Below, piece after piece: positions 1-64,000 of a DNA stretch of 64,000 bases (positions are counted from its first letter, which is position 1; each line of letters opens with the position of its first letter). The stretch comes from Ignavibacterium sp. (GTDB taxonomy: Bacteria > Bacteroidota > Ignavibacteria > Ignavibacteriales > Ignavibacteriaceae): positions 124,001 through 188,000 of the forward strand of contig JAVSMP010000001.1 in NCBI GenBank assembly GCA_032027145.1, given 5' to 3'. The position numbers were made by a program, and so were the translations under genes. The notes below the pieces were generated by a model that worked only from the letters and a program-made list of their open reading frames with translations, was not told the DNA's origin and ran no database searches.

Positions 1-460
1 CCTGCAGATTCAAATACTTACTCATTGCATAAGCACCAATAACAAGAATTTTGTTGTACTTTTTATCTGCTTGAATATATTTTGAAGCGATATCAAGTGC
101 AGTAACAAATCCTGCACAAGCAGTATTAACATCGAAGGTACCTGCATTAACTGCATTTAGACGGAACTGAACAACTGACGAAGTTGAAGGAGAGATGTAT
201 TCTGGCGTATCAGTTGCGATTATAATCAGATCTAATTCTTCAGCAGAGGTTTTCCCATCCTCAAGAATTTTTCTTGCAGCTTCAACACAAAGATCTGCTG
301 CTGACTGATTTTCACTACACCATCTTCTTTCCTTTATAGCAAGATTTTCAACCAGCCATGTATCAACATCTTCACCAAGTAATTCATTAAAGTATGAATT
401 AGGAACAACTCTTTCAGGCACATACATTCCGGAAGAGATTATTTGAGCATTTCTAATCAT
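1..460 (-). CDS. 3-oxoacyl-ACP synthase III (FabH-like), partial
   Basis: This is the N-terminal 153 residues of a thiolase-fold ketoacyl synthase; the rest lies beyond the left edge. The start codon is the ATG at 460-458, which overlaps the stop of the upstream reductase in an ATGA arrangement, so the two are translationally coupled. The visible protein begins MIRNAQIISSGMYVPERVV, a typical FabH start, and contains NTACAGF with the catalytic cysteine near residue 116. FabH enzymes condense an acyl-CoA with malonyl-ACP to start fatty-acid chains. Relatives of the same fold make special lipids, and the missing C-terminus prevents choosing between these. The pairing with a FabG-like reductase supports acyl-chain synthesis. 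Confidence 0.85.
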   Translation of the reverse strand, partial: MIRNAQIISSGMYVPERVVPNSYFNELLGEDVDTWLVENLAIKERRWCSENQSAADLCVEAARKILEDGKTSAEELDLIIIATDTPEYISPSTSSVVQFRLNAVNAGTFDVNTACAGFVTALDIASKYIQADKKYNKILVIGAYAMSKYLNLQ

Positions 461-1200
461 AAGACCAAACCGCCATCAACACTAAGCACTGTTCCTGTAA
501 TATATTTTGCTTCATCACTGACTAAGAACAAATATGCATTTGCAATATCTTCAGGATCACCAAGCTTACCCAAAGGAGTTTTCTCTTTAAGCATTTCAAT
601 AACTTTCTCGGGAATAGTATTAACCATTTCTGTTGCAATGAATCCCGGAGCAACTGCATTTACATTAATTCCTTTTCTTCCAAGCTCACGTGCCCATACT
701 TTTGTCATTCCAATAATACCTGATTTTGTAGCAACATAATTAGTTTGCCCGAAGTTTCCATACAATCCTACTACTGATGAAGTATTAACAATTCTACCGT
801 ATTTATTTTCAGCCATAATCGGAGCTATTGCTTTGGTGCAGTTAAAAACTCCGGTTAGATTAACATCAATCACTTGTTTCCATTGCTCTTCGGTCATCTT
901 AAGAAAAGATGCGTCGCGCGTAATTCCGGCATTATTTATCAGAACATCAATTCTTTTATACTTCTGAACAATTATGTCAGCAGCATCTGTAACAGAAGCC
1001 AAGCTGGTTACATTTACTTTTTGAAATTCAATCTTTTTACTGATGTCTTTTAATTCTGCGATTGTATTATCTGCTTTTTCTTCATTAACATCCCAGATAA
1101 ATACCGTTGCGTCTTCTTCAGCAAATTTTTTAACAGTAGCTTTTCCAATTCCCTGTGCGCCGCCTGTAATTACAGTAATTTTATTTTCCAATCTTTTCAT
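457..1200 (-). CDS. 3-oxoacyl-ACP reductase-like short-chain dehydrogenase (FabG family)
   Basis: A 247-residue classical short-chain dehydrogenase, the usual FabG length. It has the NAD(P)-binding TGGAQGIG at residues 12-19, NNAG at 89-92, and the catalytic Ser142, Tyr155 and Lys159. The C-terminal part, from the sequence around APGFIATEM to the TGTVLSVDGG end, matches FabG and acetoacetyl-CoA reductases. The likely reaction is NADPH reduction of a 3-oxoacyl-ACP or -CoA. An AAGGAT ribosome-binding site precedes the ATG. It is the first gene of a two-gene unit with the FabH-like synthase, and a perfect palindrome 22 bp upstream suggests control by the adjacent GbsR-type regulator. Substrate specificity is not visible from sequence. 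Confidence 0.85.
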   Translation of the reverse strand: MKRLENKITVITGGAQGIGKATVKKFAEEDATVFIWDVNEEKADNTIAELKDISKKIEFQKVNVTSLASVTDAADIIVQKYKRIDVLINNAGITRDASFLKMTEEQWKQVIDVNLTGVFNCTKAIAPIMAENKYGRIVNTSSVVGLYGNFGQTNYVATKSGIIGMTKVWARELGRKGINVNAVAPGFIATEMVNTIPEKVIEMLKEKTPLGKLGDPEDIANAYLFLVSDEAKYITGTVLSVDGGLVL

Positions 1201-1221
1201 TTATCAATCCTTGTTTTTATT

Positions 1222-1239
1222 GTTTGAAATATTTCAAAC
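1222..1239. promoter_or_regulatory. Perfect 18-bp palindrome, putative GbsR operator upstream of the reductase
   Basis: GTTTGAAATATTTCAAAC is identical to its reverse complement. It lies between the regulator stop (1262) and the reductase start (1200). A 15-of-18 match lies upstream of the regulator at 1761-1778. Dimeric MarR/GbsR winged-helix proteins bind palindromes of this size, so the regulator is the obvious candidate ligand. That assignment is inference. Confidence 0.6.
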
Positions 1240-1261
1240 GATTAGTTGAAAAAAATTATTA

Positions 1262-1750
1262 TCAGCCTAAAAGCTTGCTTCTCTCTTTAGTCCAGGATAA
1301 AAGAAAATTGTTATAATGATCCTCCATTAATAGATAGAATCTTTCCATCTCAATCATTCTCTTCCCAATTGATTTAAGACTCTCGCTCTTTGATGACTTA
1401 ATTTCTTCTTTTAGTTGTTTTGCAATACGGGTATTATTCTTAATTAATTCCAAATTGTTTCTGAATGCATGTTCAAACACTTCCGGTTCTATCTCGTAAT
1501 AATCTTTTCTGTTGTCGTTTGGCATCCAGACTTTTCGGATCAAATGCTTGTCTCTTAATCTTCTTACTATTTGACTGATTGGTCCTTTACTTCTTCCAAG
1601 TTGCTTGGTTATTTCGTCTAATGATAATGGTTCCGGAGAAAATAAAAGAAGAGCAATGATATGCCCCATTAACTTACTTAAACCAAATGCCTTGTAAGCA
1701 TCTCCAAATCTTTGAATAAGTTCTTTTTTTATTTTTTCTTCTGTAGTCAT
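1262..1750 (-). CDS. GbsR/MarR-family transcriptional regulator
   Basis: 162 residues. Residues about 25-95 form a winged helix-turn-helix (the region from LSLDEITKQLGRSKGPISQIVRRL to the basic wing around KVWMPNDNRKDYYEI). It is followed by a helical, charged C-terminal half typical of the GbsR branch of MarR proteins, which act as dimers. GbsR proteins are usually repressors that sense small molecules such as choline or acyl compounds; the ligand here is unknown. It sits immediately upstream of the FabG/FabH-like genes. A copy of the same palindromic site lies directly before its own start, suggesting autoregulation. Confidence 0.8.
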   Translation of the reverse strand: MTTEEKIKKELIQRFGDAYKAFGLSKLMGHIIALLLFSPEPLSLDEITKQLGRSKGPISQIVRRLRDKHLIRKVWMPNDNRKDYYEIEPEVFEHAFRNNLELIKNNTRIAKQLKEEIKSSKSESLKSIGKRMIEMERFYLLMEDHYNNFLLSWTKERSKLLG

Positions 1751-1760
1751 CAGTTTTTAC

Positions 1761-1778
1761 TTTTGATATTTTTCAAAC
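1761..1778. promoter_or_regulatory. Putative autoregulatory GbsR operator (imperfect palindrome)
   Basis: TTTTGATATTTTTCAAAC matches the perfect palindrome at 1222-1239 at 15 of 18 positions and ends 11 bp from the regulator start codon. Two related palindromes in front of both transcription units is the usual layout for a local autoregulated repressor. Confidence 0.5.
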
Positions 1779-1847
1779 GTTAAAAACTTAGCCCGAATTT
1801 CTTTTAAAGTCAAGGTCAAATGCCAGAGAAAGTCATTTTGCAGGATA

Positions 1848-2597
1848 TTAAAGAGTTGACTTTAGTTTTGTAAGTCCTGTTTTACTTACTGGTAATTCTT
1901 TACCATTTTTTAAGACTAAGCGGTATGATTCTGTATCGGTTTGTTCGAGATGTTGAAGAAAATCAAGATTAATTATATACGAACGATGAATCCTGACAAA
2001 CTGATTTTCATTTAAATGGTTTTCAAAATACTTCATCGTTTTCTGCTTTAAGAATCTTCCCTTTTCTGAATTAATCAAAACATAATCATCCTGGGCTTCA
2101 ATCCATTTAATTTCTTCAACTGGAATTATTGTGATTTTCCCGCTATCCTTTATAACAATTCGTTCAAGAAACTCAATCTTTTCATCTCGCTGTTGAATAA
2201 TATTTTGAATTGCTGAGTTTTGCTGATATCTATCGCCAAGCTGTGAAACAGCTTTTTGAAATGCATTTGAAAACCTTTCCTCCGAAAAGGGTTTTAAAAG
2301 ATAATCAACTGCACTTACCTCAAAAGCTTTAATTGCATAATGATCATAAGCTGTTGTAAAAATAATTATCGGAGGATCCTCTAATAGTTCGAGCATTTCA
2401 AATCCATTAAGCTTCGGCATCTGAATATCCAGAAAAATCAAATCCGGCTTAAGTTCATTTATTTTTTTAATAGCATCAAATCCGTTTGAGCATTCTGCAA
2501 GTATTTCAACATCCGATCTGTTAGCAAGATAGTTTTTAGTAATCTGCCTTGCCAATGATTCGTCATCAACAATAATAATTTTAATTTTGTCTTTCAT
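1848..2597 (-). CDS. LytTR-family response regulator
   Basis: 249 residues. The receiver domain (about 5-120) has the acidic pair Asp11/Asp12, the phosphoacceptor Asp57 in LIFLDIQMP, Thr81/Thr82 and the conserved Lys102. A linker leads to a C-terminal LytTR DNA-binding domain (about 147-245) with the typical IKWIEAQDDYVLI and FVRIHRSYIINLD segments. It should act in the cytoplasm as the partner of the LytS-type kinase at 3004-4062. About 400 bp separate the two genes, so it may have its own promoter. The direct repeats at 4861-4890 are a candidate binding site. Confidence 0.9.
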   Translation of the reverse strand: MKDKIKIIIVDDESLARQITKNYLANRSDVEILAECSNGFDAIKKINELKPDLIFLDIQMPKLNGFEMLELLEDPPIIIFTTAYDHYAIKAFEVSAVDYLLKPFSEERFSNAFQKAVSQLGDRYQQNSAIQNIIQQRDEKIEFLERIVIKDSGKITIIPVEEIKWIEAQDDYVLINSEKGRFLKQKTMKYFENHLNENQFVRIHRSYIINLDFLQHLEQTDTESYRLVLKNGKELPVSKTGLTKLKSTL

Positions 2598-3003
2598 CCT
2601 TTTCCTGAGTTAGTGTGAAATTATTTTTAATTGGCTGCAAATAAGCTAAACCACTAATTAAAAGCACTAATTTTTTATGTTTAAGTAATTCTTTGCCAAA
2701 GTTAACAATAATACCTGATTAAAATTTTGAAGCTGATAAATAATTTAGAATTTGTTTACAACACACTGTTAAAATAATTTTATTAAATACTGTAATTTCT
2801 GTAAAGTACTTGGTTGGAAGAATAATTTTTCAATATCTTGTTTCAAATAACCCTTACCATGATTTCCCTGAACTCCCGTGTAGATACCGCTCTTTAATGG
2901 AATTCGTCTTTATATAATAAATCTGCAATTAAATATCAGCTGGTATTAAATTCATTTAACCTGTCTGCCGTCAGGCAGTTTACCAGTTGTAATTAACTAT
3001 ACT
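2598..3003. other. Intergenic region between kinase and regulator genes
   Basis: No credible coding sequence is seen in these 406 bp. The only clear structure is a small GC-rich inverted repeat at 2964-2977 (CTGCCGTCAGGCAG) in otherwise AT-rich DNA, resembling a short dispersed palindromic element. It may also hold a promoter for the LytTR regulator, but I could not define one. Confidence 0.4.
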
Positions 3004-4062
3004 TTAATCAAAAGATTTTACGGGAATAAAAATACTCACAGTAAATTTATTATTCTCTTTCTTTACTTCCATAAGATTATCTTGATGATAGATTAATTTC
3101 AATCTATCCTCAATATTCTTAAGACCAACACCTGCCCCTTTTTTATGCGACTCGCCTTCAAAATTGTTACAAAGAGTAATCTTTAGAAAGTCATCTTGTT
3201 TTTTACAGGTTAATATAATCTTTACAGTAGTCAGTGTTTCATATACTGCATGTTTTATTGCATTTTCGAACAAAGGCTGCAATATCATACTTGGAATCTC
3301 AGCTTTTCCGCATTCCTCATAAAGTTCTTCTATATACTCAAATTTATCTTCAAATCTTATTTTTTCAATATCCAGATAAAGTCTGATATTTTTTAATTCT
3401 TCAGTAAGAGTAGTTTTCTGTCTATCATTATTTGCAAGAGTAAATCTCAAAAAGTCAGCAAGTTTTATGATCATTTGTCTTGCTCTTTTAGGATCAATTT
3501 CTGTTAAGGCGCTAATTGAATTAAGACTATTAAAAATAAAATGAGGATTAATCTGAAATTTCAGAGATCTCAATTCTGCCTCTGTTACAAGATTTTTTAA
3601 TTCTGTCTCTTTAACAACTCTTTCTTGAAATCCTGAATAATAAATCACTATATAATAAAATGCAGTCATCAGAAAGTAATATAAAATACCAATGACAAAT
3701 CTTGATCTGATAGTACTGACAAAGAAAATGTCAAACAGTTCTGTGTCAGCTACTAAACTTATTACGATTAAATAACCCAGCACCATCCATACAATTGAAA
3801 TTAAAATACCCCCACCCAAATGAGTTAAAATGATTTTTGAAATTTTATTGTTCTCAATCGAAAGATAGACAGATGAATACCAAAAACTGAACCCAAGTAT
3901 AGCAATCAGTAAATTAAAAACTATTGCATCAACAATAATAATTGTTACATTGGTTTTGCTATAATAGCTGATAAGGTTAAGATAGAGATTTGCAATGATG
4001 ACAATAAACAATAAATAAAAAAGAATATTCTTTGTACTCTTAAGAATCGGGTTGGTTGACAT
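3004..4062 (-). CDS. LytS/YehU-type sensor histidine kinase
   Basis: 352 residues. Four hydrophobic segments (about 12-32, 40-65, 80-104 and 120-142) form a membrane sensor with little extracytoplasmic loop. The His_kinase domain follows with phosphoacceptor His174 in LKFQINPHFIFNSL, then an ATPase domain with N-box Asn267 (LQPLFENAIKH) and G-box GVGLKN at 311-316. This is the kinase class that pairs with LytTR regulators. It follows the LiaF-like gene by 9 bp, so the two are co-transcribed. The short loops suggest sensing within the membrane or through the LiaF-like partner, which is inference. Confidence 0.9.
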   Translation of the reverse strand: MSTNPILKSTKNILFYLLFIVIIANLYLNLISYYSKTNVTIIIVDAIVFNLLIAILGFSFWYSSVYLSIENNKISKIILTHLGGGILISIVWMVLGYLIVISLVADTELFDIFFVSTIRSRFVIGILYYFLMTAFYYIVIYYSGFQERVVKETELKNLVTEAELRSLKFQINPHFIFNSLNSISALTEIDPKRARQMIIKLADFLRFTLANNDRQKTTLTEELKNIRLYLDIEKIRFEDKFEYIEELYEECGKAEIPSMILQPLFENAIKHAVYETLTTVKIILTCKKQDDFLKITLCNNFEGESHKKGAGVGLKNIEDRLKLIYHQDNLMEVKKENNKFTVSIFIPVKSFD

Positions 4063-4071
4063 TGTTTAATG

Positions 4072-4785
4072 CTAAAAATAAGTTTTTAATTCACCGCCGC
4101 CAAAGACTACCAGACCCTTAATAATCAGTGTTTTGCTTAAATCAATTACTCTATTAGGGTCTTTAACACTCTTGTTTGAAAAACCTCCGAAGATTGGAGT
4201 AACATTTAATACTATATTCCAATCACTCGGTACGATGATAGTTGTTCCGCCAAAAACAGCAAGCACATCAATTACATTTGTTCCTTCAGCAAGTTTACAT
4301 CCTTTTAGAATTATTTCAGAACCGCCAAAGATAGCAGTTACATTTCCGCCTTTAAAATTTTCAGAAGTTATTATTTTTGTACCACCTCCGAAAATTGCAA
4401 CATCATCAATAACATCCTTGCTAATCTGTCCAAAATTATCATTTTCTGCTTCTGCTTTTTTTCTCTGATTAACAATAATATAAATACCGATAGCAACTAA
4501 AAATATTGCAAATATTACAGAGCTATTATAATCTATTGAAGGAAATATTCGTGGCAGAATAAAGATAAAACCAAGTCCTGCTAAAATTCCACCAAGTACT
4601 TTTCTTGAAGTATTAAATGAAAGATATAAACCTATGACTATAAAAAAGAAAGACCAGGAAAAGAATATACGAGTGAAATTAAAATCAAACACATTAAGTG
4701 ACTTAAGGAAGAATAATCCGCCCAGTCCAATCAATAAACTGCCGAGCAGAACTCTTTTATCAACTTTATTATTTTTTTCTTCCAT
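4072..4785 (-). CDS. LiaF-like membrane protein with C-terminal beta-repeat domain
   Basis: 237 residues. The N-terminal half has four hydrophobic segments (about 12-28, 42-56, 62-82 and 90-106) ending in NQRKKAE. The C-terminal half (about 120-237) has recurring FGG motifs (AIFGGGTKII, AIFGGSEIIL, AVFGGTTIIV, PIFGGF, VFGGGE), as in the LiaF/DUF2154-type cell-envelope response domain. LiaF proteins in Gram-positives modulate a two-component kinase during envelope stress, and here the gene directly precedes a LytS-type kinase. An AAGGAG ribosome-binding site lies before the ATG. The role as kinase modulator is inferred from context. Confidence 0.75.
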   Translation of the reverse strand: MEEKNNKVDKRVLLGSLLIGLGGLFFLKSLNVFDFNFTRIFFSWSFFFIVIGLYLSFNTSRKVLGGILAGLGFIFILPRIFPSIDYNSSVIFAIFLVAIGIYIIVNQRKKAEAENDNFGQISKDVIDDVAIFGGGTKIITSENFKGGNVTAIFGGSEIILKGCKLAEGTNVIDVLAVFGGTTIIVPSDWNIVLNVTPIFGGFSNKSVKDPNRVIDLSKTLIIKGLVVFGGGELKTYF

Positions 4786-4834
4786 TTTTTCAGCTCCTTA
4801 TTAAGATATATCAATTTCTAATTGAAAAGTAATA

Positions 4835-4842
4835 CAAAGATA
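4835..4842 (-). promoter_or_regulatory. Putative promoter -7 element of the LiaF-like/LytS operon
   Basis: On the minus strand this reads TATCTTTG, an exact match to the Bacteroidetes -7 consensus TAnnTTTG. It would place the transcript start near 4828, about 43 nt before the start codon at 4785. No good -33 TTTG is visible, which fits a promoter that needs an activator. Confidence 0.45.
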
Positions 4843-4860
4843 CCATTAGGAAAAGAAAAA

Positions 4861-4890
4861 ATCGGTAAAATAAAGGGAATCATCGGTAAA
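4861..4890 (-). promoter_or_regulatory. Putative LytTR operator: two 9-bp direct repeats with 12-bp spacer
   Basis: The 9-bp ATCGGTAAA occurs at 4861-4869 and again at 4882-4890, exactly 21 bp apart (two helical turns). Paired 9-bp direct repeats with a 12-13 bp spacer are the known binding pattern of LytTR regulators. The repeats sit about 37 and 58 bp upstream of the predicted transcript start of the LiaF-like/LytS operon. The sequence is seen; binding by the regulator at 1848-2597 is inference. Confidence 0.55.
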
Positions 4891-5255
4891 CGGGTTCTAA
4901 TTTTTGTTTACTAATTGGAATGAAGAAAGCGGAAAAGTCTAAAAAAAAGGTTGCTTCGGAACATTCATTCTTTTTAATTAAAAGAATAAACACACGAAAC
5001 AACCTTACTAACCAACAACAATTTTTATTGAAAATTCATTGTCTCAATATATTTTTTCAAAAAACTCAAATAACTTTCACTCTCACAATTTGCTATACGC
5101 CAATGTTTGTGCCAAAACAGAAAATACAAACAGTTTAAATATTCCAACAAAAAGAAAAAAATTGTTTGTTTCATTTTGAAAATTTTCTATTATTAAGCAG
5201 AGAATCAATCGATGTTATTTTATATAATTAAGTTTTTTCAGTAATTAACATTATA

Positions 5256-5263
5256 TATATTTG
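5256..5263 (+). promoter_or_regulatory. Putative -7 promoter element of the OmpA-like gene
   Basis: TATATTTG matches the Bacteroidetes TAnnTTTG element and lies about 60 bp before the likely start at 5323. The region where a -33 element would lie is only a T run, so the call is tentative. Confidence 0.35.
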
Positions 5264-5301
5264 CATTAAATTTTAGGAATTATGTTCGATATAATTATTA
5301 T

Positions 5302-6594
5302 ATGATTAGCCATATAAGAAATATGAATCGCTCTTTTATCCAAATTTTTTTAATCTTTTTATTTGTTGCTTATACTAGAAATATAAATCCTCAACCAATT
5401 GGCAATGAAGATAAGTTTATTTATCAAAATTTTATTGTTGCAGTTGATGGCGGAGTTGGATATGGATTTACAGATTATAAGAACAGTTCTCTTGGTCTAA
5501 CTGCTAAAACTTCATTAGAATACTATCCTTTAATTATTCAAGATGCACGACTTGGGTTTAAAATTTTTGGTGGCGGTTTAAATCTTAAATTTAACGACTC
5601 AAGAAACTTACTCTCGAGTAATGATGGACCAAGAGCAATACCCACTGAAGTTACAACAGATGCTATTTTTGTGGGTGCGGGTTTAAACTTTGGATATGCT
5701 GTCGCTGACTTTTTCATCCCTTCAATTATGGTTGGAGGAACATTTCTTAATTTCAGTCCAAAAGATAATAATGGAAAAATACTTAACTTTAATAGTTTGG
5801 ACAGGTACGATAAATCAATCCTTACTTTCACTATAGAAGGTTCTGTTCTCTTTAAAGTTTCAGATCAATTTAGTATAAATGCATCACTTAGTTATCATCC
5901 TACTTCTACTGATTACCTGGAAGATGTTTCTGCAGCAGACAACTCAGATTCATATTTAACAGCAATGGTTGGTTTATCCTATGCAATTAGCAGCAAATTT
6001 GAATCTGATTTAGATAAAACAACAAAAGTTAATGAAAAACCTCTTACTAAACCCGAAGACATTATTGGGTTCAGAAATGAGGAAGTACACAAAGATTCAA
6101 GTAAAACCACCTCTGATGTTGATATTAAATCAACTGATGAAAAAGATTTAACTAAACTTAAAGAGAAAGAAAACGAAGTTATTCCAAAAATTGAAGACAA
6201 ACCTCTTGATACTCAAAAAGATTTAAATAAGCCTAAGGAAGAAGAAACCTTTTTTCAATTCAACCTTAGAGGTGAAGATTTATTTATTAACAGCTCTTCT
6301 AATATTAAACAGAGTGCCCTGATTGTATTAAATGAAATAGCTTTTTATATTCAAAATCAACCGAATAGCAAATGGAGAATTGAAGGTCATATGGACAGCC
6401 AGGGTTCTGTTTATACTATTAAAAAATTATCTTATGATCGTGCTAAAGCAGTTTATGATTATCTTGTTTCGCAGGGCGTGTTACCTAATCAAATTGAAGT
6501 TTATGGTCTAGGTGATTCTTTCCCGGTTGGCAATAATAACACGACAGAAGGACGCAGCGCTAATCGTAGGATAATGATAATTAGAGAAGATTAA
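5302..6594 (+). CDS. OmpA-family outer-membrane protein
   Basis: 430 residues from the first ATG. The ATG at 5323 (MNRSFIQIFLIFLFV) gives a better signal peptide and is the more likely start, giving 423 residues. Residues about 40-235 look like an outer-membrane beta-barrel with alternating hydrophobic and glycine-rich strands. A charged, Lys/Glu-rich linker follows (about 250-315). A C-terminal OmpA peptidoglycan-binding domain has IEGHMDSQG, LSYDRAKAVYDYLVSQGV and GRSANRRIMI, the family's key aspartate and arginine positions. It probably anchors the outer membrane to peptidoglycan. The gene stands alone. Confidence 0.85.
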   Translation: MISHIRNMNRSFIQIFLIFLFVAYTRNINPQPIGNEDKFIYQNFIVAVDGGVGYGFTDYKNSSLGLTAKTSLEYYPLIIQDARLGFKIFGGGLNLKFNDSRNLLSSNDGPRAIPTEVTTDAIFVGAGLNFGYAVADFFIPSIMVGGTFLNFSPKDNNGKILNFNSLDRYDKSILTFTIEGSVLFKVSDQFSINASLSYHPTSTDYLEDVSAADNSDSYLTAMVGLSYAISSKFESDLDKTTKVNEKPLTKPEDIIGFRNEEVHKDSSKTTSDVDIKSTDEKDLTKLKEKENEVIPKIEDKPLDTQKDLNKPKEEETFFQFNLRGEDLFINSSSNIKQSALIVLNEIAFYIQNQPNSKWRIEGHMDSQGSVYTIKKLSYDRAKAVYDYLVSQGVLPNQIEVYGLGDSFPVGNNNTTEGRSANRRIMIIRED

Positions 6595-6787
6595 AAATTC
6601 AATTATTGATAATATTGATCAGTTGCTTAATAATTTTCTCTCACTAGAAAGAATTATTACCTGTAATATTTACTTACTTTAAATTTACCCGCCATTTTCG
6701 ACACAATTTCAAAGGGTAGTCAATAGGAATAATAATTGCTTAGTTATTGTAAAGTTTTGAATAGTTAGTAATTAAAGAATTAGAATT

Positions 6788-6958
6788 ATGAAAGATTCAA
6801 CATTTGAAATTCAACAGAATCAATTGAGTAAATCAATAGATTTTGAAAATAATTCAACACTTCTTAATTATAATAACAAAGGGAAAATCAAATCACGGCT
6901 GGGCTTTATTTATTTCTTTGCTTTAGCAGCAACACTTATAATTCTTTTCGTAAAATAA
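6788..6958 (+). CDS. Small single-pass membrane protein, unknown function
   Basis: A 56-residue open frame starting MKDSTFEIQQNQLSKSI. The first 36 residues are polar and Asn/Ser/Lys-rich. They are followed by a single hydrophobic helix (about residues 38-54, GFIYFFALAATLIILF) and a terminal lysine. It probably sits in the inner membrane with its C-terminus at the helix end. No family is recognised. It lies alone between the OmpA-like gene and the exopolysaccharide operon on the other strand. No strong ribosome-binding site is visible, but these bacteria often lack one. Composition and topology are protein-like. Confidence 0.5.
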   Translation: MKDSTFEIQQNQLSKSIDFENNSTLLNYNNKGKIKSRLGFIYFFALAATLIILFVK

Positions 6959-6982
6959 ACTATCAGAGTTTCAAACTTATAA

Positions 6983-7450
6983 TTAAATCTTCTTAATTAC
7001 TTTAGCAGGTACACCTGCAACTATAGTATTTGGAGGAACATCTTTAGTCACTACAGCTCCAGCTCCTACTATAGCATTTTCACCGATTGTTACTCCACAA
7101 AGTATTGTAGAAGAAGATCCTATTGATGCACCATTCTTTACAAATGTTTCAACTACATTCCAATCAGATTCAGTTTGAATTGATCCATCAGGATTTGCTG
7201 AGCGCGGATATTTATCATTAATAAATGTAACATTATGTCCAACAAAAACACTATCACCTATATGAACGCCTTCACAAATAAAGGTATGAGATGATATTTT
7301 ACAATTTTTACCGACAGATGCATTCTTCTGTATCTCAACGAAAGTACCAATCTTTGAGTTATCATCAATTGAACAGCCGTATAGATTAACAAAATCAAAT
7401 ATCTTTACATCTTTACCAAGTTTTACATTATTAAGATTTTTCTTTTCCAA
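6983..7450 (-). CDS. Left-handed beta-helix sugar N-acetyltransferase (WlbB/WbpD-like)
   Basis: 155 residues made almost entirely of hexapeptide repeats ([LIV]-G-x4), for example IGDSVFVGHNVTFIND and IGENAIVGAGAVVTKDVPPNTIVAGVPAKVI, the standard acyltransferase end. This size and architecture match the enzymes that acetylate the 3-amino group of UDP-2-acetamido-3-amino-2,3-dideoxy sugars with acetyl-CoA. It uses a TTG start at 7450. It lies 27 bp after the Gfo/Idh/MocA oxidoreductase, a partner in the known WlbA-WlbC-WlbB pathway. The exact sugar cannot be read from sequence. Confidence 0.8.
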   Translation of the reverse strand: MEKKNLNNVKLGKDVKIFDFVNLYGCSIDDNSKIGTFVEIQKNASVGKNCKISSHTFICEGVHIGDSVFVGHNVTFINDKYPRSANPDGSIQTESDWNVVETFVKNGASIGSSSTILCGVTIGENAIVGAGAVVTKDVPPNTIVAGVPAKVIKKI

Positions 7451-7477
7451 ATATTCTGCCTGATATGAATTTGATAA

Positions 7478-8491
7478 TTAAAAGTGAACAAGCTCTTCAA
7501 TTTCAACTATTCTTCCCATTCCCTTTAATGATTTATCGCTTGCTTCTAACAGTTTAACTACTTCCAAACCATCATATCCGTTTGTCAAGGGCTGTCTGTT
7601 TTCTTTTATAGCGTCAAGACATTCCCGTGCACCAAGTGCAAGAGCTTCTGTCTGATTTACTTTAGGTGAAAACATATCACCGATTCTATATTGAACCAGT
7701 GCTTCATGAATTCCCTCGGTTGTTTTTATTTCAATTCCACTATCATAAACTTTTATCTTTTCAAAATTTTCCATGTCATCATAAACAAGCATCTTCTTTG
7801 ATCCTCCAACAATCATCCTTCTTATCTTTACTGGTGAAAGCCAATTAACATGAAAATGTGCAAAACAATTATCTTCAAAATATATGCTTATATGTGCGAT
7901 GTTCTCTTTACCATTAAAGTTGGCAATCCCATTTGCTGATATAGCTTTTGCCTTAAATCCAAGAATGTAATGCATAATAGAAAGATCATGTGGTGCCAGA
8001 TCCCAAATAACATTAACATCTCTTTGGAATAAGCCGAGATTAATTCTCTCAGAATCAAAATACAGAATGTTTCCAAGCTCACCATTATCAACAAGTTCCT
8101 TCATCTTAATAACCGCGCCATTATAGATGAATGTGTGATCAACAAAAATATTAAGATTCTTGGATTCAGCTATTTCTATCAATTCCTCAGCTTCAGCGAC
8201 ATTAGCAGTAAAAGGTTTCTCTATCCAGATATGTTTACCGTTCAACAGTGCTTTTTTAGCAATCTGATAGTGAGTTGCCACCGGTGTTGCAATAACAATA
8301 AGATCACTATTACCTGTCAAAGTTTTTTCGCAATCATTAGATAGAACAACACTCGGAAATTTTTGTTTCATCACCTTCAATCTGTCTTCTCTGGTATCGC
8401 AGGCTATTAACTGTTCAACATCGGGTTGAGCAAGAAAATTTCTTAGTAAGTTTGGGCCCCAATATCCTAATCCAACTACGGCTACTTTCAT
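7478..8491 (-). CDS. Gfo/Idh/MocA-family sugar-nucleotide oxidoreductase (WlbA/WbpB-like)
   Basis: 337 residues. The N-terminal Rossmann fold has the dinucleotide motif GLGYWGPN at 7-14 and the family's EKP at 91-93 (HIWIEKPF). The C-terminal half is the family's alpha/beta domain. In WlbA/WbpB-type pathways this enzyme oxidises C3 of UDP-GlcNAc-uronate to give the keto sugar used by a DegT aminotransferase. Both the aminotransferase (10205-11338) and the acetyltransferase (6983-7450) are in the same operon. A UDP-GlcNAc 6-dehydrogenase for the uronic acid was not found in the window, so a non-uronic 3-amino sugar is also possible. Confidence 0.82.
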   Translation of the reverse strand: MKVAVVGLGYWGPNLLRNFLAQPDVEQLIACDTREDRLKVMKQKFPSVVLSNDCEKTLTGNSDLIVIATPVATHYQIAKKALLNGKHIWIEKPFTANVAEAEELIEIAESKNLNIFVDHTFIYNGAVIKMKELVDNGELGNILYFDSERINLGLFQRDVNVIWDLAPHDLSIMHYILGFKAKAISANGIANFNGKENIAHISIYFEDNCFAHFHVNWLSPVKIRRMIVGGSKKMLVYDDMENFEKIKVYDSGIEIKTTEGIHEALVQYRIGDMFSPKVNQTEALALGARECLDAIKENRQPLTNGYDGLEVVKLLEASDKSLKGMGRIVEIEELVHF

Positions 8492-8524
8492 TTTAAATCC
8501 TTGTTCAAAGTATTTGAAAAATAA

Positions 8525-10018
8525 TTATTTCGCTCCCTTGGAAAAGAGCATAACGGGAACCGTTTGAAACATTAACTGAATATCTAACCATGGAGACATA
8601 TTGTTAACATAATATAAGTCTAACACTATACTCTCCTGAAAAGTAACTATACTTCTTCCCCAAACCTGCCAAACCCCTGTGCAGCCGGGAATAACACTGA
8701 CTCTTCTTTTTTGCCATTCATCGTAATTCTCATACTCATAAGTTAAGCAAGGTCTTGGTCCAACAAGGCTCATATCACCCTTTATAACATTGAATAATTG
8801 GGGTAATTCATCAAGTGAAGTCTTTCTGATAATTTTCCCAATCCAAGTTACACGACTTTCATTAATTATTTTAGTATCTGTTCCGGTTTTATCAGCTCCA
8901 TTCTTCATAAATTCAATCATCTTCTTTTTTCGTTCTTCATCTTCACCATTAATTTGTTTCATTGATCTGAATTTATAGAAATCAAATTCTTTACCATCTT
9001 TACCAATTCTTTTTTGCTTAAATAAGATAGGACCTGGCGAAGATAATTTTACCATTGCTGTAATAAATCCCATTATCGGAGAAAGAAATAAAATAGCAAA
9101 AAAGGCAATTACAACATCAAAGAATCTTTTTAGTCCGAGTGTAAAGTTATCATTATATTGAGGAGAAACATCAATAACCGGAATATCTGAGTACTTTTCT
9201 ATTTTCAATTTTTGATTTACAACATCTAACAGACTTGATGTCATTCTTATTGGAACATTAAATGACTTACAATAATCAACAACATCAAAAAACTTTTCAT
9301 ACGATTGACTATCACTTGAAATTATTAATTCATCAACTTTGTTATTATCAAGGATCTCCTTAAGATTTTCCAGGTTGCCTAATACTTTTTTACCAGCAAC
9401 AACAAAATCACCAATCTGTCTTTCATCATCAACAAAACCAAGAATATTTAAACCAAGCGGATTTTCGTAAATTAATTTTGTTGCTAAAAGTTTTCCTGGT
9501 TTACCATTACCAACTATAATAACATTTCTTTTAAAACTGCTTTGACTTAGTTCAATAAATAACCACTTTAGTAATTCAACACGAACAATAAACAGTAAAC
9601 CGATTGATATCAGAAAGAAAAACACAAAAAGAAGTCTTGAGTCTATTATAGTTCTTGAATCGAGTAAAAAAGATAATAGAACAATCTTTAATGAACTATA
9701 ATAAATTGCCTTTAGTATTTGAGTAAAGTGTGCTGTTCGATTTAGAATAATATCAAGGCGATATAATCCGTTATACTGAAATATCAATATAATGACCAGT
9801 GTAATTACTAATACTAAAGAAAGCACCCATGGAATAGAACCATAAAACTCAAGGAAGTTTAATGATGTATTAATTCGAAGAGCGAAAATTGAAATTAAAA
9901 ATGAGAAGATCAGGATAAAAAAATCGGCTATTCCAAAAAAGTATTTATATCTGTAATTTTTTTTCATAAGGTTAATAGAAATAGTTAAGCTTTCTTGGAT
10001 ATTCAGGAATTGTGCCAC
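8525..10018 (-). CDS. Undecaprenyl-phosphate sugar phosphotransferase, initiating enzyme
   Basis: 497 residues from a GTG at 10018. The ATG at 9967 (MKKNYRYKYFFGIADF, 480 residues) looks like the better start, as it directly precedes the first membrane helix. There are several N-terminal helices (about residues 25-160), a CoA-binding-like middle domain (VGNGKPGKLLATKL region), then a fifth helix. The C-terminal bacterial sugar transferase domain contains KRFFDVVIAFFAILF, GPILFKQKRIGKDGK, FYKFRSM and the late SLDELPQLFNVIKGDMSLVG. It should load the first sugar phosphate on undecaprenyl phosphate in the inner membrane. This is the committed step for the polymer made by the surrounding genes. 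Confidence 0.92.
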   Translation of the reverse strand: MAQFLNIQESLTISINLMKKNYRYKYFFGIADFFILIFSFLISIFALRINTSLNFLEFYGSIPWVLSLVLVITLVIILIFQYNGLYRLDIILNRTAHFTQILKAIYYSSLKIVLLSFLLDSRTIIDSRLLFVFFFLISIGLLFIVRVELLKWLFIELSQSSFKRNVIIVGNGKPGKLLATKLIYENPLGLNILGFVDDERQIGDFVVAGKKVLGNLENLKEILDNNKVDELIISSDSQSYEKFFDVVDYCKSFNVPIRMTSSLLDVVNQKLKIEKYSDIPVIDVSPQYNDNFTLGLKRFFDVVIAFFAILFLSPIMGFITAMVKLSSPGPILFKQKRIGKDGKEFDFYKFRSMKQINGEDEERKKKMIEFMKNGADKTGTDTKIINESRVTWIGKIIRKTSLDELPQLFNVIKGDMSLVGPRPCLTYEYENYDEWQKRRVSVIPGCTGVWQVWGRSIVTFQESIVLDLYYVNNMSPWLDIQLMFQTVPVMLFSKGAK

Positions 10019-10152
10019 CCATTAATTCTTTATTTTCTAATCATTTTCTAAGTTTTATATAAGAACTAATTTCAAAATGAGATTTCAAATACTTCTTATC
10101 AAGAGATTTGAGACAACAATTAAGTTTGATTTAGGAAAACTATAATAAAAAA

Positions 10153-10175
10153 AGCCCGATTTGAATCATCGGGCT
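10153..10175 (-). terminator. Rho-independent terminator after the aminotransferase gene
   Basis: The minus strand reads an 8-bp stem AGCCCGAT/ATCGGGCT around a 7-nt loop followed by seven T residues. It lies 30 bp after the stop of the DegT-family gene (10205). It would split the left arm into two transcripts or attenuate read-through into the phosphotransferase. Confidence 0.8.
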
Positions 10176-10204
10176 GATAGTGATCCTTAATTAGTTTGCA
10201 ATAT

Positions 10205-11338
10205 CTACTGATTAAAAAACTCTTTAATTTTACCAATTACATAGTTGATCTGCTCATCAGTCAACTCAGGAAACATTGGTAATGATAATCCTGCCTCTGC
10301 AATCCTTTCTGAGTTAGGGAAATCCCCTTTTTTATATCCAAGACTTTTAAAACACTCTTGCATATGTAGTGGAATCGGATAATGTAAACCGACATTAACA
10401 CCATTTTGTGTTAAAAAATCTTTCAGTTTATCCCTTAATTGATTACTGGTATCAAGACTTCCGTCATTTAACTGAATTACATATAAATGATAAACATGTT
10501 TTGCATACGACATTTCTTTCGGAGTAATCACCTTTGTTAAATTTTTTAGACCTTCATTATATTTTGCTGCAACAGATCTTCTGGCATCAGTCCATTTACT
10601 AAGATATTTTAGCTTTACTTCAAGTACAGCTCCTTGTATTCCTTCCATCCTGTAATTGTGTCCAAGAATATCATGATAATACTTTTGAGATTGTCCATGC
10701 TCGCGTAGTTTCTTGATTTTGTTATAAAGTGCTTCATCATTTGTTGTTACAGCTCCGCCTTCACCGTATGCACCAAGATTTTTTCCCGGATAATAACTAA
10801 ACGAAGCAGCATCAGTTAATCCACCTATTAATTTTCCTTTATATTCTGCAAGATGAGCCTGGGCAGCATCTTCAACCAGAATAAGATTGTGTTTTTTTGC
10901 AATATCAATTAATGGATCAAGATCAGCGCTTTGTCCGTAAAGATGAACTGCCACAATAGCCCTTGTCTTCTTTGTTATAGCTTTTTCAACTTTAGATATA
11001 TCTATATTATATGATTCGGGATGACAATCGACAAAAACTGGTGTAGCACCGCATAAAGTTGCACCCCAGGCAGTTGCAATAAATGTATTAGCCGGTACAA
11101 TTACTTCATCTCCAGGACTAATACCTAAGCCCCATAAAACAAGGTGATTAGCATCTGTACCCGAGCTTGTACCAAGGCAATATTTAACTTGATGAGCAGC
11201 AGAAAAATCTCTTTCAAAATTCTGGACTGATGCACCAAGTATATAAGCAGTGTTATCAAGAACATGCTGAATAGCTGCATTGACTTCTGACTTAATTGAA
11301 TTATAATTTGCTTTCAAATCTAAAAAAGGAACATTCAT
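10205..11338 (-). CDS. DegT/DnrJ/EryC1-family sugar aminotransferase (WlbC/WbpE-like)
   Basis: 377 residues, full family length. It shows the PLP-binding Lys186 in SFSYYPGKNLGAYGEGGA, Asp157 and Gln160 in ILVEDAAQAH, and Ser179. It begins MNVPFLDLKANYNSIKSEV, as is typical of WlbC/WbpE and FdtB-type enzymes. It transfers an amino group from glutamate to a 3-keto nucleotide sugar. With the oxidoreductase and acetyltransferase downstream it forms a complete oxidise-aminate-acetylate set. The terminator just after it suggests separate regulation from those genes. Confidence 0.88.
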   Translation of the reverse strand: MNVPFLDLKANYNSIKSEVNAAIQHVLDNTAYILGASVQNFERDFSAAHQVKYCLGTSSGTDANHLVLWGLGISPGDEVIVPANTFIATAWGATLCGATPVFVDCHPESYNIDISKVEKAITKKTRAIVAVHLYGQSADLDPLIDIAKKHNLILVEDAAQAHLAEYKGKLIGGLTDAASFSYYPGKNLGAYGEGGAVTTNDEALYNKIKKLREHGQSQKYYHDILGHNYRMEGIQGAVLEVKLKYLSKWTDARRSVAAKYNEGLKNLTKVITPKEMSYAKHVYHLYVIQLNDGSLDTSNQLRDKLKDFLTQNGVNVGLHYPIPLHMQECFKSLGYKKGDFPNSERIAEAGLSLPMFPELTDEQINYVIGKIKEFFNQ

Positions 11339-11512
11339 TTTGTCTCCAATGGTTTATTCTAAGTCGAAAGAAGATATTTATTGTTATTATTAACAAAGAA
11401 AATTTATTTCTTCTTTCAAATCTAATTTTGAATTCTATCTGTTGTAGTTTAATAACAACTTTAATGCTAAAATTTTTTAGTTTAATACTTGTTCGTCAAA
11501 TAAAATAATTCT

Positions 11513-12421
11513 TTAGATTTTTGTATCAATAATGGAAGATCCTCTTAGATTTAATGCAATAATCATCTCAATCATTGAATCCAGTGAATAAGATCTGGTC
11601 CAGGATGATCTTAATTTGTCTCTGTCTGAAACAAACCCAGGATCAATCACACCTGGATTTAAATCCTGATACTCGGCATTAAGTTTTCGATTACTTAATT
11701 CTTCAAATCTTTTAGAGATATCCTCGTTTAATTTTCCATCACCAACAAGAAGGTAACTATCCTGTACACCAACCAAAGTAGAATTAATGATCAAATCAAT
11801 TGCTTCATCTATATACAAAATGTTTGAAACATGACCTTTATTAACGACAATCCTTTTATTATTAAAAGCGCTGTTAAAGAGCTGTGTTAGCAGTTGAGTT
11901 GGCACTTCTCCTAATGCTGAAATGGATCCTAATCTTAAACTAATTACCTGTGTAGATGTCTTATTAAATAAGGCTCTGAAATAATTTTCAGCGGCTATTT
12001 TTGATATTCCATAAGGAGTTAATGGTTGTGGAACAGATGATGTTGAAACTGGGTTTTCATTTAACTCGCTGAATATTTTGATAGTAGAAATATTAATAAA
12101 TTTCTTTGGTTGTTTCTCTTTTAACCAATCCCAGAGAAACTCATGCATACTTAGATTTGAGTTTATCTCATATAGCAATTGCTCTGTAAAGGATTTAGAA
12201 CGATCAACCCGCCAGTGGAAATTGATAACATAATCAAATTCTTCAAGTTGGATTAAATCTTCTTTTTTGTAAATCTTAACTGGTTTTACTGACGATGCCC
12301 ATTCCACTCTTTTAGGCATTTCTGGATAGCCTTTTAAGATTATTGGAATTACAATAGCATGCAGTTCCTCCAGTCGCTGGCAAATTTCTCTGCCTAAGCG
12401 ACCGGTAGAACCTAAAATCAG
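11513..12421 (-). CDS. NAD-dependent epimerase/dehydratase with non-ATG start
   Basis: The first ATG (12319) would give 268 residues but lacks the nucleotide-binding motif. Reading upstream in frame adds LILGSTGRLGREICQRLEEL, a proper Rossmann GxxGxxG. I start at CTG 12421 (302 residues) preceded by AAGGGAAG; an ATT at 12442 (309 residues, six bases after the upstream stop) is equally plausible. The active-site Tyr and Lys are in TPYGISK (about 137 and 141). The family is the extended SDR (RmlD/GalE-like) acting on nucleotide sugars; substrate is unknown. It is tightly coupled to the upstream epimerase. The missing ATG could also be a recent mutation or sequencing error. Confidence 0.75.
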   Translation of the reverse strand: MILGSTGRLGREICQRLEELHAIVIPIILKGYPEMPKRVEWASSVKPVKIYKKEDLIQLEEFDYVINFHWRVDRSKSFTEQLLYEINSNLSMHEFLWDWLKEKQPKKFINISTIKIFSELNENPVSTSSVPQPLTPYGISKIAAENYFRALFNKTSTQVISLRLGSISALGEVPTQLLTQLFNSAFNNKRIVVNKGHVSNILYIDEAIDLIINSTLVGVQDSYLLVGDGKLNEDISKRFEELSNRKLNAEYQDLNPGVIDPGFVSDRDKLRSSWTRSYSLDSMIEMIIALNLRGSSIIDTKI

Positions 12422-12447
12422 AAACTTCTTCCCTTGTAAAATCTTGT

Positions 12448-13446
12448 TTACTCCCAGCTTCTTAATACTTCTTGTTTTAGTAATTCTTCTGGAGAGTAAG
12501 GTAAGCTTTTAAACCAGGCAATAGTTTTACTTATTCCTTCTTCAATAGTTGTTTGAGGTATGTAACCAGTTATTTCTTTGAAGTTGGAATTTCCCCCAAG
12601 GTGTCTCATAACATCACCAGGACGAGGAGCCTGCTTTTGAATATAAACATTGGGATCAAGTGAGAATTCCTTACAAATTGCTTCAGCTATACTTCTAATA
12701 GTAGTTTCTCTTCCTGTACAAATATTTATATTTTTATTAAGACAAGCATTACTATTAGTTACATCAAGTATTCCCTTTGCAGCATCTTCAACATAAATAA
12801 AGTCTCTAGTTTGACCACCTTCACCAAAAATAACCAAGGGTTGTTTATTAATCGCCCTAACGATCATTTTAGGTATTAATTCTCCTCTGTAACCCTGCCA
12901 GTGAGAATTGGGACCATACATATTAAATGGCCTTACTGTAGTCCAGGGCAATCCGTAAGTTCTTCCGAAACTAAAGGTGTACATATCCTGGGCAACTTTA
13001 GACGCTGCATAAGGTGTCTCTGGTAACAGAGGATGCTTTTCATCCATTGGTATATACTGTGCAGTTCCAAATACTTCTGATGAAGAACAATTAACAAACA
13101 GTTCAACATTATTATTGCGAGCAACGTTCAAACAATTTAATGTTCCATCTACAATAACATCATTTACTCTTTGTGGTTCTTTAATGGATTGTCGTAAATC
13201 AAGAACTGCAAGATGAAAAACAATTTGTTTGTTTTCAAATGCTTTCTTTACATTATCCATATTAGTTATATCACCCTTAATTACATTAAGATTTGGGTTG
13301 TTAGCAATTTCTTTTAAATGCAATTCTTTTCCATGTGAAAAATCATCCAATACTGTTACTTTGTTTCCTTTATTGAGCAATAGACGGACTAAATGCGATC
13401 CTAAAAATCCTGCTCCTCCAGTAACTACAATATTTTTGTTTTGCAA
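12448..13446 (-). CDS. Extended-SDR sugar-nucleotide epimerase/dehydratase
   Basis: 332 residues. It has the Rossmann TGGAGFLG at 9-16, VLDDFSHG after strand 2 (NAD rather than NADP preference), Ser near 123, and Tyr146/Lys150 in TPYAASK. A typical GalE/RmlB-type C-terminal domain follows (RPFNMYGP, RDFIYVEDAAKGI). It uses a TTG start at 13446 preceded by an AAAGGAA ribosome-binding site. It probably epimerises, dehydrates or decarboxylates an NDP-sugar for the polymer. It is the first gene of the left arm, transcribed away from the 1.7-kb spacer. Confidence 0.88.
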   Translation of the reverse strand: MQNKNIVVTGGAGFLGSHLVRLLLNKGNKVTVLDDFSHGKELHLKEIANNPNLNVIKGDITNMDNVKKAFENKQIVFHLAVLDLRQSIKEPQRVNDVIVDGTLNCLNVARNNNVELFVNCSSSEVFGTAQYIPMDEKHPLLPETPYAASKVAQDMYTFSFGRTYGLPWTTVRPFNMYGPNSHWQGYRGELIPKMIVRAINKQPLVIFGEGGQTRDFIYVEDAAKGILDVTNSNACLNKNINICTGRETTIRSIAEAICKEFSLDPNVYIQKQAPRPGDVMRHLGGNSNFKEITGYIPQTTIEEGISKTIAWFKSLPYSPEELLKQEVLRSWE

Positions 13447-15145
13447 AACTATTTTCCTTTCATTTGTGATATAAAAAAATCAGTTAATTAAATTTACCAG
13501 TTTTCGATTTGAAAATTTTTTTTATAATTTAAAATTAAACGAACAAACTTCCAAAATTACTTCTTATTAAATTTTTTAATCTATAATTTAACTATTCAAT
13601 CAGTTCATCAGATCATTCATTGTTAAAAGAGAAATAAATATCTGTCTGTATAATTTTATTGCTATAGGAAAATTACCTTTTTCAATCCAAATATTTGAAT
13701 TGCTTTTAGAGATAAAAGGCACCGGACAGTGAAATCCATTTGGAGCTCTCTTGTCCTATAAAAACAATTGTAATTCCTCTATAGTTTCTTCTTTTTCTTA
13801 AAGACTTATGCCATTTACTCTCTAATGCATAGAGAAGGTAAATAAGTTTAATCACCCAGCTATTTCTTAGAGCAACTTCAGTACTACCGGGTAACCAGCT
13901 ACATATTGCCGAAACTCTCATACACTTAACACTTAATCATCAAGATATTTAAATTAGTTCCCGAAACTGCTCTTTAATTCTCTCCATTTTATTGCTGTAA
14001 TTGAACGAGTGCAATGATATTTTTCGTTTTATTATATCCTATGAGTTTCATTACTTAAATCATTAACAGTTCATTATTTTGAAACATCAGTATCTGTTTC
14101 AACAGAAACTCAACAATTTCTCTTGGATAAGATTAAACCATATTCCTATTGAAGACCCGCCTATCTTTTTACCTTTATTTTCAACAAAACGAGTTTAAAC
14201 AATATATGCACCAGAAATCAGGTTATTTTTTAGCAATTGCATATAAAGTTTTAATTTAACCAATTTGCTTATACATAATCACAAAGCTTTTATTTATTTT
14301 GTAATTGTATTTTCAACCTTAGCTGATCAGATGTTATAACTTTCCGGATAATCATCCTAAAACATAAGTTTTATACCACAAAGAGTTATTCCTTGTGTTG
14401 TTGCTATTTACGCATTTAAACTTTAGCGTCGGTGTCAAAACCTTAGTATCAAAGAACATAATTATTGGTATGTATTCCAGAATTTACTACTACACAGTAC
14501 ATAATGTTTAATTCATTACATTTTTTTAGAATTAGGTAAACACACAATTGAAATTAATGACATAGTGTCAAGCATATCCCGAATGACCGAACTAATTACA
14601 TCTTAAATAAATTTATACTTCCTTTTTATTACCAATAATTGAACCTTCATTAATTATCTCTACAAAATGAAGTTTCTTTTTTCTATTATCTTAATAAAGA
14701 AAGTTTTAATATTAATACGAGTTTAAATATTAAGATACGATTATAAGCAAGAACTATGCTAAATAAATGTTATATAAAATCTAAAGAAAGAAACCAATTT
14801 TTTAATGCATTTTATTAAAACCTATTGACATTTTATAAAAGAATAATAGAATTTTATGTTTTTTGTTTTAAAATCCTTATTATTTATATAATTTTATTAT
14901 AGTAATATTATGGTTCACGAAAAAGATATTTTCTCATTTTGATATTCTTGTATGTTTATACACTGTATTGAAAGAGAAATTAATAAGTATTGATGGCATA
15001 GATATTGTCTTTGTGTATTAAATTTTCTTTATCAATGCTATGCGTTAATTTTATAAACAAAAGTATGAATTTCAAAGCTGTTTAATAAAGTTATCTTAGT
15101 TATTTTTATTAATTATTTATCCATTCAAACTCAATTAGAGAAGTA
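13447..15145. other. 1.7-kb AT-rich spacer between the two exopolysaccharide arms
   Basis: This long region separates divergent operons and contains no convincing gene. It is very AT-rich and stop-rich in all frames. The part at about 13600-13930 on the minus strand keeps short protein-like stretches in two frames broken by stops, perhaps a decayed gene. Both operons must have promoters or long leaders here, but I could not identify -33/-7 pairs with confidence. Confidence 0.5.
13615..13930 (-). pseudogene. Possible decayed coding fragment, unrecognised
   Basis: On the minus strand one frame reads a protein-like stretch (FHCPVPFISKSNSNIWIEKG and onward to a TGA near 13603) with stops upstream. 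Another frame reads 71 codons over 13921-13706. Neither has a ribosome-binding site or a family I recognise. The mixture of frames suggests an old, frameshifted remnant, but chance open reading in AT-rich DNA is possible. Confidence 0.2.
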
Positions 15146-15757
15146 ATGAAATATTTATCAATTTTATTAATTGCAACACTTTCAATATTTAATAGTCTAA
15201 ATCTCTTTGCGCAGAATCTGAATACTGGTGATGGAATTAGAATTTCTTTTCTTGATATAAAAGATCTTATTACCGGTGATTATTACATTCAGCCAAACGG
15301 AATGGTTAACTTGCCCATTATAGGGGCAATTGATACTAAAAACAAAGACTTTAAAGGTTTAAAATTAGAAATAATTTCGCGTTATGATTCTTTATACAAA
15401 GATCCTCATTTAAGTGTCAATGCATTATTTAGAATAAATATTCTTGGTGAGGTTAGAAATCCAGGATTTTATTATGTTTCTGATTCTGAGAAATTTACAG
15501 CAATACTTGCATTTGCTGGAGGATTAACAGAGACTGCTGATTTAAGTAATATACTACTAACAAGAGACTTTGAGTCAATTGAGATTGATGTGGAAAAAAT
15601 TATTCAAAAAGGTAGAAATGCTTCAGACTTTGGATTGCAATCCGGAGACCAGATATATGTACCAAGAAGATGGTGGGCAGATAATTCAGGAGTAATTACG
15701 ACAATAATTTCCATTGTAGCACTTGCCATAACATCCTATGCAGTCTTTTTTCAATAA
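15146..15757 (+). CDS. Polysaccharide export outer-membrane protein (Wza-like)
   Basis: 203 residues, shorter than E. coli Wza (about 380). A signal peptide (residues 1-22, ending LFAQ) is followed by the Poly_export domain (TGDGIRISFLDIKDLITGDYYIQPNG, with PIIGAI) and one SLBB-type domain (INILGEVRNPGFYYV, GGLTETADL, SGDQIYVPRR). It ends in a hydrophobic helix (about 181-201) that may insert in the outer membrane as the Wza C-terminal helix does. An AGAGAAG ribosome-binding site precedes the ATG. It is the first gene of the right arm, followed by the Wzc-like kinase 33 bp later. Confidence 0.88.
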   Translation: MKYLSILLIATLSIFNSLNLFAQNLNTGDGIRISFLDIKDLITGDYYIQPNGMVNLPIIGAIDTKNKDFKGLKLEIISRYDSLYKDPHLSVNALFRINILGEVRNPGFYYVSDSEKFTAILAFAGGLTETADLSNILLTRDFESIEIDVEKIIQKGRNASDFGLQSGDQIYVPRRWWADNSGVITTIISIVALAITSYAVFFQ

Positions 15758-15790
15758 GTAGTTCAATAATACGAGGAAGAAAACTTAATT

Positions 15791-18361
15791 ATGGCTGAAA
15801 AATTTTCTAAGAACAAAGTAAAAGAGAAATCACTTCTAGAAATATTAAACATTGTTTATCAAGGTAGATTGAAAATATTATTATCTGTTGTTACATTCCT
15901 TATTTTAGCATTCTTATATAATATGTTTTCTACACCTGTTTATGAATCTACAGCCCTACTTAAAAAAGAAGCTGCAGACAACAAGGGGAATAAAGATGAA
16001 CTTTATGAAATTGTAAAACTTCAGACATCTGATCTGCTTGAAACAGAAATGGAGCTTATAAAAACTAATGAAGTATTAGGCAGAGTAATTAATGAATTAA
16101 ATTTGTTCGTTGAGTTGAATGAGATCATTGACCCGAACGGAAATTCACACAAATTGAATAATGTTTTCACTGATTTCCCTGATTCTGGAAATAACTATTC
16201 TAGAGAAATTTCATTTAATCTTCCAAAATTCAAAAACTTTCAGTTAATGAATGAAAATATAGAACTAGAATTATTTATAAAAAAAGTGGATGAAAAACAT
16301 TTCGAATTGTGGAATGCTAAAGAAAATAAGTTGATCACTAGATTGAGTGATTCATCTATGAGTGATTTAGATACATTAAAAGATAATCTATATGCTGATA
16401 CTCTTGATTTAACTAAATCATTGAAAGAACATAAAAAATGGATGACTGCAAATACCGATTTTGTTCGATTCGAATTTAGCTGGGACAATGCTCCATTGGG
16501 AAGTAAAATTGTGTTTAGCATTAAGAATTATCGGAAATTCATATTGAATTTTAGTAAAGGGATTAATGTTTCTAGAGTTGGTCATACAGATGTATTTGCA
16601 CTAAGTGTCCAGTCATCCTCTCCATTAGCTAGCAAAATAATCGCTGATCATATAATTAATAATTTTAGAGAAGTGAGGATGGAACAGCAAAAGCAAACTG
16701 TTCGATACTCATTTCATTTTGTTGATGAGCAACTAACCGAAGTTCAAAAAAAGTTGTTAGATGCAGAAAGCAACCTAAGTAATTTTAAAGGTAGTGGAAA
16801 AATAATGAGTATCGACCAAAATACTCAGGAGCTTTTAAACTACCAGAGTACTTTAGAAGCAGAACGATTACAGACTGATCTCCTTCTATCAGATTATAAA
16901 GATAAGGCAGCCGAAATGAAGAAGGAACTCGAGTCAAGTGGATTTTTTAATCAAAGTTTTCTTGAACCATCTGGTGAATCACCATTCTCGGGTTTAATGG
17001 GTCGACTTTCTGAGCTGGAATTACAAAAACTTGAACTCTTACAGAAACGTACAGAAAATCATCCTGATGTAATTAATATAGAAGAACAAATAAAATTGGT
17101 GAAGGAAAAATTAGCTGGTTTTAACCAACACACATTAGTTGCGTACAAAATTATCATCAATACTTTAGAGAATAAACTTCGAAAAATTGATAATTTAATG
17201 TCAGGTTTCGATGCCAAAATGAAGCAATTACCAGCACAAGAGACTCAAATGGCGAGATTAGTTAGAGAAAAAGACGTTTATGAAAAAATATTCAAGTTAC
17301 TATTAGATAAACGTGAAGAGATGAGAGTGGCTGAACTTTCTCAATTACAGGATATTATTATTGTAGATCATCCTTTTATACCTATAAAGCCTATTCAACC
17401 CAAAAAAACTCTAAACATGTTAATCGGATTATTCCTTGGTGGATTTGTTGGGATTGTTTCTATTTTCCTTATTGAATTGATGAACTCAAAACACATAGAT
17501 TTAGATTATTTAGAAGATGAACTGGGAATCCCAATATTAGCGTTGATTCCAAATTTTGATAAATCTATTCTCAGTAAAATGAAGAAATCAAATGAGGGGA
17601 AAGATAAGTTTGTAACTCTGCATCCTGATAAAACAGGCATCAGTGAGTCTTATAGGTTATTAAATACAAAGTTATCTAACTTAGATTTCACAGACAAAAC
17701 AATTATGGTAACTAGTTGTGAAGAAAACACAGGTAAAACTACTATCGTTGCAAACCTGGCTATTACTATGGCATTAAATGATAAAAACATCTTAATAATC
17801 GATTGCGATCTAAGAAAAGGTGAGCTTTCGCAGATGTTTGATGTTTTTCATAACTCAACGGGATTAATTGATTTTCTTGAAAAAGGAGGCTCTCCTGGAG
17901 TTTATAACAAATTATTAAAGAAAATATTTATTATACCATCTGGTGGTGTAAGAGAAAACTCGGGTTCGTTACTTAGTTCAGATCGGATGAAATCAATTTT
18001 TGAAAAGATCAATACATCTGCTTATGATTATGTTATTATTGATACACCTCCCGTGACAAGAGTTGTCGATACACTAGTTTTAGGTAAATATATAAAAAAT
18101 GCAGTACTAATTGTGCGCCCCAATACCAGTATAAAAGATTCAGTGATTGGTGGAATACAAGACCTGAAACAGGCACAGATTAAGATACTTGGAATTGTCG
18201 CTAATGCAACAGAGATTCAGAATTCTTATCGCTATCGCTACAGCTATGGTTATGGCTATGGCTATGGACAAGGAAATTCTCAAGAAAAGAAAGGTAACAA
18301 ACACTTAGTAAAAAAAATGGGTTCAATAGTACACAATAGGTCTAAAGCTAAATCCTCTTAA
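15791..18361 (+). CDS. Wzc-like polysaccharide co-polymerase with BY-kinase domain
   Basis: 856 residues. The N-terminal Wzz domain has a first helix at about 31-50, then a large coiled-coil periplasmic part (about 300-490). A second helix near 540-558 follows the Pro-rich PFIPIKPIQPKKT. The cytoplasmic kinase has Walker A EENTGKTT (near 644-650), Walker A-prime IIDCDLRKG (near 670) and Walker B VIIDTPP (near 748). The tail, about residues 813-828, is an unusual tyrosine cluster made of alternating Tyr-Arg and Tyr-Gly, seven tyrosines in 14 residues, the autophosphorylation site in this family. Role: control of chain length and export with the Wza-like protein. Confidence 0.92.
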   Translation: MAEKFSKNKVKEKSLLEILNIVYQGRLKILLSVVTFLILAFLYNMFSTPVYESTALLKKEAADNKGNKDELYEIVKLQTSDLLETEMELIKTNEVLGRVINELNLFVELNEIIDPNGNSHKLNNVFTDFPDSGNNYSREISFNLPKFKNFQLMNENIELELFIKKVDEKHFELWNAKENKLITRLSDSSMSDLDTLKDNLYADTLDLTKSLKEHKKWMTANTDFVRFEFSWDNAPLGSKIVFSIKNYRKFILNFSKGINVSRVGHTDVFALSVQSSSPLASKIIADHIINNFREVRMEQQKQTVRYSFHFVDEQLTEVQKKLLDAESNLSNFKGSGKIMSIDQNTQELLNYQSTLEAERLQTDLLLSDYKDKAAEMKKELESSGFFNQSFLEPSGESPFSGLMGRLSELELQKLELLQKRTENHPDVINIEEQIKLVKEKLAGFNQHTLVAYKIIINTLENKLRKIDNLMSGFDAKMKQLPAQETQMARLVREKDVYEKIFKLLLDKREEMRVAELSQLQDIIIVDHPFIPIKPIQPKKTLNMLIGLFLGGFVGIVSIFLIELMNSKHIDLDYLEDELGIPILALIPNFDKSILSKMKKSNEGKDKFVTLHPDKTGISESYRLLNTKLSNLDFTDKTIMVTSCEENTGKTTIVANLAITMALNDKNILIIDCDLRKGELSQMFDVFHNSTGLIDFLEKGGSPGVYNKLLKKIFIIPSGGVRENSGSLLSSDRMKSIFEKINTSAYDYVIIDTPPVTRVVDTLVLGKYIKNAVLIVRPNTSIKDSVIGGIQDLKQAQIKILGIVANATEIQNSYRYRYSYGYGYGYGQGNSQEKKGNKHLVKKMGSIVHNRSKAKSS

Positions 18362-18808
18362 TTTAAAATCCTATCTTGTTCTGTTTGAAGGAAGACTGAA
18401 AGATTTAACCTGTTGCATTCATCATCTTTGATTTTAAAAGCTGTTAAATAAGCAACTTTTTGTTTTCTGGTTTATTGGGATTTAATACTGGAAAAGTTGC
18501 CAGCAAAATTTAGTAGGTTTGTTATTTATTTCATTTTGAGAGCAAGAAATTATCATTTTAGAACAAATTATTGTCAATAATAATTCTAGAATTTCGAAAT
18601 TGTTTCAGTTTCGGTGTATTTCATTTTGGTGTAATAATTAGTATAAGAACTAAAAAATTTCTAAAGGTTAATTAAAGAAATTTCTTATTAATGGTTCTCG
18701 TTTCTTCTTTATTAAATATTGATTTTTATTATGATGTGCCTATCATTTGTAATTAATCATTTACTAATTAAAATCAAGCTAGATAATTGTCATCTGGGAA
18801 AATAGATT
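18362..18808. other. Intergenic region
   Basis: These 447 AT-rich bp contain no coding frame with support and no clear terminator. The gap probably carries a promoter for the acyltransferase/ACP/AsnB group. Confidence 0.4.
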
Positions 18809-19318
18809 ATGATAAAAAGCATTTTTAGCAGGCTATTATTGAGCCTTTCTTTTATTGCTCCCTTTGGATATAGTTTCAGACCATGGTTGCATAAATTGAG
18901 AGGGGTGAAAATAGGTAAAAACGTTTGGATAGCTAAATCAGTATACTTGGATGAATTACATCCAGATGATATAGAAATTGGTGATAATTCAATAATTAAC
19001 TTTAGAACTACTATCTATACACATTCATATTTTGGACCAAGACAAAAAAAAAGCACAGGCAAAGTAATCATTGGTAAAGATGTATATGTTGGGCCGCATT
19101 GCCTGATATTACCAGGCGTAAAGATAGGCGATTGTTCAGTTATTAAAGGCGGAACAGTAGTAACACGAAATGTACCTCCAAATACATTTTGGGGTATGCC
19201 AAACCCCGGACCTTTGGCAAGAGTTACCGTACCATTAACACCTGGTCACACACAAGAAGAATTCGTAAAAGGACTTAGACCTATTAAGAAAAAAAAGATT
19301 GTTGTTGAAGAAGAATAA
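18809..19318 (+). CDS. Hexapeptide-repeat acyltransferase (WcaF/maltose acetyltransferase type)
   Basis: 169 residues. A short hydrophobic N-terminus is followed by left-handed beta-helix repeats (IGKNVWIAKSVYLDE, IGKDVYVGPHCLILPGVKIGDCSVIKGG and VTRNVPPNTFWGMPNPGPLA), with the catalytic-type His in the THSYFG stretch. Such enzymes O-acetylate sugars from acetyl-CoA. It is encoded 50 bp before an acyl carrier protein, so an ACP-bound acyl donor is conceivable, but that is inference. The Lys/Glu-rich tail is unusual. Confidence 0.78.
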   Translation: MIKSIFSRLLLSLSFIAPFGYSFRPWLHKLRGVKIGKNVWIAKSVYLDELHPDDIEIGDNSIINFRTTIYTHSYFGPRQKKSTGKVIIGKDVYVGPHCLILPGVKIGDCSVIKGGTVVTRNVPPNTFWGMPNPGPLARVTVPLTPGHTQEEFVKGLRPIKKKKIVVEEE

Positions 19319-19368
19319 AATCATTTTGAAAAGATTTATTAAACAAATAAAAAAGGAAGACAGAAAAC

Positions 19369-19623
19369 ATGAGCCGAATAAACGCAGTTAGAGAATTTAT
19401 TATAGAAAATTTTTTGTTCGGAGAAGAAGAACAGTTAAAGCCAGATACTGATTTTTTTGACAAAGGCATTATAGATTCTACCGGTGTGATAGAATTAGTT
19501 AGCTTTTTAGAAGAATCATATAATATCTCAGTTGATGATGAGGAACTTATTCCACAAAATCTTTCAAGTTTAAACAACATAGACACCTTCCTTCAGAAAA
19601 AGCTTAATCAAAAGGTGGCATAA
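19369..19623 (+). CDS. Acyl carrier protein dedicated to the exopolysaccharide locus
   Basis: 84 residues. It has the phosphopantetheine attachment Ser37 in DKGIIDSTGVIELV, the modified form of the usual DSL found in specialised carrier proteins. The acidic helix II (FLEESYNISVDDEEL) is typical. The N-terminus is longer than in the fatty-acid ACP. Its stop is 2 bp from the AsnB start, showing tight coupling. It likely presents an acyl or aminoacyl group to a partner enzyme in the locus (acyltransferase, amidotransferase or FemAB proteins). No charging ligase is adjacent. Confidence 0.88.
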   Translation: MSRINAVREFIIENFLFGEEEQLKPDTDFFDKGIIDSTGVIELVSFLEESYNISVDDEELIPQNLSSLNNIDTFLQKKLNQKVA

Positions 19624-19625
19624 AG

Positions 19626-21623
19626 ATGTGCGGGATTGCTGGTATAATGAATCTTGGACATCAAAAACCAATTTCTTCTGATGTGCTAAGAAGCATGGTT
19701 TCAAATCAGCAACACCGTGGACCAGATGAGACTGGTGCATATATAGATGATAATATAGGTTTGGCTCATGCACGATTAAGCATTATTGATCTTAAGGATG
19801 GCACTCAACCCATTTATAATGGAGATAAATCTCTTTGGATAATTTACAACGGGGAGGTTTTTAACTATCCGGAACTAAGACAAAAGTTGATCAATAGTGG
19901 TCATAAATTCTATACTACAAGTGATACAGAAGTAATTTTACATCTATATGAAGAAAATGGAATCAATTGTCTGAATGAATTGAATGGTCAATTTGCTTTT
20001 GCTATCTGGAACTCAAACAATAAAACACTGTTACTTGCTCGTGATCGGGTTGGAATTTTGCCTTTGCATTACACGATTCAAAACAAGCGGTTATATTTTG
20101 CTTCAGAGATCAAGTCAATCTTTGCTAATAAAGATATTGAAAGATCATTTGATCATGAGTCCTTAGACCAGATTTTTACTTTCTGGACTACACTTCCGGG
20201 CAAAACTGTTTTTAGTAGCATTAAAGAACTGCTGCCTGCACATTATATGTTAATTTCACAAAACGAAATAAAAACCGGTAAGTATTGGGATTTAAATTTC
20301 GCTGCTACTCATGAAGCAGTTAATAAAAAAAACGATGAGTTAGTTAATGAGATTTCAGAAATATTAATGGATTCAGTTAGAATCCGTTTACGTGCTGATG
20401 TTCCAGTGGGGACTTATCTCAGTGGAGGTTTAGATTCTTCTGCTTTAACTGAGACTGTTAAAAAAAATTTTAATAATGAACTCAGATCTTTCGGTATTAG
20501 ATTTGAAAATAAAGAATATGACGAGGGAAGATTTCAAAATGAAATGGTAGATTTTCTAAAGGTCAATCACTCTGAAATTATCGCAACAAATGATTCAATA
20601 GGAACTAATTTAGAAAATGTTTTATGGCATACAGAAAAACCACTATTAAGAACCGGTCCAATTCCATTGTATATGTTATCAGGACTCGTTAATCAAAGTA
20701 GTTATAAAGTTGTATTAACAGGTGAAGGTGCTGATGAAATATTCGGCGGATATGACATATTTAAAGAAGCAAAGATCAGAAATTTTTGGTCTAAAGATCC
20801 TGAGTCAAAACTTAGACCGTTACTGCTTGGAAAGTTATATCCATATATATTTAAAGATGATCGGTTAAAACAAACACTTATCGCCTTCTTTAAAAACGGA
20901 ATTGATAATCCTGATGATCCATTCTTTTCACACAACATCAGGTGGAAGAATACTTCAAAAATAAAAAACTTTTTTTCTGAACAGTTAAGAGATTCAACAA
21001 GAGATTACGACAGCTATAATGAATTGACAAAGTTGTTACCATCAGATTTCTTTGACTGGGATGCAGTAACAAAATCACAATTTTTAGAATCAACAATCTT
21101 TCTTAGTAATTATTTGTTATCCTCGCAAGGCGATCGAGTTGCAATGGCTCATTCACTTGAATTGAGAGTTCCATATCTTGATCACAGAGTTATTGAGTTG
21201 CTTGCAAAAGTGAATTCTGAAATTAAAATAAACGGACTGAATGAAAAATACTTGCTAAAGCAAATATTTAAAAACAGGTTACCATCAAATATTTTAAAGC
21301 GATGGAAAAATCCTTACAGGGCTCCTATTCACAAAGCACTTTTGAACAACAATCTTAATCTAGTTAAGGAATGCTGTTCCGAAGATGCTATTAACAAAAC
21401 AGGGATTTTTGATCCGGTTAAAGTTTTAAAACTAATTAGCAAACTTGGAAAGTTAGACAGAGCCGGCGAATTTGATGAAATGGCTTTGGTCGGGATTATT
21501 TCAACACAATTAATTCACAAAAATTTTATAGAAGACTTTCAGGATATTCCTTCTAAATCGGACAGATTCGATCAATTTTTTGATTACAGATCTGCAAACA
21601 AAAGATTAAAAAAAGTTTTATAG
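19626..21623 (+). CDS. Asparagine synthase-type amidotransferase (first copy)
   Basis: 665 residues. The N-terminal class-II glutaminase domain begins with the nucleophile Cys2 (MCGIAG) and contains HRGPDETG and the YNGEV segment. The synthetase domain has the ATP-binding SGGLDSS near 264-270 and GEGADEIFGGY. It transfers glutamine-derived ammonia to an AMP-activated carboxylate. Members in exopolysaccharide and O-antigen loci (for example Bordetella WbmE) are thought to make sugar uronamides rather than asparagine. Coupling to the carrier protein two bases upstream suggests the substrate may be a sugar acid or an ACP-bound acid. Confidence 0.88.
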   Translation: MCGIAGIMNLGHQKPISSDVLRSMVSNQQHRGPDETGAYIDDNIGLAHARLSIIDLKDGTQPIYNGDKSLWIIYNGEVFNYPELRQKLINSGHKFYTTSDTEVILHLYEENGINCLNELNGQFAFAIWNSNNKTLLLARDRVGILPLHYTIQNKRLYFASEIKSIFANKDIERSFDHESLDQIFTFWTTLPGKTVFSSIKELLPAHYMLISQNEIKTGKYWDLNFAATHEAVNKKNDELVNEISEILMDSVRIRLRADVPVGTYLSGGLDSSALTETVKKNFNNELRSFGIRFENKEYDEGRFQNEMVDFLKVNHSEIIATNDSIGTNLENVLWHTEKPLLRTGPIPLYMLSGLVNQSSYKVVLTGEGADEIFGGYDIFKEAKIRNFWSKDPESKLRPLLLGKLYPYIFKDDRLKQTLIAFFKNGIDNPDDPFFSHNIRWKNTSKIKNFFSEQLRDSTRDYDSYNELTKLLPSDFFDWDAVTKSQFLESTIFLSNYLLSSQGDRVAMAHSLELRVPYLDHRVIELLAKVNSEIKINGLNEKYLLKQIFKNRLPSNILKRWKNPYRAPIHKALLNNNLNLVKECCSEDAINKTGIFDPVKVLKLISKLGKLDRAGEFDEMALVGIISTQLIHKNFIEDFQDIPSKSDRFDQFFDYRSANKRLKKVL

Positions 21624-21975
21624 ATAGATTTTTATTTAAGTATGAATGTATTTGTTTATTTCTTCCAAAATTTAATGTTTTGAAAATGAATTTGATTTAC
21701 GCTTGATTGGTAATGCATACCTGATAATATTCTTGTTGTTTTAAATAAGGAACAGTAGCAAATGACAATAATATCAGGATAAATAATTTTTCAGAAAATA
21801 TTATCAACCTGCAGAAGTAAACTTGTGTTATACAAAATCCCTCAAATAATAAAATTCTGGGAAAATCTGTCAGTTAACCAGGCAGAGAAAGACCGGCAAA
21901 GATGGCATTGCCTTCAATGAAAAACTAAATAATTTTATAGTTATAAACTGAAATAAAAAAGTAAGGTAAAAATTT
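21624..21975. other. Intergenic region
   Basis: 352 bp with no supported gene or clear terminator. The long open frame on the opposite strand over the next gene (21870-22262) is a shadow of it. Confidence 0.4.
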
Positions 21976-22932
21976 ATGAATTTCACTAAAGAATCAATCA
22001 ATATTGATCCAGCTAAAGAATTTGAAAAGATAAGTTCAAAACTTAAAGATGATGTAACTAAAAAGCTTAAGAAAAGAGGAGCAGTTGTTGGAATAAGTGG
22101 AGGGATTGATTCTTCTGTTGTTTTGGCAATATGCGCAAAGACTTTTGGACCAGACCGAGTAATTGGTGTAATGATGCCTGAAAACGATTCTAATCCAGAT
22201 AGCCTTGAGTTGGCAAAGAGACTTTCAGCAAAGTTCAATACAAAATATGTTATTGAAAACATGACAGAAGCGTTATCTGGATATGGCTGCTACAAAAGAA
22301 GAGATGAAGCTATCAAAAATGTTTTTCCAGAGTTTAATAGTAACTACAAAGCAAAAATTACCTTGCCAACTAACTTATTGGAGAAGGAATCACTAAATGT
22401 TTTCCAACTAACTATTATTGCACCGGATGGAAAAACAAAATCAGAAAGGCTACCTCTTAAAGAGTACTTACAGATTGTAGCTGCATCAAACTTTAAACAA
22501 AGAAGCAGAATGAGTATGCTATATTATCATGCGGAAGCAAGGAACTATGCTGTTATAGGGACAGGAAATAAGAATGAGCATGAACAGGGTTTTTTTGTAA
22601 AATACGGTGACGGAGGTGCTGATATAAAACCAATCGCTCATTTATTTAAAACTCAAGTATTTCAGCTTGCCGAGTATCTGGAAGTACCGGAAGAAATCAG
22701 AAAAAGAACTCCCACAACAGATACTTATAGTGCAGAGCAAACTCAAGAAGAGTTTTTTTATAGAGTTCCTTTTCATATTCTTGATACAGTCTGGTTTGGA
22801 TGGGAACAAGGGATTCCATCGAAAAATATTGCACAAGCATTAGGGCTGACTGAAGAAAATGTTGATTCGATAATACGCGATACACAGCGGAAAATTAGAA
22901 CGACAGAGTATTTAAGAATGGAACCGCTTTAG
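21976..22932 (+). CDS. NAD synthase-like ammonia-dependent amidating ligase (NadE family)
   Basis: 318 residues. The PP-loop SGGIDSS sits near 40-47. NadE hallmarks GTGNKNEHEQGFFVKYGDGGADIKP are present (residues about 195-220). Where housekeeping NadE has its conserved C-terminal PSADL/GQ region, this protein has PTTDTYSAEQTQEEFFYRVP and a different tail. NadE adenylates a pyridine carboxylate and converts it to an amide with ammonia. Location between two AsnB-type enzymes and a VOC protein suggests a recruited paralogue amidating another carboxylate. A housekeeping role cannot be excluded. Confidence 0.75.
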   Translation: MNFTKESINIDPAKEFEKISSKLKDDVTKKLKKRGAVVGISGGIDSSVVLAICAKTFGPDRVIGVMMPENDSNPDSLELAKRLSAKFNTKYVIENMTEALSGYGCYKRRDEAIKNVFPEFNSNYKAKITLPTNLLEKESLNVFQLTIIAPDGKTKSERLPLKEYLQIVAASNFKQRSRMSMLYYHAEARNYAVIGTGNKNEHEQGFFVKYGDGGADIKPIAHLFKTQVFQLAEYLEVPEEIRKRTPTTDTYSAEQTQEEFFYRVPFHILDTVWFGWEQGIPSKNIAQALGLTEENVDSIIRDTQRKIRTTEYLRMEPL

Positions 22933-23004
22933 CATTTTATTTTTGCACAATTGAAAAACAAATAATTTAATGCACTTAACTGAACAAAATGATTAGGTTG
23001 ACTT

Positions 23005-23430
23005 ATGGTTATTGATCATATAGGGATAGTCGTAAAATCAATTGAAAAAGGGATAAAATATTGGGAAGAAGTCTTTGATTATAAACAAATGACTGAAGTA
23101 GTTATAAATACAAGACAAAAAGTTAAAGTGGCTTTTTTATGTAAGAAAGATTCTCTTCTCATTAAATTGATTGAACCAATTGATCAAACATCATCCGTTT
23201 ATAATGTTGCAAGGAAAGGTGGTGGATTACACCATTTAGGTTTTAAATGTAAGGATATCAATCAGGAAATTACTCGCTTAAAAAGTTTAGGAATGCGTGT
23301 TATAACAAGTCCTCAACCAGGAGAAGCTTTTGAAAATAATCAAATAGCTTTTTTATTAGGAAATCAGGCAACTAATATTGAACTATTTGATACCGATAAA
23401 AAAGCCAGAAAAATGATTTGCAAAGGATAG
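23005..23430 (+). CDS. VOC/glyoxalase-fold protein (methylmalonyl-CoA epimerase-like)
   Basis: 141 residues with two beta-alpha-beta-beta-beta modules. Candidate metal ligands are His5 (IDHIGIVV), the GLHHLGF histidines near 76-77 and the glutamate of IELFD near 128, as in methylmalonyl-CoA epimerases. It may epimerise or isomerise an acyl or sugar intermediate. It lies between the NadE-like ligase and a polysaccharide deacetylase (15 bp before the latter), so a metabolic role in the polymer pathway is more likely than propionate metabolism. Substrate unknown. Confidence 0.7.
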   Translation: MVIDHIGIVVKSIEKGIKYWEEVFDYKQMTEVVINTRQKVKVAFLCKKDSLLIKLIEPIDQTSSVYNVARKGGGLHHLGFKCKDINQEITRLKSLGMRVITSPQPGEAFENNQIAFLLGNQATNIELFDTDKKARKMICKG

Positions 23431-23445
23431 CCATAAAAAATCATT

Positions 23446-24357
23446 ATGACTAGATTATTTTATTTTTTTAAACCGATCATATTTAGAAGTTTACAACTCT
23501 TTCTTAGGAGATTACTGGTAAAAAGGCAGGCAAGGAAGTATAAAGATGTTTGGCCAATCCTTCCAGGTAGCGAAAGAAAACCTAAAAATTGGAAAGGATG
23601 GCCTGATGGTAAAGAATTTGCCTTTGTTCTTACACATGATGTTGAACTAAGAAAAGGTCACGACAAATGCAGAGAACTTTTAGAGGTGGAGAAAAAACTT
23701 GGATTCAAATCCTCATTTAATTTTGTGGCGGAAAGATATAAGGTTGACAAAGAATTACGGGAGTTTATTGTAAGTGAAGGGTTTGAAGTTGGTATTCACG
23801 GAATAAAACATGACGGAAAAAAATTCAAGAACAAAAAAATATTTGATGAAAGAGCTATAAAGATAAATCAGTACATAAAGGAATGGAACATTGTCGGATT
23901 CAGAGCCCCTGCAGTACAACACAATCTTGAGTGGATTGGAGAGTTAGATATTGAATATGACTTATCCACCTTCGACACAGACCCCTTTGAACCCCAACCA
24001 GATGGCGTTGGTACTATTTTTCCATTCATAGTTGAAAGAAAAACTGGTGAGCCTGGTTATGTAGAATTACCTTATACTTTGGATCAGGATTTTACATTGT
24101 TTATCCTCATGAAAGAATCTTCTCCACAAATGTGGATTGATAAATTAAATTGGATTGCCAATAATGGCGGAATGGCTCTTGTAATCATACATCCTGATTA
24201 TGTGAACTTCGATAACGAGAAAAAAACAGAAGAGTATCCTGTTGAATACTATTCTGATTTTCTCAAATACGTAAATGAAAATTTTAAAGGCAGATATTGG
24301 AATGCACTTCCCAAAGAAGTAGCGTTGTATTACAAAAAAATGATTGAGGTGAATTAG
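23446..24357 (+). CDS. Polysaccharide deacetylase-like protein (NodB fold)
   Basis: 303 residues. The NodB-type catalytic region starts at FVLTHDVEL (Asp65) and includes the metal-binding pair in GIHGIKHDG (His118, His122) and the RAPAV loop near 154. An N-terminal hydrophobic stretch (about 1-25) suggests membrane association. These enzymes remove N-acetyl groups from sugar polymers or carrier-linked sugars. Its family resembles the deacetylases of exopolysaccharide loci. It is two bases from the next gene, so it is in the same operon. Confidence 0.8.
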   Translation: MTRLFYFFKPIIFRSLQLFLRRLLVKRQARKYKDVWPILPGSERKPKNWKGWPDGKEFAFVLTHDVELRKGHDKCRELLEVEKKLGFKSSFNFVAERYKVDKELREFIVSEGFEVGIHGIKHDGKKFKNKKIFDERAIKINQYIKEWNIVGFRAPAVQHNLEWIGELDIEYDLSTFDTDPFEPQPDGVGTIFPFIVERKTGEPGYVELPYTLDQDFTLFILMKESSPQMWIDKLNWIANNGGMALVIIHPDYVNFDNEKKTEEYPVEYYSDFLKYVNENFKGRYWNALPKEVALYYKKMIEVN

Positions 24358-24359
24358 TA

Positions 24360-25538
24360 TTGCGAAATAAGAAAATATTAATGGTGGTTTACAGTTATTT
24401 TCCTCAGGATGTCAGACCACGAAGAGAAGCTGAAGCCTTGATAAATGCTGGTTATACAGTAGATATGCTTTGTTTGAGACTTCCCGATCAAACCAAATTT
24501 GAAAACATATATGGAGTTGATACTTATAGAGTAAATCTTTCAAAATCCCGGTCTTCAAGAAGGAAATATATTTTTCTATATGCTAGTTTTTTTATTCGTT
24601 CTTTTTTCTTGTTGAACCGGTTATTTATAAAAAATCGATATGCGGTAATACATGTTCATAATATGCCGGATTTTCTGGTATTTCTTGGTGTAATTCCAAA
24701 ACTTTTTGGTACGAAAATAATTTTAGATTTACATGACCCCACCCCTGAAATGTTAATGACCAAATTTGCAGAAGACAGAGAAAGTCGGCTGACAAAAATT
24801 CTGAAATGGCAAGAAAAAGTAAGCATAAGATTTGCTCATAAAATTATTACAACAAATAAATCTTTTCTAGATAAATTTATATCACGTGGTTGTCCTTCAG
24901 ATAAAATAAACATTGTGATGAATTCTCCACAGGAGTCTATTTTTAACAAGTTCATCAACAATTTAAAAGAAAAATCAGATGAGAAAAAATATGTTGTTAT
25001 GTATCACGGCATAATTATTACCAGGTATGGCTTTGAGGAATTATTGAACGCTGTAAATTTATTAAAAGGTAAAATACCTGGATTAGAATTGTGGGTTTAT
25101 GGCACCGGAGAAGACTTGCCAATTTTTCTTGAGATGATTCAAAAATTAGATTTAAAAAATACTGTAAAGTATTTCGGGCAGGTTTCAATAGAAAAGATAG
25201 TGGAGGTTATACCTGAATGTGATGTTGGAATTATACCAAATAGGCTTACTCCTTTTACAAGGATAAATTTTCCTACAAGAATATTTGAGTATTTGTACAT
25301 TAAAAAACCTGTGGTAGTGCCCAGAACACAGGGGATTAATGATTATTTTGATGAAGGTTCAATTTTTTATTTTGATGCTGGTGATGCAGAAAATTTAGCA
25401 AATGTAGTTTACACTATTTATTCTGATCGGGCTATAACAGCGGAGAAAATAAATAAAGGGTATGAGATATATCAAAAATATAGATGGGAGAGCCAAAGTA
25501 AGAATCTGATTAAAATTTATGAGGAACTACTTAATTAA
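24360..25538 (+). CDS. Glycosyltransferase family 4
   Basis: 392 residues with a GT-B fold. The N-terminal acceptor domain (MVVYSYFPQDVRPRREAEAL) and C-terminal donor domain (VMYHGIIITRYGFEELLNAV, PNRLTPFTRINFPTRIFEYLYIKKPVVV) carry the family E-x7-E region. It uses a TTG start with a strong GAGGTGA ribosome-binding site. It adds one sugar of the repeat unit at the inner face of the membrane. Donor unknown. Confidence 0.88.
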   Translation: MRNKKILMVVYSYFPQDVRPRREAEALINAGYTVDMLCLRLPDQTKFENIYGVDTYRVNLSKSRSSRRKYIFLYASFFIRSFFLLNRLFIKNRYAVIHVHNMPDFLVFLGVIPKLFGTKIILDLHDPTPEMLMTKFAEDRESRLTKILKWQEKVSIRFAHKIITTNKSFLDKFISRGCPSDKINIVMNSPQESIFNKFINNLKEKSDEKKYVVMYHGIIITRYGFEELLNAVNLLKGKIPGLELWVYGTGEDLPIFLEMIQKLDLKNTVKYFGQVSIEKIVEVIPECDVGIIPNRLTPFTRINFPTRIFEYLYIKKPVVVPRTQGINDYFDEGSIFYFDAGDAENLANVVYTIYSDRAITAEKINKGYEIYQKYRWESQSKNLIKIYEELLN

Positions 25539-25552
25539 TTTCCGAAAAGAAT

Positions 25553-26467
25553 ATGAACAAAATCAAATATGTTTTGATTACCGCTGCTAAGAACGAAGAA
25601 TCATATATAGAAAAGACCATCAAGTCGGTTATCAGCCAAACTATTAAACCAGAGAAGTGGATAATTGTAAGTGATGGTTCTACAGATAGAACAAATGATA
25701 TTGTTAAACAATACAGTGATAAAAATAATTTTATTGAATTAATCGCTCTTCCTCCTAAAAAAGAACGCAATTTTAGCTCGAAAGTGAATGCTCTCAATCA
25801 AGCACTGAAAAAGATTGCGGGAATGGATTATGATTTTATTGGTAATCTAGATGCAGATGTTACTTTAGATAAAAGTTATTATGAAGAAGTTTTTCTTTCA
25901 TTCCATTCAAACCCAAAGCTGGGTATTGCAGGAGGAATTATTCTGGATTGCGTAGATGATAAAGTGAACCCGCAAAACATAAGCCTTAATAGTGTTGCCG
26001 GGGCAATACAAGTTTTTCGAAAACAGTGCTTTGAAAACATTGGTTATTATATCCCGTTTAAGTATGGAGGCGAAGATGCGTATATGGAAATTAAGGCGCG
26101 GATGGCAGGCTGGGATGTACAAACTTTGACTGAATTAAAAGTACTTCATCATAGACCCACCGGAACAGGTATGGGAAGTTTGTCAAAAGCAAATTTAAGA
26201 AGTGGAAAAATGTTTTACACACTAGGATATTCGCCGATCTTTCTTTTAGTGAGATGTTTTTATCGGATATTTGATAAACCAGTTTTAATCGGGAGTACTC
26301 TGAATATCTTTGGTTACTTTTCTGCTTTTATTAAGAAGGAAAAATGTCCTGCTGGTGATGTATTCATTAATTTTGTCAGAAGCGAACAAAGAGAGCGTTT
26401 AATGTCTCTTTTACCATTTAATAAAAAAAGACCCGTAGTTAAAACTTCTCGTATGATTAAAATATAG
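25553..26467 (+). CDS. Glycosyltransferase family 2 (first of two paralogues)
   Basis: 304 residues with a GT-A fold. It has ITAAKNEESYIEKTIKSVISQ at the N-terminus, the nucleotide-binding SDGSTDRT near 44-51 and the metal-binding DLDADV-like NLDADVTLD near 100. A GGEDAYMEIKARMAGW stretch supplies the ED motif. It closely resembles the protein at 28466-29326, and the two flank the second AsnB gene. It probably adds a sugar to the lipid-linked repeat unit. Confidence 0.88.
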   Translation: MNKIKYVLITAAKNEESYIEKTIKSVISQTIKPEKWIIVSDGSTDRTNDIVKQYSDKNNFIELIALPPKKERNFSSKVNALNQALKKIAGMDYDFIGNLDADVTLDKSYYEEVFLSFHSNPKLGIAGGIILDCVDDKVNPQNISLNSVAGAIQVFRKQCFENIGYYIPFKYGGEDAYMEIKARMAGWDVQTLTELKVLHHRPTGTGMGSLSKANLRSGKMFYTLGYSPIFLLVRCFYRIFDKPVLIGSTLNIFGYFSAFIKKEKCPAGDVFINFVRSEQRERLMSLLPFNKKRPVVKTSRMIKI

Positions 26468-26494
26468 ATTTAACAAAGATTAGAGAAATGCATA

Positions 26495-28366
26495 ATGTGT
26501 GGAATTTGTGGTCAATATTATTTTAAAGAGAAGCATCCTGTATCTATTGAGACAATAAAAAGAATGACTGATTCGATGACTCATCGTGGTCCTGATGATG
26601 AGGGATATCATATTTCAGAATCTATTGGACTTGGATTTAGGCGACTCTCTATCATAGATTTGTCCGGCGGGCATCAGCCAATGTCAGATCAGGAAAAATC
26701 TGTTTGGGTAATATTCAATGGTGAAATTTATAATTTCCCAGAGCTGAAAAAAGAACTCGAAGGCTATGGATATATCTTTAAAACAAAATCAGATACTGAG
26801 GTTATAGTTCATGGATATAAACAATGGGGAACCGATGTTCTTAGTCATTTAAATGGAATGTTTGGATTAGCAATTTGGGATGAAAAAAAAGAACGACTAA
26901 TTCTTGCCAGGGACCGGATGGGAATTAAAATTGTATATTATAAAATTGAGGATGGACTTCTCTATTTTGGTTCCGAGATAAGAGCAATTAAAGCAGGATT
27001 AAATTATAAACCAGATATCAATCCAGCCGCAATCAATCTGTTTTTAAGATACCGTTATGCACCTGCACCACATACCATTTACAAGGGTATTCAGAAATTA
27101 GCAGCCGGGACTTGTCTGATTGTAGAAAACGGAACTGCAGACATAAAGCGTTGGTGGAATTGCAAACCGCAACCCTTCGATCCAGTTCCTAAAGAAGCAC
27201 AGGTTAAAGAAGAACTTCTTGAATTATATCGTCAGACAGTAAAAAGTCACTTGATAAGTGATGTTCCACTGGGTATTCTATTAAGCGGTGGTGTCGATTC
27301 CAATATGTTGCTGGCACTAATGAATGAATTCGGTGAAGAATGGAAATCCTTTACTGTTGGGTATGGAGGTTCTTTTTTTGATGATGAATTGGAGTATGCA
27401 AAAGAATCAGCAGATATTTTTAATTCACCACATTATTCAATAAAAATAAACCAGGAGCGCTTTGAAGAAACCCTTTCAAAAGTCATTTCAATCGTAGAAG
27501 AGCCAATTACATCCTCCTCTATAGTACCTATGTATTATTTATGCCAAAAAGCTAGACAGCGAGTAAAAGTAGTCTTGATGGGACAGGGACCAGATGAATT
27601 ATTTGGTGGATATATAAGACATCTCGGTGTTTATTATAGCAAATACTGGCGTTTTTTACCAGCGAGGATAAGAAAACCAATCGGTAAATTTCTTTCAAGA
27701 GTGTCAAAAAATGAGTCGATCAGAAGGGGGATACATTCACTTGAAGTTCCGGAAAAGATGATTCGTTATCAGCAGGTATTTTCTATCATGTCTGAATCTT
27801 TGATAGATGGCTTGTTTCAAGAAAAAGTCTTACCTGAAGGAACCGGTGATTTAATACTTGACTCGTGGAAAGATTTAGAAAGTCTAATTGAAGAAACAGA
27901 TGATCTTAATGGTTTTCAATATTTGGAGATTCGATCTTCGCTTCCAGACGAACTGCTTATGTATGGAGATAAATTGTCAATGGCACATGGACTGGAAGTT
28001 CGAGTTCCGTACCTTGATCAAAAAATTGTGGAATATGTTGAACGATTACCTTCAGACTATCATATAAGATTTGGAAGTCAAAAATGGATTCATAAGCTTG
28101 TTTGTTCAGATTATTTACCAAAAAAAATCATCAAACGAAAAAAGCGCGGATTTGCAGCAAACGTTGTCGATGGATGGTTTAAGGAATCACTTTCAAATGA
28201 ATTTAGCGGTATACTATTGGACAAAAATTCACTTATGTATGAGTTTTTAAAGCCAAAAAAAGTTATATCCTTATATAAGGATCATATTGATGGAAAAGAG
28301 GTTAATTATAAAATTTTATTCAGCCTAATTGTTCTTGAAAAATGGCTGAGAGAGTATCACTCTTAG
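26495..28366 (+). CDS. Asparagine synthase-type amidotransferase (second copy)
   Basis: 623 residues. Class-II glutaminase Cys2 (MCGICG), HRGPDDEG, and the synthetase PP-loop SGGVDS near 263-268 with GQGPDELFGGY are all present, so it should be active. It belongs to the same family as the enzyme at 19626-21623 but is a different subtype, closer to the exosortase-associated and O-antigen amidotransferases. The likely job is a second carboxamide on the polymer or a precursor. It is sandwiched between two paralogous family 2 glycosyltransferases. Confidence 0.88.
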   Translation: MCGICGQYYFKEKHPVSIETIKRMTDSMTHRGPDDEGYHISESIGLGFRRLSIIDLSGGHQPMSDQEKSVWVIFNGEIYNFPELKKELEGYGYIFKTKSDTEVIVHGYKQWGTDVLSHLNGMFGLAIWDEKKERLILARDRMGIKIVYYKIEDGLLYFGSEIRAIKAGLNYKPDINPAAINLFLRYRYAPAPHTIYKGIQKLAAGTCLIVENGTADIKRWWNCKPQPFDPVPKEAQVKEELLELYRQTVKSHLISDVPLGILLSGGVDSNMLLALMNEFGEEWKSFTVGYGGSFFDDELEYAKESADIFNSPHYSIKINQERFEETLSKVISIVEEPITSSSIVPMYYLCQKARQRVKVVLMGQGPDELFGGYIRHLGVYYSKYWRFLPARIRKPIGKFLSRVSKNESIRRGIHSLEVPEKMIRYQQVFSIMSESLIDGLFQEKVLPEGTGDLILDSWKDLESLIEETDDLNGFQYLEIRSSLPDELLMYGDKLSMAHGLEVRVPYLDQKIVEYVERLPSDYHIRFGSQKWIHKLVCSDYLPKKIIKRKKRGFAANVVDGWFKESLSNEFSGILLDKNSLMYEFLKPKKVISLYKDHIDGKEVNYKILFSLIVLEKWLREYHS

Positions 28367-28465
28367 TATATTTTGTCTGTATCATTCAATAACATGGTTT
28401 AAAAAATTAGTTAATATTAAATTAAAATTAATAGTGAATTACTCATCTGGTTTTAGAAACAAATT

Positions 28466-29326
28466 ATGAAAACAAAAAAATATATTTTAATATCTGCTGC
28501 ATGTAATGAACAGGACTACATAGAGAAAACTATTCTTTCTGTTATAAACCAGTCACATAAACCTGAAGAATGGATAATTGTTAGCGACGGCTCCACTGAC
28601 AACACGGATTCTATTGTCAGTGTTTATGCCTTAGAGAATTCATTTATTAAACTTATAACTAATAATAGAAGAGAAGGTCGCGATTTTGCTTCGAAAGTTT
28701 ACGCCATTAATATTGGGATAAAAAATATTCAAACATCTGATTATGATTTTATAGGAATTCTTGATGCTGATGTTTCTTTCGATAAAGATTATTATTCATT
28801 ACTAATTGAAGAATTTAATAAGAACCCAAAACTAGGGATTGCTGGTGGAGACTACTTTGATATTATTAATGGAAAAAAAGTCCCGGTTTACCAGAGCTCT
28901 AATAGTGTAAGAGGTGCTACACAATTTTTCAGAAGAGAATGTTTTGCCCAAGTAAAAGGGTTAATACCGATGAAGTATGGTGGTGAGGATGCGGCTGCTT
29001 GTTTTTCGGCAAGAATGTATGGTTGGGAGACGAAAAGTTTTCCTAATTTGTTAGTGTTACATCACAGACCAACCGGATATGCTGGTAAAAATATTTTAAA
29101 AACAAGGTTGAGAGATGGTTATGTAGAATATGATCTTGGTTACCATCCATTGTTCCAATTTGTAAAATGCATTAAAAGAATTACTCAGAAGCCTATTTTT
29201 TTAGGTAGTTTTATTCGATTTATCGGGTTTTGGTCTGCTTACATAAAGAGAGGTAAAAGAGAAATATCTAACGAATTGATGAAATTTATAAGAGAAGAAC
29301 AAATAACCAGAATAATAAATTTGTAA
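28466..29326 (+). CDS. Glycosyltransferase family 2 (second paralogue)
   Basis: 286 residues, GT-A fold. ISAACNEQDYIEKTILSVINQ, SDGSTDNTDSIV, ILDADVSFD and GGEDAAACFSARMYGWE line up one-to-one with the protein at 25553-26467, so the two arose by duplication. The opening is slightly shorter and the C-terminal portion diverges. It probably uses a different donor or acceptor. Confidence 0.88.
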   Translation: MKTKKYILISAACNEQDYIEKTILSVINQSHKPEEWIIVSDGSTDNTDSIVSVYALENSFIKLITNNRREGRDFASKVYAINIGIKNIQTSDYDFIGILDADVSFDKDYYSLLIEEFNKNPKLGIAGGDYFDIINGKKVPVYQSSNSVRGATQFFRRECFAQVKGLIPMKYGGEDAAACFSARMYGWETKSFPNLLVLHHRPTGYAGKNILKTRLRDGYVEYDLGYHPLFQFVKCIKRITQKPIFLGSFIRFIGFWSAYIKRGKREISNELMKFIREEQITRIINL

Positions 29327-29342
29327 TTTTTGTTGTATTTAT

Positions 29343-30356
29343 ATGAATTTTAAAGTACTTATTGATTGTTTTGACATTAACTTTTGGGAAAGTTGTGGAG
29401 CAAATTTTATTGATTACAACCTTTATCAAACATGGGCTTACCAGCAGATCAGAACTGAAACTAGTGCAACAAAATTAAGTAGATTTATTGTTGTAAGAGA
29501 AGATAATTATCCTGTTATGATGGGCCAAATTAGAATCAAATCCTTAATAAATTTTAAAATTGGTTATATCCAATTGGGTCCGATTTTTCAAAGAGAAAAT
29601 ATGATCGTTAATGAATTACCTGAAGCAACAAAGAATTTGCGCCTAAGCCTGATTGAAAAGTTGGGCCTTGATGTAATTAGAATTAATTTAAATGTTTGGG
29701 ATGATCATAATGAATTGATTGAGAGTTTCCAGAGAGCCGGATTTACGGAAGCAAAGTATTACAGAAAGTATAAAACATTTCTAGTTTCACTTGAACCCAC
29801 CAAGGAAGAAATATTTAAAAAAATTGATAGTGAAAATAGAAGGCTAATGCGTAAAGCTGAAAAGCTTGGATTAGAATTTGAGTTTTCTTACAATGAAGAT
29901 TATTTCCCTATTTTAGATAAAATGTATCTTGAAGAAAAGCAAAGAAAGGGATTTAAAGGTATTGATTTAAAAGAACTTTGGGACACACAAATAAAATTAA
30001 ACTCAACTGAAAAATTAGAATTAATCGCAGTAAAATATGAAGGTGAAATAATGGCCATTCACCTTTCATCACAAGTGGGTAAAACCGCTCTCGCTCTATT
30101 AAATGTTAGTAGTCTTAAAAGTCACAAGCTTAGGTTTGCTAATTACTTATGGTATGTTGCTTATCTTAGTGCAAAAGAAAAAGGCAATAAATATTATGAC
30201 CTTGGTGGATATGATGAAAAGTTAAATCCGAATGGACATTTATTTAAGAGACGAATGGGTGGCGTACCTAAACAACTTGTGCCTCCTTTAGATTATTACA
30301 AGAACATTTTTGTTAAGTTGATCTGGTTTGCGATTTCCAAAAAGTACTACTCTTAG
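29343..30356 (+). CDS. FemAB/GNAT-fold acyl or aminoacyl transferase (first copy)
   Basis: 337 residues. Two GNAT-like halves: YNLYQTWAYQQI near 27-38 and the second acetyltransferase-6-like half containing MAIHLSSQVGKTALALLNVSS and YYDLGGYDEKLNPNGHLFKRRMGG. FemAB proteins add amino acids from tRNA to peptidoglycan precursors. Relatives in exopolysaccharide loci are presumed to attach amino acids or acyl groups to sugar units. It is paralogous to 35941-36948. The donor (tRNA, ACP or CoA) is unknown. Confidence 0.8.
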   Translation: MNFKVLIDCFDINFWESCGANFIDYNLYQTWAYQQIRTETSATKLSRFIVVREDNYPVMMGQIRIKSLINFKIGYIQLGPIFQRENMIVNELPEATKNLRLSLIEKLGLDVIRINLNVWDDHNELIESFQRAGFTEAKYYRKYKTFLVSLEPTKEEIFKKIDSENRRLMRKAEKLGLEFEFSYNEDYFPILDKMYLEEKQRKGFKGIDLKELWDTQIKLNSTEKLELIAVKYEGEIMAIHLSSQVGKTALALLNVSSLKSHKLRFANYLWYVAYLSAKEKGNKYYDLGGYDEKLNPNGHLFKRRMGGVPKQLVPPLDYYKNIFVKLIWFAISKKYYS

Positions 30357-30429
30357 TGTAAATCAAGAACTATTATTGGATCTTAATTATTTATAACTTT
30401 ATTATATCTAAAATTCATTTAGTTTTTTA

Positions 30430-31722
30430 ATGTCATTTTTTTCAAATAAGCTTCAAACACCAATTAATGCTGTTGATCTTCTGATTAGTATAAATTCTTT
30501 TATACTCATTTATATTACTTTTTTTACTACTAACATTCCTTTTGACCCAAGCAATTATGCTGATACATTTGGAGCAGAAACGACTAACATAAAAAATCAG
30601 GTTGTTTTTTTATTTCTTTTTTTTTCATCGTTAATTATCTTATTCAAAAGATATGATAGAATCTTTTCTTTTATAAGATCTGAGAAATATCTTGGTTTAT
30701 TTGTTTTAATATGTTTATTAAGCGCTGTATGGTCAGATTATCCTTTTTTATCATTTAAAAGATCTTTTCAATTATTTGTTATGTTTCTAATAGTCGTAGA
30801 AGCATTAGTCAATATTGATCCAAAAATACTATTGAAACAGGTTAAGGTAGTTGTATCATTATATTTATTTTTTAATTTGTATGCATGCCGGTTTATTCCA
30901 GCAGCTATTGATCCTGTATTTGGAACCTGGAGAGGAATGGAGGTTCAGAAAAACTGGCTTGCTCAAAACAGTCTCTATTGTCTCTTATCTTCAATTGTAA
31001 TTTTTAATTTTGATAAAACAAGATACTCAAGACTATACGATTCCGTCCTTATTTTAATTTCTGTTTTAATGATTTATAAAGCTCATAGTTCAACAAACTT
31101 GATCATTGTAATTATTATAATATTTATGGGTGTTGTTTTTCAGATTGAGTCGATTTTCAATAATTTAGGGATTGGAAGATCAATTTTGGGTTTAGTGTTT
31201 TTATTTATCCTGACCTTCAGCGGAATATTTATTATTTTTTCTTCTGAGATTTTTGGATTAATTCCAGGATATTTTGGCAAGGATACAACTCTATCAGGTA
31301 GAAGTGATATTTGGAAATTTGTATGGGATGATATAGAAAAGCGATTCTTGTTTGGATATGGTTTTGCAACTTATTGGATAATGGGTTCTTCAAGATTAGA
31401 AATATTTGCCGATTATTTTGAAGGCTTTGTTGTGAACTCAGCACACAACGGTTATCTTGAAATCATAGTTCAATTAGGTTTCTTTGGTTTTATATTTTTT
31501 TTGTTTCCCATCGGTGCATATATTTATCGGATGTTCAGATTAAATAGTAATATTGCCATATTGATATTTATTTCAATAATGACACTAAATTATACTGAAT
31601 CAGTTTTATTTAAAGTCGGTTTAGGAATTACAACTTTCTACTTTATGGCTACATATGTTGCACTTTCAGTTTTTTATTTTAACCCAGAACAGGTTAATCA
31701 TAATGAGAATAATTCTCCTTAA
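30430..31722 (+). CDS. O-antigen ligase/polymerase family protein (Wzy-like)
   Basis: 430 residues with about 11-12 hydrophobic helices. A large periplasmic loop (about residues 278-345) contains GRSDIWKFVWDDIEKRFLFGYGF and SAHNGYLEIIVQLG, the hallmark pattern of the O-antigen polymerase/ligase family (Wzy_C). In a Wzy-dependent locus it most likely polymerises flipped repeat units in the periplasm. Coding DNA here is very AT-rich. The Wzx gene lies 514 bp downstream. Confidence 0.85.
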   Translation: MSFFSNKLQTPINAVDLLISINSFILIYITFFTTNIPFDPSNYADTFGAETTNIKNQVVFLFLFFSSLIILFKRYDRIFSFIRSEKYLGLFVLICLLSAVWSDYPFLSFKRSFQLFVMFLIVVEALVNIDPKILLKQVKVVVSLYLFFNLYACRFIPAAIDPVFGTWRGMEVQKNWLAQNSLYCLLSSIVIFNFDKTRYSRLYDSVLILISVLMIYKAHSSTNLIIVIIIIFMGVVFQIESIFNNLGIGRSILGLVFLFILTFSGIFIIFSSEIFGLIPGYFGKDTTLSGRSDIWKFVWDDIEKRFLFGYGFATYWIMGSSRLEIFADYFEGFVVNSAHNGYLEIIVQLGFFGFIFFLFPIGAYIYRMFRLNSNIAILIFISIMTLNYTESVLFKVGLGITTFYFMATYVALSVFYFNPEQVNHNENNSP

Positions 31723-32236
31723 ATTTTTGAGTACTACACTAACTGGTAATTGAAGATTTTTGTTTTGTTTAGAAAAACAAGATTAAAATACAGATTTATA
31801 ATTTATTATATCTTAAAACAATTTAGCAAAATGGCTTGATATTTGTTATTGTATATTTCTGAAGGAATTCATGCTTGAATAGAGGAATTGTGATAAGAAA
31901 ATAAATTACAACAATCAATTTATTTCCTTTTGTGTATATCCAAAGTTGTTAAATTCTAAATAAAGAAAGCATGCAAAACCAAATCAGCAAAAGTACGGTT
32001 AAAACTAAATAGTTGATTTTTTTAACTCGATCTTGCAATTCTAATTAAGTATAACAAGTGAACAATTAAAATCATATTGTGTCCCCTGTATGAGGTAAAT
32101 TTATTCTTATATATTTAGTAACCGATATGAAAGTAGAGAAAATATTTGTCTAAATTAAATTTTATTAATTATAGCTGAGTAAGATTGAAAATTTGTTACA
32201 CTAAGTATTACTGTTACTGTTAAAAATAATAACTTT
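31723..32236. other. Intergenic region before the flippase gene
   Basis: 514 AT-rich bp with no supported coding sequence, no recognisable terminator and no repeat. It could carry a separate promoter for the Wzx gene. Confidence 0.4.
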
Positions 32237-33706
32237 ATGGATAAAAGTTTTAAAAGTGATTTTATTAAAGGTTCAGCAGCAGCTTCCATGGGAACTGTTG
32301 TGGCCATGGCTTTTCAGTTCCTGAGCATTGTCATTATTACAAGGTACGTAACAAAAGAGGAATTTGGAATTTATGTGCTGATAATTGCGATCTCTTCATT
32401 CCTTGATACTGTCAGCGGACTGGCGCTAGAGCAAAGTCTGGTGAAATTCATTTCGAGTGCCGACAACCTTGAGAGAAGATCGACATTTATTCCGATACTA
32501 ATAATAAGAATAATAATAATAATTACTGCCGTTATTCTTCTGTTTATATTTGGCAAATCTTTAATGCCTTTATTCGATTTTACAGCAATAGAGTTCTTAG
32601 ATGTAATTATCATTTTGTTTGTATTGTCAAGCTTAAGGGGATTATTTTATAATTTATTACAAGGGATGAACCTCTTTAAGAAATATGCATCAGTACAAAC
32701 TATAACTTCTATTATAAGAGTAGCGATTTTACTTATTTTAGCATATTACCATAATTTAACTCTTAAAAATGTTTTAATAGTCGAAATAGCAGCGATTACG
32801 TTTACTGTATTGTTACAGATGGTTTTAGTTCCTTATAAAGAAATTTTTCATTGGAATCTGAATCTCAAAAAAATTAAAAAGATTCTCAATTTCAGTTTCC
32901 CTCTTTACTTCTCAGGTATATCATATTTTATACAAACCCAGGTAAATGTTTTTATAATCAGCGCGTATTTAAACCCTATTAGTATTGCTAATTACGATAT
33001 CGCAGGCAAAATTCCTCAAGCAAGTGCAAAAGGTTTTCAATCATTTATTATCGTATTTTTTCCAAATCTTTCGAGACTGTTGTCATTGGGTGAACGCGAT
33101 TCTGCAATGAAATTAATAAATAAATCGCTTCTGACATTTTCGATTTTAATAAACCTGCTGTTATTGATTTCTTTTCTTTTTAATAAAGAGATAATTCTTT
33201 TACTCTTTTCTAGCGTGTATTTAGATTCTGCAATGGCTTTTTCTTTAATGATGGTTGCTTTCTATTTGACTTCAATGTCTAATATAATGGGATATTCACT
33301 GGTTTCAGCAGGACTTCCATCTCTGACTTTAAAAGTTAATATTGCTGCCGGAGCGATTAATTTAATAGGAGCATTCGTGATGGTTCCGCTTTGGGGATTT
33401 ATGGGAGCAGTATACTCAATTCTATTGACCGGTCTTTCTTCACTACTGTTTCATTATTTTTATTTGACCAGGTACGATATGCAGATAGATTTAATTAGTT
33501 TTATCAAACCTTCAACGATAACCATTACAGCATTACTTTTCTATTATCTATTTATTCCTAATAACTTAATATTAAAAATCATTCTTTTTATTGTTTATTT
33601 GATCGCTATTTACTTCGTGTTGCCAGAAGCAAAAGAGATATTTAACCAGATTACAAAGTATTTGTTTAAGTCTAAATCGGAAGATAAAGGAGAGAGAATT
33701 TGGTAA
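32237..33706 (+). CDS. Oligosaccharide flippase (Wzx family)
   Basis: 489 residues with 12-14 hydrophobic helices spread across the whole length and no large soluble domain. The start (SAAASMGTVVAMAFQFLSIVIITRYV) and the pattern ITRYVTKEEFGIYVLIIAIS are typical of the polysaccharide biosynthesis/MATE-like exporter family. It moves undecaprenyl-linked repeat units across the inner membrane, matching the initiating transferase and Wzy-like protein in this locus. Confidence 0.9.
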   Translation: MDKSFKSDFIKGSAAASMGTVVAMAFQFLSIVIITRYVTKEEFGIYVLIIAISSFLDTVSGLALEQSLVKFISSADNLERRSTFIPILIIRIIIIITAVILLFIFGKSLMPLFDFTAIEFLDVIIILFVLSSLRGLFYNLLQGMNLFKKYASVQTITSIIRVAILLILAYYHNLTLKNVLIVEIAAITFTVLLQMVLVPYKEIFHWNLNLKKIKKILNFSFPLYFSGISYFIQTQVNVFIISAYLNPISIANYDIAGKIPQASAKGFQSFIIVFFPNLSRLLSLGERDSAMKLINKSLLTFSILINLLLLISFLFNKEIILLLFSSVYLDSAMAFSLMMVAFYLTSMSNIMGYSLVSAGLPSLTLKVNIAAGAINLIGAFVMVPLWGFMGAVYSILLTGLSSLLFHYFYLTRYDMQIDLISFIKPSTITITALLFYYLFIPNNLILKIILFIVYLIAIYFVLPEAKEIFNQITKYLFKSKSEDKGERIW

Positions 33707-33795
33707 TGGATTACATATAATATTTTTCATTGATGGATTAACATTCAATAATTTCAGTTTCGTTTTAAATTATAAATTAAAAGTGAGATAGTTTC

Positions 33796-34968
33796 ATGAG
33801 TTTGAATAAAATTAAAGTATTAATGATAGATTCCTGGGTAGGGGAAGGAAACGAATATGCCCTTTACATTTGCAAGGAATTGAAAAAAACTGGTCTTGAT
33901 ATAAGTCTTATCGTACCCGAGGATAACAGGGATAAGGGAACTTATGATTTTCCTTTTCTTCCTCTCTGTCCAACAAAAGCAAAAGATGTAAATAAGATTG
34001 ATAAAACCTTCAGATATTTCAAATATCTGTTGAATATTATTAAGCTAATACGAAAAGAAAAATATGATGTTGTTCATTTTCAGTTCTTTCGCAGAAGAAG
34101 AATTGAAAGTTTATTCTTTGTACTACTCAAATTGTGGGGGATAAATCTTGCTTATACGGTACACGATATTTCACCTTTGGATGAGAGCAAACTCGATCAT
34201 CTTTTTAATCTAATAGTTTATAAGATATCTGATATTCTATTCGTGCATTCCAATTCAAATAAAAAGACTCTTGCCCAGCAAACAAAGCTTAATGAGGAAA
34301 AAATAAAAGTAATGCCTCATGGTGATTTTGACAATTATATTCCGGATAAAATTTTAACAAAATCTGAAGCAAGAAATATTTTTGGCTTGTCCCAGCAGCA
34401 AAATGTTATTTTATTTTTTGGAGCAATTAAGGAATATAAAGGATTAGACATTTTATCCAATTCAATTACTTTGGCGTCCAAGAAAATCAAAAACCTGGCA
34501 TTAATAATTGCTGGTGAGGCTGGTGATGAAGAGACGAGGAATATTGTTATTAAATGCAAAGAAATATTATCACAGTTATCGAAAGAAGTTCAAGTTGTTT
34601 TTCATGATAAGTTTATTCCGGTAGCTGAAGTTGCAAATTATTTTATTGCATCTGATGTTGTAGTTTTACCCTATAGAAGAGTTACACATAGTGGAATCCC
34701 GCATCTGGCTTTTACTTTTGGAAGACCTATCATTACCTCAAATGTGGGAGATTTTGAAGAAATTATTGATGAAGGCAGGAGTGGTTTTGTGTTACCTTCT
34801 AATACTCCGGAAAATTTATCTGAAAAGATAATCCAAATTTTTTCTGATGAATCTAAACTTGAAGAGATGAGAAACTATGTGAAGAATATCTGTGCTAAAA
34901 AATATACCTGGAAGGATAGTGCAGAATCATTGATTCCGGTTTATGAGAAAATGACTAAACATAGGTGA
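33796..34968 (+). CDS. Glycosyltransferase family 4 (second)
   Basis: 390 residues, GT-B fold. The donor half contains NVILFFGAIKEYKGLDIL, the ADVVVLPY-like SDVVVLPYRRVTHSGIPHLAFTFGRPIIT and a trailing GFVLPSNTPENLSEKI. It begins with MIDSWVGEGNEYALYICKEL, a normal acceptor domain. Probably adds a sugar to the repeat unit on the cytoplasmic side. It is not closely similar to the other family 4 enzyme at 24360-25538. Confidence 0.88.
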   Translation: MSLNKIKVLMIDSWVGEGNEYALYICKELKKTGLDISLIVPEDNRDKGTYDFPFLPLCPTKAKDVNKIDKTFRYFKYLLNIIKLIRKEKYDVVHFQFFRRRRIESLFFVLLKLWGINLAYTVHDISPLDESKLDHLFNLIVYKISDILFVHSNSNKKTLAQQTKLNEEKIKVMPHGDFDNYIPDKILTKSEARNIFGLSQQQNVILFFGAIKEYKGLDILSNSITLASKKIKNLALIIAGEAGDEETRNIVIKCKEILSQLSKEVQVVFHDKFIPVAEVANYFIASDVVVLPYRRVTHSGIPHLAFTFGRPIITSNVGDFEEIIDEGRSGFVLPSNTPENLSEKIIQIFSDESKLEEMRNYVKNICAKKYTWKDSAESLIPVYEKMTKHR

Positions 34969-35078
34969 AATATTGCTTGTAATGTTAATAAATTCCTTTT
35001 ATAGTTTTGCTATTTATTCTTCAAAACAATACAATAATTAATTTCTTTTTCCTACATCTTTAATGATAATTGTATAAA

Positions 35079-35894
35079 ATGATCATAAGATTTATTAAAA
35101 TTTTTATTAGTGTTCTTTATCTTTGTTTTAAGAAAGTTTTACTTTTTGTGTTTAAGACATCCAGCAATCAACATTGTGTTGTGCTGTATTATCACTCTGT
35201 ATTGGAAAGTGAAAAAGAAAGATTTCTTAGACAGTTAAATTATCTTTCAAGTAAATATTGCTTCGTTTCATTAAATTCTTTTAATTCAATTAATTCAAAG
35301 AAAAATCTAATTTCGATTACATTTGATGATGGATTATCCAGCATTTTACTAAACGCATTACCCGAATTAATAAAAAGAAGAATCCCGACAACAATATTTG
35401 TTCCTGCTGCCAGGATCGGTGATTACCCAAAGTGGGAACAAAAACGACAGGAAATTTACCATAACGACAGAATCTTAAACTGTGATGAAATAAAGGAGCT
35501 TGCAGATCAAGGGATAGAAATTGGGTCACATACTTTACATCATACAGATTTAAGAAATGTAACCTCAGAAGCTGCACGAGAGGAGTTTAATCTATCAAAA
35601 TCGCTCCTCGAAAAAATCACTGGGAAGGACGTTGTTTCGTTTAGCTTCCCTTATGGTAGTTTTAATGATGAGTTGATAAATCAAGCTTTGGATTGCGGTT
35701 ATGGTTTTGTTTATACAACGGAACCAGAAATGATTTCTTTGCCCACAAAAAGGAAAGTATTTGGAAGAGTTGGCGTTAACCCGGACGACTCACGTTTGGA
35801 ATTTAGACTTAAAGCTGCTGGAGCATTTTCCTGGCTGCCAACAGTCAGCAGATGGAAAGCAAAGGTAAAGAAATTTCTATCCTTTCAGTCTTGA
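35079..35894 (+). CDS. Polysaccharide deacetylase (NodB family)
   Basis: 271 residues from the ATG at 35079; an in-frame TTG at 35070 would add three residues. A hydrophobic N-terminus (about 1-25) suggests a membrane anchor. The NodB domain has CVVLYYHSVL, ISITFDDGLSS (catalytic Asp/metal pair) and IGSHTLHHTDL, the full metal-binding set. The terminal FSFPYG motif completes it. It should deacetylate N-acetyl sugars of the nascent or exported polymer, the second such enzyme in the locus. Confidence 0.88.
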   Translation: MIIRFIKIFISVLYLCFKKVLLFVFKTSSNQHCVVLYYHSVLESEKERFLRQLNYLSSKYCFVSLNSFNSINSKKNLISITFDDGLSSILLNALPELIKRRIPTTIFVPAARIGDYPKWEQKRQEIYHNDRILNCDEIKELADQGIEIGSHTLHHTDLRNVTSEAAREEFNLSKSLLEKITGKDVVSFSFPYGSFNDELINQALDCGYGFVYTTEPEMISLPTKRKVFGRVGVNPDDSRLEFRLKAAGAFSWLPTVSRWKAKVKKFLSFQS

Positions 35895-35940
35895 ATCTTA
35901 AAATAAAAACGATTATAACTATAAAACTTTTTCGCATAAA

Positions 35941-36948
35941 ATGATTTTAATAAAAGAAATAAACGACAAAGCATTTTGGCATGCATCTCTGAGGGAATTT
36001 GAAGATGCAAACATATATCAAACCTGGAATTTTGCTTCAATAGTTCAAAATGAAAAGAGAGTAAAACATCTTGCTCTTTACTTAAATCAAAATCTGATTA
36101 GTTTAGTAACAGTACGCATCAGGACAGTTCCATTCTTAAATCGTGGCATAGCTTACATTTTAAATGGGCCGGTATGGCAGAAAAGAAATCAAGAAATCAA
36201 CATTCAGATTTTAGCAGATATTTTTGTTGCGTTGAGAGAAGAGTTTGTGGTGAAACAGCAACTTGTATTAAGGATACAACCATTCATTTTTTCTGACATG
36301 GTTCCAAATTTAGATTTTGTCGAAAACCTTGGATTTAATCGTTTGAAGAAAATCAGAAGATACCAGACATTAGTTTTATATCTTGACAAAGAATTTGATG
36401 AAATAAGAAAAAATCTCAAGCAAAAATGGAGAAACTGTCTGAATCAGTCAGAAAGGAATGATCTGGAAATAGAAGAAGGAAATAACCAGCAGCTATATAA
36501 TATCTTTCTTGGGATTTACGATCAAATGATAGCACGAAAGAAATTCAAAGAATACATTGATCCTTATAAAATGGGAGAAGCTAATGAGGCATTGGATGAT
36601 GAATACAAGAAGATAATATTTATCGCATATAAAGATAAATTACCAGTTGCTGGTATAGTAGGCAGCATCATTGGAAATACTGGAATTTATTTACTTGGAG
36701 CATCAAATGAAGTTGGTATGAAGACTAAGGCTTCGTATTTACTGCAGTGGGAAATGATAAAATGGTTAAAGCAAAAGGGATGTCAAAGATATGATCTAGG
36801 AGGTATTAATAAAGACGATAATCCCGGGGGATATCATTTTAAATCCGGGATTACTGATCAGGAAGTACTAGGTATGGGCACTTTTGAATCATACAATAAC
36901 AGGTTATCCAAGAATATTACTAGTATCGGAGAGTTTATTAAAAGATAA
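35941..36948 (+). CDS. FemAB/GNAT-fold acyl or aminoacyl transferase (second copy)
   Basis: 335 residues, same architecture as 29343-30356: ANIYQTWNFASIV near residues 23-35 and RYDLGGINKDDNPGGYHFKSGIT near 281. Key family sequence AGIVGSIIGNTGIYLLGASNE matches the substrate-binding strand. It ends the exopolysaccharide operon. The two FemAB copies probably act on different acceptor positions. Activity is inferred from family and context. Confidence 0.8.
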   Translation: MILIKEINDKAFWHASLREFEDANIYQTWNFASIVQNEKRVKHLALYLNQNLISLVTVRIRTVPFLNRGIAYILNGPVWQKRNQEINIQILADIFVALREEFVVKQQLVLRIQPFIFSDMVPNLDFVENLGFNRLKKIRRYQTLVLYLDKEFDEIRKNLKQKWRNCLNQSERNDLEIEEGNNQQLYNIFLGIYDQMIARKKFKEYIDPYKMGEANEALDDEYKKIIFIAYKDKLPVAGIVGSIIGNTGIYLLGASNEVGMKTKASYLLQWEMIKWLKQKGCQRYDLGGINKDDNPGGYHFKSGITDQEVLGMGTFESYNNRLSKNITSIGEFIKR

Positions 36949-37766
36949 ATTAATTATAGAGTCTTTTAAATATTTTGCGTAACTGAGAATTAGTGTTAAA
37001 GGATATTTTTTAATCCCCCATTTAAAAGAATTGATAAATGAGATTATGAGCAATAAGAGCTGTTTCCTCTGTTGGTGCTGAGCGGCTGTTGCCTGTGTTC
37101 TTCAGATGGGTGAGTATTTTTCATAACCTGGGTGCTCGGTTAGTTCTGTTACAAGTATCCCTTTAATCGAAGTTCTGATGATCGAAAAGAAGGACCTTCC
37201 TGTTCTCATCAAGTCTTGATATGTTTTGGTTTTTTTCCGATCTGCTGTAAGTTGCTCGATCAATACAAGTGTTAGTTCCATATTGTATGTCTCTTTACTG
37301 ACTACCGAAAGGAAATTTGATTAACGGTTAAGAGTAATTCGTTCTTAAAATAAAAAAGTCTTATAAGATTTTTACCAAGTTAGGGCTGTTCTGCGGAGTT
37401 TATCCCGATGACAATCGGGGCTTTACAGCACTTTGCGAATCACTTGCTTTAGCCATTTATACAGAATCATTTACACTCCCGATTGATTTGGAAGAATGGA
37501 ATTAGTAGGTGTGTTTCATAGTTCAGCTCACACATTCAAAGAAATTTTTAATTGTCTCGTAGTAATTCTCATTTCTCAAAAAATAATTTGATTGATGACA
37601 ATATTTTAATAATTTGCATATTTTGATGGTATGATTATTGAAAATTTATTTTTATAATTCAAAGAAAAATTTATATAATTGATGAGATTATTTAACCTCT
37701 CTATTTCCGAAAACTGGTGATATAATTAAACTCTGTAGAATATACAGGCATTTTAAGGAAGTTAAT
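36949..37766. other. Intergenic region with transposase remnant
   Basis: This 818-bp region ends the exopolysaccharide locus. It holds a decayed IS256-type transposase (listed separately), and a small inverted repeat at 37403-37419 built from CCCGAT and ATCGGG. No intact gene is present, and no clear promoter for the next gene was found. Confidence 0.5.
37055..37281 (-). mobile_element. IS256-family transposase remnant (N-terminal part, frameshifted)
   Basis: From the ATG at 37281 the minus strand reads 59 codons containing SFFSIIRTSIKGILVTELTEHPGYEKY, which matches the N-terminal ELTEHLGYEK block of IS256/Mutator transposases. The frame stops at 37102, but the next conserved motif, KNTGNSRS, continues in another frame (about 37110-37075). 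A frameshift has therefore killed the gene, and no terminal inverted repeats or remaining transposase are visible. It is a dead fragment of an older insertion. Confidence 0.6.
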
Positions 37767-40226
37767 TTGACAAAATTTTTATTATTAACATTTGTATTTA
37801 TTCTTTCCTCATTTAGTGGATTTTCACAATGGTATTTGCAGAATCCATATCCTACGGGCAATTCATTTAACGCTGTTAAACTTGTCTCTGCTGATATTGG
37901 CTGGGCTGTCGGTAATGCAGGTATGATCCTCAAAACTAGCGATGGCGGTACTACCTGGGAATCGCAAGCAAGCCAAACACAATTTGAGCTTACAGATGTA
38001 AGCTTTATTAATGCAAACACTGGATGGATTATCGGTGCAAATGGTTTAATTATGAAGACTACAAACGGTGGAATAAATTGGACTTCACAAGATAGTGAAG
38101 TGTCAAATTATCTGCATAGCATATGTTTTGCCGATGCAAATCATGGTACTGTTGTTGGCCGTGAGGGAATAATTCTTAGAACTACTAACGGAGGTAATAC
38201 CTGGGCTCAAGCATCAAGCCCCACAACTGATGAATTGATTGGAGTTTCTTTTTCAGATACAAGCAACGGTATTGCCGTAGGTAAAGACGGAACTTTAATA
38301 AGAACCACAAATGGTGGAACGACCTGGGATTCTGTGTCAAGCGGAACAACACACACATTAACTAGTGTCTTCCTCACAAATAAAGATACAGGCATAGCTG
38401 TTGGCTGGGCATCAACTATTCTTCGAACAACTAACGGTGGTACAAGCTGGACTAAGGATTCACTCTCAATCGGTGCATATTTTGAAGATGTTTACTTTAC
38501 AGATGCGAATCATGGTGTTGCCGTTGGCTGGGGTGGTGTTATAGTTAGAACCACCAATGGTGGCACAAGCTGGGAAGAACCTCCGCATTTAACAAAAACA
38601 TTAGCCGGTGTCTGCTTTACCAATTCAAATGTTGGAATTGCTGTTGGACTTTACGGTTCAGTTATGAAAACTACAGACGGCGGTGCTACCTGGAACGCAA
38701 AATCAAGCGGTGCGCAGGCGAATCTTTATAGTGTATTCTTTACTTCTAAAGATACAGGAACTGCTGTTGGTAATGCTGGAAGAGTTCTTTATACTACAGA
38801 CGGCGGAACAAGCTGGGAAATACAACTTCCGCCAGTGGAAAATTTACGGGGCGTTTGTTTTTCAAAGCAAAACAAAAGTAACGGTATTATTGTGGGTAAC
38901 GATGGAAAAATCCTCAAAACTACAAACAGGGGTGCAAGCTGGAATGTACAAACTAACGGAATAGACAATCTGAATTGTGGTTTTTTTGCTGATGCAAATA
39001 CCGTAATAGTTGTTGGTGAAAGTGGAACAATTCTAAAAACTACTGATACCGGCTCAACCTGGAATTCAATAACAAGCGGAACTACAAAACATTTAATGAG
39101 TGTCTTTTTTACAAATGCAAATACTGGCTTTGCAGTTGGCGATACAGGAATAGTTCTAAAAACTACTGATAGCGGAACAACCTGGAATTCAATAACAAGC
39201 GGAACAACAAATAATTTAACTAGTATTTTCTTTTCAGATGAAAATAACGGAACTATTGTCGGCTACAGTGGAGTTATCCTTAGAACTACTAATGGCGGAA
39301 CAAACTGGATTACACAAACAAGCGGAATATCAAAAGAATTGAGTGGCGTTTTCTTTACAGATACAAATAATGGAATTGTTGTCGGTGAATCTGGTACAGT
39401 TCTTAGAACGACAGACTCCGGTACAACCTGGGCAATAGAAGAAACTAATACCACTAACTTTTTATTCGGCGTCTTTTTTACTGATGCAAATACCGGAACT
39501 ATAGTCGGTGAAGGAGGTATAATTTTGAGGACAACAGCTCCGCAGAATTTTATTACAGCTAATTTAAAAGTGTATTTGGAAGGACCTTATACCGGCAGCG
39601 CTATGACCACAATACTTAACGCAAATGATCTCATACCGGTAAATTCACAGGCTGCATATGATACGGCAGCTTACGGTTATAGCGCAAGTTTAGTTGATAG
39701 CATTCCTAATTCCAATATTGTTGATTGGGTACTTGTTGAATTACGAACTGGAACTGCTTCAAATTCTAAAGTTGGAATGTGTGCAGCTTTCATTAAAAGT
39801 GATGGAACAATAGTGGACATTGATGGATCAAGTCCCGTTACATTTTCAGATTTAAGCACTGGAAATTATTATGTTGTTGTTAGACACCGGAACCATTTAG
39901 CTATAATGACTGCAGCAGCTATTCCGCTAAGCAGCAGTTCTGTTTTATATGATTTTACAACATCGCAATCACAAGCTTATACGACTGGCGTTAATCCTAT
40001 GGTTTCATTATCAGGTGGTGGTTTTGGAATGATTGCTGGAGATGCTAATAGAGATGGCAGTAATAATGCTATAGATTTAAATACTTATTGGATACCGCAG
40101 AACGGTACTGCTTATGATTATCAGACCAAAACCGCAGATTTTAATCTTGATGCAACAATAAATGCTACAGATCTGAACTTATATTGGATTCCTGAAAACG
40201 GAAAGGCGACACAGGTTCCAAATTGA
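37767..40226 (+). CDS. Secreted Ycf48/BNR-repeat protein with dockerin-like C-terminal module
   Basis: 819 residues. TTG start at 37767 preceded by AAGGAAG; residues 1-20 form a signal peptide ending SGFSQ. Thirteen repeats of about 43 residues follow (about 25-590), each ending in a T(N/D)GGTTW-type turn, as in the Ycf48/Hcf136 beta-propeller. The last 225 residues form a separate module with VDWVLVELRTGT, RHRNHL and YDFTTSQSQAY, ending in two dockerin-like Asp-rich repeats (IAGDANRDGSNNAIDLNTYW, ADFNLDATINATDLNLYW). The same module ends the protein at 41535-43379. There is no T9SS C-terminal domain, so export or anchoring may differ from its neighbours. Confidence 0.85.
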   Translation: MTKFLLLTFVFILSSFSGFSQWYLQNPYPTGNSFNAVKLVSADIGWAVGNAGMILKTSDGGTTWESQASQTQFELTDVSFINANTGWIIGANGLIMKTTNGGINWTSQDSEVSNYLHSICFADANHGTVVGREGIILRTTNGGNTWAQASSPTTDELIGVSFSDTSNGIAVGKDGTLIRTTNGGTTWDSVSSGTTHTLTSVFLTNKDTGIAVGWASTILRTTNGGTSWTKDSLSIGAYFEDVYFTDANHGVAVGWGGVIVRTTNGGTSWEEPPHLTKTLAGVCFTNSNVGIAVGLYGSVMKTTDGGATWNAKSSGAQANLYSVFFTSKDTGTAVGNAGRVLYTTDGGTSWEIQLPPVENLRGVCFSKQNKSNGIIVGNDGKILKTTNRGASWNVQTNGIDNLNCGFFADANTVIVVGESGTILKTTDTGSTWNSITSGTTKHLMSVFFTNANTGFAVGDTGIVLKTTDSGTTWNSITSGTTNNLTSIFFSDENNGTIVGYSGVILRTTNGGTNWITQTSGISKELSGVFFTDTNNGIVVGESGTVLRTTDSGTTWAIEETNTTNFLFGVFFTDANTGTIVGEGGIILRTTAPQNFITANLKVYLEGPYTGSAMTTILNANDLIPVNSQAAYDTAAYGYSASLVDSIPNSNIVDWVLVELRTGTASNSKVGMCAAFIKSDGTIVDIDGSSPVTFSDLSTGNYYVVVRHRNHLAIMTAAAIPLSSSSVLYDFTTSQSQAYTTGVNPMVSLSGGGFGMIAGDANRDGSNNAIDLNTYWIPQNGTAYDYQTKTADFNLDATINATDLNLYWIPENGKATQVPN

Positions 40227-40284
40227 TATCATTATTATTGAATGCAAAAGAAAAATTAATCAAATTAGATTAAAGGTAAGAAAA

Positions 40285-41382
40285 ATGAAAAAAATAAACA
40301 TATTGACGATATTATTTGTCCTGTTACTTACACCCGAAATTTTATTATCACAAACATATGATTTACAATTCATAGAGGAATTAAACAACGGTAGTAATTT
40401 TAATGTAAAGGTTCAGATAAGAGCAAGCAGTACTTTTAAATTAGCGGCCTCTAGTATAACATTTAATTTTAATTCTGCTGGATTAAGTACTCCTACACTA
40501 TTAACAGCGTATAATTTTAGTGGGGTTAATGCAGGTCCGCCACTGACAATTTATAATAATATGACGGTTACCCAACCTTTATCAGGAGTTGCTTCTATAA
40601 ACATTGTTTACTTACAGCCCAATGATGCATACGCTGCCACAGTAGGGACCGGGTGGATGGATGTAGCTTCAATAGGTTTTACAATAACGAATAGCAATTT
40701 GATATCCAACTTGAATTTTAGAAGTGCAAACCCATCGCCTACAGCAGTGTATAGTATAAATGGTACAACAATTACGTTACTCGGCGCTGGAACATGGTCT
40801 CCTCTAGACTCTCCCCTTCCCGTCGAACTTTCTACTTTTACAGCAAAATATAAAAACAATTCTGAAGTAGATTTAAATTGGATTACAAAAACTGAAGTTA
40901 ACAACTACGGCTTCAATATCGAGAGAAAAATTAATGATGGCGAATGGAATACTCTTGGTTTTGTTGAAGGAAACGGAAACTCAAACTCACCAAAGAATTA
41001 TAGCTTTACAGACAATGAGCTGTTTGCAGGTGGCAGCAAGTTCCAGTACAGATTAAAACAAATTGATACAGATGGTAAATATGAGTACTCAGATATAGTC
41101 GAAGTAGAAATACTGCCAGCAAAGTTTGAGCTTTCGCAGAATTACCCGAACCCATTTAACCCGAGCACAACAATAAGATTCTCGCTTCCAAAAGAAACAC
41201 AGTTAAAAATTAATGTTTATAATATGCTTGGTGAATTGGTGCAAACACTTGCTGAAGGAACTTACGAAGCCGGTTACCATAAAGTAACACTTAATGCTTC
41301 CAATATGCCGAGCGGAATTTATTTTTACAGAATTGAAAGCAGTGAATTTTCTCAGGTGAGAAAAATGATCCTTATAAAATAA
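40285..41382 (+). CDS. Secreted cohesin-like protein with T9SS C-terminal domain
   Basis: 365 residues. Signal peptide (1-22, ending LLSQ). Residues about 25-165 resemble a cohesin or carbohydrate-binding beta-sandwich (YDLQFIEELNNGSNFNVKVQI, ASIGFTITNSNL). A fibronectin-like segment (LPVELSTFTAKYKNNSEVDLNW) follows, then the T9SS type A domain with LSQNYPNPFNPSTTIRFSLP and the final KMILIK. It should be exported by the T9SS and attached to the cell surface or released. It lies between two proteins with dockerin-like ends, 58 bp after the first. Confidence 0.82.
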   Translation: MKKINILTILFVLLLTPEILLSQTYDLQFIEELNNGSNFNVKVQIRASSTFKLAASSITFNFNSAGLSTPTLLTAYNFSGVNAGPPLTIYNNMTVTQPLSGVASINIVYLQPNDAYAATVGTGWMDVASIGFTITNSNLISNLNFRSANPSPTAVYSINGTTITLLGAGTWSPLDSPLPVELSTFTAKYKNNSEVDLNWITKTEVNNYGFNIERKINDGEWNTLGFVEGNGNSNSPKNYSFTDNELFAGGSKFQYRLKQIDTDGKYEYSDIVEVEILPAKFELSQNYPNPFNPSTTIRFSLPKETQLKINVYNMLGELVQTLAEGTYEAGYHKVTLNASNMPSGIYFYRIESSEFSQVRKMILIK

Positions 41383-41534
41383 TTTTTTAATGAATATAAC
41401 TCCAACTGTTAAAGAAGATTCCTATCGCTGATTTTAACAGTGCAGAAGTAAAACCTTTTAAACTATTTTTAATCTGACCCGATTTTAACAAAAGAATTTA
41501 TGCTTATAGTGTTTTCGGATCACAAGGAGATGGA

Positions 41535-43379
41535 ATGAAGCGTAAAATAGCTTTATTAATAATACTTTTTTTTCTAGGCATCGGTAATTCAAATGCACAG
41601 ACCGGACCTGTTGTTTCCTTTACCTACGATGATGGATATCCTTCCTGGTGGGATCTTGGATTTCCATTGTTTCAGCAGTACGGATTTCCCGCAGTTGTTT
41701 ATGTAAATGCAGTACATTGGTGGACTCAAGGAGCAGGATATGATGCTATCAACCACTTATTAGCTTTTCAAAAAGCCGGGTGGGAGATTAGCAGTCATAC
41801 TTGGGATCATAGCGGAGTTACAGATTCCAGTGTAAGTAAAATGAAATATTGGCTGGACTCTCTGGGATTTCCCAATTCAGGATTTGCAGCACCGGGACAC
41901 GCCTGGGATCATGCTAAGATTAATATTGTAAAAAAATATCATCCATATTATTGTGGTCATGGATCGCAAGATGGTGGAAATACTTTTCCTGTTGATCTGT
42001 ACTCTATGAAACGGTTTGGATTGGATAGTGGAGTACCGATACAAGATGTAAGAGATGCTTTGGATGATGCAGTGACGAATAACAAGTGGGTAATATTTTT
42101 AGGACATGTAATTGGAAATGATGGTGGCTGGGAACAACCATCAGCACTCTTAGAAGCAACATTTAATGAGGTAATAGCACGTGGGATCCCGGTAAAGACG
42201 GTAAGAGAAGTAATAGATGACCTGTTTCCTCCTGGTTGTGTAATTGAGTGCTCGAGAGATTCAATGCAGTTTCCCTTACTTACATCTATTGAACAACAAG
42301 TATCGGGCGATACAATGCCGTCTTTAAACACTTCCAACTGGAATGAATACTGGCACAAAACTTCCTGGACAGGACCTCGCTTTATGGGGTCGCCTGTTGT
42401 TTACTGCCACACTTCAAATGATACTTTACCTGTTATGAAGTTTTACCGTGATGTTCCAAATGGTGAATACGAGGTTAGAGCTACAATTATTGAGAGAGAG
42501 CCTGATAAAACATTTAGGGTGTATTATTCATTTGATTCCTCAAATGTGTCGCAATATAGTGTTGAAGTAACTAAAAATAGTGATGTTTCTTTAGGTACTG
42601 TTAATGTTACCAACGGCAAGTTTGCACTATATACTCAAAAAGCCGAAGCGGTTTCAGGTGGTGATGGATATGTAGGATGGGCATTTATAAAGTTGATTAC
42701 TCAGTCGTATGTTAATGTAAAGGTATTTCTTCAGGGCAGTTATGCTGGAGATGGATCAATGACAACAACATTGAATTCAGCAGGAATGTTACCATTTCAT
42801 CACCCATACAATGATACTCTGGAAATCTGGAATTACCCCGGCAGCGAAAGAGTATATAATATGCCTGCAGATATAGTTGATTGGGTTCTTGTAGAACTAA
42901 GAACTGGTACAGCGGCAAATACAACTGTAGGACGACGAGCAGCTTTACTAAAAAGTAACGGCAGTATTGTTGACCTGGATGGATCAAGCCAGCTAAAATT
43001 TAATCGAATAGTTCCAGGAAGTTACTATATAGTTATCAGGCACAGAAATCATCTGCCAATAATGAGCGCTAATCCGGTTAATCTGAGTTTTACAAATAGT
43101 ACACTCTATGATTTTACAACATCGCAATCACAGGCATATGGAAATGAGCCAATGGCTGATCTTGGCGGAAATGTTTTTGGAATGATTGCCGGTGATGCAA
43201 GTGGTGATGGTAGTAATAATGCCACAGATCTAAACACATATTGGATACCACAGAACGGTACTTTATATGATTATCAGACTAAAACAGCAGATTTTAACCT
43301 TGATGCAACAGTAAATGCTACTGATTTGAATGCTTACTGGATCCCAGAAAATGGAAAAGCTACACAGGTACCTGATTGA
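41535..43379 (+). CDS. Secreted NodB-type deacetylase with dockerin-like C-terminal module
   Basis: 614 residues. A signal peptide (1-22, ending NAQT) precedes a NodB domain with FTYDDGYPSWW (near 29-39), ISSHTWDHSG and the late metal and catalytic region FLGHVIGNDGG. A beta-rich middle (about 240-390) follows, then the module shared with 37767-40226 (about 395-614), with IAGDASGDGSNNATDLNTYW and ADFNLDATVNATDLNAYW. It should deacetylate polysaccharide outside the cell, possibly the capsule made by the adjacent locus, and lacks the T9SS C-terminal domain. A strong AAGGAGATGG ribosome-binding site precedes the ATG. Confidence 0.88.
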   Translation: MKRKIALLIILFFLGIGNSNAQTGPVVSFTYDDGYPSWWDLGFPLFQQYGFPAVVYVNAVHWWTQGAGYDAINHLLAFQKAGWEISSHTWDHSGVTDSSVSKMKYWLDSLGFPNSGFAAPGHAWDHAKINIVKKYHPYYCGHGSQDGGNTFPVDLYSMKRFGLDSGVPIQDVRDALDDAVTNNKWVIFLGHVIGNDGGWEQPSALLEATFNEVIARGIPVKTVREVIDDLFPPGCVIECSRDSMQFPLLTSIEQQVSGDTMPSLNTSNWNEYWHKTSWTGPRFMGSPVVYCHTSNDTLPVMKFYRDVPNGEYEVRATIIEREPDKTFRVYYSFDSSNVSQYSVEVTKNSDVSLGTVNVTNGKFALYTQKAEAVSGGDGYVGWAFIKLITQSYVNVKVFLQGSYAGDGSMTTTLNSAGMLPFHHPYNDTLEIWNYPGSERVYNMPADIVDWVLVELRTGTAANTTVGRRAALLKSNGSIVDLDGSSQLKFNRIVPGSYYIVIRHRNHLPIMSANPVNLSFTNSTLYDFTTSQSQAYGNEPMADLGGNVFGMIAGDASGDGSNNATDLNTYWIPQNGTLYDYQTKTADFNLDATVNATDLNAYWIPENGKATQVPD

Positions 43380-43395
43380 ATATTTATTTTAATTT

Positions 43396-43599
43396 AAAAT
43401 TTTTACAATTTACTTGGTGAATTGATAGATACACTCACGGAAAGAACTTACGAATCGGATTACCTAAAATAACGTTCTCCGCCAAAGGCGGATCCACCGC
43501 CGGCAGAAATGCTTCTTCCCTTTCAAGTGGTACATATATATACAGAATAGAAAGTAGTGAGTTTGTTAAGGTTAAGAAAATGATTCTTCTTCGATAAAC
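43396..43599 (+). pseudogene. Dead T9SS C-terminal-domain fragment, interrupted by a GC-rich palindrome
   Basis: This stretch matches the end of the protein at 43924-46371 (ACTTACGAA, AACGTTC, ATGCTTCTTCCCTTTCAAG, AAGAAAATGATTCTTCTTCGATAA). It has stops and frameshifts, and no start codon or upstream reading frame. At 43478-43508 a GC-rich element is inserted that is absent from the paralogue. The following 85 bp, including a terminator, are also shared with the next gene. It is therefore a relic of a second copy of that 3' end. Confidence 0.65.
43478..43508. repeat. Small GC-rich palindromic element inserted in a pseudogene
   Basis: TCCGCCAAAGGCGGATCCACCGCCGGCAGAA-like DNA of about 31 bp lies between AACGTTC and ATGCTTC, which are adjacent (apart from one base) in the intact paralogue at 46277-46286. 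It begins with a perfect TCCGCC/GGCGGA hairpin. Such short GC-rich palindromes resemble dispersed repetitive elements, here caught with a clean empty-site comparison. Confidence 0.6.
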
Positions 43600-43655
43600 C
43601 TGCAGCAATTAAGCGTTATAGAAGAAATAGGATAAAATTTAATTCTGATTATTAG

Positions 43656-43680
43656 AACCTCACAAAGAGTGAGGTTTTTT
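43656..43680 (+). terminator. Rho-independent terminator
   Basis: Stem AACCTCAC/GTGAGGTT with a five-base loop followed by a T run. The same stem recurs downstream at 46430 and 51640. Confidence 0.8.
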
Positions 43681-43923
43681 ATTTAGTTCAAATGTTTAAA
43701 GACTATTTGACTATGCCTGAAATTGATACCCTTTCTTCAAATGATAACATCAAAGATCAAATTTCCATTTATAATTAAATATTTTTATGGAATGATGATT
43801 GTCTGAACCCTTCCTAAACTTAAGATCATTTACTGATTGATTCTATTCAACATTTAATTTTCAGAGTTTTTGATAAATTACTTTTAATGCTTGCATATTT
43901 TCGAATCTACCAAAGAGGATTAC

Positions 43924-46371
43924 ATGAAAAAGTCATTACTATTTATTTTTCTATTAATTGTTTGCTTCGTTAATGCCTACCCACAATGGACTAACCAAAA
44001 TCCTGTACCGGACAATAATGACCTCTGGTCTACATTTTTTATTGACGACACAGGCTGGATAGTTGGTTCAGAAGGACTTATAAAAAAAACTACAAACGCT
44101 GGTAATGATTGGATTAAGCAAAACAGTGGTACAACAGCTCTGCTTAAGGCAGTAAATTTTGTAAATGAAAAAATTGGTTGGGTGATTGGAGCATCTGGCC
44201 TTATTATTAAAACGACAAATGGTGGAATAGATTGGATAACTCAAAAAAGCGGAACCACAGAAACACTAAATTCGTTTGATGTTTTAGATAGTAATACTTT
44301 ACTTGTTGCGGGTTGTGGTGGAATAATATTAAAAACAACTAATGGTGGCGCATCCTGGATTACTTCGGGCAGTGGTACATCCAAAAATCTTTATTCAGTA
44401 AGTTTTGTAAACTCAACAACAGGATGGGCAGTTGGAGGTCTAACAGATAATGAACCACCAACAATAATTAAAACCACTGATGGAGGAATTAACTGGACTC
44501 AACAATTTGCGGGTTCTGATATGATTCTTTATTCTGTGGATTTTGTCGATGAGTATAATGGTTTTGCAGTAGGTTCCTGGGGATCTGTTATTAAAACTAC
44601 AGATGGTGGAAATTCCTGGAACCAGTATTCTGAATTAATATTTAATTCCGGGAAAAGAAATTTTAATATTTCGACAGAATGGATGCCTGATGATTACTTG
44701 CCCGGATATTTTAATGTTTTCTTTAAAGATGCAAATACTGGTTGGATAGTTGGGAACCCCAATGGTTATGACTCTAAAATTTTCGAAACCAAAGATGCCG
44801 GGATAACCTGGGAGAGAAAATATCGGGCTTGGGAACAAAAACCGTTTTTATCAATGTTTATTAAAGAAGATGGAACAGGATGGGCGGTAGGTGCAGGAGG
44901 AGTGATTGCTTTAAAGGAAGAAAATGACTCTGATTGGTCACTACTTTTCAGTGGGTATAGAGATCAGATCCATTCGATTCATTTTGTTGATGAAAACATA
45001 GGCTGGGCAGCGGGATACCGTATTGAAGGTAATTCGCCTCATGCAGCTGTCGTATTAAAAACAACTAACGGTGGAAAAATCTGGAAGAGTCAACTGGTAG
45101 ATTATTCTAATCTATGTATGGTTGATGTTCATTTTTTAAATGAGTCAATCGGGTGGGCATTAGAAGGAAAATATATTCTAAAAACTACAGACGGCGGAGA
45201 GACTTGGGCTGAAAAATTTAACTTTGGTAACCCTACATCATCTGTGTTTTTTATAAACCAGGATACTGGTTGGGTTACTAAAGATGATTATAATGCTGGG
45301 ATTTATAAATCAACAAGCGGTGGTAATACCTGGGTACAAAAGAGTTCGATTAGCTCTACAAGTTTATACTTCTCAGATATAAATAACGGTTGGGCTGTTG
45401 GTAAAAGTGGTAGTATATTAAAATCAACGGATGGTGGAGAAACCTGGATAGCCAAAGCAAGTGGAACTTCTAATGATTTGAACTGCGTGAAATTCTTTAA
45501 CTCGAACTTAGGAGTATGCGTCGGGGATGCTGGAACAGTTTTGTTTTCGACAGATTATGGCGAAACCTGGTTTTCACGAAATGTTGGTACCTTGGAAGCA
45601 TTAACATCTGTTAGTATAACAAATTTGAATACAATCTGGATTGCTGGTTCTAATAATACGATACTTAAAACAACAGACTTAGGCAGCAACTGGATTTATT
45701 ATGATATGTTGACGGAAAATGATTTATATACAGTATTTTTTCTCAATGAAGATACAGGTTGGATTGGTGGTGGAAATGGAACAATATTCAATTATCAAAC
45801 CTATGTTGTGCCAGTTGAACTAATCTCTTTTAATGGATATATCACGAACAATACAGTACAACTTAATTGGCGAACAGCAACAGAGGCGAACAACCATGGA
45901 TTTGATGTTGAGAGAAGAGTAAATGAATACGAATGGAATACAATTGGTTTTGTAGAAGGAAGCGGTAATTCAACCTCACCGAAAGAATATAGCTTTACAG
46001 ATAGTGAATTATTTGTTAGAGGAAAAAAAATACAATACAGACTAAAGCAAATCGATAACGACGGCTCATTTGAATATTCAGATATAGTAGAAGTGGAAAT
46101 CGTGCCTGTCAAATTTGAGCTGTCACAAAATTATCCCAATCCTTTTAACCCAAGCACAACAATAACATTTTCACTTCCAAAGGAAACGCAGCTAAAAATT
46201 AATATTTACAATGCACTCGGTGAATTTGTAGAAACACTTGCTGCAGGAACTTATGATGCAGGTTACCATAAAATAACGTTCGATGCTTCTTCCCTTTCAA
46301 GCGGAGTCTATTTCTATAGTCTTATGAGTGCTGATTTTGTTCAGGTTAAGAAAATGATTCTCCTTCGATAA
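43924..46371 (+). CDS. Secreted Ycf48-like repeat protein with T9SS C-terminal domain
   Basis: 815 residues from the ATG at 43924, preceded by AAGAGGA; an upstream in-frame ATG at 43891 would add 11 residues without a signal peptide. The signal peptide ends near NAYPQ (about 20). About twelve 45-60-residue repeats follow, each with a TTDGGxTW-type turn, forming one or two beta-propellers. A fibronectin-like segment (VPVELISFNGYITNNTVQLNWRTA) precedes the T9SS type A domain (ELSQNYPNPFNPSTTITFSL to MILLR). It is a paralogue of the repeat protein at 37767-40226 but with a different C-terminal end, so it is exported by the T9SS. Confidence 0.88.
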   Translation: MKKSLLFIFLLIVCFVNAYPQWTNQNPVPDNNDLWSTFFIDDTGWIVGSEGLIKKTTNAGNDWIKQNSGTTALLKAVNFVNEKIGWVIGASGLIIKTTNGGIDWITQKSGTTETLNSFDVLDSNTLLVAGCGGIILKTTNGGASWITSGSGTSKNLYSVSFVNSTTGWAVGGLTDNEPPTIIKTTDGGINWTQQFAGSDMILYSVDFVDEYNGFAVGSWGSVIKTTDGGNSWNQYSELIFNSGKRNFNISTEWMPDDYLPGYFNVFFKDANTGWIVGNPNGYDSKIFETKDAGITWERKYRAWEQKPFLSMFIKEDGTGWAVGAGGVIALKEENDSDWSLLFSGYRDQIHSIHFVDENIGWAAGYRIEGNSPHAAVVLKTTNGGKIWKSQLVDYSNLCMVDVHFLNESIGWALEGKYILKTTDGGETWAEKFNFGNPTSSVFFINQDTGWVTKDDYNAGIYKSTSGGNTWVQKSSISSTSLYFSDINNGWAVGKSGSILKSTDGGETWIAKASGTSNDLNCVKFFNSNLGVCVGDAGTVLFSTDYGETWFSRNVGTLEALTSVSITNLNTIWIAGSNNTILKTTDLGSNWIYYDMLTENDLYTVFFLNEDTGWIGGGNGTIFNYQTYVVPVELISFNGYITNNTVQLNWRTATEANNHGFDVERRVNEYEWNTIGFVEGSGNSTSPKEYSFTDSELFVRGKKIQYRLKQIDNDGSFEYSDIVEVEIVPVKFELSQNYPNPFNPSTTITFSLPKETQLKINIYNALGEFVETLAAGTYDAGYHKITFDASSLSSGVYFYSLMSADFVQVKKMILLR

Positions 46372-46744
46372 ACCTGCAGCAATTAAGCGTTATAGAAGAA
46401 ATAAGATAAAATTTAAAACTGATTATTAGAACCTCACAAAAAGTGAGGTTTTTTATTTTAAAAAATTGAAACATCCTGAAACAGGTTGATAGAAAATAAG
46501 TTGGTGAAGTATAAAAGCATTTTTATTTCTATACAAAAACCACTCCTGCATACTTCCGTTTACAAAGAAATTCCATCCCGAAAAACAATCATAAATTGCA
46601 GGACCAAAAATAGAATTATTCTGAATAATTTAATCATTACAGTTTTTGTTATATTGTATTCAGATTTGCATATGTTTGCGCATCTGCATTACTAAGCCTC
46701 ATATTATACTGACAATAAACATATACATTTTTTAAGGAGAAATA
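46372..46744. other. Intergenic region with duplicated 3' end
   Basis: The first 85 bp after the stop match 43597-43684 nearly base for base, including AACCTGCAGCAATTAAGCG and the terminator. No gene is supported. A 69-codon frame at 46486-46695 lacks a ribosome-binding site and is judged chance. The GGAGAAATA just before 46745 is the ribosome-binding site of the next gene. Confidence 0.5.
46430..46454 (+). terminator. Rho-independent terminator
   Basis: AACCTCAC/GTGAGGTT stem with a five-base loop and a T-rich tail, the same hairpin as at 43656 and 51640. Confidence 0.8.
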
Positions 46745-48301
46745 ATGAAATCACTTCCAAGCTTAACATGTCTTTCACTACTATTAATACTATTACTAAT
46801 TCAATGCACTCCAGACTCATATTCGTCAAATTACTATGTTGATAAAAATGCCATTGGTCGAAACAATGGCACGTCCTGGGCAAATGCCTGGAAAACTTTT
46901 TCTGATATCGAGTGGGATTTGATACAACCGGGAGATACAATTTATATTTCCGGAGGTAAAGACTCTGTAATCTACTATGAAACATTAACGCCTAAATGCA
47001 GAGGTACTGAACAAGAAAGAATCACCATCATAGCAGGCAAATATGCGCCTAAACCCACAGGACATTCCGGGAGGGTTATAATAGACGGTCAAGCAGAAAC
47101 CCGACACGAAAGTATATTGTTCGATGATTATGATGGAACCTCACCTGCTTACGTTACAGTAAAAGGATTTGAATGCCGTCAAGCCACCGCCGGAGTAAAT
47201 TTTAATATTGACTCTGCTCCTGGAGTTTGTAAAGGTAATATTCTTGATTCTCTTAATATTTATGATTGGTACGATTTAGCTGGCGTACTTTGCTTAGGTA
47301 ACGCAGATAGTACAATAATACAAAATTGCAGGATTGTTACTTTTGTATATAAAGGAAATCAAACCGATTGTTTTCATTTTAATGGAGATGGAGCTTTATA
47401 TCCCAGACGTACAATAATACGAAATAACTTTATTGCAAATCGTAATCAAGATCCAAAGGCTCACAATGATGGAATACAAAGTGTACAAGCAGATGGATTC
47501 ATTATTTATAATAATATTATTATTAACGATTCCGTTTACAGCCCAGAAGGCGGAGGATTGCCATTTATATTAGGAAGTATTGATTATAATTATGATAAGC
47601 CAATCCAGCAACGAAATCCGGTAATTTTATATAATAATTTCTGTTATATGGGTGGAGTTTGGTATCCGAATGCAAATATGGGATATACTATGTGGACTCG
47701 TTATTACAGTGACCAAGCTCATCAACCACTTACGTATATCATTAATAATACAATTGTTACTAATGGTCCAAGAATGGCAGGGGTTGGTCAGGAATATAAG
47801 ATCGATTTGTTTATAAATAATATTAATGCAATGTATTGTTTACCCGATGGAATGTATGGAAAGGATTGGAGAAGCAGTAATACTCATGGTTGGCATACTA
47901 ATTTTTCATCAAGAAGTGCTTGGCGTATGGAAATGCCAATGGATAGTATTAGAAATAACTTGTTCTGGAAGGAGGATAACATGCAAAATTTATTTTCAGG
48001 TGGATATATATATAGTACAGCTGGAACTGGTGAAATATCAAATTGGACAGAATGGCGAATTCTGGGAGGAACAGGAATAAATGCTGATCCTTTATTTGTA
48101 AAACATTTTGGTCATGAATCAAATCAATTAGATTTAAATGGAGAGTTAAAACCTAATTCCCCGGCTATTAATAAGGGAGAAGATATTCAGCCTTATCTGG
48201 ATTATTTTCATAAAACCTGGGGAATTCTTCTTCCAAATGAAGGTATTAATGGTATTCAAAGAGACAATACTCCTACTATTGGAGCTTATGAATATAAGTG
48301 A
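46745..48301 (+). CDS. Surface beta-helix protein (lipoprotein-like), no T9SS domain
   Basis: 518 residues. The N-terminus ends in a lipobox-like LLIQC near 18-22, so it may be lipidated. The rest is a right-handed parallel beta-helix as in pectate-lyase/chondroitinase-B type proteins (YYVDKNAIGRNNGTSWANAW, HSGRVIIDGQAE, repeating Asn-rich turns NNTIVTNGP). It ends GAYEYK after INGIQRDNTPTIGAYEYK. The same domain begins the proteins at 48780 and 52321. Substrate unknown; polysaccharide binding or cleavage is the likely role. Confidence 0.82.
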   Translation: MKSLPSLTCLSLLLILLLIQCTPDSYSSNYYVDKNAIGRNNGTSWANAWKTFSDIEWDLIQPGDTIYISGGKDSVIYYETLTPKCRGTEQERITIIAGKYAPKPTGHSGRVIIDGQAETRHESILFDDYDGTSPAYVTVKGFECRQATAGVNFNIDSAPGVCKGNILDSLNIYDWYDLAGVLCLGNADSTIIQNCRIVTFVYKGNQTDCFHFNGDGALYPRRTIIRNNFIANRNQDPKAHNDGIQSVQADGFIIYNNIIINDSVYSPEGGGLPFILGSIDYNYDKPIQQRNPVILYNNFCYMGGVWYPNANMGYTMWTRYYSDQAHQPLTYIINNTIVTNGPRMAGVGQEYKIDLFINNINAMYCLPDGMYGKDWRSSNTHGWHTNFSSRSAWRMEMPMDSIRNNLFWKEDNMQNLFSGGYIYSTAGTGEISNWTEWRILGGTGINADPLFVKHFGHESNQLDLNGELKPNSPAINKGEDIQPYLDYFHKTWGILLPNEGINGIQRDNTPTIGAYEYK

Positions 48302-48779
48302 AAAGAAACATCAATTAATAATAATTACTGAGGACAGTTCAGAACTGATTTGAATAAATTTGGGTAGTCATGGTTTACAACATCAAAAAACTAATAACTG
48401 TAATAAACCTGACTACCGGTCTCTGGCAGGTTAAAGTGCATCCTCAGATAAATTTTCTAAAAAACTGAACGAATAAGTTCCCTATCAATTCTCCTGATTT
48501 TTCAGAAGTTTCTAAATAAAAAATTAAGCAAATCGCTTTTTTACTTATAAATCTTTAAGTATTTTTATTATTAAAGAAAGAAAGATTATCTTCAAATTAC
48601 ACTTTCCGTACATCTTCCCTTTCGTAAAAAAAAAGTTCATTGTCAAAAAACATTAAGTAAAAATTACTGAATTAACGATTTTACCGATTGTCTCATTTTG
48701 AATGTACCAAATAAATAATGATTCATAACGGCACATATGTTGAGCCTGCTTCAGTAAATAATTAAATAAAGGGACAACG
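48302..48779. other. Leader region of the first beta-helix paralogue
   Basis: No gene. The last 250 bp are homologous to 52065-52320 without net length change, with a block of over 50 bp nearly identical (beginning ACTTATAAATCTTTAAGT) and a second conserved block (ATGATTCATAACGGCACATA) about 55 bp before the start codon. These are candidate shared regulatory sequences. Confidence 0.5.
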
Positions 48780-50996
48780 ATGAAAATACGGGGATTCTTA
48801 ATCAACTCTCAAATAAACAGTTTGTTACTAACTGTGGCTTTAATTCTATCATTATCATTCCCACTATCCGCCAGGGATTGGTATGTATATAAAAATGCAA
48901 CTGGTTCTAATAATGGCACAAGCTGGGCTAATGCTTGGACTTCATTTAGTGCAATAAATTGGGCTTCGATAAGTGCAGGCGATTTTGTTTATATATCTGG
49001 TGGCACAGATTCTTTAGTGTATAACGCACCACTTATGCCTAATTGCAGTGGAACTTCTGCTAAATGGATAACGATTGCTGCTGGTAGATATGCTCCTTCA
49101 CCTTCTGGACATTCAGGTAGAGTAATAATAGATGGTAATAATTATAATGAAGTAGCTATGGTATTTGAAGAAGGCACAGGTTCTAATCCAAATTATATAA
49201 TCTTTAAGGGCTTTGAAACAAGGAAAGTAGCACACGGCTTCTATTCAAATCTTGATGCTTTCCGCAGAGGTGTTAAAATAGATTCTTGTATGATATACGA
49301 TTTTTATAGTGCTGGAGTAAGAATTGAAACAGGTGAAGTTGGTTATCAAAATTTAGATAGTCTCTTCATCGAGAATTGCAGAATAATTTCACCAAATTAC
49401 ATTTCAGGTGAATCTGATGGAATACAAGTAAAGGGTGCTTCAAGAGTTTTTATTCATAACAATTACATAAGAATACCTAATCAGCATCCTACTCAGCACG
49501 TGGATGCAATACAGGGTTATTTGGGTAATGGATTTGTAATAACTAACAATATCTTGATAAATGATTCAGTCTATAGTCCTGAAGGTGGCGGAATAGCAAT
49601 TATACTTGGCTCAGAAGGAACTTTACCTGTTATCATTTATAACAATTACTGTTACACAGGTGGCTATTGGATGTCTGGCAGTAATTGGGGCGGAACACTT
49701 ATGACAAGATGGTATGATCATAATCCTATGCCGCCAACTTGGATATTGCATAATACAGTTGTTTCTAATGGACCACGAACAAGAGGCGTGTGGCTGGAAT
49801 ACGCAACTCCTACTACTACAAGGGTGATAAATAATATCATTGCACAATATGCACCTTCAAGCAGTAATACGCTCAGCAATTTTGATAATTCAACAGGTTC
49901 AAATCTTCGAGTTGATAGTATAAGGCATAACTTGTATTACAGAAGCTGGGATAGTAATATTGGTTTTGCAGGTAATTTAGTTGGTTCTGGCGGTAGTCCT
50001 ACTGGCACACCTTCTGGATGGTCAGACTTTGTCAATAATTATGGAGGCACAGGTGTAAAAGGAGACCCTTTGCTTGTTAATAATATCGGGCACGAGCCTA
50101 ATCAAGGTATCCTTAATCCAGAGTTACGAGATAATTCACCTGCAAAGAATGCTGGTGAAGATGCTGAGTGGTATATAAATTATCTTAATACAACTTATAA
50201 CTTAAATGGCAGGTTAAAGTGGGAAAGTATAAATGGAGTACCGAGAGGCAGCACTCCTACCATTGGTGCTTATGAATATAATATAGGACCTGATTTAACT
50301 CCGCCCCGAGTAACCGGAGTAACTTTGCTGGACTCTGTAACACTGGTTGTGAATTTTTCAGAAGCGTTAGATCAAGCAACAGCTGAGAACGAAAACAATT
50401 ATTCTATAACTAATAACATCAATGTTCTTAACGCATCACTATCTGGTGCAAAAGTTACTCTTCAAACATCTCCCCATTCTCCGGGTTCATATGTAATTAT
50501 GGTCGTTAATGTTGAAGACCTTAGCGGTAATCCTATTGCTCAAAATAATACTGCCGGATACACACTTTTACCACCTGATACGTTAATGAAGTTTCCTATA
50601 GCAAATGTAGAAGGAATAATAATAGAGCCTGATCATACACCAGAAAAGACGATTGATGGGCTTGGTGCACTTAGTGGAGACCCTGACTCAAGATGGGCAG
50701 CTGAACCAATGCCTGAGGAATTAACATTCGATCTGGGTGCAATCAGGACAGTATGTAAAACAAAGCTATCATTTTATAATTGGAACGCTGGTAGAGTTTA
50801 CAATTACTCGATTTCAACATCAACTGATCATAATAGCTGGACTACCATTATTTCCCAGACAACATCTGTTTCCAATCAGGAATGGACTGTTGATGAATTC
50901 ACTGCTGTTAGTGCCAGGTATGTACGGGTTCATTTTATTGATAACAACCAAAGCACCTGGGCAGGACTGTGGGAAGCTGAAATTTGGGGAAATGGC
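48543..50996 (+). repeat. Duplicated segment, copy 1 (partner 52084-54528)
   Basis: From 48891 to 50996 I see no base difference from 52423-54528 over 2,106 bp in the portions compared. By contrast the leader and signal-peptide part before it and the C-terminal coding part after it differ clearly. The sharp limits suggest gene conversion or very recent recombination. Confidence 0.75.
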
Positions 50997-51563
50997 TCAA
51001 TACCAGTCGAGTTGATTTCCTTTAATGCTAAATATTATGATGGTAAAGTAAACCTAGAATGGATCACAGCAACAGAAACAAATAATCAAGGTTTCGAAAT
51101 TCAAAGAAAGGACGAAAATTCCGAATGGAAATATGTTGGTTTTGTAGATGGAAGGGGAACAATAACAGAACAAACAGAATATTCTTACATCGATGACATC
51201 AACTCGATTCAGTCAACTGATCTTAAGTACCGATTAAAGCAAATTGATTTTAATGGAAACTTTGAGTACTCAAAAGTTGTTGAATTAGTGACAATACCAA
51301 CTAAGTATGAATTATTACAAAACTACCCTAATCCATTTAACCCAAGCACAACAATAAGGTTTTCTCTTCCAGAAGCAACATATATCAAGATTAATGTTTA
51401 CAACATGTTGGGTGAACTTGTTGAAACACTTATAGAAGGAACATACGAAGCAGGAAACTATAAAATTGATTTTGATGCAGGTGAGTTATCAAGCGGTGCG
51501 TATATCTACAGACTTGAAAGTGAAGGGTTTGTTAAGGTTAAGAAAATGATTCTCCTGCGATAA
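48780..51563 (+). CDS. Large secreted beta-helix/discoidin-like protein with T9SS domain (copy 1)
   Basis: 927 residues. Signal peptide (1-31, ending PLSAR). Right-handed beta-helix domain (about 33-500). A bacterial Ig-like domain (PDLTPPRVTGVTLLDSVTLVVNF) covers about 503-600. A discoidin-like domain (about 610-740, ending RYVRVHFIDNNQSTWAGLWEAEIWG) follows. Then a fibronectin-like segment (PVELISFNAKYYDGKVNLEW) and a T9SS type A domain (YPNPFNPSTTIRFSLP to KMILLR). Probable role is binding or degrading a polysaccharide outside the cell. It is the near-twin of 52321-54828. Confidence 0.88.
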   Translation: MKIRGFLINSQINSLLLTVALILSLSFPLSARDWYVYKNATGSNNGTSWANAWTSFSAINWASISAGDFVYISGGTDSLVYNAPLMPNCSGTSAKWITIAAGRYAPSPSGHSGRVIIDGNNYNEVAMVFEEGTGSNPNYIIFKGFETRKVAHGFYSNLDAFRRGVKIDSCMIYDFYSAGVRIETGEVGYQNLDSLFIENCRIISPNYISGESDGIQVKGASRVFIHNNYIRIPNQHPTQHVDAIQGYLGNGFVITNNILINDSVYSPEGGGIAIILGSEGTLPVIIYNNYCYTGGYWMSGSNWGGTLMTRWYDHNPMPPTWILHNTVVSNGPRTRGVWLEYATPTTTRVINNIIAQYAPSSSNTLSNFDNSTGSNLRVDSIRHNLYYRSWDSNIGFAGNLVGSGGSPTGTPSGWSDFVNNYGGTGVKGDPLLVNNIGHEPNQGILNPELRDNSPAKNAGEDAEWYINYLNTTYNLNGRLKWESINGVPRGSTPTIGAYEYNIGPDLTPPRVTGVTLLDSVTLVVNFSEALDQATAENENNYSITNNINVLNASLSGAKVTLQTSPHSPGSYVIMVVNVEDLSGNPIAQNNTAGYTLLPPDTLMKFPIANVEGIIIEPDHTPEKTIDGLGALSGDPDSRWAAEPMPEELTFDLGAIRTVCKTKLSFYNWNAGRVYNYSISTSTDHNSWTTIISQTTSVSNQEWTVDEFTAVSARYVRVHFIDNNQSTWAGLWEAEIWGNGSIPVELISFNAKYYDGKVNLEWITATETNNQGFEIQRKDENSEWKYVGFVDGRGTITEQTEYSYIDDINSIQSTDLKYRLKQIDFNGNFEYSKVVELVTIPTKYELLQNYPNPFNPSTTIRFSLPEATYIKINVYNMLGELVETLIEGTYEAGNYKIDFDAGELSSGAYIYRLESEGFVKVKKMILLR

Positions 51564-52320
51564 TCTTATCTGTCTCTTTCAAAACTATTTTGTACAAATA
51601 GTATTGAAAAAACAAAAGTTCATTTTACATGAAGATTAAAACCTCACGTGGAGTGAGGTTTTTTATTAAAAAAAACTTTTTGAAAGTAAGCAGACAAAAA
51701 CATTCAAGTAAGAGTAATGTTTATTTGCCGATTTAATTTTGACACTATCACTTAAAAAATATTCTCTGAATGGGAATAAAATTGACTATAATAAAATGTA
51801 TTACCTTGTTGTTCAAATTTTATAGATTTGCTTTTAAACTTTATGAATATAAGTATAATTGTCTCTATGCATTAGAAAAATATTGTTTTGGTTGGAGTTG
51901 TAAATTAAGATAGAATGTGAATCGAAATTATTCTTTGAAAAACATACCTTGCACACAGTCTCTATATCCTCATTTTAAACTTGTTTTACTTCATCAACTT
52001 TCAATCAAAAAAAATTTAATGTATAAAAAACATAAAAAACTAAGATTATTGATAAAATAAAAAAAGAAACAAATCACTTTTTTACTTATAAATCTTTAAG
52101 TATTTTTATTATTAAAGAAAGAAAGATTATCTTCAAATTGCACTTACTGTGCACCTTTCCTTTCGTAAAAAAATAGTTTTAACATTGGAAAATATTGAGT
52201 AAAAATTACCAATTTTGCAATTTTACCGTCAGTCTCACTATAATTGTTTCAAATAAATAATGATTCATAACGGCACATATGTTGAATTTAATTTGTAATT
52301 AATAATATAAAAGGACAACG
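51564..52320. other. Intergenic region with terminator and conserved leader
   Basis: 757 bp without a supported gene. A terminator lies at 51640-51664. From about 52060 to 52320 it is the leader homologous to that of copy 1. Confidence 0.5.
51640..51664 (+). terminator. Rho-independent terminator of beta-helix copy 1
   Basis: AACCTCAC/GTGAGGTT stem, five-base loop, T tail. Third use of the same hairpin in the region. Confidence 0.8.
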
Positions 52321-54528
52321 ATGAAAGTACGAGGATTCTTACAAATAAACAGTTTGTTACTAACTGTGTCTTTAATTCTCTTATTAGCATTCCCACTATC
52401 CGCCAGGGATTGGTATGTTTACAAAAATGCAACTGGTTCTAATAATGGCACAAGCTGGGCTAATGCTTGGACTTCATTTAGTGCAATAAATTGGGCTTCG
52501 ATAAGTGCAGGCGATTTTGTTTATATATCTGGTGGCACAGATTCTTTAGTGTATAACGCACCACTTATGCCTAATTGCAGTGGAACTTCTGCTAAATGGA
52601 TAACGATTGCTGCTGGTAGATATGCTCCTTCACCTTCTGGACATTCAGGTAGAGTAATAATAGATGGTAATAATTATAATGAAGTAGCTATGGTATTTGA
52701 AGAAGGCACAGGTTCTAATCCAAATTATATAATCTTTAAGGGCTTTGAAACAAGGAAAGTAGCACACGGCTTCTATTCAAATCTTGATGCTTTCCGCAGA
52801 GGTGTTAAAATAGATTCTTGTATGATATACGATTTTTATAGTGCTGGAGTAAGAATTGAAACAGGTGAAGTTGGTTATCAAAATTTAGATAGTCTCTTCA
52901 TCGAGAATTGCAGAATAATTTCACCAAATTACATTTCAGGTGAATCTGATGGAATACAAGTAAAGGGTGCTTCAAGAGTTTTTATTCATAACAATTACAT
53001 AAGAATACCTAATCAGCATCCTACTCAGCACGTGGATGCAATACAGGGTTATTTGGGTAATGGATTTGTAATAACTAACAATATCTTGATAAATGATTCA
53101 GTCTATAGTCCTGAAGGTGGCGGAATAGCAATTATACTTGGCTCAGAAGGAACTTTACCTGTTATCATTTATAACAATTACTGTTACACAGGTGGCTATT
53201 GGATGTCTGGCAGTAATTGGGGCGGAACACTTATGACAAGATGGTATGATCATAATCCTATGCCGCCAACTTGGATATTGCATAATACAGTTGTTTCTAA
53301 TGGACCACGAACAAGAGGCGTGTGGCTGGAATACGCAACTCCTACTACTACAAGGGTGATAAATAATATCATTGCACAATATGCACCTTCAAGCAGTAAT
53401 ACGCTCAGCAATTTTGATAATTCAACAGGTTCAAATCTTCGAGTTGATAGTATAAGGCATAACTTGTATTACAGAAGCTGGGATAGTAATATTGGTTTTG
53501 CAGGTAATTTAGTTGGTTCTGGCGGTAGTCCTACTGGCACACCTTCTGGATGGTCAGACTTTGTCAATAATTATGGAGGCACAGGTGTAAAAGGAGACCC
53601 TTTGCTTGTTAATAATATCGGGCACGAGCCTAATCAAGGTATCCTTAATCCAGAGTTACGAGATAATTCACCTGCAAAGAATGCTGGTGAAGATGCTGAG
53701 TGGTATATAAATTATCTTAATACAACTTATAACTTAAATGGCAGGTTAAAGTGGGAAAGTATAAATGGAGTACCGAGAGGCAGCACTCCTACCATTGGTG
53801 CTTATGAATATAATATAGGACCTGATTTAACTCCGCCCCGAGTAACCGGAGTAACTTTGCTGGACTCTGTAACACTGGTTGTGAATTTTTCAGAAGCGTT
53901 AGATCAAGCAACAGCTGAGAACGAAAACAATTATTCTATAACTAATAACATCAATGTTCTTAACGCATCACTATCTGGTGCAAAAGTTACTCTTCAAACA
54001 TCTCCCCATTCTCCGGGTTCATATGTAATTATGGTCGTTAATGTTGAAGACCTTAGCGGTAATCCTATTGCTCAAAATAATACTGCCGGATACACACTTT
54101 TACCACCTGATACGTTAATGAAGTTTCCTATAGCAAATGTAGAAGGAATAATAATAGAGCCTGATCATACACCAGAAAAGACGATTGATGGGCTTGGTGC
54201 ACTTAGTGGAGACCCTGACTCAAGATGGGCAGCTGAACCAATGCCTGAGGAATTAACATTCGATCTGGGTGCAATCAGGACAGTATGTAAAACAAAGCTA
54301 TCATTTTATAATTGGAACGCTGGTAGAGTTTACAATTACTCGATTTCAACATCAACTGATCATAATAGCTGGACTACCATTATTTCCCAGACAACATCTG
54401 TTTCCAATCAGGAATGGACTGTTGATGAATTCACTGCTGTTAGTGCCAGGTATGTACGGGTTCATTTTATTGATAACAACCAAAGCACCTGGGCAGGACT
54501 GTGGGAAGCTGAAATTTGGGGAAATGGC
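52084..54528 (+). repeat. Duplicated segment, copy 2 (partner 48543-50996)
   Basis: Identical core at 52423-54528 and homologous but diverged leader and signal-peptide region at 52084-52422. Copy boundaries are sharp on both sides. Confidence 0.75.
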
Positions 54529-54828
54529 GCTACTGAAGTTGATCCATCCAACAATAACTTACCTTATGAATTTGATTTGGAACAAAATTATCCTAATCCG
54601 TTTAATCCATCAACAACTATTAGCTTTACAATTCCAACATCTTCACTTGTAACACTGAAAGTTTTTGATATTCTAGGAAATGAAATCCAAAATCTGATAA
54701 ATGAACAAATGCCAGAAGGAAACTATAAGATAGAATTTAATGCTGCAAATCTCCCTAGTGGTATATATTTTTATAGATTACAAAACGAAAGCTTTATTAG
54801 AACAAGAAAGATGGTGCTTTTAAAATAA
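52321..54828 (+). CDS. Large secreted beta-helix/discoidin-like protein with T9SS domain (copy 2)
   Basis: 835 residues. Residues about 36-738 are identical to 39-741 of copy 1: beta-helix, Ig-like and discoidin-like domains. The signal peptide differs modestly and is three residues shorter. After EIWGNGA the protein goes directly to a different T9SS type A domain (DLEQNYPNPFNPSTTISFTIP to KMVLLK), with no fibronectin-like segment. Same function as copy 1 is likely, with different sorting domain and perhaps different export or anchoring. Confidence 0.88.
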   Translation: MKVRGFLQINSLLLTVSLILLLAFPLSARDWYVYKNATGSNNGTSWANAWTSFSAINWASISAGDFVYISGGTDSLVYNAPLMPNCSGTSAKWITIAAGRYAPSPSGHSGRVIIDGNNYNEVAMVFEEGTGSNPNYIIFKGFETRKVAHGFYSNLDAFRRGVKIDSCMIYDFYSAGVRIETGEVGYQNLDSLFIENCRIISPNYISGESDGIQVKGASRVFIHNNYIRIPNQHPTQHVDAIQGYLGNGFVITNNILINDSVYSPEGGGIAIILGSEGTLPVIIYNNYCYTGGYWMSGSNWGGTLMTRWYDHNPMPPTWILHNTVVSNGPRTRGVWLEYATPTTTRVINNIIAQYAPSSSNTLSNFDNSTGSNLRVDSIRHNLYYRSWDSNIGFAGNLVGSGGSPTGTPSGWSDFVNNYGGTGVKGDPLLVNNIGHEPNQGILNPELRDNSPAKNAGEDAEWYINYLNTTYNLNGRLKWESINGVPRGSTPTIGAYEYNIGPDLTPPRVTGVTLLDSVTLVVNFSEALDQATAENENNYSITNNINVLNASLSGAKVTLQTSPHSPGSYVIMVVNVEDLSGNPIAQNNTAGYTLLPPDTLMKFPIANVEGIIIEPDHTPEKTIDGLGALSGDPDSRWAAEPMPEELTFDLGAIRTVCKTKLSFYNWNAGRVYNYSISTSTDHNSWTTIISQTTSVSNQEWTVDEFTAVSARYVRVHFIDNNQSTWAGLWEAEIWGNGATEVDPSNNNLPYEFDLEQNYPNPFNPSTTISFTIPTSSLVTLKVFDILGNEIQNLINEQMPEGNYKIEFNAANLPSGIYFYRLQNESFIRTRKMVLLK

Positions 54829-54837
54829 TGCCAAATG

Positions 54838-54876
54838 TCTCCTCGGGTAAGTTGATCTAACAAAAACCCGAGGAGA
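54838..54876. terminator. Long stem-loop between convergent genes
   Basis: An 11-bp perfect stem (TCTCCTCGGGT/ACCCGAGGAGA) with a 17-nt loop lies 10 bp after the plus-strand stop. It has no long T run on either strand, so it may be a processing or bidirectional termination structure rather than a standard terminator. Confidence 0.5.
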
Positions 54877-54942
54877 AAAATGGAATTGAATAGATCAGAA
54901 ATAAATCACAGAGAAATGGTATTATTTAAATATACCTCGAAA

Positions 54943-56733
54943 CTATTTGGCTAAAATCATTTTCTTTGCATCAATATAATCTCCAGCTTTTATTTTGTAT
55001 AAATAAACTCCGGAAGGAATATTAGAGCCATCGAATTCGTATTCATAGAATCCGGGTTTCATCTGTTCTGCCACTAGTGTAAAAATTAATTCTCCTACTG
55101 CATTATATATGCTCAAGTTTACAAATGATTCTTTGGGGATTGCAAACTTTATTCTGGTTCGGGGATTAAATGGATTGGGATAATTCTGACTAAGCGCAAA
55201 TTTTTCTGGCAGATTAAGATCAATCCTTATAATATTTGAATAAGAATAGGCTCCATTTAAATCTATCTGCTTAAGTCTATAATAATTTTCATTACTGGTT
55301 AAAGCTGTATCCCTGTAACTATATGTTTTGGCTTGTGTGGTTGTTCCAGAACCGGGAACAAATGCTATTTTCTCAAATTTCACCATGTCATTACTTCTTT
55401 CAACCTGAAAACCATAGTTATTTGTTTCAGTTGATGTTCTCCAGTTTAAAATCACACTGCCATTATCTGCATAAGCAGTGAATGCTGACAGCTCAACTGG
55501 AATAATTGAAAGATTATAAACTGATATTTCTGAAGAATCTATAGTAACAGCAAAACCAGAATCGTGCATACAGTTTACCCAATTGTTTAAGCACTGGTTA
55601 TACGCTCCGCCTATATTATCAGGATTAGTTCTATCAGGATAATATGCTACTGGAGTTAGCATATATTTTGCAGCATACCAGGATGCAGCAAAAGGATCAG
55701 TAGAACCTAAAAGCATATTTAATTGAATTGCGATATTTCCATAATTACGTTCAGGATTGGTCCAGGCTGCATCAATTATTGTTAATTTGGGAAATGTTAC
55801 TTGCATTACTTTTGCAGGTAATGCATATTCACTAAAAAAATAGTTGAAGTGCATTTGGTCACCACCTCCATAGCGTTCGTTTTGATATGCAACAGTAAGA
55901 ACACCTATCCAGTTCTTTATCGCTAGTGTTGCACCAGTCCAGCCATGTGCTTTTAAGACCGGAAAATCAACTATGCATAAACGTTCGTGATTATAAGTTT
56001 GAGAGTTTTGGTCCCAGATTCCATATTTTAATGAAATATAATGATTACCTGATGGTGATAGGAACTTTGGATATGTAATTTTAGAAGTCGGATCATAAGG
56101 ATATCCATCATTATAATCACCGTCTGAATATTCTGTTACTACATTATTCATTATGTTTTTCCACTCGAATAAATAAACAGGATATCCCTTTGAATAGAAG
56201 GTGTTTATAACATCTAAAATGCATTGCTCTGAATCTTCAGAGTTATTATCGTCTTCTCCTGTTGATGCCCATTGTGTATTATCACCAACCAGAATTTCAC
56301 CGGTAAATCCATCAGGATGATTTAAGATCTGCCAGATTAAACCCTTGATCCGGTCAGTACTTGTTGTATTTCTAAAATCCCATTGAAAGCTTCCTTTAAT
56401 TATTACAATATCGTCTGAACCGACAATACCAAAAGGTCTGGAAGATGTTCTGTGTAAATAAGTACCTTGTGTCTCCATCAATAAAAGTAGTGTGTCAATG
56501 GCGGGATCAACCAGATACTGATCCGGTACAGTGGAGTCACCAGCAGCTAATGAACCAGCTGTTGGGGGAATATCTTCCAAAACAAAAACTTTTGATACTG
56601 GATTATTTACTTCCCAGGCAGGTAATGACTGGGGCAGAATGTTAACAGTTAAGAATAATTCAGCAATGATTAACATCCAGCTTGATAATTTATTATTTTT
56701 TTTCTGATATATATTTTTGCTTAAAGATTTCAT
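54943..56733 (-). CDS. Secreted DUF362-type protein with T9SS C-terminal domain
   Basis: 596 residues with a signal peptide (about 1-40) and an AAGGAAC ribosome-binding site. Residues about 100-375 match the DUF362 pattern: DDIVIIKGSFQWDFRNTTSTD, GEILVGDNT and the VDFPVLKAHGWTGATLAIKNW segment (a conserved lysine-containing signature). A fibronectin-like segment and a T9SS type A domain (LSQNYPNPFNPRTRIKFAIP to MILAK) follow. DUF362 proteins are often cytoplasmic iron-sulfur proteins, so secretion is notable. Function unknown. Confidence 0.8.
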   Translation of the reverse strand: MKSLSKNIYQKKNNKLSSWMLIIAELFLTVNILPQSLPAWEVNNPVSKVFVLEDIPPTAGSLAAGDSTVPDQYLVDPAIDTLLLLMETQGTYLHRTSSRPFGIVGSDDIVIIKGSFQWDFRNTTSTDRIKGLIWQILNHPDGFTGEILVGDNTQWASTGEDDNNSEDSEQCILDVINTFYSKGYPVYLFEWKNIMNNVVTEYSDGDYNDGYPYDPTSKITYPKFLSPSGNHYISLKYGIWDQNSQTYNHERLCIVDFPVLKAHGWTGATLAIKNWIGVLTVAYQNERYGGGDQMHFNYFFSEYALPAKVMQVTFPKLTIIDAAWTNPERNYGNIAIQLNMLLGSTDPFAASWYAAKYMLTPVAYYPDRTNPDNIGGAYNQCLNNWVNCMHDSGFAVTIDSSEISVYNLSIIPVELSAFTAYADNGSVILNWRTSTETNNYGFQVERSNDMVKFEKIAFVPGSGTTTQAKTYSYRDTALTSNENYYRLKQIDLNGAYSYSNIIRIDLNLPEKFALSQNYPNPFNPRTRIKFAIPKESFVNLSIYNAVGELIFTLVAEQMKPGFYEYEFDGSNIPSGVYLYKIKAGDYIDAKKMILAK

Positions 56734-56856
56734 TGCAGTTCCTTTTTCAATTATAAATAAAAATTAACCACTCATTTGCCTGATGTATTCAGAAAACACT
56801 TTTTTTGTACTTAGATATTTTAATCATTGGTATCTCCTTACAATAGTAATGCAAAA

Positions 56857-58296
56857 CTAATCACCATCAAACATTTCCTTGATTTTATTATAATCGTATT
56901 TACCATTTGTATTTGTTGGTATCTGGTTTGCCGATTTTATAACCAATGATTTAAAATTAAGCTGATACATTTTCATAACCTCTTCTTTTACTTTAATCTC
57001 TGTCAGATGATCATCTGAATGAACAAGAATTTGAAGCAAATCATCTTTTCCTGTACAAGCAGCAGAGATTTGAAAATGATTCTCTATCATTTTCTGAACT
57101 TCATCTAAATTTATTCTTAATCCAAAAATCTTAATAAACCTTTTCATTCTGCCAGTTACATAAAAGAATCCATCTTCATCCTTATAACCAAGATCTCCAG
57201 TAAATAAAACTCCATTCAATTCATCACCTTTGGAAAGATCAGTTAAAGTTTCAGCATAACCAAGCATCACATTATCGCCTTTATAAACTATCTCACCAAC
57301 TTCTTTCGGTCTTGATACTTCAACACCATCATTCATTATATTTAATTTGCCGCCGGGTATAGGAATTCCGATCGAACCAATCTTTTCGCTTAATTTGTCA
57401 TACGGCACGTAGGTTATCCTTGCAGTAGCTTCAGTTTGTCCATACATTACAAAAAACTTTTTATTATTTGCAGTCGCATACTCATTAAACTGTTTAATAA
57501 ACTCTTCGCTTAATTTACCTCCGGCTTGAGTAAAATATTTTAATGTTGGAAGATTAATCTTTTCAAAGCCAATTCTTTTTAGCATTGTATAAGTATAAGG
57601 AACACCTGCAAAAGATGTGCACTTATATTCATTGAACAAATTCCAGAAATCTCTGAAGAACACCGTCTTCTCAGTTAATACAATTGTTGAGCCTTTTAAA
57701 AGATGACTATTAATTATAGATAGCCCGAAAGAATAATTGAATGGAAGAGTTGTAATCGGTCTTTCATTCTCATTGATATTAAGATACTCGGCAATTGAAG
57801 AAGCATTTGATTGAATATTCTTATAAGATAACTTGACAAGCTTTGGTGACCCGGTAGTACCCGATGTAGATAGAAGAACTGCAAGGTCCGGAAATATTTC
57901 AGGAGATTGCTTTTCTTCCCTTTCAAATAAATGTAGTGAGTGATAATCGAAATAATCTGAATATCCTGCCGGTGCTTTAGGACTAACAGAAATAATAAAA
58001 TCCGGTTTATAATTGTTTATTAAACTATTTCTTATTTCCTCATTAAGTTTTTCATCAAGAAGTAAAACCGCACTACCGGATTTAAGCAGGGCTATATATA
58101 AAACAACAGATTCCAGATTGTTTGTTGTAAATAAAAAAGTTAATCCTTTATGGGATAATTTTGTTTTTTCAGATATTGTATCGGATTCAAGATCCAATTC
58201 TTTATATGTTAATGATTTTTTATTTGCAGTATCAATAAGAGCAACGTTATCTGCAAAAAGTTTAATGTTAGACCAGAAATTATTTGATTGATGCAT
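56857..58296 (-). CDS. AMP-forming acyl-CoA/ACP ligase
   Basis: 479 residues, ANL superfamily. The ATP-binding STSGTTGSPKLVKLSY lies near 141-156; YGQTEATAR near 280; FTGDLGYKDEDGFFYVTGR near 365-383 with the hinge Asp; and the late NTNGKYDY catalytic lysine near 468. It activates a carboxylic acid as acyl-AMP and loads it on CoA or a carrier protein. It starts one base after the stop of a small membrane protein. It could charge the exopolysaccharide carrier protein at 19369, but that is speculation. Confidence 0.85.
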   Translation of the reverse strand: MHQSNNFWSNIKLFADNVALIDTANKKSLTYKELDLESDTISEKTKLSHKGLTFLFTTNNLESVVLYIALLKSGSAVLLLDEKLNEEIRNSLINNYKPDFIISVSPKAPAGYSDYFDYHSLHLFEREEKQSPEIFPDLAVLLSTSGTTGSPKLVKLSYKNIQSNASSIAEYLNINENERPITTLPFNYSFGLSIINSHLLKGSTIVLTEKTVFFRDFWNLFNEYKCTSFAGVPYTYTMLKRIGFEKINLPTLKYFTQAGGKLSEEFIKQFNEYATANNKKFFVMYGQTEATARITYVPYDKLSEKIGSIGIPIPGGKLNIMNDGVEVSRPKEVGEIVYKGDNVMLGYAETLTDLSKGDELNGVLFTGDLGYKDEDGFFYVTGRMKRFIKIFGLRINLDEVQKMIENHFQISAACTGKDDLLQILVHSDDHLTEIKVKEEVMKMYQLNFKSLVIKSANQIPTNTNGKYDYNKIKEMFDGD

Positions 58297-58297
58297 T

Positions 58298-58756
58298 TTA
58301 TAAATCCCTGAGTTTAATTGAGTAGTTCAAATAATAAAACATCCATAAACCTGTTCCCGTTATTCTCAGTAACTCTTCTATCAAATCCGATTTAGGCATT
58401 GTAATTATTCTGCCATCAGTTAACAGATCAAGCAGTACAGCACATAAAATAAATCCCATTGATAAAATTAATATGATAAAATTGGTTTTAATTATTTCAA
58501 GTCTGAAATATATAAAATGAAAGATGAAAATGATTGATACAACAATGTAAGTTAGTGTATTTGGAATACTTAATTCTAACCTAAGAAAGTGGTGGAGCTT
58601 TAGGATTATTATGAGTATTAAAATTAATGTTACTGAAAATGAAGAGATTAGGAATTTTAGTTTTGGAGAAGATAAATTACCCTTGAGAAAAATCGTGTAA
58701 AGAATAATCACTAATGTAATCGTAAGAAGAACAGTTTTAATTGATTCAAATTCCAT
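58298..58756 (-). CDS. Small membrane protein upstream of the AMP-ligase
   Basis: 152 residues with about five hydrophobic helices (roughly 5-23, 30-52, 65-85, 91-108 and 130-146). No family is recognised. It is separated from the AMP-ligase start by one base, so the two are translationally coupled and probably function together, for example in lipid or acyl-chain handling in the membrane. Confidence 0.65.
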   Translation of the reverse strand: MEFESIKTVLLTITLVIILYTIFLKGNLSSPKLKFLISSFSVTLILILIIILKLHHFLRLELSIPNTLTYIVVSIIFIFHFIYFRLEIIKTNFIILILSMGFILCAVLLDLLTDGRIITMPKSDLIEELLRITGTGLWMFYYLNYSIKLRDL

Positions 58757-59022
58757 TAAAAACCTATGTAAATCTTCACTACTAAAATAACAATACTAAA
58801 ATAACCAACACAGGAATCCTCCATTTATATTTGTCTCTTTTTCATAAAATTACTCGATGTTTATTTATTTGCAAATTAGAATGAATGTCTATACAGCACA
58901 CATAGAAATGTCTATGAAGACAGCTGTAATAAATATATGAATATAGGTCTAACAAGAACAGAGTAAGACAGATAAGCTGTACGAGGTTATTAACGATCTA
59001 ATCTGATTAAGAGCTTGTGTAA

Positions 59023-61143
59023 TCAACTAAGTTTTACTGGTAATCGTCTTATTCTTTTACCAGTGGCTGCAAAAATTGCATTTGTTAAAGCAGGTGCACA
59101 AGCTGCAATCCCAACTTCGCCAACACCGCCAACTTTATAATTATTTTTTATGTAATATGTTTCAATCACTGGTGTTTCGTCATAAGCAAGCATTGGGTAA
59201 TCATCAAAGTTGCTTTCTTTTACGCCGCCGTGATTAATTGTAATCTCACTCTTTAATGCAGCCGAAAGAGCAAAAACAATTGCGCCTTCCAATTGTGCTT
59301 CCACTGTATCAGGATTAACAACTATTCCACAATCTATTACAGCTGTGTATTTATCAATCTTCAGTACATTATTCTTTACTATTACTTCAGCAATCTGTGC
59401 ACAATAACTTTCATAACCCGAAAAGATTGCAATTCCCATTCCCCTGCCTTCGGGATATTTTTTACCGGTTTTCCATCCAGCTTTTTCTACTGCAACATTC
59501 ATTACATTAGCCAACCTTGAATCTGCAGGAAGCATTTCTTTTCTGAATAAATAAGGATCTTTACCAGCAGTATAAGCCATTTCATCTATAAATGATTCCA
59601 CTGCAAAAGGATTCTGTGAATTATAAACAGCTCGCCACCATGAGATTGGAACGTGTGTTGGAATCAAAGTACCCTCAATTTTAATATTTGGTATCTGATA
59701 TTGTAAACCAACTGTGCCTTCAGCAATATCTGATTTTTCTGCTGTTAGATTTTTATTAAACCTCATTTGCATTATTGATGGAGCAATTACGTGATGATAA
59801 AACTTTGCCGGCTTTCCATCTTTTGTAACTGATCCTTTAAGGATATTTATACTCGGCGGACGGTAAAAACCGAATTTCATATCTTCTTGTCGCGTCCATG
59901 TAAGTTTAACAGTTTTGCCGCAGGCTTTTGATATTTCTGCTGCTTCAACCGCATAATCATTCACAAGTCTTCTTCCAAATCCGCCGCCCATTAAAGTAAT
60001 ATGTACTGTAACATCACTTTCAGCAATTCCTAATGCCTTTGCTACTTCGCTTTGAGCATTCTGTGCATTCTGAGTGGGAGTCCATAATTCAGCTTTTTTG
60101 TTTTGATACTTTGCAACACAGTTCATTGGCTCCATTGGTGCATGTGTGATAAAGGGGACTTCATACATTGCTTCAAGTTTAATTTCGTCATCAATATCAG
60201 TTTTAATATTACCACGACTTTCAAATTCTGAGCCTTCTTTATTAATATGCTTAATCATATCATTTCTGATATCTTCTGTTTTTACATTTGCAAAAGCTCC
60301 GGAATCCCATTCAACTATCAAAGCATCTCTGCCATTAAATGCATGCCAGGTTGTATCTGCAATTACAGCCACTCCATTTGAAATCTGAACAACATCAACA
60401 ACACCGGGCATTGATTTAGCTTTGCCTGCATCAAAGCTTTTAACTTTTCCGCCGAATGAAGGACATCGGCTTAAAGCAGCATAGAACATTCCTGGAACAA
60501 CAATATCAATTCCAAAAACAGCTTTACCATAAATTTTATCCGGAGTATCAACACGATGAACTCTTTTACCGATAAGTTTATAATCTTTTGGGTCTTTTAA
60601 TTTTACATCTGTTGGAACAGGCAGTTTAGCAGCATCCTCGACCAGCTCTCCATAAGAAAATTTATTTCCATTCGATCTATTAATCACAAATCCATTTTCT
60701 GCATAACAATTAGAAACGTTTATATTCCATTTATTTGCTGCCGCCAGTATCAGCATTTCCCTTGCGGTTGCACCAGCAATACGCAATGGTTCCCAGTTTC
60801 TTCTAATACTTGTACTTCCGCCGGTTGACTGGCTGCCAAACTTTTTATCAGCATCAGACTGCTCAATAATTATTTTTTCCCAATCAACTTCCAGCTCCTC
60901 TGCTACAAGCATTGGCAAAGCAGTTTTAATTCCCTGCCCCATTTCAGACCTATGGAAAATAATTGTAACAACACCATTTGAATTAATTTTAAGAAAAACA
61001 CTTGGTGAAAATATTTTGGGATCATCACCAACATTTAACAAAATATTATTAAACGGTACAAATGAAGCAAGTATTAGTCCACTGCCGCTGATACTGACAA
61101 CTTTAATAAATTCTCTTCTTGTCTTTTTATTAAAACTTCTCAT
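59023..61143 (-). CDS. Xanthine-dehydrogenase family molybdenum-binding subunit (IorB-like)
   Basis: 706 residues. An N-terminal twin-arginine signal (TRREFIKVVSISGSGLIL) predicts Tat export of the folded enzyme. Family stretches: FHRSEMGQGIKTALPMLVAEEL near 58-79, TQNAQNAQSEVAKALGI, MGGGFGRRLVNDYAVEAAEI (molybdopterin-cytosine dinucleotide site), and the GVGEVGIAACAPALTNAIFAATGKR end with the catalytic glutamate. It forms a periplasmic aldehyde or N-heterocycle dehydrogenase with the Fe-S subunit encoded just upstream. Substrate is unknown. Confidence 0.9.
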   Translation of the reverse strand: MRSFNKKTRREFIKVVSISGSGLILASFVPFNNILLNVGDDPKIFSPSVFLKINSNGVVTIIFHRSEMGQGIKTALPMLVAEELEVDWEKIIIEQSDADKKFGSQSTGGSTSIRRNWEPLRIAGATAREMLILAAANKWNINVSNCYAENGFVINRSNGNKFSYGELVEDAAKLPVPTDVKLKDPKDYKLIGKRVHRVDTPDKIYGKAVFGIDIVVPGMFYAALSRCPSFGGKVKSFDAGKAKSMPGVVDVVQISNGVAVIADTTWHAFNGRDALIVEWDSGAFANVKTEDIRNDMIKHINKEGSEFESRGNIKTDIDDEIKLEAMYEVPFITHAPMEPMNCVAKYQNKKAELWTPTQNAQNAQSEVAKALGIAESDVTVHITLMGGGFGRRLVNDYAVEAAEISKACGKTVKLTWTRQEDMKFGFYRPPSINILKGSVTKDGKPAKFYHHVIAPSIMQMRFNKNLTAEKSDIAEGTVGLQYQIPNIKIEGTLIPTHVPISWWRAVYNSQNPFAVESFIDEMAYTAGKDPYLFRKEMLPADSRLANVMNVAVEKAGWKTGKKYPEGRGMGIAIFSGYESYCAQIAEVIVKNNVLKIDKYTAVIDCGIVVNPDTVEAQLEGAIVFALSAALKSEITINHGGVKESNFDDYPMLAYDETPVIETYYIKNNYKVGGVGEVGIAACAPALTNAIFAATGKRIRRLPVKLS

Positions 61144-61604
61144 TACCGTTTCTCCTCTACAATTTTATCTATAGCCTTTCTAATCCGGTTATAGGTACCA
61201 CATCTGCAAAGTACGGTTGACATAGTATTATCAATTTCCTGCCGTGCAGGAATTTTATCAGAGTTAAGCATTGCTGCAAGTGTCATTATTTGACCCGGCT
61301 GACAGTAGCCGCATTGAGAAACCTCAAACTCTATCCAGGTTTTAAAAATTGGATGATCTGGATTTTCAGCTAATCCTTCAATCGTCGTTATTTTTTGGTT
61401 AACTGCCTCTTCAACAGATACGATGCAGGATCTTTCAGCTTTACCATTTAAATGAACTGTACACGAACCGCAAAGACCTTCTCCACAGCTATATTTGGTT
61501 CCAGTAAGATTAAGATTATCTCTTAAGACCCAAAGCAGCGGTGTTCCGCTTTCAACTGTTACTTCATAATCTTTTTTATTGATGTTTAATTTGTATTTCG
61601 GCAT
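61143..61604 (-). CDS. (2Fe-2S) ferredoxin-type subunit (IorA-like)
   Basis: 153 residues from the ATG at 61604, the usual IorA length; the earlier in-frame ATG (61664) would add 20 residues of unusual sequence. Two [2Fe-2S] clusters: the plant-type CGEGLCGSCTVHL with CIVSV, and the second CGYCQPGQIM with CRCGTYNRIRKAI. It transfers electrons from the molybdenum subunit. Its stop overlaps the start of the large subunit as TAATG. No maturation or CoxG-like gene follows within the window. Confidence 0.9.
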   Translation of the reverse strand: MPKYKLNINKKDYEVTVESGTPLLWVLRDNLNLTGTKYSCGEGLCGSCTVHLNGKAERSCIVSVEEAVNQKITTIEGLAENPDHPIFKTWIEFEVSQCGYCQPGQIMTLAAMLNSDKIPARQEIDNTMSTVLCRCGTYNRIRKAIDKIVEEKR

Positions 61605-61937
61605 AGCTTTTTGAAGTTTTGATTTTACTGTTATTAAGTTAAAACCTTCTGATTTTAAGTTCAACAGTTTTCATTCCAAAATTATTTTTTGCCAAACGAA
61701 AAATTTGTTTACTATCTATTAACATATACCAAACAGCAAAGATATTTTTTCAAAATGCTATTAACAAAAAAGTAATTTTTTAAGATTTCGAAACATATTT
61801 ACAAGTCTTTAAGTGGATTTATTGGGTAAAATTCCTTATGTTGCCCGAAGCTAATTTGAACTAATTATAAACCTAAACAAAACCTTAATGTATCTTTATA
61901 ATTCATATAAATTCATAAACTATTATTAGAGGGAAAT

Positions 61938-64000
61938 ATGCGCAAATTAATTCTTACAGTTTTAACTGTGGTCTTTTCAATAAGTTTAGGCTACTCTCAG
62001 GTTACCACCTTATGGGAAAAATCTGTAACTGCCGGATCAAATCCTTTCTGGAATACGGGTAGTTTAACCAGAGGAATAAGCTTTGGTACTGTTGGCGGTA
62101 ATAATTATTTCTTCGTTGTAACACGTAATGCCAGCTTAGGTGGAAAGCAAATCATTTATTATGATGCTTTAACCGGTGATTCGCTTGGTCAACTTGATAA
62201 TACTGGTATAACTGGTGGTGTGGCGGTTGTAAATGATGTAGAAGTTTCGTCAGATGGAAAAATATTCGTATCAAATATGACAACCAATGCTTCTGCAGAT
62301 GCATTTAAGGTCTATAAATATGATTCGCTATCAGCAGCTCCAGTCGTAGTTATTTCTTATAATACTTCCGCTGAGCGATTGGGTGATAAATTTACTGTAG
62401 AAGGTTCAACCGCAGATAATTCAATTATAATCTGGGCAGCTGACGCAGTAGCAAACTCAGGTGTAGTTCATAAATTTACAACAACTGATAATGGGGTTTC
62501 ATTTACTTCAACTATAGTTGATATCGGCTCACCTGCATCGGCTTCAAGTGCTGCTGTTGGACCATTGTCAGATGGTTCATTTTACTGGAATTCTCATGGC
62601 TCTGCCGCTTCTAAATATGACAACACAGGAACACTTATCGGCAGCATTCCAACTACAGTGTTAGGCACTGGTGGAAGTGCTATCAGAAACTTTGGAACCT
62701 TCTTGGGTAGTGAATACATTGTTGCAAATGCATTAGGCACCGGAATCGAAAATGCAAAAATAATTAAAGTGCCGGGTGGCGTACCTGCAAGTGCAGAATT
62801 GTTTGCACAAACTCCAATGCTTGGTACAAATTCAGCTGGCGGCTTAGGTGATGTTTCGATTCAAAAGATAAACAATTATACTTTTAATGTTTTTGTATTA
62901 AGCACAAACAATGGATTCGGTGCGTACCAGGTTGATTTAAGAACTCCATTGGCAGGTGATTACTACATCCCGCAAGGGGCAAATCCAAAAGGGTTCGCAA
63001 CAATTTTTGATGCAGTAGCATCATTAAATATCAATGGAGCTTCAGGCACAGTAAATTTCTTACTTGATGCTGATACTCTTAGAGAAAATTCTTTTACGTT
63101 CAATGCTAATTTGTCAACTGTTAACAATGTAGTTGTAAAACCAGCTCCGGGTAAAAATGTTGTATTAATAGTTACTCCTGGTGCTTCGATGGGAAATGGC
63201 AGCCAGATGATCGGGTTTGATAGAGGTTATGTAACATTTGATGGAAGTAATAATGGATCATCTACTCAAAATTTGATTGTTACAACTGAGACGAATGATG
63301 CACGAGTTCCATTTGGATTAAATACTTCAAATGCTGATACAGTAACAATTAAAAACTTAATCATAAAAAACATTTTTGATGTGGCACTTAATTTTAGATA
63401 TGGTGTTGTAATTAATGATAAGAATGATGTTTGGGGACTACATGTTGAAAACTGTCAGATTGGAACACCTGAGAAACCTGTAAGACGTGATGGTATTGCA
63501 CCCTGGGGAAGTTCAGCACCTAATCAATTTAGATTAATTAATAATGAAATTTACTGCGGAACTCGCGGTGTTGCTACTTTGTATCTGATTGATTCTGATA
63601 TTATTGGTAATAAAATAAATATACTTCCAACAACAGCGGCAGCAACTGATGCTTATAATCATGGTATATATATAACCGGTGCTAATGGTACAATCAATAT
63701 TAATGAGAATTACATTAATTGTCTTGAGAAAACTGTCAATGCCACCTCGTATTTAATCGGAATTGCATTTGCAGGAAACGGCAACACAGCTTCAGATGTT
63801 ATAAACGTATTTAATAATATGGTAAATGTTGGTGCCTCAAATGAAACACGCAATGTTTATGGAATTGGCTTACGTTCTGCACAACCAATGGGTAACTTAA
63901 AAATTTATCATAACACAATCGTAGTAAACGAAATGAGTTCACCATTAGTTAGCTATGCTATTGGTAATCATACAAATGGAACTGGCTCAGTTAATCTGGA
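61938..64000 (+). CDS. Secreted DUF4623-like protein, N-terminal part
   Basis: 687 codons visible, open to the right edge. The ATG at 61938 has a GAGGGA ribosome-binding site. A signal peptide (1-20, ending GYSQ) precedes a DUF4623-type domain (TTLWEKSVTAGSNPFWNTGSL, about 22-335). Residues about 340-687 resemble a beta-helix or Ig-like repeat region with many Asn-rich turns. A T9SS C-terminal domain is expected beyond the edge, but cannot be seen. Confidence 0.75.
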   Translation, partial: MRKLILTVLTVVFSISLGYSQVTTLWEKSVTAGSNPFWNTGSLTRGISFGTVGGNNYFFVVTRNASLGGKQIIYYDALTGDSLGQLDNTGITGGVAVVNDVEVSSDGKIFVSNMTTNASADAFKVYKYDSLSAAPVVVISYNTSAERLGDKFTVEGSTADNSIIIWAADAVANSGVVHKFTTTDNGVSFTSTIVDIGSPASASSAAVGPLSDGSFYWNSHGSAASKYDNTGTLIGSIPTTVLGTGGSAIRNFGTFLGSEYIVANALGTGIENAKIIKVPGGVPASAELFAQTPMLGTNSAGGLGDVSIQKINNYTFNVFVLSTNNGFGAYQVDLRTPLAGDYYIPQGANPKGFATIFDAVASLNINGASGTVNFLLDADTLRENSFTFNANLSTVNNVVVKPAPGKNVVLIVTPGASMGNGSQMIGFDRGYVTFDGSNNGSSTQNLIVTTETNDARVPFGLNTSNADTVTIKNLIIKNIFDVALNFRYGVVINDKNDVWGLHVENCQIGTPEKPVRRDGIAPWGSSAPNQFRLINNEIYCGTRGVATLYLIDSDIIGNKINILPTTAAATDAYNHGIYITGANGTININENYINCLEKTVNATSYLIGIAFAGNGNTASDVINVFNNMVNVGASNETRNVYGIGLRSAQPMGNLKIYHNTIVVNEMSSPLVSYAIGNHTNGTGSVNL

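Follow-up and report, generated by a model that had tools for sequence, protein, structure and literature searches.

What do a dedicated acyl carrier protein (ACP) and two amide-forming enzymes do side by side in an exopolysaccharide locus? The question is raised by a gene cassette at positions 18809-23430 of the window, the whole 64,000-nucleotide stretch of Ignavibacterium sp. DNA that we analysed. All five genes of the initial annotation were found at the positions and on the strand it gave, with two bases between the end of the ACP gene and the start of the AsnB gene, and their products match hexapeptide transferase, PP-binding, Asn_synthase plus GATase_7, NAD_synthase and Glyoxalase_4 families in Pfam and NCBIfam. 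Rfam at gathering scores gave no match in the whole window. The core of the cassette consists of the ACP, the AsnB enzyme (AsnB1), the NadE-like enzyme (NadE2) and an AMP-forming ligase, a fourth core enzyme that the initial annotation overlooked. With slightly better than even confidence, we propose that these genes encode a dedicated carrier-protein pathway making an amidated acyl group.

The set is conserved across genomes. AsnB was present in all 25 well-flanked database loci, ACP in 23, an AMP-forming ligase in 23 and all three in 22, compared to none of 19 control loci with the full partner set near housekeeping nadE; the profiles used to find the partners derive from the very loci counted, and the nadE controls were all drawn from the family and order of the window. 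The three partners lie beside NadE2 in 9 of 13 family or phylum loci and in six of six plasmid loci hand-picked from 116 records. When contig ends are ignored, all 55 database loci include 16 with no detected ACP, 11 with no AsnB and 7 with no ligase. Many of these loci lie on short contigs, though L049, L076 and L091 have ample flanks; L104 lacks ACP because its contig begins inside AsnB, and L106, whose contig is that of L040, was not counted. With open reading frames ordered by their stops, the 42 loci that have one of each gene show 10 arrangements (nine orders and one strand variant). Genes that stay together while their order shuffles point to one product. Records assigned to Bacteroidota, Ignavibacteriota, Zixiibacteriota and Calditrichota contain the set, as do rhizobial plasmids; Labilibacter marinus (L075) is a named strain with all four genes. 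Single metagenome-assembled contigs filed as Methanosarcina (L087) and Eubacteriaceae (L073) were not counted as phyla, although they are among the 55 loci; their ligases nest among those of Bacteroidota, so mis-binning is possible. Thus the cassette stood as a single conserved unit, and the lack of conservation that the initial annotation had named as a ground against it did not come true. Two other parts of that interpretation, membership of the VOC gene and an exclusively polymer-decorating role, fared less well. On three rhizobial plasmids the set is an operon outside any polysaccharide cluster, and an exclusive role in polymer decoration is therefore not supported.

The same plasmids bear on a second suggestion, that uronamides are made. 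The substrate that AsnB1 and NadE2 amidate could be a uronic acid in its sugar-nucleotide form, while the ACP, ligase and acyltransferase separately acylate an amino sugar; NadE itself naturally acts on a nucleoside-diphosphate-linked acid. The locus contains UDP-GlcNAc 3-dehydrogenase-, aminotransferase- and acetyltransferase-like genes (6983-11338), two nucleotide-sugar dehydrogenases in the genome score above cut-off, and the NadE fold appears to be retained in the modelled NadE2. Both dehydrogenases, however, are distant from the window, and the tight link of NadE2 and AsnB1 with the ACP and ligase, even outside sugar clusters, would go unexplained. We consider this scheme unlikely, and the uronamide claim is unsupported or unproven.

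NadE2 (21976..22932, plus strand) belongs to the NAD(+) synthase subfamily PRK00876 (NF002048, 450.7 bits, curated cut-off 313) and retains the PP-loop residues. Its AlphaFold2 model (pLDDT 86) matches the NadE structure 2e18 with a Z score of 28.4. As the initial annotation had noticed, this is an altered NadE: a segment is added within residues 102-166, and segment 244-261 is changed. Family-conserved NadE2 columns 102, 106, 108-109, 125, 127-128, 143, 152 and 160 are empty in each of the 20 housekeeping NadE proteins compared. In the alignment NadE2 seems to retain most of the deamido-NAD-binding residues of known NadE, and because of this it may be an unusual NAD synthase. An alternative explanation is that NadE2 simply adds another NAD synthase that uses ammonia and that AsnB1 makes asparagine, with a metabolic link to the ACP and ligase instead of one shared pathway. 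The subfamily name, the PP-loop residues, the fold and the score of AsnB1 above the asparagine synthase cut-off all fit this explanation. Against it, the genome has a separate NAD synthase, a 548-amino-acid frame at G000:C1:2621662 (PF02540, 256 bits), so that the role of sole NAD synthase, set beforehand as refuting the cassette, does not fall to NadE2. NadE2 is an accessory gene: just 11 of 59 related genomes, and 11 of 296 sampled across the phylum, have a copy above cut-off (its own genome in both); it is tied to the ACP, AsnB and ligase, and its added segment is conserved. We therefore regard a second NAD synthase as improbable.

AsnB1 (19626..21623, plus strand) is a glutamine-dependent amidotransferase with an N-terminal Cys and a PP-loop that scores 514 bits against TIGR01536 (cut-off 267). 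Its glutaminase and synthetase residues are intact as judged from the alignment. Among 58 AsnB proteins of the set, Cys2 is present in 56 (two gaps) and Arg50 in 57, and Asn75, Glu77, Asp100 and the tested SGGxDS positions are present in all 58. The AlphaFold2 model (pLDDT 89.5) has TsnB9 (7ylz) as its top fold match (Z 37.8, 28% identity in the fold alignment), compared to Z 35.6 and 30% for E. coli AsnB (1ct9); these two are also its best sequence matches. In a phmmer alignment, AsnB1 has no Arg opposite that of the E. coli TTIRAST stretch, which is not decisive on aspartate specificity. We take the E. coli Arg to have a role in aspartate binding.

The ligase has been lost from its original place. 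The 352-bp gap between the AsnB and NadE genes contains a remnant of the last 42 codons of a cassette ligase at 21798..21923 (plus strand). It was identified by tblastn with the ligase of relative G006 (L108), which has an intact gene at the same spot, and it aligns to residues 453-494 of 494 with 57% identity and 48.9 bits, compared to a best score of 21.2 bits in 200 shuffled gaps. A stop lies near the former end of the ligase, and the remainder of the gene is absent from the gap. Ligase traces in G002 are weak, at 24.6 and 23.5 bits against the 21.2 bits of the best shuffle. Despite the loss, the remaining cassette genes are under purifying selection. About 34 kb downstream is LigW, an intact AMP-forming ligase gene (56857..58296, minus strand) that groups with the cassette ligases and is separated from the five further AMP-ligase genes of the genome in the tree, which omits two longer ones. 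LigW probably replaces the lost enzyme, and its orthologues lie convergently behind NadE2 in G003, G004, G010 and G024. Speaking against the assignment are its distance of 34 kb, its long stem within the tree and the presence of its clade in G008 and G022, both without NadE2. An Arg motif, [YF]GxTE[AC]x(1-2)R, is found in 71 of 74 cassette-type ligases, a set including duplicates (e.g., the window as L094, and L108 as L012) and the G008 and G022 copies; it is missing in L155, L158 and L159, and three further ligases encoded in this genome lack it at the corresponding place. An upstream AMP-ligase, G000:C1:120447, had the top score to the LigC query and was rejected as the cassette ligase: the tree, whose long branches leave its exact place unsure, separates it from the cassette ligases, and by eye it lies beside KAS III-, SDR- and hydrolase-like genes.

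Two genes accompany LigW. Adjoining it is a gene for a DUF362 protein with a T9SS C-terminal sorting domain (54943..56733, minus strand; DUF362 44.4 bits, Por_Secre_tail 36.8 bits). Its first 420 residues show homology to DUF362 proteins encoded immediately after the ACP in L039, L041 and L042, other DUF362 matches being mostly to the common T9SS tail. The protein is a possible surface partner. In line with LigW is a gene for a small protein, hydrophobic by eye (58298..58756, minus strand), that has no Pfam match and is also found in G002, G005 and G024.

The closest known arrangement is on pSymB of Sinorhizobium meliloti (L134, L135), where AsnB, ACP, AMP-ligase and NadE2 also occur together. 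That operon has the order AsnB-ACP-ligase-NadE (in strain 1021, the open frame of asnB is L134:11166-13103) and lies outside a polysaccharide cluster, whereas the window has a displaced ligase and carries an additional hexapeptide acyltransferase; three of the four genes are adjacent here, with the ligase remnant in place and its relative 34 kb away. We take L134 to be SMb20650/SMb20651, based on the pSymB location, the adjacency and a 2009 abstract. In the accessible text of one study, the ligase SMb20650 is cotranscribed with the ACP SMb20651, and its expression in E. coli gave acylated SMb20651 (PMC7232532). The accessible part of a 2017 paper states that the function of SMb20651 needs further investigation (PMC5686131), and our literature searches, over sources seen in part, found nothing on the four-gene set and no assigned function for the matching S. 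meliloti set. A system in which the ligase loads fatty acids and AsnB and NadE2 form fatty amides or a lipid is very unlikely: the ligase is in the acyl-CoA ligase superfamily, the model nearest to the ACP is an ornithine-lipid ACP (45.6 bits, cut-off 130) and smb20650 is listed among fatty-acid activation genes in the accessible part of one source (PMC10315480), but SMb20650 could not substitute for FadD in growth on oleate according to the portion seen of another (PMC7232532), and the Arg motif of the cassette-type ligases is lacking at that place in the three further ligases of the genome that were compared.

The dedicated ACP (19369..19623, plus strand; PP-binding 25.9 bits, cut-off 20.8) has the attachment motif GIIDSTG at bases 19465-19484, and the pattern has one match in the whole window. 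Among 59 genomes, its own included, the ACP was detected in 10 of the 11 that have NadE2 and weakly in one without it. Directly upstream is the hexapeptide-repeat acyltransferase (AT; 18809..19318, plus strand; Hexapep 52.6 bits), with a rough dN/dS of 0.03-0.06 against three relatives. A hexapeptide gene occupies this position in 7 of 16 family or phylum loci (the window counted), two of them scoring only 53-55 bits. Its position makes AT a candidate for removing the acyl group from the ACP, using acyl-ACP as donor. The VOC gene (23005..23430, plus strand) encodes a methylmalonyl-epimerase-like protein (TIGR03081, 61 bits, cut-off 115), and a VOC gene lies within 10 kb of NadE2 in only 1 of 55 database loci. 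In the relatives L102, L107 and L108, VOC is 3-5 kb away with a deacetylase, GT4, GT2 and a second AsnB. VOC is part of the flanking polysaccharide block and not of the core.

Partial parallels exist in other systems. The glutarimide sets SmdFGH, ChxBCD, LtmHCD and MgsHCD consist of an AT, an ACP and an AsnB homologue, proposed in the accessible text to convert a malonyl thioester to a malonamyl thioester on the ACP (PMC7756379). As in the window, a discrete ACP is accompanied by an AsnB homologue and an acyltransferase. In those sets malonylation of the ACP is the proposed task of the AT, with a polyketide synthase acting next, whereas the window AT matches hexapeptide models only, and the portion of the source seen names neither a NadE-like enzyme nor a ligase (PMC7756379). 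The XrtA/PEP-CTERM locus provides models below whose cut-offs the window proteins fall: TIGR03098 is the top match of LigW (181 of 592 bits) and TIGR03108 the best model for AsnB2 (509 of 816.9), with AsnB1 at 442. Consistent with the initial annotation, no exosortase was found (PF09721, no matches in the whole genome). DltABCD also combines a ligase with a carrier, and some other cassette copies have a DltB-like MBOAT (153 bits, cut-off 375) and a gene we call DltD-like. The window proteins are below the equivalog cut-offs for DltA (112 of 560) and DltC (27.9 of 68), and AsnB and NadE2 have no known counterpart in DltABCD.

The gene set, its conservation, the intact catalytic residues, the ligase remnant and the selection on the genes are observed directly, and amide synthesis tied to a carrier would account for them as follows. 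The AMP-forming ligase, formerly between AsnB and NadE and here apparently LigW, would activate a small carboxylic acid and load it onto the ACP. AsnB1, drawing its ammonia from glutamine, and NadE2, an ammonia-dependent relative of NAD synthase, would convert a carboxyl to a primary amide via acyl-adenylates. A terminal acyltransferase, here the hexapeptide AT, would then transfer it to an acceptor, which at this locus is probably the exopolysaccharide or an amino-sugar precursor of it; other cassette copies have adjoining MBOAT or weakly GNAT-like genes. We infer the substrate, the order of steps, the acceptor and which of AsnB1 and NadE2 acts on the carrier-bound acid.

A chemical clue comes from PrmC-like paralogues. 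The PrmC family is named for methylation of a glutamine amide, and a PrmC-like paralogue lies by the cassette in 8 of 55 related loci, in eight genomes that each have another, higher-scoring PrmC. Against the proposed pathway, a PrmC-like gene turned up neither in the window nor, among the 16 family or phylum loci counted, within 10 kb of NadE2. These paralogues point to an amide nitrogen. The carrier-tied amide reading of the initial annotation is strengthened because the AMP-ligase completes the set and PrmC-like paralogues stand beside eight cassettes; it is the most economical reading given both, with the product and step order unproven. More tentatively, and with rather less than even confidence, we speculate that NadE2 arose from NAD synthase by neofunctionalisation and, with its AsnB partner, amidates a carrier-bound or phosphopantetheine-linked acid. 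Those two enzymes, the ligase and the ACP, with a PrmC-like N-methyltransferase as an optional member, would then make up an unrecognised pathway, spanning several phyla, that decorates cell-surface polymers with (N-methyl)amide acyl groups. Public annotation of genes in this set as "NAD(+) synthase" and "asparagine synthase" may misstate the metabolism of the genomes that carry them.

The initial annotation had proposed one cassette of acyltransferase, acyl carrier protein (ACP), AsnB, NadE-like ligase and VOC protein for amide synthesis. The positions of all five genes in this genome (3.67 Mb, one contig) were borne out, as were their classes by family scans: the hexapeptide acyltransferase AT (18809-19318), ACP (19369-19623), the amidotransferase AsnB1 (19626-21623), the NAD-synthase-like ligase NadE2 (21976-22932) and VOC (23005-23430). 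The conserved carrier-protein cassette is real and agrees in part with the initial proposal; the VOC gene is not a member and was removed, and an AMP-forming ligase that had been missed was added. Fifty-five database loci were scored with profile HMMs, which were built from the same set. Among the 25 database loci with at least 6 kb on each side, AsnB was found in 25, ACP in 23, the ligase in 23 and all three in 22. Under the same flank rule, family and phylum loci, window included, had ACP in 13/13, AsnB in 12/13, the ligase in 10/13 and all three in 9/13. All three partners also accompany NadE2 in six of six plasmid loci, picked by hand from 116 records. The three partners together were found beside none of 19 housekeeping nadE control loci from the same family and order (none of 20 without the flank rule). 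Ten gene arrangements occur among the 42 loci with one of each gene, and the conservation is therefore not mere frozen synteny. Across 59 related genomes, ACP is present in 10 of the 11 that carry NadE2, with a weak match in one lacking NadE2; in the eleventh, G004, ACP was not found and the contig begins inside AsnB. The dN/dS values for ACP, AsnB1, NadE2 and AT against three relatives (G002, G005 and G006) are 0.03-0.09, and are rough because dS (0.9-2.6) is close to saturation; against G002, VOC gave 0.21. At one locus, L043 (6061-7354 and 7718-8680), a second NadE2-ACP pair, in divergent orientation, adjoins the NadE2-ligase pair.

AsnB1 retains the glutaminase and synthetase residues, and its structural model is nearest to TsnB9 and E. 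coli AsnB. A second homologue in the locus, AsnB2 (26495-28366), is nearest to TIGR03108 at 509 bits, below the cut-off of 817, and is accompanied by deacetylase, GT4, GT2 and VOC genes in three compared loci (L102, L107 and L108).

The reading of NadE2 as something other than the sole NAD synthase held: a second frame (548 aa, at 2.62 Mb), presumably encoding the normal enzyme, matches NAD_synthase with 256 bits. NadE2 is assigned to NF002048 (450.7 bits, cut-off 313), a family with matches over cut-off in 11 of the 59 related genomes, in 11 of a phylum-wide sample of 296 (this genome counted in both) and in one of 14 control genomes, Methanosarcina acetivorans. Compared with 20 housekeeping NadE proteins, NadE2 retains the PP-loop (SGGxDS), has conserved G102, Y106, R108, R109, K125 and K127 within residues 102-166 where all 20 have gaps, and is changed at 245-261 (TPTTDTYxAExTQEEFF); these changes are 93-100% conserved over 75 subfamily rows, duplicates included. 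Its AF2 model has the NadE fold (pLDDT 86; against 2e18, Z 28.4 over 244 residues, 2.8 Å), and the residues that bind deamido-NAD in known NadE proteins seem to be mostly retained.

The ligase is the commonest NadE2 neighbour by clustering (52/58 loci); the best models for three copies, TIGR03098 (exosortase-associated) for two and PRK06187 for one, all scored below cut-off. In G006 it sits between AsnB1 and NadE2. The corresponding 352-base gap in the window holds remains of its 3' end (last 42 residues, 57% identity, 48.9 bits; 200 shuffled gaps reached at most 21.2); weak traces, of 24.6 and 23.5 bits, can be seen in G002. The opposite strand carries an intact relative, LigW, at 56857-58296 (dN/dS 0.14 against G002). 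We consider it probable that LigW replaced the lost cassette ligase, because it clusters with cassette ligases, separately from five further AMP-ligase genes in this genome (97/94, in a tree leaving out two longer genes with 818- and 1628-aa frames), because its orthologues lie convergently after NadE2 in four genomes (G003, G004, G010 and G024), and because it adjoins a DUF362 protein whose homologues directly follow ACP in three loci (L039, L041 and L042). In the tree, a long branch leads to the LigW clade. Counting against replacement, G008 and G022 have LigW relatives and no NadE2, and G035 carries both ligase kinds. The relatives in G008 and G022 (L149 and L150) stand beside more AMP-ligase genes and, by eye, apparent SDR genes, with an apparent KAS III in L149, as if belonging to another carrier-linked acyl pathway.

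Of the 55 database loci, 13 have a Wzc-like gene within 10 kb, as do six of the 16 family and phylum loci and no control locus. Copies in Azospirillum and Shinella are within or adjoin exopolysaccharide genes; none was seen in the 12-15 kb inspected around the S. meliloti, Rhizobium ACO-34A and Mesorhizobium ciceri operons. Upstream, a divergent block (6983-11338, minus strand) encodes UDP-GlcNAc 3-dehydrogenase-like, aminotransferase, hexapeptide acetyltransferase and polyprenyl glycosylphosphotransferase proteins; the first three, each scoring below its equivalog cut-off, could supply an amino-sugar acceptor. Elsewhere, the neighbouring ORFs at 48780-51563 and 52321-54828 are near-identical by eye over most of their length, differ in their C-terminal parts and look like a recent tandem duplication. 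Proteins at 37767-40226 and 41535-43379 have a common C-terminal repeat-like stretch, DxxxDGSNNxxDLNxYW, which by eye resembles a dockerin-like element.

Terminal acyltransferases differ among cassettes. A hexapeptide acyltransferase is immediately 5' of ACP in seven of 16 family and phylum loci, and MBOAT and DltD-like genes lie within 10 kb in 10 and seven of the 55 database loci. Proteins of about 360 residues adjoin four plasmid copies (L037, L136, L137 and L138); of five compared, including one 10 kb away in L135, all are homologous except that of L136, and both scanned had GNAT matches below the Pfam cut-off.

In S. meliloti, according to passages of PMC7232532, the pSymB ligase SMb20650 is cotranscribed with the ACP SMb20651, yields acylated SMb20651 when expressed in E. 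coli and does not replace FadD. A passage of PMC5686131 calls for further investigation of SMb20651 function; one in PMC10315480 groups smb20650 with fatty-acid activation genes, with lower expression under predation. PMC9386255 and PMC12794305 do no more than refer to a 2009 paper on SMb20651 or to the methods used in it. The AT-ACP-AsnB set of glutarimide systems, as described in PMC7756379, provides a precedent. None of the papers found in our literature searches deals with the conserved set of four genes.

The main independent pointer to the cargo is a PrmC-like methyltransferase within 10 kb of NadE2 in eight of 55 database loci and two of six plasmid loci (0/16 family and phylum loci, 0/20 controls). 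It is a paralogue, since all eight genomes encode a higher-scoring PrmC elsewhere (231-261 versus 192-217 bits); both cassette proteins inspected (L069 and L135) have the NPPY motif. Because these paralogues adjoin cassettes and PrmC proper, per its family name, methylates a glutamine side-chain amide, they hint that the cargo is an amide. Amide formation is the function that we infer to be most likely for this cassette.
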